64,000 nucleotides of DNA from Thermomonas sp. (GTDB lineage: Bacteria; Pseudomonadota; Gammaproteobacteria; Xanthomonadales; Xanthomonadaceae). The DNA lies in NCBI RefSeq assembly GCF_029945965.1, contig NZ_JAQSDO010000020.1, forward strand, positions 329,007-393,006, read 5' to 3'. Positions 1 to 64,000 of this stretch are shown piece after piece; the first letter of the stretch is position 1, and each line of letters opens with the position of its first letter. A program made the position numbers and the translations under genes. The notes beneath the pieces were generated by a model that saw nothing but the letters and a program-made list of their open reading frames with translations, ran no database searches and was not told the origin of the DNA.

Positions 1-428
1 ACCACACGGGTGGCGCGCCGCACATCATGGCGCAAGAAGAGTGTGTGGGCGAGCCGGTTCGCTGGCGTCATGGTACGAGGCACTATGACATGGTTCAGGT
101 CGTAGGCTACGCTTATCGAACGGAGGTTCTCAGGTAGCGAAGGTAGTAATGTCCGTGTACCCACGAACCAGTCCAGGCGATCATGGGCAATGAGGCTGGG
201 AGCTAGATACTTAAGCCAAAAATATCCGCCGAGATGAGTAAGTTGCCATTCGTGCTGCCGCTCGATCCAGCGTTGCGATGGTAGTGCTACCGAAGGTGAA
301 TACGGCGAGTAGGCAAAGAACTCGGCGTCAGGAAACGCGGCGTCCAATGTATGGCATAACTCTAGAACGTAGCGGCCTATGCCCGATAATTGCCCTGCCA
401 ACGGACGGGCATCGATTCCGATCCTCAT
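1..428 (-). CDS. Glycosyltransferase family 4, N-terminal part (cut by window edge)
   Basis: The reading frame runs off the left edge, so only the first 142 residues are present. It starts at the ATG at 428 with MRIGIDARPLAGQLSGIGRY, the usual opening of GT-B fold family 4 glycosyltransferases: beta1, the glycine-rich nucleotide-sugar loop and a GIGRY acceptor-side motif. The rest reads as a typical N-terminal Rossmann half (a YDLNH segment near residue 113). The C-terminal donor-binding half lies outside the window. It is the last visible gene of the minus-strand polysaccharide operon, 25 bases after the GT2 gene. It probably adds one sugar to a lipid-linked O-antigen or exopolysaccharide unit at the inner face of the cytoplasmic membrane. 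The donor and acceptor cannot be read from the sequence. The base composition is AT-richer than the window average. Confidence 0.85.
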   Translation of the reverse strand, partial: MRIGIDARPLAGQLSGIGRYVLELCHTLDAAFPDAEFFAYSPYSPSVALPSQRWIERQHEWQLTHLGGYFWLKYLAPSLIAHDRLDWFVGTRTLLPSLPENLRSISVAYDLNHVIVPRTMTPANRLAHTLFLRHDVRRATRV

Positions 429-453
429 GTTGAAGCTCGCAGAATCTGTATAT

Positions 454-1668
454 TCATGAAAGCCAGTCGAGAACGGTTTCGAGAACAAAATTTCTTGCTC
501 TTTCGATCCGGTGACGTGTTTCTCGAGCGATGGTGGACAGCAAATAGCGAAATGTAAAAACCGTGTGGTGTAGTGTGCGAAGTGTATGGGCTAGTATTGC
601 GGCGTCCGCAACGTTTGAAGCCGCATAAATGTGCGTGTTTATGGTGGTTAGTAAATATCTTTCGGGTTTTAACGGCAGGCGTTTGGCCAAACGCAATTGA
701 CGATTAATCGTCTGCTCCGAAATCGAATTGATCGACGCGATTCTCATGCAATCTGCACGCGTTTGTTCAATATCAGTGCTGGGCGCCACACGTATTGCTA
801 GTGCAAGTTGACTCTCAATGTCGTCTTGTGGAGTCTTTCTTCGAAGATGAGCAGCTTGCAAGTAGCACTCATATGTGAGGAGCGAAAGTGACTTGACAGG
901 AATATCGCCAAGCATGGCGTGAAACGGAATGGTATTTTCGGACAGGTATTGATTGGAGGCTGCGGGATTTTCACAGCCGAAAAAAGAAGCGCCATTACTG
1001 TGGTGAGAAACGCCTGCTACGCTTACGGGCTCATCGACCATGAGATAATCCCCTGCAACCGAGCTGATCGCGATCGCAGAATATATATCAGGGGTAATGG
1101 ATAGAAAGAAAGATCCGTTATTGACACGAGCAGAATTGACTAGGGAGATTTCCACAAAACCCCCGGTATAAAGCCAGGGGAGTTCCATGTAAGAAGCGCT
1201 ACCACGCAATAACTTTCCAAGCCAAGCTTGCCCATTCCGTCTTTCGACTTTTCGCCCAAGCGGAACAGACAGGCGATTTTCATTGCCTCCGGTCCCCGGC
1301 CAATAATAATGACACCAACGTGTTGTAATCGCTTTGCAGTCGGTTTGACCAATGAGTGCGCCAATTCGCTCCAATCCACCTGGTAGAAGTCCGTCGTCGT
1401 CGCCGAGGAAAGTAACCCAGCCATGAGTTACATGCGACAGCGCAAACTCCCAGTTGTGCGACATACTGATGCGGCGCCCAGTGTTGAGGTACCTGATGCG
1501 CGAGTCTCCGAAGGACTCCACCACCTGCCGGGTCTGATCCTGACTGAAATTATCACTGACGATGATTTGTACGTCATCGTAGTCCTGCTGGACGACGGTG
1601 CGCAGTGCATGGACCAAGGTATCGGCGCGTTCCCTGGTGGGAATGATTACGTTGATTCGAGGGCGCAT
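454..1668 (-). CDS. Glycosyltransferase family 2
   Basis: A 404-residue GT-A fold enzyme. The first 95 residues hold the family 2 signature: INVIIPTRERADTL at the start, VSDN near residue 38-40, and a metal/nucleotide-binding acidic triplet in FLGDDDG (residues 90-92). The rest is less conserved and ends in a basic, possibly membrane-associated helix. No transmembrane segment is evident. It sits 31 bases after the flippase gene and 25 bases before the GT4 gene, so it is part of the same transcript and most likely adds a sugar to the repeat unit. The gene is clearly AT-richer than the sugar-nucleotide genes of the same operon, which fits the exchangeable glycosyltransferase part of a polysaccharide locus. 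Donor and linkage are unknown. Confidence 0.85.
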   Translation of the reverse strand: MRPRINVIIPTRERADTLVHALRTVVQQDYDDVQIIVSDNFSQDQTRQVVESFGDSRIRYLNTGRRISMSHNWEFALSHVTHGWVTFLGDDDGLLPGGLERIGALIGQTDCKAITTRWCHYYWPGTGGNENRLSVPLGRKVERRNGQAWLGKLLRGSASYMELPWLYTGGFVEISLVNSARVNNGSFFLSITPDIYSAIAISSVAGDYLMVDEPVSVAGVSHHSNGASFFGCENPAASNQYLSENTIPFHAMLGDIPVKSLSLLTYECYLQAAHLRRKTPQDDIESQLALAIRVAPSTDIEQTRADCMRIASINSISEQTINRQLRLAKRLPLKPERYLLTTINTHIYAASNVADAAILAHTLRTLHHTVFTFRYLLSTIARETRHRIERARNFVLETVLDWLS

Positions 1669-1699
1669 GTCGTCAGTGTGGCGGCTGCGAGCGAGCTTG

Positions 1700-3202
1700 T
1701 CAGCTCTGAATCGATTCTGGGACTCGCGACCTCTTGGATCGAAGTACAGCGGTCGCCGTCGCGCTTGCCATAACTACCAGACTCGCCGTCCCGGCCAATA
1801 GCAAGAGGCCGGAGAGGGTGCGAGGAAGGGGGGCAATAAAAATACGCGCGCAACCCGCGGTTACTCCTGCCGTCAAGGCCGCCGGCAATACGTCAAATTT
1901 GTACCACCGCGCCATCTCACGCGGCAGCAGTCGCCGGTGCATCAGCGGAATGCTGATCAGCACGTAGGCCAAGTTGAGCGCGACCCACATTATTGCGGCG
2001 CCGGTCATGCCGTAATGTCGTGCCAGCCACCAGGTGCCGGGAATGACCAGTAGCACGGCCACGATGTTCTGCTGGATGGCGAGACGGGTCCAGCCGTAGG
2101 CCAGCTGCAAGGCGTAGGGCAGATTCATCAGCCCGTTAAGCGCGGTCCCCAAAGCGAGCAGCGCCAGCACCGGGCCACTTTTTGCCGCAAGTAACGGATC
2201 ACCGGTCCAGAGACGCAGGATGTCGGCGGCGAAAAACACCAGCATCGCGGCGACCGAACACACCACCACCGCCAGCAACTGGTTGCTGTGGTGGTAGAGG
2301 TCGATCAGGCGATCGCGCTCGCCGCTGGCCACTAACGCGCAGTAGCGTGGATACAACGCGCTGAAAAACGGATGGATGACTCGCGCTAGCGCGGCGGCGA
2401 CGGCCGCGGCCACGGTGTAGTAGCCGAATTCGTCCAACGGCAACAGTTTGGACAGGATGATGCGATCAGACTGCATCAACAGGAACGACAGCGCCAGGAT
2501 CGCCGTCATGCCCAAGGCAAAAGCGTGCACTTCGCGCAGCAAGCTGCCACTGGCCTTGGCGGGGCGCGAGCCCGCCGGCAGCAGCCGCCAAAACACATGG
2601 TGAAACACCAGGGTTTGTAGTGCTGCAACTGCGACCTGCCACAGCAAGAACGCTTCCAGGGTGGGCGACCACAGCCAAAGCACTAGCGCCGCGCCGGCCG
2701 CACGCAGCGTTGCGAAGCAGGCATTGAGGGCATTGAGGAGCACCTGGCGTTCGATTCCGCTGAAACCTCCAACGTAAAATCCAGTCGGCCACTGCAAAGC
2801 GGCCGCCACGCCCATAAGCGCGATCGCCTGAGCGAGATCTTCGCGACCAAGGTCGACGGGGTTAAGCCAATGCGTGGCAATTGGACCACTGGCCAGCAGG
2901 GTCAGGCCGGCAACCAGCAGGCCAAGTGGCCAGTAAACCCACTCCAACGTCCGCACCAGGTCGCGAATTTCATCCGCTGCGCGCCCGGCCTGCAGCCGCC
3001 GCGCCAGCTCGCGGTTGATCGTGGCCGACAGGCCGAAATCGAGGATTGCAAAGAACGCCTGCAGGCTCAGGAAGAAGCCGACCATGCCGTAGGCCTCGAT
3101 ACCCAGGAAACGGATGTAGATCGGCAAAAATACCAACCCAATCATGGCCGCCCATGCCTGACCGGCGAAGTTTGCGAAGACGTTGTTGCGCAGCCGGGTC
3201 AT
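1700..3202 (-). CDS. Wzx-like polysaccharide flippase
   Basis: A 500-residue integral membrane protein of the MOP/polysaccharide-synthase superfamily. It opens with MTRLRNNVFANFAGQAWAAM and the motif LPIYIRFLGIEAYGMVGF, typical of O-antigen flippases, and has about 12 to 14 hydrophobic helices. It would move undecaprenyl-diphosphate-linked repeat units across the inner membrane. The neighbours are glycosyltransferases downstream and sugar-modifying enzymes upstream. No Wzy polymerase or ABC exporter is visible, so the polymerisation gene must lie outside the window. The ATG at 3202 gives a start 37 bases after the preceding gene. The family is clear; its substrate is not. Confidence 0.88.
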   Translation of the reverse strand: MTRLRNNVFANFAGQAWAAMIGLVFLPIYIRFLGIEAYGMVGFFLSLQAFFAILDFGLSATINRELARRLQAGRAADEIRDLVRTLEWVYWPLGLLVAGLTLLASGPIATHWLNPVDLGREDLAQAIALMGVAAALQWPTGFYVGGFSGIERQVLLNALNACFATLRAAGAALVLWLWSPTLEAFLLWQVAVAALQTLVFHHVFWRLLPAGSRPAKASGSLLREVHAFALGMTAILALSFLLMQSDRIILSKLLPLDEFGYYTVAAAVAAALARVIHPFFSALYPRYCALVASGERDRLIDLYHHSNQLLAVVVCSVAAMLVFFAADILRLWTGDPLLAAKSGPVLALLALGTALNGLMNLPYALQLAYGWTRLAIQQNIVAVLLVIPGTWWLARHYGMTGAAIMWVALNLAYVLISIPLMHRRLLPREMARWYKFDVLPAALTAGVTAGCARIFIAPLPRTLSGLLLLAGTASLVVMASATATAVLRSKRSRVPESIQS

Positions 3203-3239
3203 GCGTCACCGAAGAGCGTTCGAATCGTGGCCAAAGTAG

Positions 3240-4046
3240 CTACTTCACACGACGAAGATAGCCGTCGGGGGCGACGGTAATTAGCAGTTTGGCCTCGATG
3301 TCCTGATCAATAGCCAGTTGAAGTGGGCTGCCATCGGCCGCAGCTCGCCCTTCCTCCCGCAACCGGCGCAGGTATTCCCAGACGGCCGTCTTGGGGTTGT
3401 CGCCCTTGCCCCAGGGGCGGTCCGGGAACATGTCTTCTGGCAGGTCCTCGACCACCGTATCAAACACGATGCAGTAGCTGCCCCGGCTGACCAGCGGGGC
3501 ATAGGCCTCCAGCTCGGCGAGGACGTGGTCATGGGTATGGTTTGAGTCGAGGATGACCAGTACGCGTTCGTGGCCCTGCGCCGCCGCGTGCACGCGGGCG
3601 ATGATGTCAGGATCGATCGACGATCCCTGGATCATATCGATCCGATGTGCCATCGGGTGCGCTTCGATCACGGCGCGGTTGTGCGCGCGGATGTCGATGT
3701 CGACGCCGAGCACGCGGCGGCGGGCGGTGCGTGGATCGAGCACTTCCACCGCCTGCACGGCGTCGGAGTAGTCGAGCAGCGCCAGCAACGACGCGCTAAG
3801 GATCAGCGAGCCGCCGTGCGCAATACCGGTCTCGATGATCAGGTCGGGCCGCACCTCCCAGATGATTTCCTGCAGCGCGATCATATCCTGTGGGTACTGG
3901 ATGATCGGGCGTCCGAGCCAGAAGAAGTTGTAGGAATACTGTGCCGAGATTGAGCTGTTGGTCAGTGCGCGTGCATCTGCTTGTAAAAGCGTGTTATCGC
4001 GGATGGCAGCTATGCGTTCTCTGGATTCTTCTCGAAAATCGCTCAT
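3240..4046 (-). CDS. CmcI-family O-methyltransferase / hydroxylase-like protein
   Basis: A 268-residue protein of the CmcI family, named after the cephalosporin hydroxylase locus and common in polysaccharide clusters as sugar O-methyltransferases. The Rossmann core shows LIIETGIAHGGSLI (SAM-binding loop, about residues 63-76), GVDIDIR, and VLVILDSNHTHDHVL. The start at 4046 is chosen because its ATG overlaps the TGA of the upstream methyltransferase (ATGA), and because a longer frame upstream encodes only basic low-complexity sequence. The likely role is methylation of a sugar hydroxyl in the surface glycan. Assignment to methylation rather than hydroxylation is inference from related polysaccharide loci. 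Confidence 0.82.
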   Translation of the reverse strand: MSDFREESRERIAAIRDNTLLQADARALTNSSISAQYSYNFFWLGRPIIQYPQDMIALQEIIWEVRPDLIIETGIAHGGSLILSASLLALLDYSDAVQAVEVLDPRTARRRVLGVDIDIRAHNRAVIEAHPMAHRIDMIQGSSIDPDIIARVHAAAQGHERVLVILDSNHTHDHVLAELEAYAPLVSRGSYCIVFDTVVEDLPEDMFPDRPWGKGDNPKTAVWEYLRRLREEGRAAADGSPLQLAIDQDIEAKLLITVAPDGYLRRVK

Positions 4047-5107
4047 GATCTGTCCACGGGAATATAGTTGAAGTCGGGTCCGGCCAGCGTCCGGATTTCT
4101 TCCAGGTAGTTGGAGTTCATCACGAAAATCACGGCGTTGTCGGCTATTTGCGACACTCCGTAATCCGGGGCAAGCACCGGCAGGCCGCTGGCTGCCAAGA
4201 ATTTTCCCTGTTTGGCCGGATTGATGTCGATAGCGAAATCCAAGGACAGGCCCCGATTGATTGCGTGGTGCGAGAACATCACCCCCTTGGCTGCACCGCC
4301 CCAGACGATGTGTTGCGGAGCGTGGGCGCCTTGGTCGAGGCAATGATCAATATTGGCGAAAAAATCACCGGGTATGGAGACAGGAGCATGTGGACCGAAA
4401 GTCGCAGGGTCTCGGAGTGACGACAGCTCCGCAACCGCGTACAGGTACTGACCGCCAAACAGGTGGCCCGACTCGCGAACCGTTGCGAACATCCGGTTGA
4501 AGTCCGTGAGGCGGAAGTAGTTCACATGTTCGTAGAACACATCGAACCAAGTGCGCTTGCGCAGAATCCAGTCCAGGCAGGGGACTTCGATGTAGACCGT
4601 GCCTTGGTCGCCATTCGCGCGCCGGATCGTGTCCAGGAAGGCCAGCGGTTGCGGAATGTGCTCCAGAACGTGTCGCATGACGATGGCATCACCACGGATG
4701 CCAAGTTCCGGTTCAAACCGTGCCTTGGTGATGTAGGGCGAATCGCCCTCGTATGCCGGGTCCACGCCCCAGGCATCGTGGCCATCGTTGCGTAATTGAT
4801 CGAGAAATGCGCCCTTGCCGCATCCAATCTCAAGGATGCGCGCGGAGCGGAAATGCCGTTCAAGCGTGGCGAGCACTTCCGACAGATGTTCCTGGAACAT
4901 CGACGAGTGGCCCTGCTCGTTCTGGTAGCTCTTGTCGTAGTCGAGTTTGCGCGGATCGAAGGCGATGTTGCTGACTAGTCCAGTAGCATCGTCCTGCATC
5001 AGTATTACGTCACCACGTGGACAGGCTCGTGCCGCAGCTACCGTATCGAACATCTTGTTCTGGTAGACTGGGACGTCTTGTAGCCGCAACAGTTCTCGCG
5101 CACTCAT
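4043..5107 (-). CDS. Class I SAM methyltransferase with C-terminal Methyltransf_14-like domain
   Basis: A 354-residue protein. A SAM-binding Rossmann domain begins around residue 85 (ARILEIGCGKGAFLDQL), with the later motif RHVLEHIPQPLAFLDTI. The C-terminal third (VWGGAAKGVMF, then DINPAKQGKFL) resembles the C-terminal domain of sugar C-methyltransferases, as in the neighbouring gene at 5946. Its N-terminus (LQDVPVYQNKMF) corresponds to the spot where relatives carry a zinc-binding four-cysteine knuckle, but that knuckle is not intact here. Both ends are coupled by ATGA overlaps: the start at 5107 overlaps the stop of the reductase gene, and its stop overlaps the next start. It probably methylates a nucleotide sugar or glycan. 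Substrate unknown. Confidence 0.82.
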   Translation of the reverse strand: MSARELLRLQDVPVYQNKMFDTVAAARACPRGDVILMQDDATGLVSNIAFDPRKLDYDKSYQNEQGHSSMFQEHLSEVLATLERHFRSARILEIGCGKGAFLDQLRNDGHDAWGVDPAYEGDSPYITKARFEPELGIRGDAIVMRHVLEHIPQPLAFLDTIRRANGDQGTVYIEVPCLDWILRKRTWFDVFYEHVNYFRLTDFNRMFATVRESGHLFGGQYLYAVAELSSLRDPATFGPHAPVSIPGDFFANIDHCLDQGAHAPQHIVWGGAAKGVMFSHHAINRGLSLDFAIDINPAKQGKFLAASGLPVLAPDYGVSQIADNAVIFVMNSNYLEEIRTLAGPDFNYIPVDRS

Positions 5108-5943
5108 GGCGTCCCCAATAACGAATGAAGTTTCATGGTGCTTCCCCAAAATGCATGGGGTTCATACTCGGGATAAGGATATACGCCCAGTTTCAGCGTC
5201 AGGTCGGCACCCCATTCGGAAAGCCATGCACGCGCCCAGGACACCACTGGTTTCGCGGTACCACCACACACGTTGACCACGCCTGCATCCGGTGCCTCCA
5301 ACGCAAGCGCACACAGATACGCGGCAGCGGCGTCGATTGGAAGGAAATCTCTTTGTTGGTCACCGGGAGACATGGGGAACTCAGTCGCGCCAGCTTCGAC
5401 GGCCGTTCGCAACTGGGAATACAACGAGGTGGGTGCCTGGCCTGGTCCATATAGGTAGAACAGTCGTGCCCACGCAAGCTGCAGTCCGTCCGCTGCCACG
5501 CAGGCATCGAGATGCTCGCGCAAGCGGTCTTTGGCTTGGCCATAGGCAGTGATTGGGGCGGTACGCAGTGACTCGTCGAGGCAGCCTGATTGCATGCCGT
5601 ACTCGAGGCAGGTACCCGCCACGACCAGACGACGAAGCCCGGCGTTCACGCAAGCATCAAGGAAACCGATCTGTCGCGGCAGCTCACTCTCCAGGTGCGT
5701 TGCTGCACGATAGTCCGGGAGACCACTCCAAGCGAGATGCAGCAACACGTCCGGGCGCCCGATCGAGTCATACATGTGTGCGTTGTCGGCGCCGATGTCC
5801 AGTTCGACGGGAGTCACCGATGGGCTGATGGAAGCATCGGGGTGTCGCGCAATTGCTATGACGTCGATGCCACGTCGTGCGGCAAGTTGTCGCACGACAT
5901 GACGTCCGATGAATCCACTGGATCCAGTGACAGCAACCCGCAT
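5104..5943 (-). CDS. NAD(P)-dependent sugar epimerase/reductase (extended SDR)
   Basis: A 279-residue short-chain dehydrogenase of the extended (epimerase/dehydratase) type. The nucleotide-binding motif GSSGFIG is at residues 7-13, followed by LLHLAW, the catalytic Ser/Thr region AGTCLEYG, and the Tyr-x3-Lys pair in AYGQAK. Relatives include CDP-paratose/abequose synthases and 4-ketoreductases of deoxysugar pathways. Placed directly after the C-methyltransferase (2-base gap) in an operon that starts with rfbF and rfbG, it is the best candidate for the enzyme that reduces the C4 keto group of a CDP-linked, C3-methylated 6-deoxyhexose. The start at 5943 is the ATG immediately before MRVAVTGSSGFIG. 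The exact stereochemistry cannot be inferred. Confidence 0.83.
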   Translation of the reverse strand: MRVAVTGSSGFIGRHVVRQLAARRGIDVIAIARHPDASISPSVTPVELDIGADNAHMYDSIGRPDVLLHLAWSGLPDYRAATHLESELPRQIGFLDACVNAGLRRLVVAGTCLEYGMQSGCLDESLRTAPITAYGQAKDRLREHLDACVAADGLQLAWARLFYLYGPGQAPTSLYSQLRTAVEAGATEFPMSPGDQQRDFLPIDAAAAYLCALALEAPDAGVVNVCGGTAKPVVSWARAWLSEWGADLTLKLGVYPYPEYEPHAFWGSTMKLHSLLGTP

Positions 5944-5945
5944 GT

Positions 5946-7169
5946 TCAAAGAACCTCCAGACTCGGCACCGCAACCACGAATTTCCCACCCCATTCACGG
6001 ATGTACGCGAGCTGCGCCGTGATCTCTTCGCGCAGGTTCCAGGGCAGGACTACCACGAAGTCCGGCTTGGCCTCGCGCAAGTGCTGTTCGTCGACGACCG
6101 GGATGCGCGCGCCGGGCAGGTAGCGTCCCTGCTTGTGCGGCGAGGCATCGGCGACGAAGGCCAGCAGGTCAGTTCGCACGCCGGCGAAGTTGAGCAGGGT
6201 GTTGCCCTTCGCCGCTGCGCCATAACCGGCGACCTGTTTGCCGTTACGTTTCTGCAGAAGCAGGAACGTCAGGAAATCATTCTTTACCACCTCGGCGACC
6301 GACTGGAAGCCCTGGTACCAAGTCAGCTCGAACATCCCGGCGGCCTGTTCCTTCGCCAGCATCGCCGCCACCGCAGGCGTTCCGGGGTGCATGGCGTCGT
6401 CGCGGCAGGCCCAGATACGCAACGAACCACCATGGGTAAGCAGCGATTCCACATCCCACACGCGCAGGCCGTGCGCCGCAAGAATCCGACACGTCGTATG
6501 CAACGACAGATAGGAAAAATGCTCGTGGTAGACCGTATCGAACTGGCGGTTGGCGACCAGCTCCAGCAGATGCGGGAACTCGATCGTGACCACGCCCTGT
6601 GGTGCAAGCAGCGCCGCAAAGCCGGCAACGAAGTCGTTTATGTCGGGGACATGCGCGAGCACGTTGTTGGCGACGATCAGGTCGGCGTGGCCACGACGAT
6701 TGGCGAATCCACGCGCGAACGCCTCGCCGAAGAATCGTTCTTCGGTTTCGATCCCGCGCATGCGGGCCGCCTGCGCGGTGCCGGCGGTTGGTTCGACGCC
6801 GACGCAGGGAATGTCACGCGCGCTGACGTATTGCAGCAGGTAGCCGTCGTTGGACGCTACTTCGACCACCAGACTGCCGGCGTCGAGTGACAATCGCGGC
6901 ACGACTGCCGACACGTAATGTTCGGCGTGTTGCAGCCACGAGCGCGAGTACGACGAAAAATAAGCGTAGTCCGGTGCAAACAGTTGTTCGTGGTGCTGGA
7001 CCTCATCGACCTGGACAAGATGACATTGCGCGCAGGTGTACAGCTTCAGCGGAAACCATGCCTCGGGTGCTTGCAGCGCTTCATGGGACAGGAAGGCGTT
7101 CGACGGCGGCGCCGTACCAAGGTCCAGGAACACGTCGCGCAAGAGCGTCCCGCAGAAACGGCACTTCAT
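5946..7169 (-). CDS. NDP-hexose C-methyltransferase (zinc-knuckle, TylCIII-like architecture)
   Basis: A 407-residue protein with the three-part layout of sugar C3-methyltransferases. An N-terminal zinc knuckle has Cys3-x2-Cys6 and Cys46-x2-Cys49. A SAM-binding domain carries the family-specific motif VEVASNDGYLL (near residue 104). A C-terminal domain contains GYGAAAKGNTLLNF. TylC3 and related enzymes add a methyl group to C3 of a 4-keto-6-deoxy nucleotide sugar. The upstream genes make CDP-4-keto-6-deoxyglucose and act on it with an RmlC-like epimerase, so the likely substrate is a CDP-4-keto-6-deoxyhexose. The ATG at 7169 overlaps the TGA of the epimerase gene, giving translational coupling. 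Family membership is clear; substrate is inference. Confidence 0.86.
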   Translation of the reverse strand: MKCRFCGTLLRDVFLDLGTAPPSNAFLSHEALQAPEAWFPLKLYTCAQCHLVQVDEVQHHEQLFAPDYAYFSSYSRSWLQHAEHYVSAVVPRLSLDAGSLVVEVASNDGYLLQYVSARDIPCVGVEPTAGTAQAARMRGIETEERFFGEAFARGFANRRGHADLIVANNVLAHVPDINDFVAGFAALLAPQGVVTIEFPHLLELVANRQFDTVYHEHFSYLSLHTTCRILAAHGLRVWDVESLLTHGGSLRIWACRDDAMHPGTPAVAAMLAKEQAAGMFELTWYQGFQSVAEVVKNDFLTFLLLQKRNGKQVAGYGAAAKGNTLLNFAGVRTDLLAFVADASPHKQGRYLPGARIPVVDEQHLREAKPDFVVVLPWNLREEITAQLAYIREWGGKFVVAVPSLEVL

Positions 7170-7717
7170 GCCTGTACTCCCACGAAGGTGTCGTCGAGCA
7201 GTGGATGCGCACGGTCGCGGTCTGACACATGGATCGGCGGCAGCGGCCAGTCGATCGCCAGGCGCGGATCATCATGACGCAGCCCGCCTTCGCAAGCAGG
7301 CGTCCACGGCGTGGTGTGGAAGTACAGCAGTTGCACGTCATCACTCAAGGCCTGGAAGCCGTGCGCAAAGCCTTCAGGAATGAAGATGGCCCGCGGTTCT
7401 GCCGCGCGCAGTTCGATCGCGTGCCACTTCAGGAAGGTTGGCGATCCGACACGCACGTCGATTGCAACGTCGAAGGCATGCCCGCGCACGCAACGGATCA
7501 GCTTTGCCTCCGCTGCAGGTTCGCGCTGGAAGTGCATGCCACGCACGCTACCGCGCTCGGCGGTCGTCGAGAGGTTGACCTGGACGAAGCGCAGGCCTGC
7601 ACGCAACGGTGCCCATTCCTGTTCGCAGAACAGGCGCTCGAACGATCCGCGGGCGTCAGCATTCGACACGGTTTGCACAATCTGCAGGCCTGCCAATGGC
7701 GTCGGCAACAGCTTCAT
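7166..7717 (-). CDS. RmlC-like nucleotide-sugar 3(,5)-epimerase, catalytic Tyr replaced by Trp
   Basis: A 183-residue cupin close in length to RmlC (dTDP-4-dehydrorhamnose 3,5-epimerase). The catalytic-base region RGMHFQ (His62), the cupin strand VRGHAFDVAIDVR and the segment IPEGFAHGFQ are all kept. Where RmlC enzymes have a Tyr in the T-x2-Tyr-x-Pro motif (the catalytic acid), this protein has TTPWTP with Trp138, by alignment by eye. This suggests a changed epimerisation outcome, for example at C3 only. It works on the product of RfbG, so the substrate should be CDP-linked; the AscE 5-epimerase of the ascarylose pathway is a CDP-acting relative. The start at 7717 is the ATG that overlaps the rfbG TGA. 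A start three codons upstream is also possible. Confidence 0.85.
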   Translation of the reverse strand: MKLLPTPLAGLQIVQTVSNADARGSFERLFCEQEWAPLRAGLRFVQVNLSTTAERGSVRGMHFQREPAAEAKLIRCVRGHAFDVAIDVRVGSPTFLKWHAIELRAAEPRAIFIPEGFAHGFQALSDDVQLLYFHTTPWTPACEGGLRHDDPRLAIDWPLPPIHVSDRDRAHPLLDDTFVGVQA

Positions 7718-8820
7718 GTCGCCCATTCCAGGCCGGCGCTGCGCGCATCGTCCACATAGGCGACGAGATCGTCGCGGCTGCACACGCTGCCGCCTGTGGA
7801 GTAGGCGCGGTACCACTGCGCGGTGCGTTGCAGGGTCGTGTCCGCGTTCCATACCGGACGCCATGCGAGTTCGCGCGCGGCTTTGCTGCAGTCCAGAGAG
7901 AGTTGCCCGGCTTCATGCGGATGCGGGCCGGCATCGGTTTCGACCTTTACCTTGGGGAACTCGCGCTGAAGGCGGGCGACAACATCGCCGACGGTGAGGG
8001 TGGCATCAGCGGCAGGTCCGAAATTCCAGGCGTCACCGCCCGCCGTTCCGCTGAGCAATGCCTGTGCTGCACGAAGGTAGCCAGAGAGCGGGTCCAGCAC
8101 GTGCTGCCATGGACGGGTCGCCCGCGGATTACGGATGCGCAACGTCCGGCCGCTCGACGTGGCTCGCATGAAGTCGGGCACCAGCCGGTCCTCGCCCCAG
8201 TCGCCGCCGCCGATGACATTGCCCGCGCGCGCGGTCGCCAGTTGCACCGTGTGCCCGCGGCCGTCGTCAAAATCGAAGTAGCTACGCCGATAGCAGGTCG
8301 ACACCAATTCGGCGCAGGCTTTCGAGGTGCTGTACGGGTCGTGCCCGCCGAGGCGATCGTCCTCGCGGTAAACGTCCGGCACGGCATGCGGTTCGTAGAC
8401 CTTGTCGGTGGTTGCGTTGATCACAACGCGTACCGAAGGGCACACCCGCACCGCGTCGAGCAGGTGCACGAGTCCGCCGACATTGGTGTCGAATGTGGTT
8501 GCAGGCTCGCGATAGCTGCGTCGCACCAGTGGCTGCGCGGCGAGGTGGAAAATGACCTCAGGCGCGGCTGCGGCGATGGCGGCAGTCACGGCTGCGGCAT
8601 CGCGCAAGTCGATGCGCGCCTCGTGCTTGAGCTGCAGATTGAGTAGCTGCCAGTGTGACGGGTCGGTATCGGGGTCGAGTGCGAGCCCGCTGACTTCGGC
8701 CCCAAGCGCCTGCAGCCAAAGCACCAGCCACGAGCCCTTGAACCCGGTGTGGCCGGTCACCAGGACGCGGCGGCCAGCGTAAAGACCACCAAATAATGGA
8801 TTTAATCCCAGCGCTTCCAA
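7714..8820 (-). CDS. rfbG: CDP-glucose 4,6-dehydratase
   Basis: A 368-residue extended SDR. The nucleotide-binding motif TGHTGFKG lies at residues 22-29 from the chosen start. It continues with [22 protein letters not shown] and [10 protein letters not shown] (Tyr-x3-Lys), all diagnostic of CDP-glucose 4,6-dehydratase (RfbG/DdhB). It makes CDP-4-keto-6-deoxy-D-glucose from CDP-glucose. No ATG or GTG fits the expected N-terminus. A TTG at 8820 gives [12 protein letters not shown] ahead of the core and the usual family length of about 360 residues. That start overlaps the end of rfbF by 19 bases, implying coupled translation. The stop overlaps the start of the epimerase gene. Confidence 0.93.
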
Positions 8821-9572
8821 GGCGCGCTCCCGCTCTGCCACAGTTCTTCCAGCTTGATCTTGTCGCGCAGCGTGTCCATCGGCTGCCAAAAACCGTCGTG
8901 GGCGTAGGCCGCCAATTGCCCATCGCGTGCGAGCGCTTCCAGCGGCTCGCGTTCCCATACGCTGTCGTCGCCGTCGATGTAACGCAGCGCATCTGGTTCG
9001 AGCACGAAGAACCCGCCGTTGATCCAGGAGCCGTCGCCTTGTGGCTTCTCAGTGAAACGGGTGATGCGGTTGGCGTTGATGTCGAGTGCGCCGAACCGGC
9101 CGGGCGGTTGCACTGCGCACGCCGTCGCCAGTGCGCCATGTTCGCGATGAAAGGCCAGTTCGGCGCCGATGTCGATGTTGGACAGACCATCGCCATAGGT
9201 GAAGCAGAAGGTGTCGCCGTCGAGGAATTCCGATGCGCGCTTCAGCCGGCCGCCGGTCTGGGTGAGCTCACCGGTATCGACCAAAGTCACCCGCCATGGT
9301 TCGGCGTGGCGATGGTGCACCTGCATCTCGTTGCGTGCCAGGTCAAAAGTGACGTCTGACGTATGCAGGAAATAATTAGCGAAGTACTCCTTCACCATGT
9401 AGCCCTTGTAGCCCAGGCAGATGACAAAGTCGTTGATGCCGAAGTGCGAATATGTCTTGAGAATGTGCCAGAGCACCGGCTTGCCGCCAATCTCGATCAT
9501 TGGCTTCGGGCGCAGCGTGGTTTCTTCGCTGATCCGCGTTCCAAGTCCACCTGCAAGCACGACGGCCTTCAT
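8802..9572 (-). CDS. rfbF: Glucose-1-phosphate cytidylyltransferase
   Basis: A 256-residue nucleotidyltransferase with the sugar-1-phosphate transferase signature GGLGTR (residues 8-13) and RPKPM (21-25, Lys23). RfbF-type features follow: [34 protein letters not shown] and [11 protein letters not shown]. It joins CTP and glucose-1-phosphate to give CDP-glucose. It is the first gene of the operon and supplies the CDP-sugar for rfbG, which it overlaps. The start at 9572 gives MKAVVLAGG, the standard N-terminus. A 271-base gap lies upstream, presumably with the operon promoter, although no confident -35/-10 pair could be picked. Confidence 0.95.
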
Positions 9573-9843
9573 ATTCGGATGCTCCGTTCCAAAACTCTTG
9601 AACATGCTGCTGAGGATTTCCACATGCACCAGTCACGATTGTACGTGTTGAAAATATCGATTTGATTTGAAGGCCAATTTTTGCTCGTCAGGCACAACGG
9701 GTGATCAGGAATGAGTCCACCGAAGCCTGTTCGCTACTTGGCGCAGCAGGATTCGCAGCGAGGATCGCGTAACACCTTTACGAAACGAGCTGACTTGACT
9801 GAACTCTGCTCGGGGCGAGGTGCATTGGCGACTCGTCGAGGAC

Positions 9844-11715
9844 TCATGGATTTCCATTACGTGAAGCGTCCGCCGTAACGCGTCTCGCCAAGCCAACTTG
9901 TTCAATCGTTTCGGCCAGGTCTGGCCTGCCCTCGGTCCTGAGCTCGGCACCCAGCTGTTGGGGAAGTGGATCTTTGGGCGGTGCGGCCTTGATGGCTTGA
10001 ACGAAATAGGGGATGGCCAGATCCGGCTCCGCCAGAACGTCCTTGATGAAATAGCCGATCGAGGCGAGGTTGAACGGCTCAAGCTGCCCTCTCTGAACCT
10101 CTGTTTCGAGCGCTTTGAGTAGCTCATGCTTGTCCAGCTTCACCCCATTACGCGCGTTTGTCATGAGCAGCAGAAAAACGCCGCGATTATCGACGGTCAT
10201 CCGCATGGTTTGCATTCGTTGCTGCAAGCGGTCCCAGTCGTGCGGGGTTACATCGCCGCGGATGGTTTTCAGTACCACCAGCATGGCAAGGTTGCTGAGC
10301 GCGTAAGGGGCCGCCGTGGCTCCCGTGCCGCAGGTTTCGATTGCCTGATCCAGCAACGGGTTGGCGCGCACTGCGCCGCCACCTGACTCGACATAGTCCG
10401 CACACAACAAATACCAGGCGCGCGCGGAGTTGGGGGCCAGTTGGGTGCTTGTGCGCTCCAGTGCCAGGCTGCTGCGCCAGGTATGGGCGCGCAGCATCGT
10501 GGCGCTGCCCAGTGCAATCATCAAGGCCACACACAGGGTGGCCTGCATGGCAGGGCGAACACGCATGCGCAGGCTGGCATGCGCCAACAGGCTGCCCACG
10601 GCCAATACCGCACCAATGAGGGCGAAATTGTTGCGATGCTCGAAGGCCAGTTCCAGCCCCACAACATTACTGGTAATGAAGTGGGCACTGAAAAACAGGA
10701 ACACGCCCAGCGCAAACAAGGGCCAGCGCGTGCGCAGCCGCCATGCGACGCCCAGCAACGCCAACAGCAGCGCAATGGCGGGCAGTGTGGTCCATGGCTG
10801 CAGCAAACCGCGAGAGGGCTGCAGCCCGTCGTAGTAGAACGGCATGTGCTGTGGCAACGGCACCAGGATCTGCCACAGGTACATACACAGCACTCTTGCC
10901 TGGGTCAGCAAGCGCTCCCAGGTTGAAAAGTCGCGGCCCGGGTACACATCCCACTGCCAGTAGTGCGGGATGACCACGATGACGTAAGCCGCTGCACCCG
11001 CCAGCGCCGCAATCAGGTATCCGCGCCGAAGGCGGCTAGCCAGGCGCGGACTGGCCGCGGCGAAGCGCAATACGGTCAGCTCCAAGGCAAGGGTGTAGGC
11101 GGGTAGCAGGACGGAATCCTCCTTGCACCCCATGGCGACCACCCACAGCAGCGCGGCGCAGAGCAAGCCCGTTCGGCCGGATCGGCCTTCGATTTGTGCC
11201 TGTCGTGCTTTCAGGTAGGCCCACAACGCCAGTACCAGGAACAATGTGCCCATGGTCTGCATGCGCTGGACCACGTACAGCACGGAGGACACCTGCAAGG
11301 GATGCGCGGCCCAGGCCATGGCAAGGGCCGGGGCCACCCATCGCGCGCGCGCGCCGGGGACACCCGAGATCAGCAGCAGGTTCAAAAAAAACCAGGCCAA
11401 TGCAAAGGCAGTGAGCGCATGGATGACGATATTGGTGGTCTTGAAGACTGCTGGGTCCATGCCACCGCCGCGCCAGTAATCCAGTGCGAAGGAGAGCGTT
11501 GGCAGCATGCGCATGTTGCCCGAGGGCTGCGGGCTGAACGCCACCTTGGCCAGGGAATCGGCATCCAGCTGGGTTATCTGGAGCGTCTGGTTGTTGACGA
11601 TGTTGGGGATGTCATCGAACACGAACGCGCCCGGCAGTCCGGGGGTGAACAACAGTCCTGCAATCAGGGCGACGATCAGGCTGGAGAGCAGGAACCGGCG
11701 ATTGGTGATGGGCAT
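9844..11715 (-). CDS. Multi-pass GT-C-like membrane protein, candidate pilin glycosyltransferase
   Basis: A 623-residue protein with about ten hydrophobic helices in the first 430 residues and a soluble helical, TPR-like C-terminal part. The first loop contains GAFVFDDIPNIVNN, the acidic FDD...NN pattern found in GT-C fold transferases such as the TMTC family, which use polyprenyl-phosphate sugars. Conserved-looking HPLQVSSVLYVVQRMQ and GCKEDSVLLP follow. The gene lies directly downstream of two type IV pilin genes on the same strand. In other Xanthomonadales and in Pseudomonas (TfpO, TfpW), genes at this position glycosylate the pilin. Pilin glycosylation is therefore inference from position and fold. 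The start at 11715 is the ATG before the first hydrophobic helix. Confidence 0.65.
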   Translation of the reverse strand: MPITNRRFLLSSLIVALIAGLLFTPGLPGAFVFDDIPNIVNNQTLQITQLDADSLAKVAFSPQPSGNMRMLPTLSFALDYWRGGGMDPAVFKTTNIVIHALTAFALAWFFLNLLLISGVPGARARWVAPALAMAWAAHPLQVSSVLYVVQRMQTMGTLFLVLALWAYLKARQAQIEGRSGRTGLLCAALLWVVAMGCKEDSVLLPAYTLALELTVLRFAAASPRLASRLRRGYLIAALAGAAAYVIVVIPHYWQWDVYPGRDFSTWERLLTQARVLCMYLWQILVPLPQHMPFYYDGLQPSRGLLQPWTTLPAIALLLALLGVAWRLRTRWPLFALGVFLFFSAHFITSNVVGLELAFEHRNNFALIGAVLAVGSLLAHASLRMRVRPAMQATLCVALMIALGSATMLRAHTWRSSLALERTSTQLAPNSARAWYLLCADYVESGGGAVRANPLLDQAIETCGTGATAAPYALSNLAMLVVLKTIRGDVTPHDWDRLQQRMQTMRMTVDNRGVFLLLMTNARNGVKLDKHELLKALETEVQRGQLEPFNLASIGYFIKDVLAEPDLAIPYFVQAIKAAPPKDPLPQQLGAELRTEGRPDLAETIEQVGLARRVTADASRNGNP

Positions 11716-11922
11716 GTATCTTCGCGTGGGTTGGCGGCAAGACATCCGATTATCAGCGATCACTGAACCCGGTGCGCCGCAGGACGCCCGCGCCCCACCC
11801 AAAGGGCGTGCCAATTGTCAATTGGTAATTGGGTGGCCTGCGCGCAAGTGTGGGCGCCGTCTCGGATAGGGAGACGGAAACCGCGCCTATGCACGCTGTA
11901 GCTGAGTGCGCTCCCATAAGAA

Positions 11923-11942
11923 AGCCCCTCTTGCGAGGGGCT
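11923..11942 (-). terminator. Rho-independent terminator after pilin gene 1
   Basis: An 8-bp stem with a four-base loop (AGCCCCTC TTGC GAGGGGCT on plus) is followed, on the minus strand, by a T-rich run. It lies 34 bases after the pilin stop. The stem sequence is nearly the same as the one after the second pilin gene, so the two transcription units look like a tandem duplication that included their terminators. Confidence 0.8.
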
Positions 11943-11975
11943 CTGTGCTGAACTTGATGCAACTGCGGCCGTCAG

Positions 11976-12302
11976 TTACGAGCAACTTGCAGTGGTGGCG
12001 CTGCAGGAAATTGTTGCGGTACCTGGATCAGCGGCACTGAAGCTGCTGGGTACGGTTGCAGCCCCGGTGCCGGAGACGGGCAACTTGCAAGCACTGGCGA
12101 CCCATGCCGGAAGTCCCATCTGCGCAACTGAGGCGGTCACCCAGGAACTCGTGTAGCCCTTGGCTTCGGCCAGGCAGGCCCGGTCGGCAGCCTTGACGCG
12201 GTAAGCGTTGTAGGCCGGCAGCGCAATGGCGGCCAGGATGGCGATGATGGCCACCACGATCATCAGTTCGATCAAGGTAAAGCCGCGTGTGGTGCTGCGC
12301 AT
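11976..12302 (-). CDS. pilA: Short type IV pilin, paralogue 1
   Basis: A 108-residue prepilin. The leader MRSTTRG is followed by the cleavage/methylation site G7-F8 and [24 protein letters not shown], with Glu at mature position 5. The mature protein (about 101 residues) is shorter than the usual 140-150-residue PilA. It has a Cys in the helix (RACLAEAK) and Cys residues near the C-terminus ([11 protein letters not shown]), which fit a disulfide-bonded D-region. The chain ends in Ser; C-terminal Ser is the TfpO glycosylation site in some Pseudomonas pilins, so this may matter for the neighbouring GT-C gene. A good sigma-54 promoter lies 43 bases upstream of the ATG. Whether this or the second copy is the major subunit cannot be told. 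Confidence 0.9.
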
Positions 12303-12344
12303 GGTGGTGTCCCCCGGCAAGAATTGCCTTACCTATCTCAAAGA

Positions 12345-12359
12345 GCAAAATCCATGCCA
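12345..12359 (-). promoter_or_regulatory. Sigma-54 (-24/-12) promoter of pilin gene 1
   Basis: On the minus strand the sequence reads TGGCATGGATTTTGC, with GG and GC separated by exactly ten bases. Against the consensus TGGCACG-N4-TTGC it differs at one base in the -24 box and matches the -12 box fully. The predicted transcription start is about 30 bases upstream of the ATG. PilR, a sigma-54 activator, is encoded 2.3 kb away. Confidence 0.8.
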
Positions 12360-12453
12360 AGAAACGATGACTGTATGGCAAGTGCACAAGTGCGATCGGC
12401 GTCTCGGATAGGGGCTGCCTCTACACAAGCTGTTGCTGGCTGGCGCCCCATAA

Positions 12454-12479
12454 AAAAGCCCCTCTCACGAGGGGCTTTT
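12454..12479 (-). terminator. Rho-independent terminator after pilin gene 2
   Basis: A perfect 11-bp stem (AAAAGCCCCTC / GAGGGGCTTTT) with a four-base TCAC loop is followed on the minus strand by a run of six T. It separates the second pilin gene from the first one's promoter, so each pilin has its own transcript. The stem core is shared with the terminator at 11923. Confidence 0.85.
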
Positions 12480-12509
12480 CCAAGCGACTCGCACAGGTGT
12501 GCGTGTGAA

Positions 12510-12824
12510 TTACGGTGAAGTGCAGCTACCCGTTGTTGGGCTGCAGGTGGTGCCAATGATACCCGGGGAATTAGCCGCAAAGGCGCCGGCCGGCATGCTG
12601 CCAGACTTGCACGCCTTGTTGACGACAACGGGAAGGGTCATCGAGGACAACGAGGCGGCCACCCAAGAGTTGGCGTAGGCCTTGGCCTCGCCAAGGCAGG
12701 CATTTTCCGCCGCCTTGATGCGATAGTTGTTGTAAGCCGGCAGCGCGATGGCGGCCAGGATGGCGATGATCGCAACCACGATCATCAGTTCGATCAAGGT
12801 AAAACCACTTTGTGTCTTCTTCAT
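12510..12824 (-). CDS. pilA: Short type IV pilin, paralogue 2
   Basis: A 104-residue prepilin: leader MKKTQSG, cleavage at G7-F8, then the same helix [24 protein letters not shown] as paralogue 1, with Glu at mature position 5. After the helix it has [22 protein letters not shown], similar to the other copy, and C-terminal Cys residues (TCSPTTGSC). The two pilins are near identical over the N-terminal 40 residues and diverge towards the C-terminus. This is the usual pattern for duplicated pilins. It is also shorter than standard PilA. It has its own sigma-54 promoter, a leader of about 88 bases and a strong terminator. Confidence 0.9.
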
Positions 12825-12923
12825 GATGTAACCCCTAGGAGGTGTTGGTGTGTTTACGTGCGTCGGTACAACGGTGCTCGGTCCTTCGGCATCTGCAGAG
12901 CCTTCGCACGTGCAAGGTATAAC

Positions 12924-12938
12924 GCAGGATGCGTGCCA
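12924..12938 (-). promoter_or_regulatory. Sigma-54 (-24/-12) promoter of pilin gene 2
   Basis: The minus strand reads TGGCACGCATCCTGC: a perfect -24 box TGGCACG and a -12 box CTGC (one mismatch to TTGC), with GG-N10-GC spacing. The transcription start should fall near 12912. Confidence 0.8.
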
Positions 12939-13206
12939 AGTCATCTGGATGGACTTTTCAAGTGAATTCTGGAAATTCGGTCACGTTTTCACGTTTGGCT
13001 GATTGTGCAGAAACATGCGTTTGCGTTGATTTGTGACGTAGAGCGTCACTTGCAAATGTGAAGAAAGAGGTGGATTGCGCATTGCCTCCACCCATGACGA
13101 TGGGATTGATTAGCGGCAACCCTCCCACCAAGAGTGCCATAGGACGCGTTCAAGGCTGCTTTATCGCCTTGCAAGCAGATCTGCTCAAAAAAGTATCTTA
13201 TAATTG

Positions 13207-13224
13207 ACATTATCCCGTTAATGT
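13207..13224. promoter_or_regulatory. Palindromic operator candidate upstream of the XRE antitoxin
   Basis: ACATTA-TCCCGT-TAATGT is an inverted repeat with 6-base arms inside an AT-rich block. It overlaps TTGACA and TATAAT-like hexamers. The position, 35 bases before the XRE start, is where autoregulatory sites of HipB/XRE antitoxins are found. Binding by the encoded XRE protein is inference. Confidence 0.5.
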
Positions 13225-13259
13225 ATAATATATGAAACATATCCTGCTCAGGAGTGGGT

Positions 13260-13763
13260 GTGTCAGCTCAGAAGACTCTTGCAAAGAACCCTATTCTTGA
13301 TCAGGCGCGACAGCTTGGTGCCGCGCTGCGGGCACACCGAAAGACGCTCGGGATCAGCATGACCGTGGCTGCGGAGACTGCGGGGATCTCGCGGGTGACG
13401 TGGCATCGGCTGGAAAAGGGGGAGTTCGGCGTGGCGTGGGGTTCCTTGCTGGCGGCCGCTGAGGTATTGGGTATGCAGCTACACCTTGGCATCGGTAAGG
13501 CGGTTGGCGATAGTGAAGAATCTGCGGTACTGGTCTTGCTGGAGGACGCGCTGCCCTTGCACATCCGGTTGACGGATTACCCAGGGCTGCGCCGCCTGGC
13601 GTGGCAGGTAGGTGAGGCCGTAGACACTCTGAGCCCGCGCGAGGCATTCGGTTTGTACACGCGAAACGCACGACATCTCGATCTGGACGAACTCTCGCCG
13701 GGTGAGCAGTTGTTGCTGCGTGCGCTGCGTGATGTATTCGGCGAGGCTACTGCGGATGTATGA
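13260..13763 (+). CDS. XRE-family transcriptional regulator, putative antitoxin
   Basis: A 167-residue protein with an N-terminal helix-turn-helix of the XRE/Cro type: LGAALRAHRKTLGISMTVAAETAGISRVTWHRLEKGEFGVAWGSLLAAAEVLGM, written here as about residues 19-72. It has a C-terminal extension of about 90 residues of unknown fold. A GTG at 13260 is preferred over the in-frame GTG at 13254 because AGGAG lies five bases before it. The gene overlaps the downstream nucleotidyltransferase by eight bases. This is the classical coupled antitoxin-toxin layout, although the usual AbiE antitoxin is a different protein (AbiEi, winged helix). A palindrome at 13207-13224 suggests autoregulation. Confidence 0.8.
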   Translation: MSAQKTLAKNPILDQARQLGAALRAHRKTLGISMTVAAETAGISRVTWHRLEKGEFGVAWGSLLAAAEVLGMQLHLGIGKAVGDSEESAVLVLLEDALPLHIRLTDYPGLRRLAWQVGEAVDTLSPREAFGLYTRNARHLDLDELSPGEQLLLRALRDVFGEATADV

Positions 13764-14493
13764 CCGGCCACATCACCAGCGCATCGCCCGCGTGTTGGAA
13801 TCGCTCGATGGTGGCTTGCTACGCGATCACGCGTGCTGGTTTGGTGGGGGTACCGCCATTTCCTTGCGTCTTGGCGAGTTCCGCGAGTCCGTGGATATCG
13901 ATTTCCTGGTTTCGGACGGCGCAGGTTATCGAGAGTTGCGCCAGCGCCTGCGCGCGGCGACCAGCCTGGCGGCGTTGACACGTCCCGGCGTTACGCCATT
14001 GCCACTTACGCGGGAGTTGCGCATGGATCAGTACGGGCTGCGCGGCTTCGTTGACATCGGGCTGAAACCGATCAAGTTCGAGATCGTTCACGAAGGTCGC
14101 GTCGAATTCGCGTACCCAAGTGTCACAGACGAAGTGTGCGACGTGGCGACGCTGGGGTGGAACGACTTGGCTGCCAGCAAGCTGCTCGCAAATGCGGATC
14201 GCTGGCGGGACGACAGTGTTTTTTCCCGGGACGTCATCGATTTGGCGTTCATGGATCTGCCGCCGCGCAAGCTGACGCCCGCCCTGGACAAGGCATTCGC
14301 TGCCTATGGCCCCTCGGTGGCAACAGATCTTGAAAAGGCATTGGTTGCGCTGCGCGTGCGCAATGGCTGGTTGGCGCGCTGCGTGGCCGCGCTCTCCATC
14401 CGGGAGCCGCCTGCGGCCGTGCAGCAGAAATTGCGGCGCTTGGAGCGCCGGCTGGTGGCGGTGTCGCGAGAGGCTGCTGATGTGGGTCGTTGA
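13756..14493 (+). CDS. AbiEii/AbiGii-type nucleotidyltransferase, putative toxin
   Basis: A 245-residue protein of the AbiEii/AbiGii (DUF1814) nucleotidyltransferase family. The active-site signature is clear: WFGGGTAISLRLGEFRES has Gly30-Gly31-Gly32-Thr33, followed by VDIDFLV with Asp47 and Asp49 as metal ligands. A later lysine in AASKLLANADRWRDD matches the third conserved block. Family members such as AbiEii and MenT toxins add nucleotides to RNA or tRNA ends and stop growth, in phage defence or stress. The start at 13756 is chosen because its ATG overlaps the XRE stop region and yields the family-typical N-terminus. Toxicity and target are inferred, not shown. Confidence 0.82.
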   Translation: MYDRPHHQRIARVLESLDGGLLRDHACWFGGGTAISLRLGEFRESVDIDFLVSDGAGYRELRQRLRAATSLAALTRPGVTPLPLTRELRMDQYGLRGFVDIGLKPIKFEIVHEGRVEFAYPSVTDEVCDVATLGWNDLAASKLLANADRWRDDSVFSRDVIDLAFMDLPPRKLTPALDKAFAAYGPSVATDLEKALVALRVRNGWLARCVAALSIREPPAAVQQKLRRLERRLVAVSREAADVGR

Positions 14494-14568
14494 CGCCGCG
14501 ATGGCGGTGTGGTGCGTAGTCATCAAATGGGACTTGTTCGCGACCTTGCAGGATGCGACGCGTCTGAC

Positions 14569-15981
14569 TCAGTCGATTCCGAGCTTTTTCAGCTTGTAGC
14601 GCAGGGCTCGGAAGGTGATGCCCAGCTGCGCAGCGGCCCTGGTCTTGTTGTAGCGGTTGTCGGTCAGGGCCTGTTCGATCGCCTTGCGCTCGATTTCCTC
14701 GATGAAGCTGGGTAGCGCGCTGGCGGCGGATTCGCGCGGGTCGATGAGGCTTGGGTCCAGGTGCGCGGCGGCTGCTTGCGCCGGGCCGCTGGGCCGGTTC
14801 TCGGGCAGGCGCAGATCAGCGCTGCGGATGCTGTCGTCGTCGGCCAGGGCAAACGCGCGTTCCAGGATGTTCTCCAGTTCACGCACATTGCCGGGGAAGT
14901 TGTAGCGGCTCAGGGCCTCGCTGGCGTCCGTATGCAAGGTCGGCACCGGGCGCTGCTGGGCGGTCGCCAGCCGCGCCAGGATCGCATTGGCAAGCAGCGG
15001 CAGGTCCTCGCGGCGCTCACGCAATGGCGGTACCCGCAGTTCAATCACGTTGATGCGGTAGTACAGGTCATGCCGGAAGCGGCCTTCGTCCACCAGCATG
15101 CCCAGTTTCTTGTGGGTCGCCGACAGGATGCGCACGTCCACCGAGATTTCGGTATTGGCGCCAACCGGGCGGATCGATTTTTCCTGGATCGCGCGCAACA
15201 GCTTGACCTGCATGGACAGCGGCAGCTCGGCGACTTCGTCCAGGAACAATGTGCCGCCCTGCGCGGCCTGGAACAGGCCCGGTTTGTCCGCATGGGCGCC
15301 AGTAAAGCTGCCCTTCTTGTGGCCGAAGAACTCGCTTTCCATCAGTTCAGTGGGGATCGCGCCGCAGTTCACGGGCACGAATGGCCCCGCTGTGCGGGCG
15401 CCTTCGTCATGGATGGTGCGCGCGACCAGCTCCTTGCCGACGCCGGATTCACCACCGATATACACCGGCGCCTGGCTGCGGGCGACCTTGGACATGGTGT
15501 CGCGAAGCTCATCCATCGCCGGCGACTTGCCCAGCAAGCGTGCGCCCGGGCCATCGGGAGGAGGCCGGGTGCCGTGGGTGGTGGTGCGTGGTTTCTCCGA
15601 CAAGTCCAGCGCGTTCTGCACCAGGCCGCGCAGCACGCTGAGATCAACTGGCTTGCTGACGAAGTCGAAGGCGCCAGCCTTGAGCGCATCCACTGCGGCC
15701 TCCTGGTTGCCAAACGCGGTGATCATGGCGACCGGAGTGTCCGGGTACAGTTGGCTGATATCCTTGATCAGGTCCATGCCGGTGCCGTCCGCCAGGCGCA
15801 TGTCGGTCAGGCACAGGGCGTACTGGTTGTGGCGCAGCAGGGCGCGGGCATCGGCCAGCGAAGAGGCGGTGTCGCAGCGCAATCCCATGCGCCCGAGGGT
15901 GAGCACCAGCAACTCACGGATATCGCGTTCGTCATCGACGATAAGCGCGCTGGTTTGGCTGCTACGACTATTGGCTGTCAT
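14569..15981 (-). CDS. pilR: Type IV pili response regulator, sigma-54 activator
   Basis: A 470-residue NtrC-class regulator. The receiver domain has the acidic pair Asp16-Asp17 and the phosphoacceptor Asp60 (LCLTDMRLADG). The central AAA+ domain has Walker A GESGVGKE, the sigma-54 contact loop GSFTGA (Ser variant, as in known PilR) and GTLFLDEVAELP. A Fis-type HTH closes the protein (YNKTRAAAQLGITFRALRYKLKKLG). It activates sigma-54 promoters of pilin genes, two of which lie 2 to 3 kb upstream in this window. pilS is 98 bases upstream on the same strand. Confidence 0.95.
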   Translation of the reverse strand: MTANSRSSQTSALIVDDERDIRELLVLTLGRMGLRCDTASSLADARALLRHNQYALCLTDMRLADGTGMDLIKDISQLYPDTPVAMITAFGNQEAAVDALKAGAFDFVSKPVDLSVLRGLVQNALDLSEKPRTTTHGTRPPPDGPGARLLGKSPAMDELRDTMSKVARSQAPVYIGGESGVGKELVARTIHDEGARTAGPFVPVNCGAIPTELMESEFFGHKKGSFTGAHADKPGLFQAAQGGTLFLDEVAELPLSMQVKLLRAIQEKSIRPVGANTEISVDVRILSATHKKLGMLVDEGRFRHDLYYRINVIELRVPPLRERREDLPLLANAILARLATAQQRPVPTLHTDASEALSRYNFPGNVRELENILERAFALADDDSIRSADLRLPENRPSGPAQAAAAHLDPSLIDPRESAASALPSFIEEIERKAIEQALTDNRYNKTRAAAQLGITFRALRYKLKKLGID

Positions 15982-16079
15982 TGGCTTGCAAGATAGCGCG
16001 TTGCCGCGTTACGTCCAAGTATGACGTGATGCGGCAGGTGTGAGCATCGGACATGAAAATCGAATAACAAAATGGATCG

Positions 16080-17714
16080 TCAGGCAGATGCGAACGCGCC
16101 GGCTCCGATCATCTTGATACGGAAACAGCAACCGCCGCCTGGAACCGGGACATGCTCCAGGGTGGCCTGGTTGGCATTGCAAAGCTCGCGAGCGATGTAC
16201 AGGCCCAGGCCCGTGCCGTATTCGGACGTGGTGAAGAACGGACGGAACAACTGATTGGCCACGGTTTCCGGCATTCCCGGGCCACGGTCGGCGACATCCA
16301 GCATGGGTGCGCCGGCATCGCTGGCGTGTACGCGCAGGCTGATCCGGGCCGGTTCGCCGGGCATCCGTCCGTAGACCAGGGCGTTATGCACCAGAACGGT
16401 CACCGCCTGCTGCAGTTGGCGGCGGTCGACCATGGCGGTGATCGGCCGATTGGTGCTGATCACGTCGAGTTGGTCGTTTTCCAGCGGATGGATGTTGCGA
16501 TAGTCGTCGACGAAGTGGCGGGCGAATTCCACCAGGTCCACGTTTTCGGGCTGCGCGCGCTCGCGCCGGGCCAGGCTCAACACGTTTTCGACGATGCCGT
16601 TCATCCGGTGCGTTTGCTGGTAAATGATCGCCAGCAGGCGGCGATCCGCTTCCGGGATGTCTGGTGACTCCTCCATCAATTGGGTGGCATAGCTGATTGC
16701 CGCCAATGGGTTGCGTATCTCGTGGGCCAGGCTGGCGGAAAACCGGCCCAGGGTGGCCAATGTGAGCGATTCGGCCCTGCGCGAAACCAGCGAGGTGTCG
16801 TCCAGGAACACCAGCACCTGGGCGTCATCGGCCAACAGCCGGGCGAAGCGCGGCAGTACTTCCGGCAGGTCTGGCGCCAGTCGCAGCGGGATCACGTCAC
16901 TGGCGCCATCGATTCGCCAGCGTTGCAGGCGCTTGGCTAGTTCCGGCGCGACCTGCGCCAGCGTGCGTCGACCCTCGCCGATCCCGCCCAGCTGCAGCAT
17001 CGAGGCCTCGTTGGCCAGCTTGACCTCGCCGTCGCCATCGACCAGTAACACGCCTGTGCGCATGCGGCGGATGATCAGTTCGTTGATTTCCGCGAGGTTG
17101 TCGGCCTGGCTGCCGCGGCGTGCGGCCAATGCTTCGCTGGCGCGCATCTGCCGGCCGAGCAGGTTGGTCAGGGTCGCAATGGCCAGGTAGCTGACCGTGA
17201 ACATCAGCAGTTCGGCCAGTGGTCGGCCAGCTCCGTTTGCGGACAGCGCGCGCAACAGGTACTCGCCGATCAGTGCCAGTGCCGCCAAGGTCGCAGCGCC
17301 CAGGCCCAGTCGCAATGGCAACAGCAAGGCGGCGGCGCCGACATTGAACAACAGCATCATCGATATGCCGGATGCCGCGCCGGGCAGCGCATGGATCGCC
17401 AGTGTCGCCACGCTGACGTCCAGCAGCACGCCCACCAACACCTGCGGGCGCATATGGCCACTGCGCCCGGTAAAAAAAATGGTAATCGCCGCTACCAGGT
17501 AGAGCAGCGTGACGATGCGGCCAAGGGCGGGAGCATATGGCTCGCCGATCAGGATGCCGATCGGACTGAACACCACCAGGCACAGCAGGGCGGCTTCCAG
17601 GATCCGGTACAGGGTGAAGTAATACAGCTCGCGGCGGATGGCGGCCCGGCCGTGAGGATAGTTGTCGCGGCGGGTGATTTGATCATGCACGCGCTGAGTA
17701 TAGGCAACCTCCAC
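16080..17714 (-). CDS. pilS: Type IV pili sensor histidine kinase
   Basis: A 544-residue membrane kinase. It has about six hydrophobic helices between residues 35 and 190, then a PAS-like segment (ELIIRRMRTGVLLVDGDGEVKLAN). The HisKA box LARFSASLAHEIRNPLAAI has the phosphorylated His331. The HATPase domain has VHNALVYG (N box), DRGPGMP and GTGLGLYIA (G boxes). It is the cognate sensor of PilR; in Pseudomonas it senses membrane pilin levels. No other sensor domain is visible. It is divergent from sucC. Confidence 0.94.
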   Translation of the reverse strand: MEVAYTQRVHDQITRRDNYPHGRAAIRRELYYFTLYRILEAALLCLVVFSPIGILIGEPYAPALGRIVTLLYLVAAITIFFTGRSGHMRPQVLVGVLLDVSVATLAIHALPGAASGISMMLLFNVGAAALLLPLRLGLGAATLAALALIGEYLLRALSANGAGRPLAELLMFTVSYLAIATLTNLLGRQMRASEALAARRGSQADNLAEINELIIRRMRTGVLLVDGDGEVKLANEASMLQLGGIGEGRRTLAQVAPELAKRLQRWRIDGASDVIPLRLAPDLPEVLPRFARLLADDAQVLVFLDDTSLVSRRAESLTLATLGRFSASLAHEIRNPLAAISYATQLMEESPDIPEADRRLLAIIYQQTHRMNGIVENVLSLARRERAQPENVDLVEFARHFVDDYRNIHPLENDQLDVISTNRPITAMVDRRQLQQAVTVLVHNALVYGRMPGEPARISLRVHASDAGAPMLDVADRGPGMPETVANQLFRPFFTTSEYGTGLGLYIARELCNANQATLEHVPVPGGGCCFRIKMIGAGAFASA

Positions 17715-17823
17715 GCTTTTCTATGCCGCCTGCAGTGACCCGGTGCCAGCGGCCCAGCGCCAGCTACGCTAAAATGATCGTTCCGCCCGCGCCGGTCCGA
17801 GTTTTTGGCAGCTGCGGTGCGTT

Positions 17824-17882
17824 CACGCCCTTACCGGCCACGCCTTACAGGCCACGCTTTAACAAGCGACGCCTTTAAAAGA
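17824..17882 (+). repeat. Four imperfect 14-15-bp direct repeats in the sucC leader
   Basis: Units start at 17824, 17839, 17853 and 17868. They follow the pattern (C/G)ACGC-C/T-TTA-(2 to 3 bases)-(G/A)(G/A)C, for example CACGCCTTACAGGC and CACGCTTTAACAAGC. They end about 22 bases before the sucC start. A regulator array or a small tandem duplication are both possible. Confidence 0.6.
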
Positions 17883-17904
17883 CACCCACTCCCCTCGGTG
17901 AATC

Positions 17905-19071
17905 ATGAATTTCCACGAATACCAGGCAAAACAGTTGTTTGCCGATTACGGCATAGCGGTACCGGCCGGGCGCGTTGCGCGCTCCCCGGAGGAGGCCGTC
18001 GACGCGGCCAAGGCGATCGGCGGCAACGCCTGGATGGTCAAGGCGCAGATCCATGCCGGTGGCCGTGGCAAGGCCGGTGGCGTCAAGTACTCCAAGTCCT
18101 TCGACGAAGTGCGTGAGTACGCCAAGGGCATGCTCGGTACCAGGATGGAAACCTACCAGTCGGCTGGCGTTGCGCTGCCGGTGGATTCGGTGCTGGTGAC
18201 CACGGCCACCGACATTGCCAAGGAGCTCTATCTCTCCGTGCTGGTGGACCGCTCGACCCAGACGATCACCTTCATCGCCTCCAGTGATGGCGGCGTCGAG
18301 ATCGAGACCACTGCGGTCGAAAACCCCGATGCGATCAAGACCCTGCATGTGAACTACGTGCAGGACCTGCAGCCCTACCAGTGTCGTGACCTGGGCTTCG
18401 CGCTGGGCCTGACCGCCAAGCAGGTCGGCCAACTGACCAAGATCATGCTGGGCCTGTACAAGCTGTTCAATGAGAAGGACCTGGCGCTGGTGGAACTCAA
18501 TCCACTGGCGATCCTCACCGATGGCAACCTGGCGGTGCTCGACGGCAAGATCAATTCCGACGACAACGCCAACTTCCGCCACCCCGAACTGGTGGAAATG
18601 CGCGACATCGCGCAGGAAGACGAGACCGAAGTGCTGGCATCAAAGTTCGACCTGAACTACGTGACCATGGACGGCAACATCGGTTGCATGGTCAATGGCG
18701 CCGGCCTGGCGATGGCGACCATGGATGTGATCAAGCTCAATGGCGGCGAGCCGGCGAACTTCCTTGACGTCGGTGGCGGGGCAACCAAGGAGCGCGTGAC
18801 CGAGGCGTTCAAGCTGATCCTGCGCGCGCCCGACGTGAAGGCGATTTTCGTCAACATCTTCGGCGGTATCGTCCGCTGCGACATGATCGCCGAAGGCATC
18901 ATCGCCGCAGTCAAGGAAGTGGACGTCAAGGTGCCGGTGATCGTGCGGCTTGAGGGCACCAATGTGGAGGCCGGCAAGGCATTGCTGAAGAACTCCGGGC
19001 TGGCGATTACCGCCGCCGATGACATCAACGACGGCGCCAAGAAAGCGGTCGCGGCTGCGAAAGCCGCCTGA
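17905..19071 (+). CDS. sucC: Succinyl-CoA synthetase, beta subunit (ADP-forming)
   Basis: A 388-residue ATP-grasp protein of standard SucC length. It begins [20 protein letters not shown], keeps the basic [15 protein letters not shown] nucleotide-binding strand (about residues 46-60), LVELNPLAI, and ends with [13 protein letters not shown] and [17 protein letters not shown]. With SucD it converts succinyl-CoA, ADP and phosphate to succinate, CoA and ATP in the TCA cycle. GGTGA lies seven bases before the ATG. sucD follows after 153 bases that contain a repetitive hairpin element. Confidence 0.97.
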
Positions 19072-19117
19072 CATTTACCTTCCTTCCCCTGCGGCGGCGC
19101 CCGAAGGGTGTGCAAAG

Positions 19118-19194
19118 CTGGGAAGGTGCCGAAGGCGGATGGGGGCTGCTAGCAAGCGCCGCCCCCATCCCAACCTTCCCCCGCAGGCGGGGGA
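19118..19194. repeat. Intergenic REP-like compound hairpin between sucC and sucD
   Basis: Nested inverted repeats: GGGAAGGT (19120-19127) pairs with ACCTTCCC (19173-19180), and GGATGGGGGC (19137-19146) pairs with GCCCCCATCC (19161-19170), with a loop of 14 bases. A second small hairpin follows (CCCCCGC at 19178 pairing with the GCGGGGG that ends at 19193). The layout matches dispersed intergenic repeats rather than a terminator, since no T-run follows and sucD is co-oriented downstream. Confidence 0.7.
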
Positions 19195-19224
19195 AGGGGT
19201 CAACAACCTCAGGATTCGAAACAC

Positions 19225-20100
19225 ATGTCCGTTCTGATCAATAAATCTACCAAAGTCATCGTGCAGGGCTTCACTGGCTCGCAAGGTTCGTTCCACGCCG
19301 AACAGATGCTCGACTATGGCACCAAGGTCGTTGGTGGCGTGACCCCCGGCAAGGGTGGCACCGAGCACCTTGGCCTGCCGGTCTTCAACACCGTGGCCGA
19401 TGCGGTCGCCGAAACCGGCGCCGATGCCTCCGTCATCTACGTGCCACCACCGTTCGCGGCCGACGCGATCCTGGAAGCGGCCGATGCCGGCATCAAGGTC
19501 ATCGTGTGCATCACCGAAGGCATTCCGGTGCTGGATATGCTGCGGGTCAAGAACACATTGAAGGGCTACCCCGAGGTCGTGCTGGTCGGTCCAAACTGCC
19601 CGGGCATCATCACTCCGGGCGAGTGCAAGATCGGGATCATGCCGGGCCATATCCACATGCCGGGCAAGATCGCCATTGTTTCTCGTTCTGGCACGTTGAC
19701 CTATGAGGCCGTGAAGCAGACCACCGATGCCGGCCTGGGCCAGTCGACGGTCATTGGTATCGGCGGCGACCCGATCAATGGCTTGAACTTCATCGATTGC
19801 CTGAAACTGTTCCAGGACGATGCGCAGACCGAGGGTATTATTCTGGTTGGCGAAATCGGCGGCAGTGCCGAGGAAGAGGCGGCCGAGTTCATTTCGCAGC
19901 ACGTGACCAAGCCAGTGGTTGGCTTCATCGCCGGTGCGTCGGCGCCGAAGGGCAAGCGCATGGGCCATGCCGGCGCGATTGCCTCCGGCGGCAACGGAAC
20001 TGCCGAGGGCAAGTTTGCTGCGCTGGAAGCAGCGGGCGTGACCACGGTGAAGTCCCCAGGCGACCTGGGTGCGGCGATCGCGAAGCGTTTGGCGAAGTAA
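19225..20100 (+). CDS. sucD: Succinyl-CoA synthetase, alpha subunit
   Basis: A 291-residue CoA-binding protein. The N-terminal Rossmann domain starts [29 protein letters not shown]; then [30 protein letters not shown] and [15 protein letters not shown]. The catalytic phosphohistidine is in KRMGHAGAI near residue 248. Length and motifs match E. coli SucD. It forms the catalytic complex with SucC and is expressed from the same operon. A GC-rich hairpin follows the stop. Confidence 0.97.
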
Positions 20101-20140
20101 TACGGAGCGGCTGCGATGCCGTGATCGGTTTGTAGTTCAA

Positions 20141-20166
20141 GGAAGGCCGCCATTGTGCGGCCTTCC
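20141..20166 (+). terminator. Terminator-like hairpin after sucD
   Basis: A perfect 10-bp stem (GGAAGGCCGC / GCGGCCTTCC) with a six-base loop, followed by a short T-containing tail (GCGTTT). It lies between sucD and nadE. Confidence 0.65.
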
Positions 20167-20183
20167 GCGTTTAGGATGCCCAG

Positions 20184-21821
20184 ATGTCAAAGACCCTCCG
20201 CATCGCGATGGCCCAGTTCGACTTCCCGGTTGGCGACGTGAACGGCAATGCCGCGCGTATCGCCGGCATGATCGATTTCGCACGCGACCGCCTCGACGCG
20301 GACGTGGTGCTGTTCCCGGAGCTGGCGTTGTCCGGCTATCCGCCAGAAGACCTGCTGTACCGGCCGTCGTTCCTGCAGGATTGCGAGGCCGCGCTGCAGG
20401 CGATTGCCTTGCAGACGCATGGCATCGTGGTGGTGGTGGGCTGGCCGCAAGCCGCCGGTGCGGTGGTCTACAACGCCGCCAGCGTGCTGCGCGATGGCGG
20501 CATCGAGGTGACCTACCGCAAGCGCGAGTTGCCGAATTACGCGGTGTTCGATGACCGCCGCTATTTCGATGTCGACCCGGATCGCGACGACTGCGTATTC
20601 GAGGTCAACGGCGTGCAGATCGGTGTGCTGATCTGCGAGGACCTTTGGTTCGCCGAACCGCTTGCGACCACGGTGACTGCAGGCGCCGAGCTCGCGCTGG
20701 TGCTGAATGCCTCGCCGTTCGAGCGTGACAAGCATGCCCAGCGCGATGCCTTGCTGGCGCAACGTGTCGCCGAAAGTGGGGTGGCGATCGCTTACCTCAA
20801 CATGGTCGGCGGGCAGGATGCGCTGGTGTTCGACGGTGCCAGCGTGGTGGCCGATGCCGACGGCACCTTGTCGCCGGCAGCGGCGGCGTTCACCGACCAA
20901 TGGCTGTTGGTCGAGTTCGACCAGGCCTCGCGCAAGTTCTCGCCGCTGCAATGGGAAGCCGATGGCGACGAGAGTCGCGATGCGCTGGCCTGGCGTGCAG
21001 TGGTCCGCGGTACCCACGATTACTGCCACAAGAATGGCTTCGAAAAGGTCTGGTTGGGCCTGAGCGGCGGCATCGATTCGTCGGTGGTGCTGGCCATTGC
21101 AGTCGATGCGCTTGGCGCGGAGAACGTCACTGCGGTGCGGATGCCGTCGCGTTATACCGCGGGCCTGTCGAACGACCTGGCGCAGGACCAGTGCGACGTG
21201 CTGGGTGTGAAGCTCATCGCGCTGCCGATTGAAAAACCTTTCCAGGCGTACCTGGACACATTGGCGGAGACCTTCGCCGGCCTGGCGGTGGATACGACCG
21301 AGGAAAACCTGCAGTCGCGCATTCGTGGCGGATTGCTGATGGCGCTCTCGAACAAACTTGGCGGCCTGCTGCTCACCACCGGCAACAAGAGTGAGTATGC
21401 CGTTGGCTACGCGACGATCTATGGCGATATGTGCGGCGGCTATGCGCCGATCAAGGACCTGTACAAGACCGAAGTGTTCGACTTGGCACGTTGGCGCAAT
21501 ACGGTCGGCGGTGCACCGGTGATCCCGCAGGCGGTGATCGACCGTCCACCTTCGGCGGAATTGCGCGACAACCAGAAAGACCAGGACTCGCTGCCGCCAT
21601 ACGACGTGCTGGACGCAATATTGCTGCGCAATATCGACCAGGAGCAATCGCGCGCGGAGATCGTGGCGGCTGGTTTTGATCCGGAGATCGTCGACCGGAT
21701 GCTGCGCCTTGTGCGTATCAGCGAGTGGAAGCGCCACCAGTCTGCGCCGGGACCCAAGGTCAGCCGACGCGCGTTCGGCCGGGAGCGGCGTTACCCGATC
21801 ACCAACGGCTATCGCGGCTGA
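20184..21821 (+). CDS. nadE: Glutamine-dependent NAD+ synthetase
   Basis: A 545-residue two-domain enzyme. The N-terminal nitrilase-like glutaminase domain (residues 1 to about 260) shows LFPELALSGYPPEDL (catalytic Glu), YRKRELPNY (Lys) and LICEDLWF (nucleophilic Cys). The C-terminal synthetase domain has the PP-loop LGLSGGIDSSVVLAI and TTGNKSEYAVGYATIYGDMCGG. It amidates deamido-NAD with glutamine-derived ammonia, the last step of NAD synthesis. A perfect 50-bp palindrome begins four bases after the stop. Confidence 0.96.
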   Translation: MSKTLRIAMAQFDFPVGDVNGNAARIAGMIDFARDRLDADVVLFPELALSGYPPEDLLYRPSFLQDCEAALQAIALQTHGIVVVVGWPQAAGAVVYNAASVLRDGGIEVTYRKRELPNYAVFDDRRYFDVDPDRDDCVFEVNGVQIGVLICEDLWFAEPLATTVTAGAELALVLNASPFERDKHAQRDALLAQRVAESGVAIAYLNMVGGQDALVFDGASVVADADGTLSPAAAAFTDQWLLVEFDQASRKFSPLQWEADGDESRDALAWRAVVRGTHDYCHKNGFEKVWLGLSGGIDSSVVLAIAVDALGAENVTAVRMPSRYTAGLSNDLAQDQCDVLGVKLIALPIEKPFQAYLDTLAETFAGLAVDTTEENLQSRIRGGLLMALSNKLGGLLLTTGNKSEYAVGYATIYGDMCGGYAPIKDLYKTEVFDLARWRNTVGGAPVIPQAVIDRPPSAELRDNQKDQDSLPPYDVLDAILLRNIDQEQSRAEIVAAGFDPEIVDRMLRLVRISEWKRHQSAPGPKVSRRAFGRERRYPITNGYRG

Positions 21822-21825
21822 ACCG

Positions 21826-21875
21826 AAAAGGGGACGGAGGGAATTAAGCGAACTTAATTCCCTCCGTCCCCTTTT
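21826..21875. terminator. Perfect 23-bp inverted repeat between nadE and bamD
   Basis: Two 23-base arms match perfectly around a CGAA tetraloop. Each outer end is AAAAGGGG/CCCCTTTT, so either strand gives a stem followed by T residues. This would work as a bidirectional terminator for the convergent nadE and bamD genes. Its outer AAAAGGGG ends are shared with the elements at 36659 and 42366, so it may also be a mobile-type repeat. Confidence 0.8.
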
Positions 21876-21897
21876 TTATATTTTTTACTTTTCGTTC

Positions 21898-22734
21898 TTA
21901 CTTGTCGCCCGCCAACGGGTTCAGGCGCGTGAAGATCCCGGGTCCCTTCGGCCAATGCCCGCTCAGCCACGGATGCTGCGGATCATTCTGCTCCAGCACG
22001 CGGCGTGCATCGGCGGCCAGCCTGGCATTGCCCATGCGCGTATAGGACTCGGCCAGTAGCGCCACTGCGTCGTTCTGGTATTCGCTCTGCGGATAGGTTT
22101 CCAGCAGATAGGTGCCACGGTCGGCCGCTGCCACCCAGGCGCCGCGGCGCAGGTAGTACAGGCCGCTGTTGAGTTCGAAGCGGGCGAACTCGTTGCGCAG
22201 GAACACCATGCGCTGGCGTGCATCGGCGGCGTATGTGCTGTTCGGATAGCGCGTGGCCACGGTGCTGAAATCGCTGTAGGCCTGCTGTGGCGACTGCAGG
22301 TCGCGGTTGCTCATGTCCAGCTTGAACGCCTTGGACAGGAACACCGTGTTGCGGGCCATGTTGGACAAGCCGCGCAGGTAATACAGATAGGCGATGTTCT
22401 TGTGGGTCGGGTAGGTGCGGATGAAGCGGTCGATGGTGGAGACCGAATCATCATGCTTGCCCGATTTGTACTCGGCGTAGGCCTGTTCCATCAGCGCCTG
22501 TTCGGTATACGCGCCGTACGGGTATTGCGCGATCAGGCGGGTGAATACCTCGCTGGCGCTGCTCCAGCGGCCGCCTTCCATGAGCTTGTGGGCGCGGTCG
22601 TACAGCTGGCTGACGGGCAGGCCTTCGTTCTTGTCCTTGTCCTTGAACATGCCCTTGACCCTGGCACAACCGGTGGTGGTCAGGACGAGGGCAAGCGCCA
22701 GTACGGCGAACAGCCGGAGCGGGGAGCGCAACAT
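21898..22734 (-). CDS. bamD: Outer membrane assembly lipoprotein BamD (YfiO)
   Basis: A 278-residue lipoprotein. The signal peptide ends in the lipobox LTTTGC with the lipidated Cys23. TPR-like helices follow (LYDRAHKLMEGGRWSSASEVFTRLIAQYP, then KHDDSVSTIDRFIRTYPTH), together with the BamD-specific stretch NIAYLYYLRGLSNM. It is an essential part of the BAM complex that inserts beta-barrel proteins in the outer membrane. The start at 22734 puts the signal peptide at the N-terminus; in-frame ATG codons at 22752 and 22758 are alternatives and no clear ribosome site decides. rluD is divergent, as in many gammaproteobacteria. Confidence 0.93.
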   Translation of the reverse strand: MLRSPLRLFAVLALALVLTTTGCARVKGMFKDKDKNEGLPVSQLYDRAHKLMEGGRWSSASEVFTRLIAQYPYGAYTEQALMEQAYAEYKSGKHDDSVSTIDRFIRTYPTHKNIAYLYYLRGLSNMARNTVFLSKAFKLDMSNRDLQSPQQAYSDFSTVATRYPNSTYAADARQRMVFLRNEFARFELNSGLYYLRRGAWVAAADRGTYLLETYPQSEYQNDAVALLAESYTRMGNARLAADARRVLEQNDPQHPWLSGHWPKGPGIFTRLNPLAGDK

Positions 22735-22846
22735 GGGGGAACGCTGGGTCATGGGCATCAAGCGGGCGCCGAGGGCACGAAGGGCGGATAATAGCAGTCC
22801 GCTTTGAGAGCTGGGCCACCGGGCCTGTGCCGCGCCTGAATCGAAA

Positions 22847-23881
22847 ATGCCCAACGACCCTAGCCAGAACGACAACGAACCTGTCCATGACGACCTTGGC
22901 CAGCCTGACTCCCCATCCACGCAGCGCCACGCGACCGTCCCTGAATCTGCTGCCGGCCGCCGGCTGGATGCGGTTCTGGCCGAACTGTTCCCGCAATATT
23001 CGCGTTCCCGGCTGTCGGCCTGGATCAAGTCCGGCGATGTCAGCGTGGATGGTGGGCAGATCCGTGGCCGCGACCCGGTGCGCGGTGGCGAGCAGGTCAC
23101 GCTGACCGCGATCCAGGACGTCCAGACCCGCGCGCTGCCGGAAGATATCCCGCTGGATGTGGTCTACGAGGACGCCGATGTCTTCGTGATCAACAAGCCG
23201 GCTGGGCTGGTGGTGCATCCGGGAGCAGGCAATCCCACCGGCACCATGGTCAATGCGCTGCTACATCGCGACCCCACGCTGGAGCTGCTGCCGCGCGCCG
23301 GCATCGTGCATCGGCTGGATAAGGACACCAGCGGCGTCATGGTGGTTGCGCGCACGCTTGAAGCGCATACCTCGCTGGTTGCGCAACTCTCTTCCCGCGA
23401 AGTGCATCGCCAATACCTGGCGATCGTCGTGGGCGCATTGGTATCCGGCGGCACCGCCACCGGTGCGATCGACCGCCATCCGCGCGATCGTTTACGCATG
23501 GCCGTGCGCGAGGACGGCAAGGACGCGGTCACCCATTTCCGCCTGCGCGAACGTTACCGCACGCACACCGCGCTGGAGTGCAGGCTGGAAACCGGCCGCA
23601 CTCACCAGATCCGCGTGCATATGGCGCACCTGAAGCACCCAATCGTCGGTGACAAGTTGTACGGTGGCTCGTTCAAGTTGCCCAAGGGTGCCAGCGAGGA
23701 ATTCATCGTCGGCTTGCGTGGAATGAAGCGCCAAGCCCTGCATGCCGAAGTACTGGAATTCATGCACCCCATTACTGGCGAGCCGGTCCGCTGCAGTGCG
23801 CCGATCCCGGACGACATACAGAACCTGCTGCGCCTGCTGCGCGAGGACGCCGCTGCCCACACGGAACACGCGCACAGATGA
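22847..23881 (+). CDS. rluD: 23S rRNA pseudouridine synthase RluD
   Basis: A 344-residue RluA-family enzyme. An S4-like RNA-binding domain comes first ([33 protein letters not shown]). The catalytic domain carries [14 protein letters not shown] with the nucleophilic Asp, then [22 protein letters not shown]. RluD modifies U1911, U1915 and U1917 of helix 69 of 23S rRNA. The N-terminus is about 30 residues longer than E. coli RluD, acidic and probably disordered. The gene is divergent from bamD and overlaps pgeF by ATGA, the conserved bamD-rluD-pgeF layout. Confidence 0.95.
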
Positions 23882-24636
23882 CGCGTGCCGCATCGACAGC
23901 CTGGCTCGATGCCGATTGGCCGGCGCCGCCCGGCGTGCGCGCGTTGACCACACTGCGGCACGGGTTGGGTGGGTCGCAAGCACCATTTGATGCGTTGAAC
24001 CTTGGCCTGCGCTGCGGCGATGAGCCGGCAACCGTCATCGAGAATCGCCAACAGCTTGAAGCCGCGTTGGCATTGCCATCCGCGCCGCGCTGGCTGCATC
24101 AGGTGCATGGGATCGAAGTTGCCATCGAGCCCGGCGTCGATGAGCCTGAAGCCGACGCATCGGTAACCTCAACGCCCGGCACGGTGCTGGCGATCCTTAC
24201 CGCCGATTGCCTGCCGGCCATATTCGCGGCGCAAGACGGCAGTGAAATCGCTGCCGCGCACGCCGGCTGGCGTGGACTGGCCGATGGCATGCTGGAAGCT
24301 GCGGTGGCCGCGATGCATACGCCTGCAGATGACATCGTCGCGTGGCTGGGCCCGTGCGCCGGATCGCAGGTGTATGAGATCGGGCAGGAGGTTTTTGACG
24401 CGTTCGTGTTGCGTGATGCACGTGCTGCATCTGCATTCGTGGCGACGCGGCCCGGTCATTGGCGGGTCGACCTGCATGCACTGGCCCGGCAACGACTCGC
24501 CAATACCGGCATCGCCCCGAACAACATCTACGGCGGTGGGCTGTGCACGATCTCTGATCCGTTGCGTTTCTTCTCACACCGTCGCGACCAACGCAGCGGA
24601 CGGATGGCGACGCTGGTTTGGCGCGAAGGCAGCTGA
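23878..24636 (+). CDS. pgeF: Peptidoglycan editing factor / laccase-domain protein (YfiH)
   Basis: A 252-residue protein of the YfiH/PgeF family. The three metal-ligand blocks are present: [13 protein letters not shown] and AAHAGWRGL. The GPC motif of the family is also present ([13 protein letters not shown]). In E. coli the protein removes wrongly incorporated serine from muropeptides; other members act as multi-purine phosphorylases. It is translationally coupled to rluD through an ATGA overlap. The family identity is certain; the physiological substrate in this organism is not. Confidence 0.92.
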
Positions 24637-24637
24637 C

Positions 24638-25183
24638 ATGAGCAACGCCTCGGGGCACGACGCCCTGTTTCGCCAGTTGCTTGGCATCGAGGCCTTCGAA
24701 GCGCTGCCGATACCAGTGCAACGCCTGCACCTGCAAGTTGGCAGCCACACTTATCGCGGCGAAGTCGAGGTGGTTCGTGGCCGCAGTCTACTTTCGCGGC
24801 TATGTGCCTGGGCTACCCGGTTGCCGTCTGCCGGAACCGGTCCGATTACGGTGGAGATCATGTCGGGTGCGCAACGCGAGCGCTGGACCCGGCATGTCGG
24901 CAGGCACGCGATGGCCTCAAGGTTGTGGGCTGGCGAAGGCCTGCTGTGCGAACGGCTAGGCCTGGTGACGTTCGGGTTCCACCTGGAAACGCATGAAGGC
25001 GGCATCGAATGGATGGTGCGCCAGGTGCGCGTACTCGGCATGCTGCCGTTGCCCGCGTCCTGGTTTTCGCAGGTCGCTGCACGCGAATGGGCCGAAGGCG
25101 AGCGCTACCATTTCGATGTGCAGGCGGCGCTGCCTTTGGCCGGACTGCTCGTTCACTATCATGGCTGGCTCAGCGTCCCATGA
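24638..25183 (+). CDS. DUF4166 domain protein
   Basis: A 181-residue protein that reads as a DUF4166 domain from end to end: ALPIPVQRLHLQ (which fits the family's opening around the HRVH-type stretch), a segment ITVEIMSGAQRERWTRHVG, LCERLGLVTFGFHLET and a C-terminal YHFDVQAALPLAGLLVHYHGWL. No signal peptide or membrane helix is seen. The function of the family is unknown; in other genomes DUF4166 can be fused to a saccharopine-dehydrogenase-like domain, and such a gene lies 450 bases away on the other strand. It starts two bases after pgeF and overlaps the DCC gene by ATGA. Confidence 0.8.
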   Translation: MSNASGHDALFRQLLGIEAFEALPIPVQRLHLQVGSHTYRGEVEVVRGRSLLSRLCAWATRLPSAGTGPITVEIMSGAQRERWTRHVGRHAMASRLWAGEGLLCERLGLVTFGFHLETHEGGIEWMVRQVRVLGMLPLPASWFSQVAAREWAEGERYHFDVQAALPLAGLLVHYHGWLSVP

Positions 25184-25638
25184 GTGAAGTGACTCAATTG
25201 AAAGATGCGCCGGTCGCGGACCACGCCAATCAGGTCGCCATCATCGTGTTCGATGGCGTCTGCGTATTGTGCAACGGCTGGGTGCGCTTCCTGTTGCGCC
25301 ATGACCGCAAGCGCCGTTATCGCTTCGCCGCGATGCAGACGCCAGCGGGTCGTGCATTGCTGGCTGAACACGGATTGGATCCGGACGACCCGACCTCGTT
25401 CCTGTTGATCGAGCATGATCGTGGATCAGATCCGCGCGTGTCGCTGGGCGTCACCGCGATCCGCAGGGTGTTGGTCGGTCTGGGTGGCGTCTGGCGGTTG
25501 TTGGCGATTGCAGCCGTGGTGCCGCGCGTGATGGGTGATCCGCTTTACCTCATGCTTGCGCGCAACCGCTATCGCTGGTTTGGCCGGCATGACGCGTGCC
25601 TGATGCCGGATCCGGCGAATACGTCACGTTTCCTCTAG
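25180..25638 (+). CDS. DCC-family thiol-disulfide oxidoreductase-like protein (DUF393)
   Basis: A 152-residue protein with the DCC signature Asp-x3-Cys-x2-Cys in VFDGVCVLCNGWV (residues about 24-36), then FLLRHDRKRRYRFAAMQTPAGRALL. The C-terminus contains the RYRWFGR region common in the family. The fold is thioredoxin-like; redox activity is predicted but substrates are unknown. The ATG at 25180 overlaps the DUF4166 stop. Its TAG stop shares the palindrome CTAG with the stop of the convergent saccharopine-dehydrogenase-like gene. Confidence 0.85.
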   Translation: MSEVTQLKDAPVADHANQVAIIVFDGVCVLCNGWVRFLLRHDRKRRYRFAAMQTPAGRALLAEHGLDPDDPTSFLLIEHDRGSDPRVSLGVTAIRRVLVGLGGVWRLLAIAAVVPRVMGDPLYLMLARNRYRWFGRHDACLMPDPANTSRFL

Positions 25639-26777
25639 TTCGCTCGCCGGAATGTGTCGTGCTGTTCTTCCAGCGATGCTTGCATCGCGTAACCAGCGAG
25701 TTCCAGCAGAAATTCATCCAGCGTGAACAGGTCGATGCAAGCCGTGGCGCCACTACCAGTCAGTTCGCCACGCGCCAGCTTGCGCGCAAGCAATACGGCA
25801 GCCGTCGCCGGAATCTGCGGGCCATGGCCATCGCGGGCGACCAAGGTCCAGGTGAGCGTCAGCGGGCCGCCGTCATGACCACGCCCATGCAGCACGACTT
25901 GCATCACACCGACATCGCTGCCGATGTTTTGCCAACGCTCGCTTAGCGCGAACAGAGGGCGCGCGAATGGCAGCAAGCTGCGCAATGGCCCGAAGCGAAC
26001 CGCCAGGCTACCCAGCCACAGGCCGAAATGCATGCGCCAAAGCTCAAGGCCGGCACGGAACTCGACGGTGCGAAGCTCCGGGTAGCGCGTAGGCAATACA
26101 TCCAGATCAGGCACCTCGCAGCGCGCGGCCCAACGTGTACCAACGTTTTCAATGCGAATCCGGCGCAGCGATTGCCAGCCGTGTGCGACTTGCCACTGAC
26201 CATCGTGCAGCACGCGGTAGGGCTTGCCGACATAGCCGAGGATCGCCAGCATCGTCGCCCAGCCGCGCGCGGTACGGTTGCCAGGCGAGATCGCGGTTTC
26301 CACCGACTCCAGCGTCGAAAACCGCGGTCGAAGTGCGGCGACCACCGCTGCGTTCAGGCCCGGCATGCTGCTGGCACCCGACACCACGCGCCGATTGGCG
26401 GTGCGTGCAGGCGCATCCAGCGTTCCGATGCCAGACACATAGGCACGACCATCAGCCAGGTCGATGCAGTGCGCGCCAATCGCCAATGCAGCTTCTGCGA
26501 CTCGATAGTCTCGAGCCTGGAAGGGGCCGGCAGTGTCGATGACGATGTCGGGGCGCAGCTCGGCGAGCTGCCCGTCGAATGTGGCTGCAGTGGTATCGAG
26601 TGTCGCGACCTCGATCAATGCCCGGGGCTCGCCAAGGTCGGCAACGAAGCGCGACGCACGCTCTGTATCGCGGCCGGCGACGATCAGCGTAAACGCAGGA
26701 TCGTCTGCCAATGCGGCCACGATACGCCCGCCAAACAGGCCATAGCCACCAAGGATGAGGATGCGGAACTGCGCCAT
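25635..26777 (-). CDS. Saccharopine dehydrogenase-like NAD(P)-binding protein
   Basis: A 380-residue protein with an N-terminal Rossmann fold: RILILGGYGLFGGRIVAALADD (GxxGxxG-like, residues 4-16), VAGRDTERA, and DIVIDTAGPFQARDYRVAEAAL. The middle has the family's SGASSMPGLNAAVVAAL. The C-terminal part is a poorly conserved substrate domain. Members of this group are not true saccharopine enzymes; the substrate is unknown. It converges on the DUF4166-DCC pair, and the three families are recurrent neighbours or fusion partners, so a shared pathway is plausible. The start at 26777 removes an unsupported 40-residue extension. Confidence 0.82.
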   Translation of the reverse strand: MAQFRILILGGYGLFGGRIVAALADDPAFTLIVAGRDTERASRFVADLGEPRALIEVATLDTTAATFDGQLAELRPDIVIDTAGPFQARDYRVAEAALAIGAHCIDLADGRAYVSGIGTLDAPARTANRRVVSGASSMPGLNAAVVAALRPRFSTLESVETAISPGNRTARGWATMLAILGYVGKPYRVLHDGQWQVAHGWQSLRRIRIENVGTRWAARCEVPDLDVLPTRYPELRTVEFRAGLELWRMHFGLWLGSLAVRFGPLRSLLPFARPLFALSERWQNIGSDVGVMQVVLHGRGHDGGPLTLTWTLVARDGHGPQIPATAAVLLARKLARGELTGSGATACIDLFTLDEFLLELAGYAMQASLEEQHDTFRRAN

Positions 26778-26871
26778 GCGCGGATTGTAGGGACACCCGG
26801 ATTCAATCGGGTGTCCCGGCCAGCCTGATGTTGGAGTCGATGTCGATGATGAGGCTGCGTTGACACCGCAT

Positions 26872-26899
26872 CTTGCATGCTTGGCGACAGCCCGCATCT
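26872..26899 (+). promoter_or_regulatory. Heat-shock (sigma-32-like) promoter candidate of clpB
   Basis: CTTGCA (26872-26877) and CCGCATCT (26892-26899) are separated by 14 bases. Compared with the sigma-32 consensus CTTGAA-N13/14-CCCCATNT there are two mismatches in total. It is placed about 60 bases before the clpB start, where such a promoter is expected. Picked by eye, so moderate confidence. Confidence 0.45.
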
Positions 26900-26957
26900 A
26901 TAGGCTATTGCCGGCGCACGACCGGTCCCGTGAATTCGAACGCTCCGGAGACACCCA

Positions 26958-29540
26958 ATGCGCATGGACAAACTCACCTCGCGCTTCCAGCAGGCCTTGA
27001 GCGACGCACAGTCGTTGGCGGTTGGACGCGACCACAACCTGATCGAACCCGCGCACCTGCTGGTGGCGCTGCTGGATCAGCAGGGCGGCGGTACGCGCCC
27101 GTTGCTGACCCAGGCCGGTGTCAACGTGCCCCTGCTGCGCGAGCGGCTTGGCGAAGCATTGGACAAACTGCCGAAGGTGTCCGGGCAAGCTGGCAGCGTC
27201 AGTGTTGGCAACGATCTGTCGCGGCTGCTGAATGTCACCGACAAGTTGGCTCAGCAGCGTGGCGATGGCTTTATCGCCAGCGAGCTGTTCCTGCTTGCCG
27301 CGGTCGACGACAACGGTGATGCGGGCAAGGCGCTGAAAGCGGCCGGTGCCAGCAAGCAGAAACTCGAAACTGCGATTGATGCCATGCGTGGAGGCGAAAA
27401 AGTGCAAGACGAAAACGCCGAGGAAGCACGCCAGGCGCTTGAGAAATACACCATCGACCTGACCGCCCTCAGCGAGAAGGGCAAGCTGGATCCGGTGATC
27501 GGCCGCGATGAGGAAATCCGCCGCACGATTCAAGTCTTGCAGCGGCGCACCAAGAACAACCCGGTGCTGATCGGCGAGCCCGGCGTCGGCAAGACCGCGA
27601 TTGTCGAGGGCCTGGCCCAGCGCATCATCAATGGTGAAGTGCCCGAAGGACTCAAGGGCAAGCGCGTGCTGAGTCTCGACATGGGCGCGTTGATCGCCGG
27701 CGCGAAGTTCCGCGGTGAATTCGAGGAGCGCCTGAAGTCGGTACTGAATGACTTGGCCAAGAATGAAGGCCAGATCATCCTGTTCATTGATGAATTGCAC
27801 ACCGTGGTCGGCGCCGGCAAGGCCGATGGTGCGATGGATGCCGGCAACATGCTCAAGCCCGCGCTTGCCCGCGGCGAACTGCATTGCATCGGCGCGACCA
27901 CGCTGGACGAATACCGCAAGTACGTCGAAAAGGATGCCGCGCTGGAGCGTAGGTTCCAGAAAGTATTCGTCGGTGAGCCTTCGGTCGAGGACACCATTGC
28001 CATTTTGCGCGGCCTGAAGGAACGCTACGCGGTCCATCATGGCGTGGAGATCACCGATCCGGCGATCGTCGCTGCGGCGACGCTGAGCAACCGCTACATC
28101 GCTGATCGCCAGTTGCCGGACAAGGCGATCGACCTGATGGACGAAGCGGCATCGCGCATCCGCATGGAAATCGACTCCAAGCCGGAGGAACTTGATCGCA
28201 AGGAACGCCGGCTGATCCAGCTCAAGATCCAGCGCGAGGCGCTGAAGAAGGAGAAGGACGCCGAATCCAAGAAACGCTTGGCCGACCTGCAGGACGACAT
28301 CACCACGCTCGAGCGCGCGTTCGATGACCTCAACGAAGTATGGAAGGCCGAGAAGGCGACCGTGCAGGCCGCGACCAAAATCAAGGAACAGATCGAGGCT
28401 GCGAAACTCGAACTGGAAGCCGCGCAGCGCCACCAGGACTACGCACGCATGAGCGAAATCCAATATGGCACCTTGCCACAGCTGGAGAAGCAGTTGCAGG
28501 CCGCGCAGGAAGCTGAAAAACAAGGCTTCACCCTGTTGCAGGACAAGGTCACCGCCGAAGAAATCGCGCAGGTGGTATCGCGCTGGACCGGGATTCCGGT
28601 CAGCAAGATGCTGGAGGGCGAGCGCGACAAGTTGCTGCAGATGGAAGCGCAGCTGCATACGCATGTGGTCGGTCAGGAGGAGGCGATCAAGGTCGTGTCC
28701 GATGCCGTGCGCCGATCGCGCGCCGGCCTGTCTGACCCGAACCGGCCCAGTGGCTCGTTCCTGTTCCTGGGCCCAACCGGCGTCGGCAAGACCGAGCTAG
28801 CCAAAGCATTGGCAGATTTCCTGTTCGACAGTACCGACGCCATGGTGCGCATCGACATGAGCGAATTCATGGAGAAGCATTCGGTCGCGCGGTTGATCGG
28901 CGCACCGCCGGGCTATGTCGGCTATGAGGAGGGCGGCTACCTGACCGAAGCCGTGCGCCGCCGCCCGTATAGCGTGATCCTGCTGGATGAGGTGGAAAAA
29001 GCGCATCCGGACGTGTTCAACATCCTGCTGCAGGTGCTCGATGATGGCCGCCTGACCGATGGTCAGGGCCGCACCGTGGATTTCCGCAACACCGTCATCG
29101 TGATGACCTCGAACCTGGGCTCGCACCAGATCCAGGACATGGATGGTGATGATTCGCCTGAGGCTTACATGCAGATGAAGGCGGCCGTCATGGGCGTGGT
29201 GCAGGCGCATTTCCGCCCGGAGTTCATCAACCGGCTGGACGACATCGTCGTGTTCCATTCACTGGACAAGAACCAGATCCGGCAGATCGCGAAGATCCAG
29301 TTGCGCGGACTTGAGAAGCGGCTGGGCGAGCGCGGCATCACGATCGAACTGACCGACGCGGCCTATGCGCTGCTTGCGAATGCCGGCTTTGATCCGGTGT
29401 ACGGCGCGCGTCCGCTCAAGCGGGCGATCCAGCAGCAGCTGGAAAATCCGCTGGCCACGCAGATCCTGTCGGGCGGATTCGGCAACGGCGACACCATCAA
29501 GGTCGATGCCGAAACGGGCAAACTGGTGTTCGCGAAATGA
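26958..29540 (+). CDS. clpB: ATP-dependent disaggregase ClpB
   Basis: An 860-residue HSP100 chaperone of normal length. The Clp_N repeat domain covers about residues 1-145. NBD1 has Walker [10 protein letters not shown] at about 205 and [14 protein letters not shown] middle coiled-coil domain (about 400-525, rich in Lys/Glu) distinguishes ClpB from ClpA and ClpC. NBD2 has GPTGVGKTE at about 606, GYVGYEEGG (pore loop) and the C-terminal domain [16 protein letters not shown]. It rescues aggregated proteins together with DnaK. Alternative in-frame starts (Met1, Met3 and the internal Met near residue 143 that gives the short form) are present. Confidence 0.97.
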
Positions 29541-29547
29541 TGTAGAG

Positions 29548-29561
29548 CGGGCCTTGGCCCG
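29548..29561. terminator. Short hairpin between convergent clpB and antiporter gene
   Basis: CGGGCC-TT-GGCCCG, a 6-bp GC-only stem eight bases after the clpB stop and four bases before the end of the convergent antiporter gene. No T-run, so it is only a weak terminator candidate. Confidence 0.35.
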
Positions 29562-29564
29562 TTA

Positions 29565-31217
29565 TCACGTAGTGCGCGCCGGCCGGTAAGGCGGGGTGGA
29601 CATCACCATGTCGGTGAGCGAATGGGCCAGTTCGCGCTCGGCCAGCACCGCGGCATCGGCGCCATGGGCCAGCAAGTGTTTGACCTCAGCTTCGCTGTGC
29701 GCGCGCGCCAGCACGGTGATCTCGGGGTTGAGCTTGCGCAGCTGGGCGATGACTTCGCCACCTTCCAGTGCTCGCGGGATCGCCAGGATCGCTAGCCGTG
29801 CGGCTTCGGGTCGCGCGCCTGCCAGCACCTGCGGCAGCACCGCATTGCCGCGCACCGCCGGGATGCCTTCGCCGCGTGCCTGGATCACACGGTCCATGTC
29901 TTCCTCGATCAGCGCAACTGGCACGCCACGATCGCGCAGCAGGCGCAACAGGTCGCGGCCCACGCGGCCATAACCGATCACGATGGTGTGGTTGACCAGC
30001 TCCGACATCGGGCCGGGCGTATTGGCGCCGGCCAGTTGCCTGCGGCGCTTGACCCGACCCACCAGTGGCGTCACCAGGAATGGATTGGCAATGATCGACA
30101 GCAGCGCGCCGGCCAGCACCAGGTCGCGCACCTCGGGTTGCATCATCTTCAGCGACACCGCCAGCCCGATCACGATGAACGAGAACTCGCCGATCTGCGC
30201 CAGTGCGGACGCGGCAAGAGTCGCATCGCCCGGGCGTTCGCCCAGCAGGCGCAGGCTGGCCCAGGTCACCAGCCATTTCACCGCGACGATCAAGCCGAAG
30301 GTCAGCAGGACCTGAATCGGATGCTGGACCAGGATCATCGGGTCGAACAGCATCCCGACCGAAACGAAGAACAGCACCGCGAACGCATCGCGCAATGGCA
30401 GCGAGTCGTTGGCCGCCTTGTGCGAGAACTCCGATTCATTGAGCAGCATGCCGGCGAAGAACGCGCCCAGCGCGAACGAGACGCCGAACATCGCCGCGGC
30501 GCCGAATGCCACGCCCATCGCCACCGCCAGCACGCACAGGGTGAACAGTTCCCGCGAACCGGTCCCGGCGACGCGCTCCAGGATCCAGGGGATCACGCGC
30601 CGACCCACGACCAGCATGAAGGCGATGAACAATCCGATCTTGAGTACGGTCTTGAGGATCACCGGCAACAGCGGCGTGGCCTGTTCGCCATGCAGGCTGT
30701 CGGCCAATGGCGGCAGCAGCACCAGTGCCAGCACCATCGCGAGGTCTTCGACCACCACCCAGCCGATCGTCACCTGTCCCAGCCGCGAATCCAGCAATTG
30801 GTGATCTTCCAGCGTGCGCAGCAAGACCACGGTACTGGCCACGGACAGCGACAAGCCAAAGACAATCCCGGTGCCATCGTCCCAACCGAAAAACCGGCCG
30901 ACGCCGAAGCCCAGCGCCGTCATCAACACGATTCGTGCCAGCGCGCCCGGGACCACCACCCGGCGCACCTGCATCAGGTCCTTCAGCGAGAAATGCAGGC
31001 CCACCCCGAACATCAGCAGGATCACGCCAATTTCGGCCAATTGCGGCGCCAGCGTCTGGTCGCCGACGAAGCCCGGCGTGAACGGACCGGCCACGACGCC
31101 AGCCAGCAGGTAGCCAGCCAGTGGTGAGAGTCGCAGCCTTTGCGCCAGCATGCCGAACAGGAACGCCAGCACGAAGCCCAAGCACAGCAGGGTGATCAGT
31201 GAGGTGTGGTGCGGCAT
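29565..31217 (-). CDS. YbaL/Kef-type monovalent cation:proton antiporter (CPA2)
   Basis: A 550-residue transporter. About 12 membrane helices (residues 5-385) carry CPA2 motifs such as LSPLAGYLLAGVVAGPFTPG, GLSLSVASTVVLLRTLEDHQ and GWVVVEDLAMVLALVL. A cytosolic TrkA-N/RCK domain follows (HTIVIGYGRVGRDLLRLLRDRGVPVALIEED), with a Rossmann nucleotide site. The overall layout matches E. coli YbaL more than KefB/KefC. It probably exchanges K+ or Na+ for H+ under RCK control. Ion specificity cannot be read from sequence. Confidence 0.88.
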   Translation of the reverse strand: MPHHTSLITLLCLGFVLAFLFGMLAQRLRLSPLAGYLLAGVVAGPFTPGFVGDQTLAPQLAEIGVILLMFGVGLHFSLKDLMQVRRVVVPGALARIVLMTALGFGVGRFFGWDDGTGIVFGLSLSVASTVVLLRTLEDHQLLDSRLGQVTIGWVVVEDLAMVLALVLLPPLADSLHGEQATPLLPVILKTVLKIGLFIAFMLVVGRRVIPWILERVAGTGSRELFTLCVLAVAMGVAFGAAAMFGVSFALGAFFAGMLLNESEFSHKAANDSLPLRDAFAVLFFVSVGMLFDPMILVQHPIQVLLTFGLIVAVKWLVTWASLRLLGERPGDATLAASALAQIGEFSFIVIGLAVSLKMMQPEVRDLVLAGALLSIIANPFLVTPLVGRVKRRRQLAGANTPGPMSELVNHTIVIGYGRVGRDLLRLLRDRGVPVALIEEDMDRVIQARGEGIPAVRGNAVLPQVLAGARPEAARLAILAIPRALEGGEVIAQLRKLNPEITVLARAHSEAEVKHLLAHGADAAVLAERELAHSLTDMVMSTPPYRPARTT

Positions 31218-31314
31218 GCGGACTCAGGCGGAAAGCAGTCCCCATCTTCGCACCTGTCCTGCAAACGCGGAGTCAAAGGGGCATGAGCACGTCCCTGCCG
31301 CTTACAATGCCCGG

Positions 31315-33171
31315 ATGATTTCCTTTCGCAATTTCGCCCTGCGCCGCGGCGAACGCCTGCTGCTGTCCGATGTCGACCTGACCCTGCACGCAGGCTGGCG
31401 GGTGGGCGTGATCGGCCGCAATGGCGCCGGCAAGACCAGCCTGTTCGCCGCCTTGATGGGTGAGGTCGAAGCCGACAAGGGTGACCTCGACCTGCCAAGC
31501 AAGGCGCGGGTGGCCTCGGTCGCCCAGGAAACCCCGCATCTGCCGGACCCGGCGATCGACTTCGTGCTGTCCGGCGATGCGGCCGTGCACGCAGCGGTGC
31601 AGGCCGAGGCCAATGCCTTCGCCGCCGAGGACTGGGAAGCGGTCGCCGAGGCCCACCACCTGCTGGAGGAGCTCAATGGCTACGATGGCAGCGCCCGTGC
31701 CGGCCGCCTGCTGCATGGCCTGGGCTTTTCCGCCGACACCCACGAAAAGCCTGTCTCGGATTTCTCCGGCGGCTGGCGGGTGCGGCTGAACGTGGCGCGC
31801 GCGCTGATGACGCCCAGCGACCTGCTGCTGCTCGACGAGCCTACCAACCACCTGGACCTCGATGCGGTGGTGTGGATGGAGGAATGGCTCAAGCGTTACA
31901 GCGGTACGTTGCTGGTGATCAGCCATGATCGCGAATTCCTCGACAACGTCACCACGCATATCCTGCATCTGCACGAAGGCAAGGCGAAGTTGTACATCGG
32001 CAATTACACTGATTTCGAGCGTCAGCGCGCCGAGCACCTGCGCCTGCAGCAGATTACTCACGTGAAGGAACAGGCCGAGCGCGCGCACCTGCAGTCCTTC
32101 ATCGACCGCTTCAAGGCCAAGGCCAGCAAGGCCAAGCAGGCGCAGTCACGCATGAAGCGGCTGGCCAAGCTCGCCGGCACCGAAGCCGTGCGCGCCGAGC
32201 GTTCGCTGCACATCACGCTGCCGGAACCGCTGAAGCTGCCGAACTCGCTGCTGTCGCTGCATCACGTGGAGGCGGGTTACGGCGAAGACGCGGTGATTTT
32301 GCACAACGTCAACTTCGGGCTGGAAGCCGGCGATCGCGTTGGTCTGCTCGGCCCGAACGGCGCCGGCAAGTCGACCCTGGTGAAGACCCTGGTCGGCGAG
32401 TTGGAACCACTGGACGGTGAGCGCAAGGCGCATCCGGACCTGCGCATCGGCTACTTCGCCCAGCACACGGTGGAATCGCTGGTGTTCGGCACCACCCCGC
32501 TGGACCATCTGCGCGAGCTGGCACCTGATGCCCCCAACCAGGAGCTGCGCGACTTCCTGGGGCGCTGGAACTTCCCCGGCGAGCGCGCATTCGAGGTCAT
32601 CGATACGTTCAGTGGCGGCGAGAAAGCGCGGCTGGCACTGGCGTTGATCGCGTATCGACGCCCGAACATGCTGCTGCTCGACGAACCGACCAACCATCTC
32701 GACCTCGATATGCGTGAAGCGCTGGCTGAGGCACTGAGCGACTTCGATGGCGCGATCGTGATGGTCAGCCATGATCGCCACCTGATTGGCCTGGTCTGTG
32801 ACGAATACTGGCGCGTGGCTGGCGGCAAGGTCGAACCGTTTGATGGCGACTTGGACGAATACGCCGCGTGGCTGCGTTCGCGGCCGGGCAGCGACAACCC
32901 GAAGACGCCGGCACCGAAGGCGCAGCCGGCGGTTGAAGCACCTGCTGTGGTTACGAAGAAAGCCAAAGGCAACCCGCACAAGCTGCAGAAGGCCGAAGCC
33001 CAGGTCGTGGAGCTGGAAGCCAAGTTGGCAGCGCTGGTCGCGCAACTGGCTGACCCGAAGGTCTATGCCGACACCGCCAGAGTGGCGGAACTCGGTCGCG
33101 AGCAGGCGGTGCTGCAATCCCGCCTGGAAACCGCGGAAGCTGACCTGCTGGCGATTTACGAGGATGCGTGA
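31315..33171 (+). CDS. ABC-F family ATPase, YheS-like
   Basis: A 618-residue soluble protein with two ABC ATPase domains and no membrane segment. ABC1 has GRNGAGKTS (about 33-41) and VSDFSGGWRVRLNVARAL with DEPTNHLDLDAV. The linker (LQSFIDRFKAKASKAKQAQSRMKRL) is the P-site tRNA interaction motif. ABC2 has GPNGAGKSTLVK and TFSGGEKARLALAL. A Lys/Glu-rich C-terminal coiled coil follows. Sequence match and length are closest to E. coli YheS. ABC-F proteins bind the ribosomal E-site and help stalled translation. The start at 31315 gives MISFRNFALRRGERLLL, the family N-terminus. Confidence 0.92.
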   Translation: MISFRNFALRRGERLLLSDVDLTLHAGWRVGVIGRNGAGKTSLFAALMGEVEADKGDLDLPSKARVASVAQETPHLPDPAIDFVLSGDAAVHAAVQAEANAFAAEDWEAVAEAHHLLEELNGYDGSARAGRLLHGLGFSADTHEKPVSDFSGGWRVRLNVARALMTPSDLLLLDEPTNHLDLDAVVWMEEWLKRYSGTLLVISHDREFLDNVTTHILHLHEGKAKLYIGNYTDFERQRAEHLRLQQITHVKEQAERAHLQSFIDRFKAKASKAKQAQSRMKRLAKLAGTEAVRAERSLHITLPEPLKLPNSLLSLHHVEAGYGEDAVILHNVNFGLEAGDRVGLLGPNGAGKSTLVKTLVGELEPLDGERKAHPDLRIGYFAQHTVESLVFGTTPLDHLRELAPDAPNQELRDFLGRWNFPGERAFEVIDTFSGGEKARLALALIAYRRPNMLLLDEPTNHLDLDMREALAEALSDFDGAIVMVSHDRHLIGLVCDEYWRVAGGKVEPFDGDLDEYAAWLRSRPGSDNPKTPAPKAQPAVEAPAVVTKKAKGNPHKLQKAEAQVVELEAKLAALVAQLADPKVYADTARVAELGREQAVLQSRLETAEADLLAIYEDA

Positions 33172-33278
33172 TCGATTCCAGCTGCAAACCACCAATCGCG
33201 GAAACATCGCGGGGTTGAAATGGCCCTCGATGCCCGCAGAATTCAGTGCATATCCCTTTCCCGACAAGCGCCCAGCCC

Positions 33279-33617
33279 ATGCCGATCTACGCTTTTGCTT
33301 GTGATGCCTGCGGCCACGCCTTTGATCGCCTGCAAAAACTGTCCGATGCAGACCCGACCGAGTGCCCTGTCTGCGGCAAACCGGCGGTTCGTCGTCAGCT
33401 GACCGCCCCGCAGTTCCGCCTGGCCGGCGGTGGCTGGTATGAGACCGACTTCAAGAAGGACGGCGACAAGAAGCGCAACCTGGCGGGCGATGCAGGCGAT
33501 GGTGTCAAACAGGCCACGCAGGCCAAGGCGGATGCTGCGCCGGTGAAGACCACACCTGAGCCGGCCAAAGCAGCCCCCGCCGCGGTGACGACACCGGCCA
33601 AGCCTGCCGCAGGCTGA
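33279..33617 (+). CDS. FmdB-family zinc-ribbon protein
   Basis: A 112-residue protein. The N-terminal 45 residues form an FmdB/CxxC zinc ribbon: MPIYAFACDACGHAFDRLQKLSD, then ECPVCGKPAVRR, giving two Cys-x2-Cys pairs. GGGWYETDFK follows, also typical. The C-terminal half is a low-complexity Ala/Pro/Lys/Thr tail with no fold. The role is unknown; the family is often upstream of aspS, as here (88 bases), and is thought to have a regulatory or nucleic-acid-related job. The ATG at 33279 is chosen for the family N-terminus. Confidence 0.88.
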   Translation: MPIYAFACDACGHAFDRLQKLSDADPTECPVCGKPAVRRQLTAPQFRLAGGGWYETDFKKDGDKKRNLAGDAGDGVKQATQAKADAAPVKTTPEPAKAAPAAVTTPAKPAAG

Positions 33618-33704
33618 AACGGCGCCCGCAACCGCCGTGGTTCAGTGACAGGCTAAAATGGTCGGCTATCCGGCCCGTCCGGAATTGATTCCCCGGAGCT
33701 ATGC

Positions 33705-35477
33705 ATGCGTACCCATTTCTGCGGCCTGATCGACGATGCGTTGATCGGCCAGACCGTCAACCTCTGTGGTTGGGCCGATGTCGCCCGCAACATGGGCGGC
33801 CTGTGCTTCATCGACCTGCGCGACCATGAGGGCATCGTCCAGGTCGTCGCTGAGCCGGCTGCCGATGTCGATGGCAATGCCGAGGTGATCGCGACTGCGG
33901 CCAAGATTGGTTACGAGGACTGCCTGCGCATCACCGGAACCGTGCGCGCGCGCCAGAGCGTGAACGCCAAGATCAAGACTGGCCAGGTCGAAGTGGTTGC
34001 AACCAAGATTGAGGTGCTGAACAAGGCGGAGCCGCTGCCGTTCCATGCCCATGAAAACGCGGGCGAAGAAGTACGCCTGAAATACCGATACCTGGACCTG
34101 CGCACGCCGGAAATGCAGCGCAAGATGCGCACCCGCACCAAGCTCGTCGCTGCACTGCGTGCATGGCTGGATGCACGTGATTTCCAGGACATTGAAACCC
34201 CGATCCTGACCAAGGCCACGCCGGAAGGTGCGCGTGATTTCCTGGTGCCGGCGCGCATGCACCCGGGCGAGTTCTACGCGCTGCCGCAGAGCCCGCAGCT
34301 GTTCAAGCAGATCCTGATGATTGCCGGCTTCGACCGCTACTACCAGATCGCGCGCTGCTTCCGCGATGAAGCCCTGCGCGCGGACCGCCAACTGGAATTC
34401 ACCCAGCTCGACATGGAGTTTGCATGGGTGTCCGAGCGCGACGTGCAGGACACCACCGAGGCGATGATTCGCGAAGTTTTCCGCCAGGTAATCGACGTTG
34501 AACTCGGCGACTTCCTCCGTCTCAGCTATGCCGAGGCGATGCGCCGGTTCGGTTCGGATAAACCCGATTTGCGCATCGACATGGAGCTGGTCGATGTGGC
34601 CGCACTGGTGAAGGACAGCGAGTTCAAGGTGTTCACCGATTGGGCCAGCCATGACGACGGCCGCGTGGTCGCCTTGCGCGCACCCGGCGGTGCGACATTC
34701 TCGCGCAAGCAAGTCGACGACTATGCCGCGCATGCCGCAAAGTACGGCGCCAAGGGCCTTGCTTACATCAAGCTGGGCGAGGACGGCACGGTGAATTCGC
34801 CGATCGCGAAGTTCTTCAGCGAAGACGCGTTCAAGGCACTCGTCGCAGCCTGCGGTTTGCAGAATGGCGACATCGCGTTTTTCGGCGCCGGCACCTACAA
34901 GAGCGTTAGCGACTTCATGGGCGCGCTGCGCCTGAAGCTGGGCAAGGACCTTGGCCTGGTCGCCGATCGCTGGGCGCCGCTGTGGGTGACCGACTTCCCG
35001 ATGTTCGAATGGGATGAAGGAGAGGATCGTTACGTCGCCCTGCATCACCCTTTCACTGCGCCCGCGGTGGATTCGATCGACGACCTTCGCGTGAATGCGA
35101 AGACCGCTGTATCACGCGGCTACGACATGGTGCTCAACGGCAATGAAATTGGTGGTGGTTCGATCCGTATCCACAACTCGGCAATGCAATCAGCGGTGTT
35201 TGAGTTGCTGGGCATCGGCGCGGAGGAAGCGCAAGGCAAGTTCGGCTTCCTGCTGGACGCGCTCAAGTACGGCGCACCGCCGCACGGCGGCATCGCCTTC
35301 GGCATAGATCGCATCGCCGCGCTGATGGCCGGCACCGAATCGATCCGCGACGTGATCGCCTTCCCCAAGACCACCACCGCGCAGTGCCTGATGACTGGCG
35401 CGCCGAGCGAGGTGCCGGACAAGCAGCTAGCCGAGGTGCATGTGTCGGTGCGGCCTGGGAAAGCGCCTGCGGTCTAG
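33705..35477 (+). CDS. aspS: Aspartyl-tRNA synthetase
   Basis: A 590-residue class II synthetase of bacterial length. The N-terminal OB fold is the anticodon-binding domain ([29 protein letters not shown]). Class II motif 2 reads [21 protein letters not shown], and motif 3 [17 protein letters not shown]. The bacterial GAD insertion lies in the middle (about residues 300-420). It charges tRNA-Asp. The gene starts at the ATG at 33705, preceded by GGAG. A 14-bp inverted repeat follows the stop. Confidence 0.97.
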
Positions 35478-35520
35478 CGGTGGCGGCGAACAGGCCTGTG
35501 CCGCCAAGCTGAGCGAAAGG

Positions 35521-35553
35521 AGGAACAGGCCGCCGGTCTGGCGGCCTGTTCCT
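35521..35553. terminator. Inverted repeat between aspS and the convergent exported-peptide gene
   Basis: Two perfect 14-base arms (AGGAACAGGCCGCC / GGCGGCCTGTTCCT) enclose a five-base loop. It lies 43 bases after aspS and 21 bases before the end of the gene on the opposite strand, so it can serve both. No long T-run follows. Confidence 0.6.
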
Positions 35554-35574
35554 GTAATCTCGCCGCGGGGCTAC

Positions 35575-35904
35575 TTACTTGCCTTCCGTCTTGTCGGATT
35601 TAGCAGCGGCCTGCTCCTGCTTTTCTGCGGCCATCCGATGGTGCTTGGCAGCTGCGCGGTGATGCTTGGCGGACCTGCGATGATGCTTGGCAGCCATCTT
35701 GCCTGAAGTGCTGGCGGCGCTCCGGCTTTCGGTTGCGGCCTTGCTGGCCTCCATGGAAGCCGCCTCGGCATGGTTGGTGGTGGCGTGGGTAACAGCGGTG
35801 GTCTTGGCTGGCGCGGTGGCTTGCGCCGAGGTTTGACCAGAAGCGATGCCGCCGATGCTGGCGGCGGCGATCAGGGCCGCAGTGAGTAGATGTCGAGTAG
35901 TCAT
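35575..35904 (-). CDS. Small exported Ala/His/Lys-rich protein with KHHR repeats
   Basis: A 109-residue protein I cannot assign to a named family. It has a signal peptide (MTTRHLLTAALIAAASIGGIASG, cleavage likely near residue 23-27), an Ala/Thr/Ser-rich middle, then three close copies of a KHHR unit (KHHRRSAKHHRAAAKHHRMAA, residues about 73-93) and a charged tail. The composition recalls acid-shock (Asr-like) periplasmic proteins, and the His-rich repeats could bind metal or protons, but both are guesses. It converges on aspS; upstream lies a 198-base gap to the divergent GNAT gene. Confidence 0.6.
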   Translation of the reverse strand: MTTRHLLTAALIAAASIGGIASGQTSAQATAPAKTTAVTHATTNHAEAASMEASKAATESRSAASTSGKMAAKHHRRSAKHHRAAAKHHRMAAEKQEQAAAKSDKTEGK

Positions 35905-36102
35905 GGTAATTGCTCCTCAAGGAATTTCGGTGATGTTGCACCTGCGCGGGTGGCGCCTGCCAACGGGCACAGGTTGCGATGCCGGACCCGTCGAGCAAGT
36001 GGCCTGCACATTAATTTTCGTTAATGATTCCAGCGGGATTGGATTGGACGTGCCCGGTTTGCCTCGAGCTGCGGCGACCATCGGGCCAGGAGAACATTTG
36101 CA

Positions 36103-36675
36103 GTGCACTCGAACACGCAGGACCCTCACCGCTCCGTTGGGCGCGCAACTTTGATCCGCCGCGCCATCGCCGATGACGCATCCACGCTGGCCGAACTCGG
36201 CCGGGTGACTTTCATCGACGCCTTCGGCCATCTGTACACGCCGGAAGATTTGCAGGCCTTCATCGAAGACAGTCATTCGGTTGCCGCGTACGCGCGGGCG
36301 CTGGCGAACCCGGATTACGCGTTGTGGCTGGCCGTGCGCGATGGCGTGGCGGTCGGTTATGCGCAAGCGGGGCCGTGCGGACTTCCGCATGCTGAAGTGC
36401 AACCCGGCGATGGCGAACTCAAACGCCTGTATCTCTTGCGCTCGGCGCAGAACGGTGGCGTTGGCGTGGCCCTGCTGCAGGTCGCGCTGGATTGGCTGGA
36501 ACGTGATGGCCCGCGCACGTTGTGGATCAGCGTGTGGTCGGAAAACTACGGTGCGCAACGCTTCTACGGGCGTCACGGGTTCGAACACGCTGGCGAATAC
36601 GCGTTCATCGTCGGTAAGCAGCGCGACCGCGAATTCATGTACCGGCGCAAGCCCGCGGAAAAGGGGTCAGAGTGA
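36103..36675 (+). CDS. GNAT-family N-acetyltransferase with repeat-derived C-terminus
   Basis: A 190-residue acetyltransferase. The GNAT fold shows TLIRRAIADDASTLAELG at the start, YTPEDLQAFIED, the acetyl-CoA loop region RSAQNGGVGVALLQVALDWLE (motif A, although the usual Q/RxxGxG/A is QNGGVG), and VWSENYGAQRFYGRHGFEHAG (motif B). The GTG start at 36103 lies ten bases after AGGAG. The last five residues (EKGSE) and the stop are part of an 83-bp inverted-repeat element, and the same tail ends ruvB. The substrate is unknown. Confidence 0.83.
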   Translation: MHSNTQDPHRSVGRATLIRRAIADDASTLAELGRVTFIDAFGHLYTPEDLQAFIEDSHSVAAYARALANPDYALWLAVRDGVAVGYAQAGPCGLPHAEVQPGDGELKRLYLLRSAQNGGVGVALLQVALDWLERDGPRTLWISVWSENYGAQRFYGRHGFEHAGEYAFIVGKQRDREFMYRRKPAEKGSE

Positions 36676-36741
36676 CAACCTGCCGACCATGCATGACCTT
36701 TGCGAGATTCCTGGTCAGGAAATTTCACTCTGACCCCTTTT
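36659..36741. repeat. 83-bp inverted-repeat element, copy 1
   Basis: The element starts with AAAAGGGGTCAGAGTGA (36659-36675) and ends with the exact inverse TCACTCTGACCCCTTTT (36725-36741), with a partly complementary 49-base interior containing CTGCCGACCAT and TCAGGAAA. It has the same length and termini as the copy at 42366. Its left end supplies the last codons and stop of the GNAT gene. It looks like a non-autonomous, REP- or MITE-type repeat. Confidence 0.85.
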
Positions 36742-36751
36742 CAACTCAGAA

Positions 36752-37390
36752 ATGAGCAATCGCGTCCTGCTGGTGCATGGGCTGTGGATGCGCAGCTTCA
36801 GCATGCTGTGGCTGGCCAACCGGCTGCGCGGGCAGGGATTCGATACCGAGTTGTTCGGTTATTACAGCCTGCTGCAGGACACCGATGAGATCATCGCGCG
36901 GCTTGCAGGTGCGTTGCAGGAACATCCAGGTTCGCATGTCGTGGCGCACAGTCTGGGCGGCTTGCTCAGCCTGCGGGCTGCCGAGCAGGTGGGGGTTGAA
37001 AACATCGGTCGCATCGTCTGCCTGGGCTCGCCTCTTGCCGGCAGCCAGGCCGCGGCCAGCATCGTGTCGAAAATTCCTGCAGGCGCCACCCTGGTTGGCC
37101 ACAACCGGGCGCTGCTGGCGGCAGGCATCGGCCAAATCCCGGCCGGCCTGCAGGTCGGGGCGGTCGCTGGTTGTGTGCCGCGCGGCCTCGGCGGTGTGGT
37201 CGCGCACTTCGCCTGTGAGCATGACGGCACCGTGGCCATCCCCGAAACGCGGGTGCCCGGCCTCACCGACCATGTGGTGGTGCATGCCAGCCATACCGGC
37301 TTGTTGTTTTCCGATGCGGCGGCGCACAGGACCACGGAATTCCTGCGTGAAGGCCGATTCGAGCACGCCGTCGAGGCAGGGGCCGTATAA
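36752..37390 (+). CDS. Alpha/beta-hydrolase
   Basis: A 212-residue alpha/beta-hydrolase of the lipase/esterase type. The oxyanion region is VLLVHGLWMRS, the nucleophile elbow is VVAHSLGGLLSL (Ser in GxSxG-like AHSLGG, about residue 67), a likely acid is Asp in CEHDGTVAIPE, and the catalytic His is in VVVHASHTGLLF near the end. No signal peptide, so it is cytosolic. The small size fits the group of short esterases similar to permease-associated or PGAP1-like hydrolases. It starts 11 bases after the 83-bp repeat and lies 35 bases before yebC. Substrate unknown. Confidence 0.85.
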   Translation: MSNRVLLVHGLWMRSFSMLWLANRLRGQGFDTELFGYYSLLQDTDEIIARLAGALQEHPGSHVVAHSLGGLLSLRAAEQVGVENIGRIVCLGSPLAGSQAAASIVSKIPAGATLVGHNRALLAAGIGQIPAGLQVGAVAGCVPRGLGGVVAHFACEHDGTVAIPETRVPGLTDHVVVHASHTGLLFSDAAAHRTTEFLREGRFEHAVEAGAV

Positions 37391-37425
37391 TCCGCGCCTT
37401 TCCTGTAACAAGCTGACTGATACGC

Positions 37426-38157
37426 ATGGGACGTGGTCCATCCATCGAAGGCCGCAAGAACGCGGTGGACGCCAAGCGCGGCAAGATCTTCACCAAAGTG
37501 ATCCGCGAGATCTCAGTGGCTGCGCGCGCTGGTGGTGGCGATCCCGCTGGCAACCCGCGCCTGCGTGGCGCAATCGACAAGGGCCTTTCGGTCAACATGA
37601 CCAGGGAAGTGATCGAGCGCGCGATCAAGAAAGCCACTGGCGAGCTTGAGGGAATCGAGTACGAGGAAATTCGCTACGAGGGCTATGCCCCCGGCGGCGT
37701 CGCGGTCATTGTTGATTGCCTGACCGACAACCGCGTGCGTACCGTGGCAGACGTCCGTCATGCCTTCGTCAAGTTCGGCGGCAACATGGGCACCGAAGGC
37801 TCCGTCGCCTTCATGTTCAACAAGCTGGGCGTGCTCAGCTTCGCGCCTGGTGCGGATGAGGACGCGATCACCGAGGCGGCAATCGAAGCCGGCGCCGACG
37901 ATGTGGTCGTGTATCCGGAAGATGGCGCCATCGACGTGCTGACCGCGCCAGATGCATTCGAAGCGGTCAAGGCGGCGATGCTGACTGCTGGTTTGACGCC
38001 GGACATCGCCGAGATCACCCTGCGCGCCGACAACGATATCGCGGTGGACGGCGATACCGCAGAACAAGTCCACAAGCTGCTGGCGTGGCTGGAAGACATG
38101 GACGACGTGCAGTCAGTCCACAGCAACGCCGAACTCGGAGACGGCGCCGGCGCCTGA
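37426..38157 (+). CDS. yebC: YebC/PmpR-family regulator
   Basis: A 243-residue protein of standard YebC length: [29 protein letters not shown], then [48 protein letters not shown] and [14 protein letters not shown]. YebC1-type proteins were described as DNA-binding regulators, and recent work on the family links them to relief of ribosome stalling at proline-rich sequences. The gene sits upstream of ruvC, the conserved position in gammaproteobacteria. Confidence 0.95.
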
Positions 38158-38183
38158 GTGCGCCATCATCGCCAACTGTCATC

Positions 38184-38720
38184 GTGACCCGCATCCTCGG
38201 CATTGACCCCGGTTCGCAGCGGACCGGCGTGGGCATCATTGATGTCGGCGCTGACGGCAAGGTCGTGCATGTGCACCACCAGCCGATCAATCTGCTGGGT
38301 GCCGAGTCTTTCCCGTTGCGCCTGCGCGTATTGCTGGACGGGCTGTGGGCGCTGATCGAGCAGTACAAGCCGGACGAAGTCGCGGTGGAACAGGTGTTCC
38401 TGTCCAACAACGCGATGTCCGCGCTCAAGCTCGGCCAGGCGCGTGGCGCGGCGATCGCCGCCTGCGTGGCGCGCGACCTGCCGGTCAGCGAATACGCGGC
38501 CAAGGAAATCAAATTGGGCCTGGTTGGCACCGGCGGCGCCGACAAGACCCAGGTACAACACATGGTCGGGATCATGCTGGGTTTACAAGGCAAGTTGCAG
38601 GCGGATGCGGCTGATGCGCTGGCGGTTGCCATCACGCATGCGCATGTCCGCGCGAGCGCCAACCGCCTAGGTGTTGCCGCGCGCACCGCATGGGGACGCA
38701 AGGGCAGGGGCACGCGATGA
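38184..38720 (+). CDS. ruvC: Holliday junction endonuclease RuvC
   Basis: A 178-residue resolvase. Start at GTG 38184: [19 protein letters not shown] holds the first catalytic Asp (residue 8), [23 protein letters not shown] the Glu, and [14 protein letters not shown] the C-terminal Asp pair. RuvC cuts four-way junctions in the RuvABC complex. It follows yebC by 26 bases and precedes ruvA by ten. Confidence 0.95.
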
Positions 38721-38730
38721 GGAGAGCGCG

Positions 38731-39318
38731 ATGATCGGACGATTGAAGGGTTTGTTGGTTCACAAGCAGCCGCCGTGGCTGGTCATTGATGTGCACGGCG
38801 TCGGTTACGAACTTGAAGCGCCGATGAGCACGTTCTACGATTTGCCTGAGGTCGGCCGCGAGATCGCACTGTTCACCCACTACGCGCAAAAGGAAGACAG
38901 CGTGTCGCTGTACGGCTTCTTGCGCGAGGGCGAGCGCCGCCTGTTCCGAGACGTGCAGAAGGTCAGCGGGATCGGCGCGAAGATCGCGTTGGCGGTGCTG
39001 TCGGGCACGTCGGTGGACGAATTCGCGCGACTGGTGCAGACCAGCGACGTCACCGCATTGACCCGGATCCCCGGCATCGGCAAGAAAACCGCCGAGCGCA
39101 TGGTAGTGGAATTGCGCGATCGCGCCGCGGATTTCAGCAGCGGCGGCTTGCCGGGTGCATCTGGAGTCCCGGGTGATCCGTTGTCCGAATCAATCAGCGC
39201 GCTGCAGACGCTGGGCTACAAACCTGCCGAAGCCGAACGCATGGCACGCAAGGCCTTCGCCGATGGCGACGATGCCGCCACCATCATCCGCAAAGCGCTA
39301 CAGTCCGCCCTCCGCTGA
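38731..39318 (+). CDS. ruvA: Holliday junction branch migration protein RuvA
   Basis: A 195-residue protein. The OB-fold start is [29 protein letters not shown], followed by two helix-hairpin-helix segments ([21 protein letters not shown] and [21 protein letters not shown]) and the C-terminal RuvB-binding domain ([24 protein letters not shown]). It binds the junction as a tetramer and loads RuvB. The usual partner ruvB is separated from it by kup. Confidence 0.96.
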
Positions 39319-39340
39319 GTCCACAGGGGACCTCTGCGCA

Positions 39341-41251
39341 ATGTCAAAACCTCAATCCAATAGTACGCACGACGCGCAAGGCAACGGCAAGTCCGGCTTG
39401 CGCACGATGGTGCTGGGCGCGATCGGCGTGGTGTTCGGCGACATCGGCACTAGCCCGCTGTACACGTTGAAGGAAGCGTTCTCGCCGCATTTCGGCCTGG
39501 TGGGCAATCACGACACCATCCTCGGCATCCTGTCGCTGGTGTTCTGGGCGCTGATGATCGTGGTCACGATCAAGTACGTGACCATCATCATGCGCGCCGA
39601 CAACGAGGGCGAGGGCGGGATCATGGCGCTGATGGCGCTGGCCCAGCGGACCCTGCCAAAGGGCGGTCGATCGGCGTATATCGTCGGACTGCTTGGCATC
39701 TTCGGTGCATCGTTGTTCTTCGGCGATGGCGTGATTACGCCGGCCATGTCGGTGCTGAGCGCGGTCGAAGGCATGGGGGTCGCCGCCCCTCACATGCGTG
39801 CGTGGATCGTGCCGATCACGGTCGCAATCCTGATCGTGGTGTTCATGGCCCAGCGCTATGGCACGCAAAAAGTCGGCAAGGTGTTCGGCCCGATTACCCT
39901 GGTGTGGTTCATCTCGATCGCGGCGATCGGCGTGTACCACGTGCTCGACGCCCCCGAAGTGCTCAAGGCGTTCAATCCGTGGTGGGGCGTCAAGTTCTTC
40001 ATGACCCACGGCTGGCATTCACTGTTCATTCTGGGCGCAGTGGTGCTGGCGGTGACTGGCGGCGAGGCGCTGTATGCGGACATGGGTCACTTCGGGCCGA
40101 ATCCCATCCGCATCGGCTGGATGGCGGTGGTGTTGCCCAGCCTGATGCTCAACTACCTGGGTCAGGGCGCGCTGGTGCTGGAGCATCCGTCGGCAATAAA
40201 CAACCCGTTCTTCGAGGCAGTGCCCGAATGGGCGCTGGTCCCGATGGTCGTGCTGGCGACCATGGCCGCGGTGATCGCGTCCCAGGCAGTGATTACCGGA
40301 GCCTATTCGGTTGCGCGCCAGGCAATGCAGCTGGGCTACATCCCGCGCATGCAGATCAAGCACACCTCCAGTGACACCATCGGCCAGATCTATGTGCCGT
40401 ACATCAACTGGCTGCTGATGGTGCTGGTGCTGGCAGTGGTGCTGATCTTCCGCAGCTCCACCGCGCTGGCCACCGCATATGGCATTTCGGTATCAGGCAC
40501 CATGCTCATCGACACCTTGCTGCTGGCGCTGGTTGCGTGGACGCTATGGCCGGGATGGCGCAAGTGGGTACTGCCGCTGTGCGTGGTGTTCTTCATCGTC
40601 GATCTGGGCTTCGTGATCGCCAATGGCGCCAAGTTCTTCCATGGCGCGTGGTTTCCGATCGTGCTCGGCCTGCTGGTGTTCACCCTGCTGCGCACGTGGC
40701 GCCGTGGTCGCGAACTGCTGCACGATGAAGTTCGCAAGGAAGGCATCCAGCTGGACAGCTTCCTGCCCGGGTTGATGCTGGCGCCGCCGGTTCGCGTTCC
40801 CGGAACTGCGGTGTTCCTGACCGCAGACAAGGGTGTGGTGCCGCACGCGTTGCTGCACAACCTCAAGCACAACAAGGTGCTGCATGAGCGCAACGTATTC
40901 CTCACAGTGGTCACGCTGAACGTGCCGTATGCGGCCGCCAAACAACGGCTGGAGATTACAAGTATTGGCGATGCATTTTACCGCGTGGTGATTCGCTACG
41001 GTTTCATGGAAACGCCCGACGTGCCGCTGGCGCTGATGCGCAGCTGTGATGCCGGCGGCATCTATTTCGACCCGATGGACACGACTTATTTCGCCAGTCG
41101 CGAGACCATCATCGCCACCCCGCACCGGAACATGCCGGCCTGGCGCGACAAACTGTTCGCGATCATGCATCGCAACGCCGCGCCGGCAACCAGCTTTTTC
41201 CGCATTCCGGGCAACCGGCTGGTGGAACTGGGTTCGACGGTGGAAATTTGA
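39341..41251 (+). CDS. kup: Low-affinity potassium transporter Kup
   Basis: A 636-residue transporter of the KUP/HAK/KT family. It begins [30 protein letters not shown], the family signature, has 12 membrane helices to about residue 440 and a soluble C-terminal domain. It imports K+ with protons. The start at 39341 skips an unsupported upstream extension. It is inserted between ruvA (22 bases before) and ruvB (81 bases after), the arrangement also seen in related Xanthomonadaceae. Confidence 0.94.
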
Positions 41252-41332
41252 GGCCGGGACAGCTTCCCGGATGACGGGGCTCACATCAGCGAGCCTTGCA
41301 TCCGCCAGCTTCGCATCAGCGATAATCACTGG

Positions 41333-42382
41333 ATGACCGACGACCGCATCATCGCCCCCGCCGCCACCCGCGACGACGACGCCGTGGAAGCCAGCATCCG
41401 CCCGCGCCGTCTGGACGAATATCTCGGCCAACAACCAGTGCGCGAGCAGATGGACCTCTATATCCAGGCTGCCAAGGGTCGCGGCGAAGCGCTCGATCAT
41501 GTGCTGATCTTCGGTCCGCCTGGCCTGGGCAAGACCACGCTCAGTCATGTGATCGCCAATGAGCTTGGGGTCAACCTGCGGGTGACGTCGGGGCCGGTGA
41601 TCGAACGGGCCGGTGACCTCGCCGCGCTGTTGACCAACCTGCAGCCATTCGATGTGCTGTTCATCGACGAGATCCATCGCCTGTCCCCGATCGTGGAAGA
41701 GGTGCTGTACCCGGCGATGGAGGACTACCAGATCGACATCATGATCGGCGAGGGGCCGGCCGCGCGTTCGATCAAGCTCGACCTGCCGCCATTCACCTTG
41801 ATCGGTGCAACCACGCGGGCTGGTCTGCTCACCGCGCCGCTGCGCGACCGCTTCGGGATTACCCAAAGGCTGGAGTTTTATTCGATCGAGGACCTGACCC
41901 GGATCGTGCGCCGTTCCGCGCAGATCCTCGGCATCAGCTGCGCAGCGGAAGGGGCCGGAGAGATTGCGCGGCGTGCGCGGGGCACTCCGCGGATTGCAAA
42001 CCGCCTGCTGCGACGAGTGCGCGATTACGCACAGGTCAAGGGCGATGGCACGATCGATGCCGGCACTGCGCGCGCGGCGATGGACATGCTGAAAGTCGAT
42101 CCCGAAGGCTTCGACGAACTCGACCGGCGCATGCTGGCGATCATCATCGATGCGTTCGATGGCGGCCCGGTCGGCGTGGAATCGCTGGCCGCGGCGTTGA
42201 GCGAGGAACGCGGCACGATTGAGGACGTGATCGAGCCCTACCTGATCCAGCAGGGCTACCTGGTGCGCAGCGCCCGTGGACGAATGGCCACCGCGCGTGC
42301 GTATCGGCACCTGGGCTTCAAGCCAAAGGCCAATACCAGTGGGATGGTTGAGGCGGAACGAGAGGAAAAGGGGTCAGAGTGA
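41333..42382 (+). CDS. ruvB: Holliday junction helicase RuvB with repeat-derived C-terminus
   Basis: A 349-residue AAA+ motor. [34 protein letters not shown] is the N-terminus, Walker A is [19 protein letters not shown], Walker B is [11 protein letters not shown], and the C-terminal winged helix starts at [42 protein letters not shown]. It drives branch migration with RuvA. The last five residues, EKGSE, and the stop lie inside the 83-bp repeat at 42366; the conserved family sequence ends before them, so the original C-terminus has been replaced or extended by the repeat. Confidence 0.96.
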
Positions 42383-42448
42383 ATTTTCTGCCGAGCATCT
42401 TTTCTCCATCCGGAATCTTCGTCAGAAAACTTCACTCTGACCCCTTTT
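42366..42448. repeat. 83-bp inverted-repeat element, copy 2
   Basis: The termini AAAAGGGGTCAGAGTGA (42366-42382) and TCACTCTGACCCCTTTT (42432-42448) are identical to those of copy 1. The interior also pairs: TTTTCTGCCGA near the left end against TCGTCAGAAAA near the right end, one mismatch. The left end overlaps the end of ruvB and gives its stop codon. The element ends 52 bases before ybgC. Confidence 0.88.
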
Positions 42449-42499
42449 CCGGGAACAACTCGTTCACTTACTGCGAAATCAGCCCTAGCCTTGTTTCCC

Positions 42500-42916
42500 A
42501 TGGCTGAGCACTTTTCCTGGCCCGTCCGGGTCTACTGGGAAGACACCGACGCAGGCGGCGTGGTGTACCACGCACGCTACCTCGCCTTCCTTGAACGCGC
42601 CCGCAGCGAATGGATGCGCACACGTGGTTTCGACCAGGAAACGATGCGCAGCCGCGACGACCTGGTGTTCGTGGTGCGGGCGATGCAGATCGACTTCCGT
42701 GCCCCGGCCCGGCTGGACGATCAGCTGCAAGTCAGCGTGAGCCTGCTTGAATGCCGCGGGGCCAGCTTCACCATGGCCCAGCAAATTTACCTTGGCGATG
42801 GACTGCTGATCGAGGCCAAGGTGCGCATCGCGGCGCTGCAAGCATCGAGCTTCCGCCCGCGTCCAATCCCGGAACCATTGAATTCCGAATTGAAATCACT
42901 TGTGGGGAGAGTTTGA
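42500..42916 (+). CDS. ybgC: Acyl-CoA thioesterase YbgC (Tol-Pal associated)
   Basis: A 138-residue hotdog-fold thioesterase with the YbgC active-site motif YWEDTDAGGVVYHARYLAFLERAR (catalytic Asp in DTDAGG). It is the first gene of the tol-pal operon, three bases before tolQ. YbgC acts on short- or long-chain acyl-CoA or acyl-ACP and interacts with phospholipid synthesis proteins in E. coli. The ATG at 42500 is preferred to an upstream TTG. Confidence 0.94.
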   Translation: MAEHFSWPVRVYWEDTDAGGVVYHARYLAFLERARSEWMRTRGFDQETMRSRDDLVFVVRAMQIDFRAPARLDDQLQVSVSLLECRGASFTMAQQIYLGDGLLIEAKVRIAALQASSFRPRPIPEPLNSELKSLVGRV

Positions 42917-42918
42917 GA

Positions 42919-43707
42919 ATGCCCGTGTCGACCATGCTGCAATCGCTGCCACAGGCATTGCCCGAAAATGCCGCCGCCAGCGCAGTGGAACTGGCAGACA
43001 GTGGCTCCCAGACCGCAGCCGCGCATGCCAACGGCGGCTTCGACATGGTCCAGCTGATCCTGCATGCCAGCCTGCCAGTACAGCTGGTGATGGTGCTGCT
43101 GCTGTTCGCGTCGCTGGCTTCGTGGCTGATTATTTTCCGCAAGAAGCGCATCCTCGACCGCGCCGAGCGCGAGGCTGACCGCTTCGAGGAACAATTCTGG
43201 TCCGGCGCAGAACTGACCAAGCTCTACGCCGGCGCCAGCGAGCGCAACCGTCAACTCGAAGGCCTGGAGGCGATCTTCGAAGGCGGCATGCGCGAGTTCA
43301 ATCGCATCCGCCAGCGCCGTGGCGTGGACGCGCGCATGCAACTGGAGGGCGCGCAGCGCGCGATGCGGGCTTCGACTTCGCGGGAACTCGATGGGCTGGA
43401 ACACAACCTGGAGTTCCTGGCCAGCGTCGGTTCGATCAGTCCCTACGTGGGCCTGTTCGGCACCGTGTGGGGCATCATGATTTCGTTCCAGGGCCTGGCC
43501 AACGTCAAGGAAGCGACCATTGCCACGGTCGCGCCCGGCATCTCCGAGGCGCTGATTGCAACGGCGATGGGCCTGTTCGCGGCGATCCCGGCGGTGTGGG
43601 CGTACAACCGCTTCGCCACCCGCGCCGAGCGCATGGCAGTGCGTTACGAAACATTCAGCGAGGAGTTCTCCTCGATCCTGCAGCGCCAAGCGCACACGGA
43701 CGATTGA
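42919..43707 (+). CDS. tolQ: Tol-Pal system proton channel subunit TolQ
   Basis: A 262-residue inner membrane protein of the TolQ/ExbB/MotA family. Three membrane segments: one near residue 50-70 (LVMVLLLFASLASWLIIF), one near 170-190 (LFGTVWGIMISFQGL) and one near 205-225 (ALIATAMGLFAAIPAVWAYN). The N-terminus is about 30 residues longer than E. coli TolQ. It forms the energy-transducing motor with TolR and TolA. Confidence 0.95.
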   Translation: MPVSTMLQSLPQALPENAAASAVELADSGSQTAAAHANGGFDMVQLILHASLPVQLVMVLLLFASLASWLIIFRKKRILDRAEREADRFEEQFWSGAELTKLYAGASERNRQLEGLEAIFEGGMREFNRIRQRRGVDARMQLEGAQRAMRASTSRELDGLEHNLEFLASVGSISPYVGLFGTVWGIMISFQGLANVKEATIATVAPGISEALIATAMGLFAAIPAVWAYNRFATRAERMAVRYETFSEEFSSILQRQAHTDD

Positions 43708-43714
43708 GGGCGCC

Positions 43715-44173
43715 ATGGCACTGAGCAGCCGCCGCCACCGCAGGAAGAAACTCAAGGCCGACATCAACGTCGTGCCCTACATCGACGTGATGCTGGTATT
43801 GCTGATCATCTTCATGGTCACCGCGCCGCTGCTCAATGTCGGCGTGGACGTGAACCTGCCGCAATCCGATGCCAAGCCGCTGGAGCAGAGCAAGCAGAAG
43901 CCCATCGTGGTGCAGGTTGCCAGCGATGGCACGTTGTCGCTGACCTATGAAGGCATGGATCGGCCGCAAGTGGTCAGCAAGGATGAATTGGTCGCCAAGG
44001 TCAGCGCGTTCATGGCGTCCGATCCGAAGTTGCCGGTGTACGTCGCTGGCGACCGCAGCGTGAATTACCAGACCGTGTACGAGGTGCTGTCCTTGTTGCA
44101 GACCAGGGCCAAGGTCAGCCGCGCCGGCCTGATGGGCGATCCTGTCCATCCCACGGACGCCAAGCGCAAGTGA
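43715..44173 (+). CDS. tolR: Tol-Pal system protein TolR
   Basis: A 152-residue protein. After a basic N-terminus (RRHRRKKLKADINVVPYIDVMLVLLIIFMV) the single membrane helix holds the essential proton-carrying Asp (IDVMLVLL, Asp24). The periplasmic domain is short. It completes the TolQ-TolR stator. tolQ is seven bases upstream. Confidence 0.95.
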   Translation: MALSSRRHRRKKLKADINVVPYIDVMLVLLIIFMVTAPLLNVGVDVNLPQSDAKPLEQSKQKPIVVQVASDGTLSLTYEGMDRPQVVSKDELVAKVSAFMASDPKLPVYVAGDRSVNYQTVYEVLSLLQTRAKVSRAGLMGDPVHPTDAKRK

Positions 44174-44224
44174 CATGGCGGGCATGAAGGCAGCGCATGC
44201 AGGCTTTGGCAGGAGCGCGCAGGC

Positions 44225-45124
44225 ATGAAGGAGACGCGCGCCGATACCAGGCTGGCCCTGGTGCAGGCCGCGGGCTTGCACATCTTGTTGTTCGCGCTGA
44301 TGTTCGCTGGCCTGCACTGGACCCGCAGCAACGTGGTCGAGCCGCCGCAGGGCGATGTAATCGAGGCCGACCTGATCGATCCATCCGCCCTTAGCGCGTC
44401 TATGCGGCGTGCCCTGCAACGCGATCCGAAAGTGTTGCCGGAACCGGTGGTCGAGCCAAAGCTGACACCACCCACGCCGGAGCCGCTTCCAGAACCCGTG
44501 GCAGACCAGATGCCACCGCCACCGGCAACGGTGCAAGAGCCGGACAAGGTCGACCAGGAAAAGGTCCAACGCGATGCGATCGCGCCCGACCCGGCAAAGG
44601 CGCTGCGCGAGCAGGAGGCCAAGCGCCGCCAGCAGCAGGTTGATCTGGATGCGCGGCAGCAGACCGAAATGGAGCGCCAGAAACAACTGCAGATCGCGGA
44701 AATCCGCAAACAGCGTGAGCAGGCGCAGCGTGAGTTGCGCCAGGCCGAACAACGCGCGCAGCAACTGGCCGATGCCAAGGCGCAACAGGTATCCGGCAGC
44801 AGCCAGGCGTCGCCACCGCCGGGCAACCGCGGGAAGGACGCGAGCCTGCTGGCCCAGTACACCACCGCGCTGCAACAGGCGATCGTGCGTCAGTGGACGC
44901 GGCCGGAATCGGTCGAGATCGGCCAGCGTTGCCGGATCTCCATCCGCCAACTGCCGGGCGGGGAAGTGGTGAAAGTGACGATTTCGCCAGACTGCCCCTT
45001 CGATGTGCTGGGTCGGCAATCGGTGGAACGGGCCGTGCTCAAGGCCTCGCCCTTGCCATATGCCGGCTTTGAGGATGTGTTCGACCGCACCCTTAACGTC
45101 AATTTCGTGGCGGAAGATCACTAA
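44225..45124 (+). CDS. tolA: Tol-Pal system protein TolA
   Basis: A 299-residue protein: N-terminal membrane helix (residues about 10-30), a Pro-rich stretch (PKVLPEPVVEPKLTPPTPEP), a long Gln/Arg/Glu/Ala coiled coil (about 110-190) and a C-terminal TonB_C-like domain (QYTTALQQAIVRQWTRPESVEIGQRC onward). It spans the periplasm and links TolQR to TolB and Pal. Shorter than E. coli TolA (421) because the coiled coil is shorter. Confidence 0.93.
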   Translation: MKETRADTRLALVQAAGLHILLFALMFAGLHWTRSNVVEPPQGDVIEADLIDPSALSASMRRALQRDPKVLPEPVVEPKLTPPTPEPLPEPVADQMPPPPATVQEPDKVDQEKVQRDAIAPDPAKALREQEAKRRQQQVDLDARQQTEMERQKQLQIAEIRKQREQAQRELRQAEQRAQQLADAKAQQVSGSSQASPPPGNRGKDASLLAQYTTALQQAIVRQWTRPESVEIGQRCRISIRQLPGGEVVKVTISPDCPFDVLGRQSVERAVLKASPLPYAGFEDVFDRTLNVNFVAEDH

Positions 45125-45216
45125 ACGTCGCGAGCTTCGGTTGGTCCGGCTGCGTTCATCCTTCGATCAGCCAGATCGGCGACCCTGTTCACCTTGCTGA
45201 CAGCATACGAGCGCCC

Positions 45217-46530
45217 ATGACTTCCCACGTCCCACGGTTGGCGACGCATTTCGTCGCATTCCTTTGCCTGCTGGTACCGCTGGGCGCGATGGCACAGTCC
45301 AAGGGCCTGGAGATCGACATCGTCGGCGGTAATGCCGCGGCTCTGCCCATTACGGTCGTGCCGTTCGGCGGCGAGTCCGGTTCGACCGACGTCGACGACA
45401 TCATCCGCGCCGACCTATCGCGTTCTGGCCAGTTCCGCACCCTGCCCGAACTCGGCCTGCCGGAACGCCCGACCCAGGGCAGCGAAGTGTCCTATCCGAC
45501 TTGGCGCATGCTCAAGCAGGACTTCTTGCTGGTCGGTCGCAGCGTGCCGACCGGCGATGGCTACCGCATCGAATACGAATTGTTCGACGTGGCCAAGCAG
45601 GAACGCTTGCTCGGCTTCGCGCTGACCGCGCCGGCTGGTGCCATGCGCGATGTTGCCCACCAGATCGCCGATGCGGTCTACCAGAAGATCCTCGGGGTAC
45701 CCGGTGCGTTCTGGACCCGGATTGCCTACGTGACTTCGAGCGGCCTGGGGCGTAGCTCGAAATACGCACTGATGGTGGCCGATGCCGATGGCTGGGCCCC
45801 GCGCACCGTGGTCAATTCCAACGAGCCGCTGATGTCGCCGTCATGGAGCCCGGATGGCCGCAGCCTCGCTTATGTCAGCTTCGAAAGCGGCAATTCCGCG
45901 GTCTATATTCAGGACATCGCCAGCGGTGCGCGCGAAAAGGTCGCCAGCTTCCGCGGCATCAACGGCGCGCCGAGTTTCTCGCCGGACGGCAACCGATTGG
46001 CGCTGACCCTGTCCAAGGGCGGCAATCCGGACATCTATGTGATGGACTTGGCCAGCAAGCACCTGACCCAGGTCACCACCCATTTCGGCATCGACACCGA
46101 ACCGAGCTGGAGCCCGGACGGCGCCAGCCTGTATTTCACCTCCGACCGTGGCGGTCGCCCGCAGATCTACCAGGTCAGCGCGAGCGGCGGCAGTGCCACC
46201 CGGATCAGCTTCGAGGGCAGCTACAACGCCAGCCCGTCGGTCTCCTTCGACGGCAAGAAAATTGCAGTCGCGCAGGGCAGCGGCAATACCTACCGCATCG
46301 CCATGCTCGATCGCAGCCTGGGTAGCCCGCGCTGGAGCATGCTCTCGCCGGGATCGCTGGATGAGTCTCCGAGCTTCGCGCCGAACGCCGCTATGGTGCT
46401 CTACGCAGGTCGCGAGGGGCGCCGTGGCGTGCTGTACGCGGTATCGGCTGATGCGCGCGTGCGCCAGCGGCTGGTCTTGGCCGAAGGCGATGTCCGTGAA
46501 CCGGCGTGGTCGCCGTATCGAAAGAAGTAG
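45217..46530 (+). CDS. tolB: Tol-Pal system periplasmic protein TolB
   Basis: A 437-residue periplasmic protein. The signal peptide ends at LGAMA-QS (about residue 27). An N-terminal alpha/beta domain (to about 165) is followed by a six-bladed beta-propeller with repeats of the type PSWSPDGRSLAYVS, PSFSPDGNRLALT and PSWSPDGASLYFTS. It binds Pal and TolA. The 92-base gap from tolA holds no gene. Confidence 0.96.
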   Translation: MTSHVPRLATHFVAFLCLLVPLGAMAQSKGLEIDIVGGNAAALPITVVPFGGESGSTDVDDIIRADLSRSGQFRTLPELGLPERPTQGSEVSYPTWRMLKQDFLLVGRSVPTGDGYRIEYELFDVAKQERLLGFALTAPAGAMRDVAHQIADAVYQKILGVPGAFWTRIAYVTSSGLGRSSKYALMVADADGWAPRTVVNSNEPLMSPSWSPDGRSLAYVSFESGNSAVYIQDIASGAREKVASFRGINGAPSFSPDGNRLALTLSKGGNPDIYVMDLASKHLTQVTTHFGIDTEPSWSPDGASLYFTSDRGGRPQIYQVSASGGSATRISFEGSYNASPSVSFDGKKIAVAQGSGNTYRIAMLDRSLGSPRWSMLSPGSLDESPSFAPNAAMVLYAGREGRRGVLYAVSADARVRQRLVLAEGDVREPAWSPYRKK

Positions 46531-46629
46531 GCGCAACAAATCAGGCCTCGACACCCTCTGCACACCGAATCTCTAAACTGATCTACTCACCCGCACCACT
46601 TCCCCAGATCTGACGAAGGAGTTCCATTC

Positions 46630-47163
46630 ATGAACACGTCCATCCCACGCGCCCTTCTGATCACTGCATTGGTTTGCGTCACCGCCGTGGGCTGCAGCAA
46701 GAAAGTCAAGGAAACCCCGCCACCCGTCGACACCGTCAACACCGGCGCCACCACCGCGCCGATCGACAACACCGGTCAGACCCGTGCGGGCGCGTACAAC
46801 CCCTCCGACCTGGACACTGATGCCTGCCTGCGCAGCCGCGTGGTGTACTTCGATCTGGACAAGGACGCGCTGAAGCCCGAGTTCCAGGCCACGATGGCCT
46901 GTCATGCCAAGTACCTGCGCGACCGTCCGTCGGCGCGCCTGCGCCTGGAAGGCAATGCCGATGAGCGCGGCAGCCGCGACTACAATGTCGGCCTTAGTGA
47001 GAAGCGTGGGAATGTGGTATCAACTGCGCTACAAGCGAATGGTGGTTCGGGCAATCAAATCGTATTGATAAGTTATGGTGAAGAGCGTCCGGTTTGCTCT
47101 GAATCCAATGAGGTGTGCTGGGCGCGTAATCGTCGAGTTGACCTTATCTACACATCGAAATAA
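46630..47163 (+). CDS. pal: Peptidoglycan-associated lipoprotein Pal
   Basis: A 177-residue lipoprotein: signal peptide with lipobox AVGC (Cys22), a flexible Pro/Thr linker, then an OmpA-type domain (RVVYFDLDKDALKPEFQ, RLRLEGNADERGSRDYNVGLSEKRGNVV, and the C-terminal WARNRRVDLIY with the diaminopimelate-binding Asp and Arg). It anchors the outer membrane to peptidoglycan. From about base 46985 to the stop the gene becomes AT-rich with rare codons, unlike its first two thirds, so the 3' end may have been replaced by recombination. Confidence 0.95.
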   Translation: MNTSIPRALLITALVCVTAVGCSKKVKETPPPVDTVNTGATTAPIDNTGQTRAGAYNPSDLDTDACLRSRVVYFDLDKDALKPEFQATMACHAKYLRDRPSARLRLEGNADERGSRDYNVGLSEKRGNVVSTALQANGGSGNQIVLISYGEERPVCSESNEVCWARNRRVDLIYTSK

Positions 47164-47174
47164 GGGGTCCGCAA

Positions 47175-47210
47175 AATCTAAAGGCCGCCATATTAGGCGG
47201 CCTTTAGATT
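47175..47210 (+). terminator. Terminator hairpin after pal
   Basis: A perfect 15-bp inverted repeat (AATCTAAAGGCCGCC / GGCGGCCTTTAGATT) with a six-base ATATTA loop, 11 bases after the pal stop. A T-rich tract follows on plus and A-rich sequence precedes it, so it may end both pal and the minus-strand small gene that converges on it. Confidence 0.8.
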
Positions 47211-47232
47211 GGTTCTATTTCTTACAGGCGGC

Positions 47233-47424
47233 TCAAGGAACGGGGCCAATGCATTGGTTTCCCCAGCAGCAAAACCACCCTTCGCCAGGCCAGTAGTAGC
47301 AATGCTTCTCGGCTTGGATGGAGGGAGATGTAGTCCCGGATTTTGCTGGGGCTGCGCCCGCTGTGGTTATTGTTAGCATGCCTGTAAAAAGTATGGCTAT
47401 GAGAGATTTCTTCAGTCGTTGCAT
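47233..47424 (-). CDS. Small Cys-rich exported peptide, unassigned
   Basis: A 63-residue protein I do not recognise. It has a clear signal peptide (MQRLKKSLIAILFTGMLTITTAGA, basic start then hydrophobic core), a Ser/Thr linker and a C-terminal aromatic/Cys block (HCYYWPGEGWFCCWGNQC, residues about 42-59) with four Cys, Trp and Tyr. The ATG at 47424 has GGAG six bases before it. It is antisense-oriented in the gap between pal and cpoB, within a low-GC patch. Two disulfides in the periplasm are possible. Whether it is expressed is unknown. Confidence 0.5.
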   Translation of the reverse strand: MQRLKKSLIAILFTGMLTITTAGAAPAKSGTTSPSIQAEKHCYYWPGEGWFCCWGNQCIGPVP

Positions 47425-47563
47425 TCCATGCTCCGTAGGAAGTCTTGATTAAAAATCAATGAGTCGAACTATTCCAGCACGAACAACTGACTTCTCTCAG
47501 AACGTTCGTGCTCAAGATGTTATACATCGAAACGTAATTCTTTTTGTTATCGGGTTGAACTGT

Positions 47564-48370
47564 ATGTGCAGGTCATTTTCTATCCGTCACGGAGTACTGG
47601 TTCTTCTCTTGTTGCTCTGCACACCTGTATTGGCGCAGCGAGTGAGCCTTGCTGATCGGGTGGCTGCATTGGAGCAGCGCGCGGCCAACGACCAAAACGG
47701 TACCGAACTGGTCAACCAGATCAGCCAGCTGCGTTCGGAAGTGCAGGACCTGCGTGGCCAGATCGAGGTGCTGCAACAGCAACTCGAACAGGCCAAGCAG
47801 GGCCAGCGCAGCCAATATCTGGACCTGGATGGTCGCTTGAACCGGCTGGAAGGTGGCATGCCAACCGCATCACCCGATGCTCCCGTGGCCGCCACGGCGC
47901 CAGCATCGACCAACAATTACGAAGTCGTCACTGCAACCCCGGCAAGCAGTCCGAATGCAGCTGCGGCTGCGTCGGTCGGCACCGATGAGCGTGGCGCCTA
48001 CGCGAATGCCTTCGATGCACTCAAGTCCGGCGACTATGCGGAATCCGCACGCCGCTTCCGCGATTTCCTCGGCGCATTTCCAAGCGGGCAGTACGCGCCG
48101 AATGCCATGTACTGGCTGGGCGAAAGTTATTACGTGACCCAGAATTACGCGCTCGCCGGCGAACAGTTCCAGGGCTTGCTGGACCGTTACCCGAACCACG
48201 ACAAGGCGCCCGGCGCCCTGCTCAAGCTGGGCCTGTCCGACTATGGCCTGAAACAGTACGACGCTGCCGAAACCATCCTGCGGGAAGTCCTGCGGCGCTA
48301 TCCGGGTACCGATGTCGCGCGTACCGCCGATGATCGCCTGCGCGCCATCGCACTAACCCGTAGCCGCTGA
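47564..48370 (+). CDS. cpoB: Cell division coordinator CpoB (YbgF)
   Basis: A 268-residue periplasmic protein. The signal peptide (MCRSFSIRHGVLVLLLLLCTPVLA) is followed by a coiled coil (residues about 30-80, RVAALEQRAAND to RGQIEVLQQQLEQA), a Ser/Ala/Thr linker and a TPR domain (GAYANAFDALKSGDYAESARRFRDFL and following). It links Tol-Pal function to PBP1B in E. coli. It is the usual last gene of the tol operon. The start at 47564 gives the signal peptide; the first codons are AT-rich and resemble the low-GC patch upstream, and a longer in-frame start exists at 47459. Confidence 0.9.
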   Translation: MCRSFSIRHGVLVLLLLLCTPVLAQRVSLADRVAALEQRAANDQNGTELVNQISQLRSEVQDLRGQIEVLQQQLEQAKQGQRSQYLDLDGRLNRLEGGMPTASPDAPVAATAPASTNNYEVVTATPASSPNAAAAASVGTDERGAYANAFDALKSGDYAESARRFRDFLGAFPSGQYAPNAMYWLGESYYVTQNYALAGEQFQGLLDRYPNHDKAPGALLKLGLSDYGLKQYDAAETILREVLRRYPGTDVARTADDRLRAIALTRSR

Positions 48371-48407
48371 ACTGCTGCGTCGGTACTGAACGGGTAAAAT
48401 CCGTGGA

Positions 48408-49100
48408 ATGAACGCCGTTTCCGACGTGGCCGCAGACCCTGCGGTCGCCACCACACTCCCTGATCGCCTGCGCATCACCGAGGTCTTCCTGTCACTGCAG
48501 GGCGAGGCCCGCGATGCTGGCTGGCCGACCGTGTTCGTGCGCCTGACCGGCTGCCCGCTGCGCTGCCAGTATTGCGATACCGCCTACGCCTTCCACGGCG
48601 GCCAGTGGCGCGAGATCGACGACCTGCTGCTCGAAGTCGCTGCGCACGGCGTACGCCACGTCTGCGTGACCGGTGGCGAGCCACTGGCGCAGAAACGCTG
48701 CATCGGCTTGCTGGCGAAGCTGTGCGATGCCGGCTATCAGGTATCGCTGGAAACTTCCGGGGCACTCGACATCAGTGAAGTCGACCCGCGCGTGAGTCGC
48801 GTGCTGGACATCAAGACACCGGGTTCGGCCGAAGTCGCGCGCAACCTGTGGAGCAATCTGGCGCTGCTGACTGTGCACGACCAGGTCAAGTTCGTGCTGT
48901 GTGGTCGCGCCGACTACGACTGGGCGCGTGGCATCGTCGCCGAACATCACATCGATGCCATCTGCGACGTGCTGTTCTCACCCAGCAAGGACGAAATTGC
49001 TCCGCGCGACCTTGCCGACTGGATCGTCGCCGACCGCGCGCCGGTGCGCTTCCAGATGCAATTGCACAAACTCCTGTGGAACGACGAACCCGGCCGATGA
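48408..49100 (+). CDS. queE: 7-carboxy-7-deazaguanine synthase
   Basis: A 230-residue radical SAM enzyme. The iron-sulfur site is [16 protein letters not shown] with Cys-x3-Cys-x2-Cys. [19 protein letters not shown] precedes it and [13 protein letters not shown] follows. It converts 6-carboxytetrahydropterin to 7-carboxy-7-deazaguanine on the queuosine/7-deazaguanine pathway. It is coupled to queC by an ATGA overlap. Confidence 0.94.
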
Positions 49101-49825
49101 GTATTTCCATCAAAAGCGATCCAATGAACAACGAGTTAGCTAACAGACGTGCGGTCGTGCTGGTCTCCGGTGGCATGGATTCGGCAGTCGTGCTTGCCAT
49201 CGCCCGCGAAGCCGGTTTCGACGTGCATGCGCTGAGCGTGCGCTACGGCCAGCGGCATACCTCCGAACTCGATGCTGCCGAGCGTGTGTCTCAAGCGCTC
49301 GGCGCGGTCGCGCACAAGACCGTGACGGTCGACCTGCGCAGCATTGGCGGCTCGGCGCTGACAGACGATGCGATCGCCGTGCCCGATGACAGCGACGGCC
49401 ACGTCATCGGCGACAGTATTCCCAGTACCTATGTCCCCGCACGCAACACCATCATGTTGTCGATGGCGCTGGGCTGGGCCGAAGTGCTGGGTGCCACCGA
49501 CATCTTCTGCGGAGTGAATGCTGTCGACTATTCCGGCTATCCGGATTGCCGCCCGGAATTCATCGCCAGCTTCGAACAACTTGCCAACCTGGCCACCAAG
49601 GCCGGCGTGGAAGGCAGCCGTTTCCGCGTGCACGCGCCGCTGATGCGGATGGGCAAGGACGACATCGTCCGCGAGGGCCTGCGCCTGGGCGTGGATTTTT
49701 CGCAGACCGTGAGCTGCTACCGGGCCGATGCCGAGGGCCGTGCCTGCCGCCATTGCGATGCCTGCCGCCTGCGCGCGCAGGGCTTCATCGACGCCAGCGT
49801 CGCCGACCCTACGCATTACGCCTGA
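49097..49825 (+). CDS. queC: 7-cyano-7-deazaguanine synthase
   Basis: A 242-residue ATP-dependent enzyme. The PP-loop is [16 protein letters not shown], followed by [36 protein letters not shown], and the zinc site [25 protein letters not shown]. It makes preQ0 from the QueE product. The start at 49097 overlaps the queE stop; an in-frame ATG at 49124 is nearer the conserved domain and is an alternative. tRNA-Lys follows 66 bases after the stop. Confidence 0.94.
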
Positions 49826-49891
49826 GCGGCAGGCTGCGTTAGAATGCGCGTCCCGACGCAAGGCCGGGCGTGATCCACCGCGAAGTTCAGC

Positions 49892-49967
49892 GGGCCGTTA
49901 GCTCAGTTGGTAGAGCAGAAGACTTTTAATCTTTTGGTCGATGGTTCGAATCCATCACGGCCCACCA
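49892..49967 (+). tRNA. tRNA-Lys (anticodon TTT)
   Basis: A 76-base cloverleaf with encoded CCA. The acceptor stem GGGCCGT pairs with ACGGCCC, and the D-arm is GCTCAGTTGGTAGAGC. The anticodon loop CTTTTAA has TTT at 49925-49927, and GGTTCGAATCC is the T-arm. It follows queC, as in related genomes. Confidence 0.97.
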
Positions 49968-50465
49968 TCTAGTCAGACTTTTGTGCCTTATCTCTGAAAC
50001 GAGTCCACAAAAGAGCATAAGAAATCCAAGCAGCCCCGACGCTCCGGGCCTTAGTGGCGCTTGCGCCGCCGATAGCGACGACGCAGTTCCGAGTAAAACC
50101 CACGCGCCGGACAGTATGGTTCCGCTGTCGCTGGATTCGGCCAAGCCCGCGCAGGCCACGCCAGATCAGGGATGCGAATTGCTGGTGCTGTCGACGGTTA
50201 TCACGGGCCAATCACATGGAAAGGACTATTCAGTATCCACGTTCAGACGTCGTCAGGGGAACGACTTACTACCGCTTTTCCTGCCCTTACCGCCTTTCCA
50301 GAGCTTCTTGAACCAATCTGGAGATCTTTCTGGCGCTGAAGTGTCGTTGGTTACATCGGAAATTCCCTACCACTGGCGTCGCGAGCATCCCAATCAAGCT
50401 TGCGGCACACGGTCGGTCCATAGCGTCAATGGTTTTCTTGAACAGATACTGAAGAAGGGAAGTAA
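49968..50465. other. 498-base stretch after tRNA-Lys without a supported gene
   Basis: I see no gene here that I can defend. Open frames exist on both strands, but their products are low in coding character. A plus-strand fragment from about 50217 (MERTIQYPRSDVVRGTTYYRF) looks a little like the N-terminus of a transposase-type protein, but it stops within 32 codons. The segment directly follows a tRNA, a common site of integration, and could be a decayed insertion. No attachment-site duplication of the tRNA 3' end is visible. Confidence 0.5.
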
Positions 50466-52046
50466 ATGAACATAGTAAATACACTCAAAAACCATTCCAG
50501 GGGCCTGCCTTGGGCCATGACTTTGCTGCTGAGCGCGTTGGTGACAGCCTGCGGCGGCGGCGGCGGCGGCGGCGGGCGGGGTCCCATCCTCGGCGCCCCA
50601 GCCGCGCTCGCACCGACGGTGATCGCGGTGACGCCGGCACGCGATGCTACCAATGTACCGACCAATACCCGGGCGATCACGGCTACCTTCAGTGAGGCGA
50701 TGGACCCCGCCACGGTCACCGCAGCCACCACCTTCACCCTCGCATGTCCCACCGGTACGCCGAAGTTGGGCACCGTGACCTATGTCGCCGCGACCAACAC
50801 CGCAACCCTGACGCTGACCAGCGATCTCCCGCCCAGCACCACCTGCACGGGCACGATCACGACCGCCGCCAAGGATTCCACCGGAACCGCCATGGCGGCC
50901 AACTACACTTGGAACTTCACCACCGGCTTGGGTGCGGACGTAGTCCCGCCGACTGTGATCGCCGTGACCCCGGCCAATGGCGCATGCCTGCAAACTGAGG
51001 TGGGCGCGACGTTCAGTGAGCCGATGAACCCAGCCACGATCTCTACCACGACGTTCACGCTGCAGCTGACTGGCCCGCCGCTGGGTACGGCCGTAGTCGG
51101 TGCCGTCGCCTATGACTTACCGACCCGGGTGGCCACATTCACGCCCGCCGCTGCGCTTCAGGCCAGCACCAGCTACACCGCCACCATCACCACCGGCGCC
51201 AAGGACATCACCGGCAACGCGCTGGCCGCCAACCGCACCTGGACCTTCGTGACCGGCACGCTGCCGTGCACGCCGGCCCCGCCGCCGCCGCCGCCGCCGC
51301 CCTCGGGCTCGACTGCTGCGTACGGCATCCTGGCAGGCACCGCCGGCACCACCAACATGGGTACGCTGACTGTAGTCAACGGCTCCCTTGCCACCACGGC
51401 GACGACGACGTCAGCGGTCACTGGTTTCCACGATGCGGCCGGCGACATCTACACCGAAACTCCGCTCAACCGCGGCACCGTGACCGGTAATATTCGCACC
51501 TGCACTGTGTCCACCACCGGGCCGACTTCGGCGGCCATCAATCCGGCCAATTGCACCCTGGCCCAGCAAGCCAAGCTGGACGCTGAAGCGCTGTACCTCA
51601 GCCTGTCCCCGGCCGCACTGCCGGGTGGTACTGACCCGGGCGGCGGTCAGCTCGGTGGACTCACGCTGGCACCGGGCGTCTACAAGGCAGCCGGTGGTTC
51701 GTTCCTGCTCACCGGTGCGGACCTGACCCTGGATGCGGGCGGCAATCCCAATGCAGTCTGGGTGTTCCAGACCGCGAGCTCGCTGACCGTCGGCGCCCCA
51801 GCTGCACCGCGCAGCATCATCATGGCCGGTGGCGCCCAGTTCAAGAACGTGTATTGGCGGGTTGGCTCGGCAGCCACCATCAACGCTGCGGGCGGCGGAA
51901 CCATGGTTGGCAACATCCTCGCGTCGGCTGGCGTCTCGGTCTCGACCGCCGGCAACGTGGCGATCGTGACCTTGGAAGGTCGCGCGACCTCATTGAATGC
52001 GTCGGTCACGGTGGTCAACACCGTCATCAACGTGCCTGCTCCGTAA
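50466..52046 (+). CDS. Lipoprotein with two Ig-like domains and a DUF3494 ice-binding-fold domain
   Basis: A 526-residue lipoprotein. Lipobox LVTAC has Cys29, followed by eight Gly. Two bacterial Ig-like (Big_5/SbsA type) domains cover about residues 48-160 (VTPARDATNVPTNTRAITATFSEAMDP) and 164-266 (TVIAVTPANGACLQTEVGATF). A run of eight Pro (272-279) links them to a DUF3494 domain (about 282-526: YGILAG, LTLAPGVYKA, LTLDAGGNPNAVWVFQ, NVYWRVGSAATI, GNILASAGVSV, LEGRATSLNASV). DUF3494 proteins form the beta-solenoid ice-binding fold, and some are adhesins. The outer membrane location is predicted. An ice function is not proven; several relatives bind other surfaces. ompA-like gene follows 16 bases later. 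Confidence 0.82.
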   Translation: MNIVNTLKNHSRGLPWAMTLLLSALVTACGGGGGGGGRGPILGAPAALAPTVIAVTPARDATNVPTNTRAITATFSEAMDPATVTAATTFTLACPTGTPKLGTVTYVAATNTATLTLTSDLPPSTTCTGTITTAAKDSTGTAMAANYTWNFTTGLGADVVPPTVIAVTPANGACLQTEVGATFSEPMNPATISTTTFTLQLTGPPLGTAVVGAVAYDLPTRVATFTPAAALQASTSYTATITTGAKDITGNALAANRTWTFVTGTLPCTPAPPPPPPPPSGSTAAYGILAGTAGTTNMGTLTVVNGSLATTATTTSAVTGFHDAAGDIYTETPLNRGTVTGNIRTCTVSTTGPTSAAINPANCTLAQQAKLDAEALYLSLSPAALPGGTDPGGGQLGGLTLAPGVYKAAGGSFLLTGADLTLDAGGNPNAVWVFQTASSLTVGAPAAPRSIIMAGGAQFKNVYWRVGSAATINAAGGGTMVGNILASAGVSVSTAGNVAIVTLEGRATSLNASVTVVNTVINVPAP

Positions 52047-52062
52047 GGCCTGGGAGAACGAT

Positions 52063-53217
52063 ATGAAAAATCTAAAAGCCTCAGGAACCTTGGGCCTGGC
52101 AATCCTCGCTGTTCTCGCTAGTCCGATGGCCGTGGCGGCCGATCCCGGCTGGTATGGCGGTTTAAACTTCGGTCAGTCGAGGGCGACCATCGACGATAAG
52201 CGGATCACCAACGACTTACTGGGGCAAGGCTTCACCGCGGTTTCGATTAACGATGACGACCGTGACAACGGCTTCAAGGTGTTCGGTGGCTACCAGTTCA
52301 ACCCGCATTTCGCCCTCGAAGGCGGTTACTTCAACCTGGGCAAGTTCGGGTATGTCGCATCCACTGTGCCGGCGGGCACCATGACCGGCAACATCAAGCT
52401 GCAGGGCGTGAACCTTGACGCCCTCGGCATCCTGCCGTTTACCGAGAAGTTCTCGGCATTCGCCCGGGTCGGCGTGATCTACGCCGAGGCCAAGGACACC
52501 TTCAGGGGCACCGGGCTGGTGCTGGTCACCAATCCGAACCCGAGCAAGCGCAGTGCCAACTACAAGTTCGGCGTGGGCCTTCAGTACGACTTCACCGAAA
52601 AGGTCGGCATGCGCGCCGAGGTGGAGCGCTATCGGATTGATGACGCGATCGGCAACAAGGGCGACATCGACCTGGCCTCGATCGGCTTGGTGGTACGCCT
52701 GGGTCCGCCGGCACAAAGACCGGTGGGCCCGGCGCCGATCGCGGCGGTTGATTGTTCGGCCATGGATGACGATGGCGACGGCGTGAACAACTGCAACGAC
52801 AAGTGCCCGGCTTCCCAAGCGGGTCAAACGATCGGCCCGGATGGTTGCCCGGTGCCGCTCACCATCGACTTGAAGGGCGTGAAATTCGACTTCGACAAGT
52901 CGACCCTGCGTCCCGACGGCATGGTCATCCTCGACGAGGCGATTTCTATCCTCGGCAGGTACCCGGATCTTCGGGTCGAAGTTGCCGGCCACACCGACTC
53001 GGTAGGCAGCGATCATTACAACCAGGCCCTGTCCGAGCGTCGTGCGCACACGGTGTACGACTATCTGACCGGCCGTGGTATTGATGCCGGCCGCCTGATC
53101 GGTCCGAATGGCTATGGCGAAAGTCGGCCGATTGCGCCGAACACCAACCCGGATGGCTCCGATAATCCGGAAGGCCGTGCGCTCAATCGTCGCAGCGAGT
53201 TGAACGTCCAGAACTAA
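52063..53217 (+). CDS. OmpA-family outer membrane protein
   Basis: A 384-residue protein: signal peptide (MKNLKASGTLGLAILAVLASPMAVA), an eight-strand OmpA-like beta-barrel to about residue 220 (GWYGGLNFGQSRAT, FKVFGGYQFNPHFALEGGY, KFGVGLQYDFTEKVGMRAEVERY), a thrombospondin type 3-like calcium loop (MDDDGDGVNNCNDKCP) and a C-terminal OmpA domain that binds peptidoglycan (VKFDFDKSTLRPDGMVIL, VAGHTDSVGSDHYNQALSERRA). GGGAGAA precedes the ATG. It is probably cotranscribed with the DUF3494 lipoprotein. A strong terminator follows. Confidence 0.92.
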   Translation: MKNLKASGTLGLAILAVLASPMAVAADPGWYGGLNFGQSRATIDDKRITNDLLGQGFTAVSINDDDRDNGFKVFGGYQFNPHFALEGGYFNLGKFGYVASTVPAGTMTGNIKLQGVNLDALGILPFTEKFSAFARVGVIYAEAKDTFRGTGLVLVTNPNPSKRSANYKFGVGLQYDFTEKVGMRAEVERYRIDDAIGNKGDIDLASIGLVVRLGPPAQRPVGPAPIAAVDCSAMDDDGDGVNNCNDKCPASQAGQTIGPDGCPVPLTIDLKGVKFDFDKSTLRPDGMVILDEAISILGRYPDLRVEVAGHTDSVGSDHYNQALSERRAHTVYDYLTGRGIDAGRLIGPNGYGESRPIAPNTNPDGSDNPEGRALNRRSELNVQN

Positions 53218-53242
53218 GCAGAAGGAGTTCCATGTTCCAACG

Positions 53243-53270
53243 AAGCCCGGCCTTGCGCCGGGCTTTTTTT
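53243..53270 (+). terminator. Rho-independent terminator after the OmpA-family gene
   Basis: A 9-bp stem (AAGCCCGGC / GCCGGGCTT) with a five-base loop and a run of seven T. It is 25 bases after the stop and ends the DUF3494-ompA unit. Confidence 0.92.
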
Positions 53271-53330
53271 GGTGCTTCGCGGAAGTCCGGGATGCGGGAT
53301 CGATCCGCCTGGGCCGGAGGATGCGTGTGA

Positions 53331-54536
53331 TCAGTGCACGAGCTGGTTGATCTCGATGATCGGCAGCAGGATTGCCAGCACGATCATCAGCACCACCCCG
53401 CCCATCACCAGGATCATCACCGGTTCAAGCAGTGCGAGGAACACGGCCAGGCGGCGCTCCAATGCCTGTGTCTCCAGGCGCGCGGCACGCTGGAGCATCT
53501 GCTCGAGCTTGCCGCTGGCCTCGCCACTGGCCACCAGGTGCACCAACAGTGGCGGGAACGCGTGCGTCTCCCCGAGTGCCCGCGCCAGGCTCGCACCTTC
53601 GCGCACCCGGCCGATCGCACGCTCGACGGCATCCGCCATCACCAGGTTGGTCATGACCCGCGCGCCGGATTCCAGAGCGCCGAGCAATGGCACGCCGCCG
53701 CCGACCAGGATAGCCAAGGTGCTGGCGAAGCGCGAAGTGTTGACGCCACGGACCAGCGAGCCCAGCCAAGGCAGGCGCAGCAGGTAGCCGTGCCAGCGAC
53801 GGCGCAGGTCGGGCCGCCGCAATGCCGCCCGCGCGGCGGCAACCCCGCCGCCGATGATCAGCAACAGATACGGCCAGGCGCCGCGCAGGAAATCGCTCAA
53901 TCCGATCAGTGCCCGTGTCAGCAGTGGCAGGCTCTGCCGCGACTGCTGGAACACCTGCACCACCTGCGGCACCACATACACCAGCATGCCGGTGACGATC
54001 ATGATCGCGACCACAGTAACCAGGATCGGGTACAGCAATGCCAGGCTGGTCTTCTGCCTCAGCGCCTGGCGGGCATCGAGGTAATCGGCCAGGTGTTGCA
54101 GCACTGTCGGCAGCGCGCCTGACTCCTCGCCACCATGCACCAGCGCCCGGTAGAAATCCGGGAAACTCTTCTCGTAGACGCCCAGCGCCACCGCGAGCGA
54201 GAGGCCGGCTGTCACTTCGGTCTTGACCCCGGTCAGCACCTCGCGCGTCTTGGGCTCGGCGGCCTCCTCGATCAGCGCATTGAGCGCCTGCTCCATGGTC
54301 AGCCCGGAGTCGAGCAGGGTGGCCATTTGCCGGGTCAGCAGGCTCAGCTCGGAGGCCGAGACTCCGCGCGCCCAGGCCTGGCCGGCGCGGGCACGCGCGT
54401 GTACCTGGCCAACTGTCGAGGGCAGCAGGCCCTGCGCGCGCAGCTGATTGCGCGCCTGGCGTGCCGTCTCGGCCTGCACCACGCCCGACACCGTGCGGCC
54501 ACTGGCGTCGAGCGCCTCGTACTGGAAAGCTTCCAT
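53331..54536 (-). CDS. gspF: Type II secretion inner membrane platform protein GspF
   Basis: A 401-residue protein with two homologous GspF domains (about residues 68-190 and 270-395), each with a cytosolic helical part, and three membrane helices (about 168-190, 215-240, 370-395). MEAFQYEALDASGRTVSGVVQAE is the family N-terminus. GspF forms the inner platform with GspL and GspM and works with the ATPase GspE, whose gene lies five bases upstream. Confidence 0.95.
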   Translation of the reverse strand: MEAFQYEALDASGRTVSGVVQAETARQARNQLRAQGLLPSTVGQVHARARAGQAWARGVSASELSLLTRQMATLLDSGLTMEQALNALIEEAAEPKTREVLTGVKTEVTAGLSLAVALGVYEKSFPDFYRALVHGGEESGALPTVLQHLADYLDARQALRQKTSLALLYPILVTVVAIMIVTGMLVYVVPQVVQVFQQSRQSLPLLTRALIGLSDFLRGAWPYLLLIIGGGVAAARAALRRPDLRRRWHGYLLRLPWLGSLVRGVNTSRFASTLAILVGGGVPLLGALESGARVMTNLVMADAVERAIGRVREGASLARALGETHAFPPLLVHLVASGEASGKLEQMLQRAARLETQALERRLAVFLALLEPVMILVMGGVVLMIVLAILLPIIEINQLVH

Positions 54537-54541
54537 GGCGG

Positions 54542-56017
54542 CTAATCGCGCGTCACGCGCACCACTTCCTCGAGGCTGATGAGGCCTTGCCCAGCCCAGC
54601 GCATGCCGTCGTCGCGCAGCGAACGCATGCCGCGCGACAGTGCATGTGTTCGCAGGGTCTGCTCGGAGGCGCGGTCATGGATCAACCGGCGTAGGTCGTC
54701 ATCGATCGTCAACAGCTCATAGATGCCGGTGCGGCCGCGGTAGCCCGAACCACTGCATGCATCGCAGCCCTGGGCCGAGTAGAGCGTGCCATCGGTCGGA
54801 GCCAGGCCCAGTGCGCGAAGTTGCGCCGCGTCAGCCGCAAAGGGCATGCGGCACTCCAGGCACAACCGGCGCACCAGGCGCTGCGCGCCGACGCCGATCA
54901 GGCTGGAGGCGAGCAGAAAGGGTTCCACGCCCATGTCGACCAGGCGCGTGATCGCGCTCACGGCATCGTTGGTGTGCAACGTGGCAAACACCAGATGGCC
55001 GGTGAGACTGGCCTGGACTGCGATCTGCGCGGTCTCCAGATCGCGTATCTCGCCGATCATGACCACGTCCGGGTCCTGGCGCAGGATGGTCCGCAGTGCG
55101 CGCGCGAAACTCATCTCGATGCGGGCGTTGACCTGGGTCTGGCTGATGCCGTCAAGGTCATACTCGATCGGATCCTCCACGGTCATGATGTTGAGCGCGG
55201 TGGCGTCGAGCCGCGACAGCGCGGCGTACAGCGTGGTGGTCTTGCCCGAACCGGTCGGGCCGGTGACCAGCACGATGCCGTGCGGCTTGCGGATCAGGCC
55301 GTCGATCTGCTTGAGCGTGACGTCGTCCATGCCCAGCTTGGTGAGGTCCAGTCGCCCGGCCTGCTTGTCGAGCAGGCGCAGCACCACGCGCTCGCCGTGA
55401 CCGGTCGGGATGGTCGACACGCGCACGTCGACCGGCTTGCCGGCAATGCGCAAGGTGATGCGGCCATCCTGCGGCAGGCGCTTTTCGGCGATGTCGAGCT
55501 GCGCCATGATCTTCACCCGCGAGACGATCGCGTTGTGCAGCGCGCGTGCCGGCTCGATCAGGTCGCGCAGCGTGCCATCGACGCGCAGCCGCACCACCGA
55601 GCGGGTCTCGAAGCGCTCGATATGGATGTCCGAGGCACCGTCGCGCAACGCCTGGGTGAGCAAGGCGTTGATCAGGCGGATGACCGGCGCGTTGTCCTGG
55701 CTTTCGAGCAGGTCCTCGACCTTGGGGATTTCCTGCAGTAATCGCGACAGGTCCAGGTCCTGCGCGAGGTCGACGGCCAGCGCCGCCGCCCCGGATTCGG
55801 CGCCGTTGTAGGCCAGCGCGATCAGCTCGTCGAATTGCGCGGTACCGATGCGGCGGGCGCGCACCGGCACGCCGAGGGCGCGGCGCAGTTCGGCCAGTGC
55901 GCCGGCCGGCGCATCATCGCGCACCGCCACCTCCGCCCGCTCGCCGTCGAGGGATGTCAGGACCACGCCATTGGCCTTGGCAAACACGTACGGAATCGCG
56001 TTTGCACGCCAGCTCAT
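54542..56017 (-). CDS. gspE: Type II secretion ATPase GspE
   Basis: A 491-residue AAA+-like secretion ATPase. An N1E-type domain lies at the N-terminus (about 1-100), then VRLINALLTQALRDGASDIHIERFE. Walker A is VTGPTGSGKTTTLYAAL, the Asp box MTVEDPIEYDL, Walker B IGEIRDLETAQIA, and the tetracysteine zinc motif is CLEC and CDAC (RRLCLECRMPFAAD...QGCDACSGSGYRGRTGIYE). The start at 56017 overlaps the gspD stop (TGATG). It powers pseudopilus assembly. Confidence 0.96.
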   Translation of the reverse strand: MSWRANAIPYVFAKANGVVLTSLDGERAEVAVRDDAPAGALAELRRALGVPVRARRIGTAQFDELIALAYNGAESGAAALAVDLAQDLDLSRLLQEIPKVEDLLESQDNAPVIRLINALLTQALRDGASDIHIERFETRSVVRLRVDGTLRDLIEPARALHNAIVSRVKIMAQLDIAEKRLPQDGRITLRIAGKPVDVRVSTIPTGHGERVVLRLLDKQAGRLDLTKLGMDDVTLKQIDGLIRKPHGIVLVTGPTGSGKTTTLYAALSRLDATALNIMTVEDPIEYDLDGISQTQVNARIEMSFARALRTILRQDPDVVMIGEIRDLETAQIAVQASLTGHLVFATLHTNDAVSAITRLVDMGVEPFLLASSLIGVGAQRLVRRLCLECRMPFAADAAQLRALGLAPTDGTLYSAQGCDACSGSGYRGRTGIYELLTIDDDLRRLIHDRASEQTLRTHALSRGMRSLRDDGMRWAGQGLISLEEVVRVTRD

Positions 56018-58071
56018 CAGTGGCGCCCTTCTCCGGCGGCCGGACCAGGCCCGCTTGCAGGCGGCAGCGGCAGCGGAACCGTTCTGGGCGGCAAGGACTG
56101 CGGCTGCATGTCCGGCAGCATCGGCGAATGCGCTGGCCTGGCCTTGAGCTGCTCGCCCATGATGTAGTCGTAGCGCTGGCCGGTGAACACATCGGCGCGT
56201 TGGCTGTCGCGAACCAGCGTCGGCCGCAGGAAAATCATCAGGTTGGTCTTGCTGTGCGAGCGCGTCCGGGAACGGAACAGCCCACCGATCAACGGAAGTG
56301 ACCCGAGCACGGGGACCCGGTCGACGCCATCGCTGACCGCGTCCTGGATCAGGCCGCCAATCACCACGATTTGGCCGTCGTCGACCAGTACGGTCGACGC
56401 CACCGCACGCTTGTTGGTAATCACGCCGGCGGGATTGGCCTTGTCGTTGATGCTCGAGACCTCCTGGTAGATCTGCAGGCGCACCGTGCCGCCCTCGGAG
56501 ATCTGCGGCTTGATGCGCAGCTTCAGTCCGACATCCTGGCGCTCGATGGTCTGGAACGGGGTCGGCGTGGTGGCGCCTCCGGACAGCGCGTATTGGCCGG
56601 TGATGAACGGAACGTTCTGGCCGATCACGATCTCCGCTTCCTCGTTGTCCAGCGTCAGCAGCGTCGGGGTCGACAGGATATTGGCGTTGCCGTCGGTTTC
56701 CAGCGCACGCACCAGCAGTCCGAGGTTGAGGATCTGGCCGATGCCCGGGATGGTGACGTGGCCGTTGACCACGCCGACGTTGAGGCCCGGCGCGGCGGTA
56801 GTCGGGTTCTGAGAGATACCGATGATGTTGTGGCCGGCGCCACCGAAATTGGTCCCGCCAAAGGCCTGGGTGCCGTCCTTGCCCAACCCGCTCAGGTTCT
56901 GCCACTGCACGCCGAATTCGGCGGCCTTGTCGGCGGTGAGTTCGACGATGAGCGCCTCGACGTAGACCTGGGCCCGGCGCACGTCGAGCTTGTCGAGTGC
57001 GGCGCGCAGATTGTTATAGATCGCGTCGGGCGCGGTAATGATGATCGAGTTGGTCGCCGCGTCGGCCTGGATGATGCCGGGGACGGTCGCTGCGGGCGCG
57101 GTTGACGTGGCCAGCATCTGCCCCGCGCCGCCGGGTGCGGGCGCACCCAACGGTAACGCTGCGGCTACCGCCGGGACGCCGGCGTCGCCCTGGTAGATCG
57201 CCCGCAGGGTCTCGGCGAGCTTCACCGCCTCGGCATTTTTCAGGTACACGACGTGGATGTTGCCGCCGGCGTTGGTGCGGGAGTCCAGCATCGCCACGAA
57301 CTTGCGCAACTGGACCAACCGCGAGGGATCGCCCGAGCGCGCGAGCAAGCTGTTGGAACGCGCATCGGCCACTACACTGAAGCGCTGGGTGGCCTCGGTC
57401 GTGGTGGCCCCTTGCAGCGATTCGGCGAACAGATGATTGACCGTCGCGGCCACGTCGACCGCGGAGGCATACTGCAGCGGGATCATGATCGGATCGCTAC
57501 CGCTGGGCTGGTCGATCGAATCGATGATGCGCGACAGGCGCAGCATGTTGTTCGCATAGTCGGTGATGACCAGCGTGTTGTTGTTCTGGTACGCAGTGAT
57601 GGCATTGTTGGGCGCGATCAATGGACGCAGTATCGGCACAAGCTGCGCAGCGGACTGGTATTTGAGCGCGAATACCTGCGTCTGGATCCGGTCGCCGCTG
57701 ACGCGGGCCATGCCATGGCGGCCGACGGTCGGACTCGGATACAACTTGGCATCGGCCTCCGGCACGATCCGGACGATGCCGCGGTCCTCGATGGCGGCAA
57801 AACCCTGCAGGCGCAGCGCCGAGAGGAACACGTCGTACACCAGCGCCCTTGGCAACGGCTCGGCCGAAACGATGCTGATCGTGCCCTTGACGCGGGGGTC
57901 GACCACGAAATTCTTGCCGGTGATCTCTGCCACGACCTTGACCACGCCTTCGACTTCGGCATTGACGAAGTTGAGCGTGACATCGTCTGGATTCTCCTGC
58001 GCGTTCACCGGCCATGCCGGGTAGATCGCCATGGCCAGCGCCAACCAGAGCAGTGCATTTCTCAACGACAT
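56017..58071 (-). CDS. gspD: Type II secretion outer membrane secretin GspD
   Basis: A 684-residue secretin. The signal peptide is MSLRNALLWLALAMAIYPAWPVNA. N0 to N3 periplasmic domains cover residues about 28-390 (VTLNFVNAEVEGVVKVVAEITGKNFVVDPRVKGTISIVS; NTLVITDYANNMLRLSRIIDSIDQ). The secretin pore domain carries VGQNVPFITGQY, VGLKLRIKPQISEGGTVRLQIYQEVSS and VPVLGSLPLIGGLFRSR. It forms the outer membrane channel. gspC is 52 bases upstream. Confidence 0.96.
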   Translation of the reverse strand: MSLRNALLWLALAMAIYPAWPVNAQENPDDVTLNFVNAEVEGVVKVVAEITGKNFVVDPRVKGTISIVSAEPLPRALVYDVFLSALRLQGFAAIEDRGIVRIVPEADAKLYPSPTVGRHGMARVSGDRIQTQVFALKYQSAAQLVPILRPLIAPNNAITAYQNNNTLVITDYANNMLRLSRIIDSIDQPSGSDPIMIPLQYASAVDVAATVNHLFAESLQGATTTEATQRFSVVADARSNSLLARSGDPSRLVQLRKFVAMLDSRTNAGGNIHVVYLKNAEAVKLAETLRAIYQGDAGVPAVAAALPLGAPAPGGAGQMLATSTAPAATVPGIIQADAATNSIIITAPDAIYNNLRAALDKLDVRRAQVYVEALIVELTADKAAEFGVQWQNLSGLGKDGTQAFGGTNFGGAGHNIIGISQNPTTAAPGLNVGVVNGHVTIPGIGQILNLGLLVRALETDGNANILSTPTLLTLDNEEAEIVIGQNVPFITGQYALSGGATTPTPFQTIERQDVGLKLRIKPQISEGGTVRLQIYQEVSSINDKANPAGVITNKRAVASTVLVDDGQIVVIGGLIQDAVSDGVDRVPVLGSLPLIGGLFRSRTRSHSKTNLMIFLRPTLVRDSQRADVFTGQRYDYIMGEQLKARPAHSPMLPDMQPQSLPPRTVPLPLPPASGPGPAAGEGRH

Positions 58072-58123
58072 GTCATGTTCATTCTGGCTGCATATCGGCG
58101 GTTGCCCATCTTAGGAGGAAAAC

Positions 58124-58690
58124 TCATTGGCTGGGCGGAGTCTCAGGCGGGATCTCAGACGCGATCTCAGGCACGGTCGCATGGGTCGGTTCGGGCAATG
58201 CCAGGGTCTCGCGGACCCCGCCGCGCTCAAGGATGATCTGGCGGGCTGACACTTCCGCGAGCACGATACCGGGCGCGACATTCTCGCCTTCGCGCACGGC
58301 GAGGATCTCCTTCGCCCCCAGTTGCACGGCGGCATACCCGCGGTGCCCTGGCGTGGCCGCGACGATCCCGAGCAGGCGGATCGCGATTCCGGTCGGCGCG
58401 GCGGTGTTGCCGCCTGATGGCGCGCTGCCGAACAAGCCAACCGCTGACCCCATCCCCTCGGTGGCCTGTACCACTGCCTGCGCCCGCGGTTCAGGGCGAG
58501 GAGCGAGCCATACCCAGGTCCAGTACGCCAGCACCAGGCCGAGCAGCGCGAGCGCGGCCAATGTCAGCACAGACACCAGCACGCTCTGCACGCGGGCCGA
58601 TCGATCAAGGGAAATCGCTTGCGTCTTTCGCCAAGTGGAATCCTGCCGCGTCGACGGGCCACGGGGCATGCTGAAGTCGCTGATCCGCAT
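58124..58690 (-). CDS. gspC: Type II secretion inner membrane protein GspC, short form without PDZ
   Basis: An approximately 188-residue bitopic protein: one membrane helix (about 40-65), a Pro/Ala-rich linker and a homology-region domain (IAIRLLGIVAATPGHRGYAAVQLG) with VLAEVSARQIILERGGVRETLALP. GspC usually adds a C-terminal PDZ or coiled-coil domain; here the protein ends in a short Pro/Glu tail, so the form is truncated. It links GspD to the inner platform. The start at 58690 (MRISDFS) is chosen; an ATG at 58711 is possible. Divergent from gspG. Confidence 0.85.
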   Translation of the reverse strand: MRISDFSMPRGPSTRQDSTWRKTQAISLDRSARVQSVLVSVLTLAALALLGLVLAYWTWVWLAPRPEPRAQAVVQATEGMGSAVGLFGSAPSGGNTAAPTGIAIRLLGIVAATPGHRGYAAVQLGAKEILAVREGENVAPGIVLAEVSARQIILERGGVRETLALPEPTHATVPEIASEIPPETPPSQ

Positions 58691-58778
58691 CGGCGCTAGG
58701 GTACAGTGCATTCCCGGGCGCCGGCGACCATGGGCGCGTCTGACGGTGGCTGGATAGAACCGACCCCAGGAGTCTCAA

Positions 58779-59210
58779 ATGGAACTGAAATCATTGCAGC
58801 GCGGCTTCACGTTGCTCGAGATCATGGTGGTGGTGGTCATCCTCGGCATCCTCGCGGTGCTGGTGGTACCGAAAATCATCAGTCGCCCGGACGAGGCGCG
58901 GGTGATTGCGGCCAAGCAGGACATCGCCAGCCTGATGCAGGCGCTCAAGCTCTACCATCTCGACAACCAGCGCTACCCCGTCAGTGAACAAGGCCTGCAG
59001 GCGCTGGCCACGCGTCCGACGACCGCCCCGATCCCGGGTAACTGGAAGACGGGCGGCTATCTCGAACGCCTGCCGAACGATCCCTGGGGCAACCCCTACC
59101 AATACCTGAGTCCCGGGCTGCACGGCGAGGTGGACATCTTCAGCTTCGGAGCCGACGGCGCGCCCGGTGGCGAAGGTAACGATGCCGACATTGGCTCGTG
59201 GGCCCTGTAG
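58779..59210 (+). CDS. gspG: Major pseudopilin GspG
   Basis: A 143-residue pseudopilin. The prepilin site is in [30 protein letters not shown], with Gly9, Phe10 and Glu14 (mature +5). The C-terminal domain has [19 protein letters not shown] and the calcium/turn region [16 protein letters not shown] and [23 protein letters not shown], hallmarks of GspG. It is the first gene of the rightward arm. Confidence 0.96.
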
Positions 59211-59226
59211 CAGGATCTCCGCGGCG

Positions 59227-59754
59227 ATGGGCAGCCACCGCACCGCGACGGCAACGAGCCGCGGATTCACGCTCATCGAGTTGCTCGTCGTGCTGATGAT
59301 CATGGGCCTGGTGGTCGGCCTGGCCGCCGCGATCGTGCGTCCAGACGACCGAGGGCTGCTCCGCGTCGAGGCCGAACGGCTCGCGCAACTGCTCGATCTC
59401 GCCGCGGCCGAATCGCGCCTCACAGGCACCCCGATCGCCTGGACCGCCGAGGGACCCGGATATGGATTCTGGCGAATGACTGCCGATGGTGACTGGTCCG
59501 AGGTGCGCGATAGCGACCTGCTGCGGGCGCGGACGCTGCCGCAGGGCATGACGATCACCGGCCTGCAGGTCGAGAACGCACCGGTACGCGGAGTGATCCG
59601 CCTGCAGTTCGCCCCCTACTACGGCGCGGCGCAGTCCTTCACCATCACGATGTCGCTCGGCGACGCGCGTTATGCGGTGGTGGCGTCGCCGATTGGCGAC
59701 GTACAGGTGGTGGCCGGCGATGGAGCATCCAATGTCAAATTGGTTCGGCAGTAG
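59227..59754 (+). CDS. gspH: Minor pseudopilin GspH
   Basis: A 175-residue protein with the prepilin site [27 protein letters not shown] (Gly13, Phe14, Glu18) and a divergent C-terminal domain. The position after gspG and the size fit GspH. The start at 59227 places 13 residues before the cleavage site. Processing by the prepilin peptidase (PilD/GspO), which is not encoded in this window, is expected. Confidence 0.9.
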   Translation: MGSHRTATATSRGFTLIELLVVLMIMGLVVGLAAAIVRPDDRGLLRVEAERLAQLLDLAAAESRLTGTPIAWTAEGPGYGFWRMTADGDWSEVRDSDLLRARTLPQGMTITGLQVENAPVRGVIRLQFAPYYGAAQSFTITMSLGDARYAVVASPIGDVQVVAGDGASNVKLVRQ

Positions 59755-60163
59755 CGGCCGGGCACGGCATCCAGCCCCGCGCGCGTCCCTGCGCGTCGGC
59801 TTCACCCTGATCGAGGTGCTGGTCGCGCTGGCGATCGTTTCGATCGCGCTGCTGGCGGCGCTGCGTGCGGCGGGCCAGGGCACCAGCAACGTCGATGTGC
59901 TGCGCTCGCGCCTGCTGGCCGGCTGGGTCGCGGAAAACGTTCTGGCCGAGCAGCGCGCTCGCGGGGACTGGCTGCCGCTGGGGATACAGCGCGGCGCTGA
60001 ACAACAGGGCGGCATCGCATTCGCATGGCGCGAGGAGGTCATCGCCACTCCGAATGCGCGGTTCCGACGCGTCGACATCCGCGTGTTCGTTCCGCCCGGG
60101 GAAACCCATCAAATCGGTCACCTCACCGGCTTCCTCGTCGATCCGCCGGTGGTGAGCCCATGA
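59732..60163 (+). CDS. gspI: Minor pseudopilin GspI
   Basis: A 143-residue protein with LRVG-FTLIEVLVALAIVSIALLAAL (Gly23, Phe24, Glu28) and the conserved AENVLAEQRARGDW following the helix, as in GspI. It overlaps gspH by 23 bases; GGAG lies six bases before the ATG at 59732, inside gspH. Confidence 0.9.
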   Translation: MSNWFGSSGRARHPAPRASLRVGFTLIEVLVALAIVSIALLAALRAAGQGTSNVDVLRSRLLAGWVAENVLAEQRARGDWLPLGIQRGAEQQGGIAFAWREEVIATPNARFRRVDIRVFVPPGETHQIGHLTGFLVDPPVVSP

Positions 60164-60744
60164 AGACCAGTGTCGGCTTCACCCTGATCGAACTGCTCAC
60201 CGCGCTGCTGATCCTGTCGTTGCTGGCGCTGATGTCGTATCGCAGCCTGGCGGCGGTGCTCGATGCCCGTGACCACGTCACCGGCGAAGCCGACAAGTGG
60301 CGACACGTGTCGTCTTTCTTCGCGCGTTTCGAAAGCGACGTGCAGCTGGCCGCGCCGCGTCCGGTGCGCAGTGCCACCGACAGCGCCCCGGCCTGGGTCG
60401 GCAGACCCGCCACCGCTACCGGCCCGCGTCTGGAGTTCAGCCGTTTTGCCTCGGCCGAAGGAGTGGACCAGCCGCGGCGGGTCGCATACGCGCTCAACGA
60501 CAAGCGCGAGGTCGAGCTGTGGCTGTGGCCGGGGCTGGACGTGACGCCGGATGTCCTGCCGGCGCGCTATCCGGTGCTCGGCGAGGTGACAACGCTGGAA
60601 GTCCAGTACCTCAATGCCGAGCGTGCATGGGTGACCGCCTGGCCGACGGCGCCGGCCGACGCGGCCATTCCCCGGGCGGTGCGCCTGCACATCGTGCTCG
60701 CGTCGGGCGAGGACATAGTGCGTGTGTTCGCGGTGAACCCATGA
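60160..60744 (+). CDS. gspJ: Minor pseudopilin GspJ
   Basis: A 194-residue protein: KTSVG-FTLIELLTALLILSLLALMSYRSLAAVLDAR (Gly6, Phe7, Glu11), then FARFESDVQLAAPRPVR and LEFSRFA, as in GspJ. The ATG overlaps the gspI stop (ATGA). GspJ, GspI and GspK form the tip complex. Confidence 0.92.
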   Translation: MKTSVGFTLIELLTALLILSLLALMSYRSLAAVLDARDHVTGEADKWRHVSSFFARFESDVQLAAPRPVRSATDSAPAWVGRPATATGPRLEFSRFASAEGVDQPRRVAYALNDKREVELWLWPGLDVTPDVLPARYPVLGEVTTLEVQYLNAERAWVTAWPTAPADAAIPRAVRLHIVLASGEDIVRVFAVNP

Positions 60745-60754
60745 GGCTGAATCG

Positions 60755-61669
60755 ATGAAATCCGGGCAACGCGGAGTGGCCATCGTGCTGGCGCTGTCCG
60801 TGGTCGCGCTCGCGGCGCTGGCCGCCACCGCGATGCTGGTGTCGGAGAGCACATGGGCCAGGCAGGTCGAGCTGACCGCCGGCCATGCCCAGGCGCAGCA
60901 CTTGCTGCAGGCCGGGCTGGACTGGTCGCGGGCGGTGCTGAGCGATGATCGCCGGGCCAGCAGCGTCGACCACCTGGGCGAACCCTGGGCGCTGCGGTTG
61001 CCATCGATGCCGGTCGAGAACGGCAGCCTCACCGGGCACATCGAGGATCAGCAGGGCCGGTTCAACCTCAATAACCTACTCGACGACGGCAAGGTCAACC
61101 TCGCCCAGCTCGAGCACTTCAGGCGCCTGCTGGCGATCCTGGCCCTGCCCCCTGCGCTTGCCAATTCGCTCGCCGACTGGATCGACGCCGACAACGAACC
61201 GCAGCCCGGAGGGGGCGCCGAGGATGCGCATTACCTGGCGCTGCAGCCGCCCCACCTTGCCGCCAACCGGCCGTTGATCGATATCGCCGAGCTCGCGCTG
61301 GTGGCCGGCTTCGATGACACGGTCCGCGCCCGCCTGCGCCCGTTCGTGACGGCGTTGCCGCGCTTTACCGCGGTCAATGTCAACACTGCCTCAGCGGAAG
61401 TCATCGCCGCCAGCGTGGACGGCCTGACCCTCGACGACGCCCGGGGTATCGTGGCGCAGCGCGGACGTAGTTATTTCCGCGATATCTCCGATTTCACCCG
61501 TCAACTTCCCCCCGGACTCAGCGTGCCCAGCGACGGCTTGACAGTGAGCAGTGACTATTTCATCGCAACGATGGCGATCACCATTGGTGGGGCGCAGGCG
61601 CGCGGGTTGGCATTGCTGGCGCGCGAGGATGCCGGCTGGCCGGCCATTGTCTGGCGAAAATTTCCATGA
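60755..61669 (+). CDS. gspK: Minor pseudopilin GspK
   Basis: A 304-residue protein, the large minor pseudopilin. The prepilin site is QRG-VAIVLALSVVALAALAATAM with Gly7, and mature position 5 is Leu, not Glu, as is usual for GspK. The globular part has the expected FNLNNLLDDGK and WIDADNEPQPGGGAEDAHYLAL blocks. It caps the pseudopilus tip. It starts ten bases after gspJ. Confidence 0.93.
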   Translation: MKSGQRGVAIVLALSVVALAALAATAMLVSESTWARQVELTAGHAQAQHLLQAGLDWSRAVLSDDRRASSVDHLGEPWALRLPSMPVENGSLTGHIEDQQGRFNLNNLLDDGKVNLAQLEHFRRLLAILALPPALANSLADWIDADNEPQPGGGAEDAHYLALQPPHLAANRPLIDIAELALVAGFDDTVRARLRPFVTALPRFTAVNVNTASAEVIAASVDGLTLDDARGIVAQRGRSYFRDISDFTRQLPPGLSVPSDGLTVSSDYFIATMAITIGGAQARGLALLAREDAGWPAIVWRKFP

Positions 61670-62892
61670 GCTTGCTGCGGATCCGCGCCTCGCTGCTCGA
61701 TCCTGCGCTGCGCTGCCAATGGGCGCTGGTCAACGACGAACGCCTCGATCAAGGCAGCGAAGCGGTGGTCGGCGAAGGCCTGATCGCGGATTTGCCGCGC
61801 CACGCCGGGCGTGTCCAGTTGGTGATTCCTGCCGCGCAGGTGTTGATCACCCGCGCGCACCTGCCCCAAGCCGCCAGGCGCAACGTCGGCTCGGTGCTTG
61901 CGTTTGCGGTCGAGGAGCAGACCGCGGGCGATCCGGATGCGAACCAGGTGAGCTGGCTCGGCACTGCCGGCGACCACGATGTGCTTGCGGTGGTCGACAA
62001 GGCCGGCCTGGCGCGCTGGCGCGCTGCGCTCGACGCGGTCGGCGTGCACGGCTACGAGGTGCATGGCGAAGCCTTGATGTTGCCGTGGGCGCCGGGCGAA
62101 TGGAGCCTGGCGTGGAACGGCAGCGAGGGGTTCGTGCGCAGCGGCGAACTGGAAGCGGCGGCCACCGATTGCGGCGATCACGCCACGCCGCCGTTGTTGT
62201 TACGACTGATGCTCGACGAAGCGGCCGCCACTGGCGCCAGTCCGGCCGCGATCGCGCTTTACACGACCGCGCCCGGCGCGGCGCCCGATGCCGAGGCCTG
62301 GACACGCCAACTCGGGGTTGCCATGCGCCTGGCCGGCCCCTGGGACTGGCGCACCGCGCCATCCGGCACCGGGGTCTGCCTCACCCAGGAGCGGCAGCGC
62401 TGGCGCGCGTTCGCCGGCCTGCCTGCGCGACTGCGGCCGGCCGGCTGGATCCTCGGCACCGCGCTGGCGATCCATGCCGCCGCGCTGGTCGTCGATTGGA
62501 CATCACTGGCAAGCGAACAGAGCGCGCTGCGCCAGCAGATGGAATCACGCTTTCGTCGCGTCTTTCCCGATGCGGTCGCGGTGGCGGACCCGGCCCTGCA
62601 GATGCGCCGCAAGCTCGCCGAGGCGCGCCATGCCGCCGGCCAGTCCGACAGCGGCGATTTCCTGCCGATGATCGAGCAGGTTGCGACTGCGACCACGGAC
62701 CTCCCGGCCGGCGCCGTGCGCACGCTGTCGTACGAAGACGGGCGACTGACGCTTGAACTGGCCAGCGTCGACGCAGCAGGCCTGAGCCGGGTCGCTGCCC
62801 GCTTGATGCAGGCCGGGCTGAGCGTCGAACTGCCGCCGGCGTCGACGGGCGCGACGAGCGCAACCGTGGTCATGACGGTGCGCGCGGCATGA
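61666..62892 (+). CDS. gspL: Type II secretion assembly protein GspL
   Basis: A 408-residue bitopic protein. An N-terminal cytoplasmic actin-like domain (to about 250; AAQVLITRAHLPQAARRNVGSVLAFAVEEQ) binds GspE, and a membrane helix lies near 261-282 (GWILGTALAIHAAALVVDW). A small ferredoxin-like periplasmic domain follows (VRTLSYEDGRLTLELASVDAAGLSR). It overlaps gspK by ATGA. Confidence 0.92.
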   Translation: MSLLRIRASLLDPALRCQWALVNDERLDQGSEAVVGEGLIADLPRHAGRVQLVIPAAQVLITRAHLPQAARRNVGSVLAFAVEEQTAGDPDANQVSWLGTAGDHDVLAVVDKAGLARWRAALDAVGVHGYEVHGEALMLPWAPGEWSLAWNGSEGFVRSGELEAAATDCGDHATPPLLLRLMLDEAAATGASPAAIALYTTAPGAAPDAEAWTRQLGVAMRLAGPWDWRTAPSGTGVCLTQERQRWRAFAGLPARLRPAGWILGTALAIHAAALVVDWTSLASEQSALRQQMESRFRRVFPDAVAVADPALQMRRKLAEARHAAGQSDSGDFLPMIEQVATATTDLPAGAVRTLSYEDGRLTLELASVDAAGLSRVAARLMQAGLSVELPPASTGATSATVVMTVRAA

Positions 62893-63383
62893 GGGCGCAA
62901 CTGCGCAAGGCGTGGGAGTCGCGGTCGCCGCGTGACCGGCTGATCATCGCGGCGCTGGCCGTGGTGTTGGGCATTGTCGGGTATGTGGCGTTGGTGCTAT
63001 CGGCGCAGCGTGCCCGCGTGCCGTTGCGCGCGAGCGTCATGAGGCTTCAGGTGGAGGCAAACCGCCTCGATCAGCAAGCGCTCGAATACGCCCACCTGCG
63101 AGCCGCTCCGCCGGCGACCGCCTCCGCCACTGACCTGCGCACGCTGGTACAGGCCCGGATCGAAGATGCGGGGCTGGCGCCGGCGCTGGTGCGGATCGAT
63201 GCACCCGATCCCGACCAGGTGGTGGTGGTATTCGGCGCAGTCGCGTTCGCCGATTGGCTCAAGCTGGTTGTCGGCCTCAAGTCGCAGCAGGTCCGTATGG
63301 ACAGCTGCCGGATCGAGGCGCTGGCCACCTCACCGGGGCAGGTCAGCGTCACCGCGACCATGGTCCGCGCAAGACCGCGATGA
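62889..63383 (+). CDS. gspM: Type II secretion protein GspM
   Basis: A 164-residue protein with a short cytoplasmic N-terminus (SRSPRDRLIIAALAVVLGIVGYVALVL), one membrane helix (about 20-40) and a ferredoxin-like periplasmic domain (VVVFGAVAFADWLKLVVGLKSQQVRMDSCRIE). It pairs with GspL. It overlaps gspL by ATGA and gspN by ATGA. Confidence 0.9.
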   Translation: MRAQLRKAWESRSPRDRLIIAALAVVLGIVGYVALVLSAQRARVPLRASVMRLQVEANRLDQQALEYAHLRAAPPATASATDLRTLVQARIEDAGLAPALVRIDAPDPDQVVVVFGAVAFADWLKLVVGLKSQQVRMDSCRIEALATSPGQVSVTATMVRARPR

Positions 63384-64000
63384 AGCGCTGGATGCTGGTG
63401 GGCGGGCTGGGCGGCTTTTTCGCGCTCGCCCTGATCGCGACCGCTCCGGCGACGCTGCTTGACGCCAAATTGCAGGACGCCAGCAATGGCCGATTGCGCC
63501 TGGCCGAGGCGCGCGGCACGTTGTGGTCGGGCGCGGGCCTGATCGAGATCCGCGACGAACGCGGCCGCTCGGGCTTGGCCAAACCCGTGACCTGGCGTTT
63601 CCTGCCGTTCGCCTTGCTGCGCGCGCGACTCGCGTACGAGGTCGAGCTGGACCATGACTCACGCCCGTTCCCGGTCGCGCTGACCTGGTCGGGGATCGAG
63701 CTTGCTGATGCCGACATCAGCTTGCCGGCCATGGCCCTGGGTCAGGCCGTACCCAAGCTCGCCGCCCTTGGGCTGACCGGCGACATGCACCTGCAGATTC
63801 CGGAGTTCGTCATCGGGCGCAATGCCGTCCGGGGCAGAGCCACCATGCAATGGCGCAATGCCGGCTCGGCCCTGTCGCCGGTGTCGCCGCTGGGCGGCTA
63901 CGAATTGCGCATCAGCGCCGAGGGATCGGCCATCCGCACGGTCCTGCATACGCTACAGGGGCCGCTACAGCTCGACGGGAACGGATTATGGGCCACCGAC
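63380..64000 (+). CDS. gspN: Type II secretion protein GspN, N-terminal part (cut by window edge)
   Basis: The first 207 residues of GspN. The start is MKRWMLVGGLGGFFALALIATAPATLLD with a signal-anchor helix. Family features follow: LAEARGTLWSGAGLIEI (the GTLWSG block), VTWRFLPFALLRARLAYEVE and LQIPEFVIGRNAVRGRATMQWRNAGSALSPVSPLGGYELR. The frame is open to the window end. GspN is present only in some systems. It is coupled to gspM by ATGA. Confidence 0.9.
   Translation, partial: MKRWMLVGGLGGFFALALIATAPATLLDAKLQDASNGRLRLAEARGTLWSGAGLIEIRDERGRSGLAKPVTWRFLPFALLRARLAYEVELDHDSRPFPVALTWSGIELADADISLPAMALGQAVPKLAALGLTGDMHLQIPEFVIGRNAVRGRATMQWRNAGSALSPVSPLGGYELRISAEGSAIRTVLHTLQGPLQLDGNGLWATD

Follow-up and report, generated by a model that had tools for sequence, protein, structure and literature searches.

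CDP-vinelose (6-deoxy-3-C-methyl-2-O-methyl-L-talose) is known from Azotobacter vinelandii and reportedly goes back to work by Okuda and co-workers in the 1960s; no word starting with "vinelose" was found in the literature that we searched. 3-C-methylation by TylC3-type enzymes is known for antibiotic sugars carried on dTDP, unlike the CDP of the locus described here. Three further systems resemble this locus. In Synechocystis, slr0983-slr0984-slr0985-slr1610 encode rfbF, rfbG, rfbC and a putative C-3 methyltransferase, the same gene order as found here but amid genes for an O-antigen-type ABC transporter, and the excerpt of PMC3769361 that describes them proposes no product. The reference list of that paper contains the title of a 1998 report by Hausman on an rfbFGC cluster of A. 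vinelandii. The arrangement, which a sequence-only reading of the present locus had thought possibly undescribed, is therefore already in print. Sinorhizobium meliloti has ddhA, ddhB and an NDP-hexose 3-C-methyltransferase adjoining by locus tag (SMb21416-21418), with no product stated in the excerpt of PMC4053727. In Coxiella, a TylC3-type methyltransferase is proposed to act in the synthesis of a surface glycan, by way of virenose; the window's enzyme, too, would serve a surface glycan. However, a GDP or TDP route is proposed in the excerpt of PMC3539893, with reductase candidates named for the GDP route and none confidently for the TDP route, and we therefore rejected Coxiella-type virenose as the nearest match.

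We analyzed a 64,000-nucleotide stretch of Thermomonas sp. DNA (the window), which contains the following genes in and next to the block of interest. Start codons are our choice, and the family scans were run on longer, mechanically defined open reading frames.

8802..9572, minus strand: rfbF, glucose-1-phosphate cytidylyltransferase (TIGR02623, 457.6 bits; cut-off 300.25)
7714..8820, minus strand: rfbG, CDP-glucose 4,6-dehydratase, TTG start (TIGR02622, 438.9 bits; cut-off 278.45)
7166..7717, minus strand: RmlC-like NDP-4-keto-6-deoxyhexose epimerase (PF00908, E 4e-56)
5946..7169, minus strand: CMT, zinc-finger C-methyltransferase, proposed 3-C-methyltransferase (PF08421 zinc-binding, PF13489 and PF08484, the last at 209 bits)
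5104..5943, minus strand: extended SDR, proposed CDP-4-keto-sugar C4 reductase (PF01370)
4043..5107, minus strand: MT2, second methyltransferase (PF13489, weak PF08484)
3240..4046, minus strand: CmcI/rhamnosyl O-methyltransferase family, proposed sugar (2-)O-methyltransferase (PF04989, 310.7 bits)
1700..3202, minus strand: Wzx-like flippase (PF01943)
454..1668, minus strand: family 2 glycosyltransferase (PF00535)

All genes from rfbF to the SDR are there, encoded on the minus strand and arranged as first claimed. Their junctions had been described as mostly ATGA overlaps, which holds for rfbG/rmlC and rmlC/CMT (4 bases each); rfbF and rfbG overlap by 19 bases, and CMT and the SDR are separated by a gap of 2 bases. 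Ending the block at 5104, as had been done, is too early, since the operon continues with MT2 and then the CmcI-like gene, each joined by a 4-base overlap. The order rfbF-rfbG-rmlC-CMT is not due to chance, as it recurs in 17 of the 23 other CMT-bearing genomes of the window's order, which we take to be Lysobacterales, and a CmcI-type gene lies on the same strand in all 17 of these block loci.

RfbF and RfbG both exceed their equivalog cut-offs, as expected for a CDP-6-deoxyhexose, and the CDP carrier assigned earlier is thus borne out. We rejected a dTDP route on the strength of this pair and of the location of rmlA, rmlC and rmlD outside the cluster, at G000:C6 (the search covered these three genes). 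The sequence-only reading had also stated that an RfbH/DdhC-type C3 deoxygenase is absent and had named an RfbH/DdhC homologue elsewhere in the same operon, with a 3,6-dideoxy product, as grounds for abandoning its proposal. Searching the whole genome with the RfbH model NF011936 gave two places, at 125.4 and 62.9 bits, neither of which passes the cut-off of 423; the stronger one is a WecE-type protein (585-595 bits). The search has no positive control, since 14 control genomes also gave nothing above the cut-off. Without a C3 deoxygenase over the cut-off, we set aside the CDP-3,6-dideoxyhexose routes to abequose, paratose, tyvelose and yersiniose.

The closest counterpart lies in a genome that we read as A. 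vinelandii, its NifH being 100% identical to A. vinelandii NifH (96-97% for three congeneric genomes). This genome has exactly one PF08421 (Methyltransf_13) gene, situated at G306:C1:2857012-2858232 within an rfbF-rfbG-rmlC-CMT-LbH-SDR-CmcI operon. The window shares with it the CDP carrier and the rfbF-rfbG-rmlC-CMT trunk, in order and with 50-67% identity, and its CmcI-type O-methyltransferase is 57% identical to that of A. vinelandii. In A. vinelandii, by contrast, the place of the window's SDR and MT2 is taken by an SDR of another kind together with a hexapeptide acyltransferase, and the window's SDR has no match in that locus at E 1e-4. The window thus has the trunk and the CmcI-type gene but not the C4 reductase that goes with the L-talo configuration; since the A. 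vinelandii SDR is not detectably like its own, its product need not be vinelose itself. Judged by these sequence comparisons, the product of the operon is probably a vinelose-type 6-deoxy-3-C-methylhexose linked to CDP, a rare sugar that is both branched and methylated. The match to CDP-vinelose had escaped the sequence-only reading, as had MT2, the CmcI-type O-methyltransferase and the alternative of noviose-type methylation at C5.

The position of the methyl group depends on CMT. The TylC3-type enzymes (4rv9, a D-mycarose 3-C-methyltransferase; 5t64; and TcaB9) share with CMT the Methyltransf_13 zinc domain, the AdoMet domain and the Methyltransf_14 C-terminal domain. Ten solved sequences match CMT along the whole length (E 1.6e-74 to 1.3e-62), three of them named sugar 3-C-methyltransferases (4rv9, 5t64 and 5t6b) and seven TcaB9, which we take to be likewise a 3-C-methyltransferase. 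Residues C3, C6, C46, C49, H173 and Y214-H-E-H217 are invariant in all nine aligned sequences, and the conserved His and Tyr-x-Glu-His typical of TylC3-type enzymes are presumably catalytic. The earlier assignment of CMT to the 3-C-methyltransferase family is supported by both its domains and its solved relatives. The enzyme types of the noviose pathway (NovV, NovT, NovW, NovU, NovS), however, come in the same order as in the window's block, and a 4-ketone activates C3 and C5 equally, so that a noviose-like CDP-linked 5-C-methyl-6-deoxyhexose has to be weighed. The epimerase also speaks for this alternative, scoring as well with NovW (121.9 bits) as with RmlC (122.5 bits). We nonetheless consider C5 methylation quite improbable: the solved relatives found are 3-C-methyltransferases or TcaB9 (NovU was not among them), and the sole PF08421 gene of A. 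vinelandii, whose CDP-sugar carries its methyl on C3, lies in a like operon. From the solved relatives and A. vinelandii, CMT would methylate C3 rather than C5.

The RmlC-like protein is the second paralogue in the genome, the other RmlC being the one at G000:C6, which adjoins rmlA and rmlD. It scores slightly below the cut-off of TIGR01221 (146.3 against 155.75 bits) and retains the RGxH and LY motif residues, while the residues flanking the RmlC tyrosine differ. At the level of family assignment, RfbF forms CDP-glucose and RfbG converts it to CDP-4-keto-6-deoxy-D-glucose, after which the epimerase would invert C5, and perhaps also C3, to give an L-4-ulose. CMT, whose regiochemistry is less secure than its family, would then enolise the sugar beside the 4-ketone and methylate C3 from S-adenosylmethionine. 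The SDR is predicted to reduce the C4 ketone to a hydroxyl, and the CmcI-type enzyme would O-methylate the sugar, most likely at C2.

We fetched 60 of the 79 non-window places in the phylum, leaving out 19. Only co-directional genes were counted, at identity thresholds of 55% for rfbF, 40% for rfbG, only 27% for the SDR, 60% for the aminotransferase and 45% for MT2; L190 and L227, which hold partial blocks, were counted as misses, and L228 was counted under two C4 types. Among the 47 loci with close CMTs (identity at least 45.5%), 32 have co-directional rfbF and rfbG, and in the other 15 the pair did not reach the thresholds. CmcI is present in 23 of the 32 CDP blocks, the remaining 9 having none within ~7.5 kb. 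None of the 13 loci with more distant CMTs has the rfbF-rfbG pair or CmcI (0/13 for each), although in two of these controls (L234 and L244) rfbF is matched at 51-54% while rfbG is missing. CMT was not found in two of four Azotobacter genomes, including A. beijerinckii, nor in four further named pseudomonad-type genomes.

The step at C4 varies among the relatives on a constant trunk, being represented by a ketoreductase with MT2, by an aminotransferase or by an acyltransferase with an SDR. The window's SDR is of the PF01370 extended type, and its translation contains GSSGFIG and YGQAK, which makes the 4-ketoreductase proposed earlier plausible. No NCBIfam model reaches its cut-off on this SDR, however, and the ketone might be handled otherwise, with the SDR and MT2 acting elsewhere, for example with MT2 adding a second carbon or oxygen methyl. 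MT2 is a distant relative of the C-methyltransferases (4rv9 is matched at E 7e-11), with no zinc-domain match seen in the family scan. Where it occurs among phylum loci that have the CDP pair, it accompanies the SDR type in six of six cases and the aminotransferase in none. Such a departure seems unlikely, given that an SDR or 4-aminotransferase-like gene exceeds the lax thresholds in 31 of the 32 CDP blocks, a pattern that fits alternative C4 steps; in the remaining block (L226) the aminotransferase is below threshold (44%). We prefer reduction by the SDR; in the surveyed loci MT2 goes with the ketoreductase branch.

The sequence-only reading had pointed to LPS as the place to look for the sugar, but the island sits within a type IV pilus locus, and in the window genome it has pil genes on either side. 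Genes upstream of rfbF include the following.

9844..11814, minus strand: membrane protein with 7 hydrophobic segments, candidate pilin glycan transferase
11976..12320, minus strand: second type IV pilin-like gene (its translation begins like a prepilin)
12510..12944, minus strand: type IV pilin-like gene (PF07963, TIGR02532)
14569..15981, minus strand: pilR-like sigma-54 response regulator (PF00158, PF00072)
16080..17714, minus strand: pilS-like histidine kinase (PF25323 6TM_PilS, PF02518)

The glycan genes lie between pilin and pilus assembly genes. No Pfam family matched the window's own 9844..11814 protein; the profile of its family reaches PDB TPR chains, and 9 of 14 members match TPR_19. 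Searches of PDB and Pfam with this family returned TPR families and one DUF7027 match, and no glycosyltransferase. We read the family as having a C-terminal TPR-like part in a TMTC-like layout.

Glycosyltransferases would assemble the sugar on a lipid carrier and the Wzx-like protein would flip it. Because the island is inside a pilus locus and adjoins the membrane/TPR-type protein, delivery to type IV pilin is probable, if with less confidence than we place in the chemistry. A destination on the pilus is no less likely than LPS, and the branched sugar may coat the pili. The same chemistry could instead feed an O-antigen or exopolysaccharide, the pilus-side position being merely a convenient insertion site. 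In its favour, O-units typically come with a Wzx-like flippase and several glycosyltransferases, the same site is occupied by other islands that lack the CDP block (L057-L059), and PilB had no match near the block in those of the 60 fetched loci that lie outside the window's order. Against this, all 17 block loci of the window's order have a relative of the membrane/TPR-type protein, and the 19-kb stretches of 14 of the 17 relatives contain pil-type matches (9 with long PilB, PilC or PilR and 5 with short pilin or PilB only). We regard the O-antigen or exopolysaccharide destination as a real, though less likely, possibility. The A. vinelandii locus differs from the window in lying near a TPR/GT41/GT2 protein, with no match among the pilus genes searched there.

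We tentatively suggest a broader reading, in which the genes form a modular CDP cassette with a trunk, an exchangeable C4 module and a recurrent O-methyltransferase cap, the A. vinelandii copy being the CDP-vinelose operon and the sugars being placed on protein filaments. The rfbF-rfbG-rmlC-CMT trunk would yield a 4-keto-3-C-methyl-6-deoxy-L-hexose, whose C4 would be set by ketoreductase and MT2, by a perosamine-synthase-like aminotransferase or by acyltransferase and SDR. In the window's order the sugars would decorate type IV pili; in at least one Azotobacter, which has a flagellin-linked locus, they would decorate flagellin. If correct, this would assign a concrete set of genes to an orphan nucleotide sugar that reportedly dates from the 1960s, show that CDP sugars also undergo TylC3-type methylation and put methylated, branched sugars on the surface of pili and flagella, where they may bear on phage adsorption and surface recognition. 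The C4 module is exchanged even among species within a single genus.

The operon is on the minus strand of the window (bases 329007-393006 of contig C20; genome, 3.24 Mb), with transcription running from 9572 in the direction of position 1. Scans against Pfam and NCBIfam, run on mechanical ORFs longer than the coordinates listed here, bore out the five-gene order from rfbF to the SDR proposed in the sequence-only reading, with RfbF and RfbG above their cut-offs:

9572-8802, minus: RfbF (TIGR02623, 457.6 bits; cut-off, 300.25)
8820-7714, minus: RfbG (TIGR02622, 438.9 bits; cut-off, 278.45)
7717-7166, minus: RmlC-like epimerase (PF00908; TIGR01221, 146.3 bits, slightly below the cut-off of 155.75)
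7169-5946, minus: zinc-finger sugar C-methyltransferase, CMT (PF08421, PF13489 and PF08484)
5943-5104, minus: SDR (PF01370)
5107-4043, minus: second methyltransferase, MT2 (PF13489, weak PF08484)
4046-3240, minus: CmcI/rhamnosyl O-methyltransferase family gene, CmcI (PF04989, 310.7 bits)

Three of the four junctions from rfbF to the SDR are overlaps (19, 4 and 4 bases), the CMT/SDR gap being 2 bases; MT2 and CmcI continue the operon past the SDR with a 4-base overlap each, and are followed by a Wzx-like flippase and then a glycosyltransferase. PF08421 occurs once in the genome. Since a second set of rmlA, rmlC and rmlD is located on contig C6, the RmlC-like gene of the operon is a separate paralogue.

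CDP-glucose formation by RfbF and 4,6-dehydration by RfbG, activities shown at the family level, would be the first two steps. CMT matched ten solved sequences over its full length, three of them named sugar 3-C-methyltransferases and seven TcaB9; its four cysteines, H173 and Y214-H-E-H217, residues with a catalytic role, are kept in 9/9 aligned sequences. The proposal of a CDP-linked 3-C-methyl sugar is thus well supported by the likeness of CMT to solved sugar 3-C-methyltransferases and by RfbF and RfbG scores exceeding equivalog cut-offs. In the RmlC-like protein both the RGxH histidine and the LY tyrosine are conserved, and its scores with RmlC and with NovW, a 3-epimerase, are equally good. 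Because C3 is quaternary once methylated, the final product would depend only on the outcome of C5 epimerisation, of which an L-sugar would be the likelier result. The SDR is a likely 4-ketoreductase for the C4 ketone, and the CmcI-like protein a putative O-methyltransferase.

The claimed absence of an RfbH/DdhC-type C3 deoxygenase held genome-wide: the RfbH model NF011936 hit two places in the whole genome, at 125.4 and 62.9 bits, both under its cut-off of 423, a search without a positive control as the model exceeded this cut-off in 0/14 control genomes. These are the strongest two of nine PF01041 places, and the stronger encodes a WecE-type protein (585-595 bits).

We then compared relatives of the operon. 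Of 299 genomes in the window's order, taken to be Lysobacterales (Xanthomonadales), 24 had CMT matches (E 1e-20 or better), the window genome counted, and all 23 non-window loci were compared. The order rfbF-rfbG-rmlC-CMT-[module]-CmcI recurred in 17 of them, with CmcI co-directional and 1.3-4.4 kb past CMT; the other six (L055-L060) are without this block. The module is SDR plus MT2, as in the window, in 4/17 (L039, L044, L048 and L051), a perosamine-synthase-like aminotransferase in 11/17 (L038, L040-L043, L045-L047, L049, L050 and L052), and a hexapeptide-type protein with another SDR in 2/17 (L053 and L054). The L045 aminotransferase, the single one compared with solved proteins, best matched perosamine synthetases (E 4e-79). 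As L038 comes from a genome (G160) of the window's own genus, the C4 module has been swapped at short evolutionary distance. Two aminotransferase-type blocks (L042 and L047) carry extra genes ahead of CmcI that by eye resemble those for a PhyH-type oxygenase and for a methyltransferase, a hint of amino sugars with additional decorations.

Across the phylum, CMT matches at E 1e-60 or better lay at 80 places in 73 of 398 genomes, counting that of the window, and 60 of the 79 non-window places were fetched and compared. Co-directional rfbF and rfbG lay within about 7.5 kb in 32 of the 47 loci whose CMT identity reached 45.5%, the remaining 15 being without the pair by the thresholds used. Among the 32, rmlC was also present in 30, CmcI in 23 and, at lax thresholds, a candidate enzyme for C4 in 31 (SDR type, 19; other SDR, 5; aminotransferase, 8), where L228 is counted under two types and L226 has none above threshold (an aminotransferase at 44%). 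By contrast, 13 more distant CMTs (<45.5% identity) had neither the pair (0/13) nor CmcI (0/13), two of them (L234 and L244) having a lone rfbF match (51-54%). Thus, both the pair and CmcI travel with the closer CMTs. MT2 was found in 6/32 loci, all six of SDR type and none with an aminotransferase, which suggests for MT2 a substrate peculiar to the SDR branch, such as a 4-hydroxyl. Seven loci (L210, L213, L215, L216, L219, L224 and L226) have the alternative order rfbF-rfbG-CMT-rmlC, and since CmcI is missing from all but L210, their product may lack the O-methyl group.

CDP-vinelose (6-deoxy-3-C-methyl-2-O-methyl-L-talose) was isolated from Azotobacter vinelandii in the 1960s. Azotobacter beijerinckii (L065) was among the NifH matches listed, A. 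vinelandii itself was not; CMT was absent from five named genomes, A. beijerinckii and four others, and present in two of four genomes of its genus (60-61% identity). One of these, G306, was taken to be A. vinelandii from its NifH, which matched the A. vinelandii chain at 100% identity as against 96-97% for the three remaining genomes. Its only PF08421 gene lies within rfbF-rfbG-rmlC-CMT-acyltransferase-SDR-CmcI (RfbF, 471 bits; RfbG, 469 bits; equivalog models), so that the A. vinelandii operon offers a candidate gene for every step required by the vinelose structure. This candidate operon shares rfbF-rfbG-rmlC-CMT and the terminal CmcI with the window, but its SDR belongs to another group; hence, the window sugar may be a C4 epimer of vinelose. 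The other genome, G304, has the window's order, rfbF-rfbG-rmlC-CMT-SDR-MT2-CmcI; there (L156, 13287-18468) genes for a TPR/GT41/GT2 protein and for flagellin come after the block, which suggests a role in flagellin glycosylation.

CDP-linked 3-C-methyl sugars are a known compound class. The suggestion that the gene combination might be undescribed failed for the arrangement itself: PMC3769361 assigns Synechocystis slr0983 to rfbF, slr0984 to rfbG, slr0985 to rfbC and slr1610 to a putative C-3 methyltransferase, citing Hausman 1998 for rfbFGC in A. vinelandii. For S. meliloti, ddhA, ddhB and an NDP-hexose 3-C-methyltransferase are listed (PMC4053727). GDP or TDP routes are proposed for virenose (PMC3539893). 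The literature searched, which excludes most subscription journals, gave no word starting 'vinelose', none within words among papers carrying two or more of five sugar terms, and no report tying the block to CDP-vinelose or pili. Judged by these searches, four points are new: the CDP-vinelose link, the recurrence of an O-methyltransferase, the exchange of the C4 module and the setting within a pilus locus.

This setting is evident on both flanks. Right of the operon are a PilR-like regulator, a PilS-like kinase and:

11814-9844, minus: membrane protein from a family whose C-terminal region is TPR-like
12320-11976, minus: pilin-like gene
12944-12510, minus: pilin-like gene

To the left, outside the window (locus L036), the opposite strand carries three glycosyltransferase genes and one methyltransferase gene, after which come pilB-, pilC- and pilD-like genes and coaE. 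The glycan island therefore sits inside a type IV pilus locus. Pilin, PilB, PilC or PilR matches (E 1e-4) lay inside the fetched 19 kb in 14/17 block-bearing relatives, nine with a long PilB, PilC or PilR match and five with short pilin or PilB matches only; L041, L047 and L051 had none in that span. Pilus genes, pilB among them, also lie near distant CMTs without the CDP block (L057-L059, 26-28% identity), so the pilus locus seems to be a general site hosting different glycan islands. Since the 60 fetched phylum loci gave no PilB and no membrane/TPR-type match, the pilus association seems peculiar to the window's order. The membrane/TPR-type protein is duplicated in 8/17 block loci (L040, L041 and L043-L048), the copies having 27-34% identity to that of the window and perhaps each serving one of two pilins. 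In the pilR-pilin interval (13254-14493), an HTH gene (PF13560) and a gene recognised solely by eye as encoding an AbiEii-like nucleotidyltransferase resemble a toxin-antitoxin-type pair.
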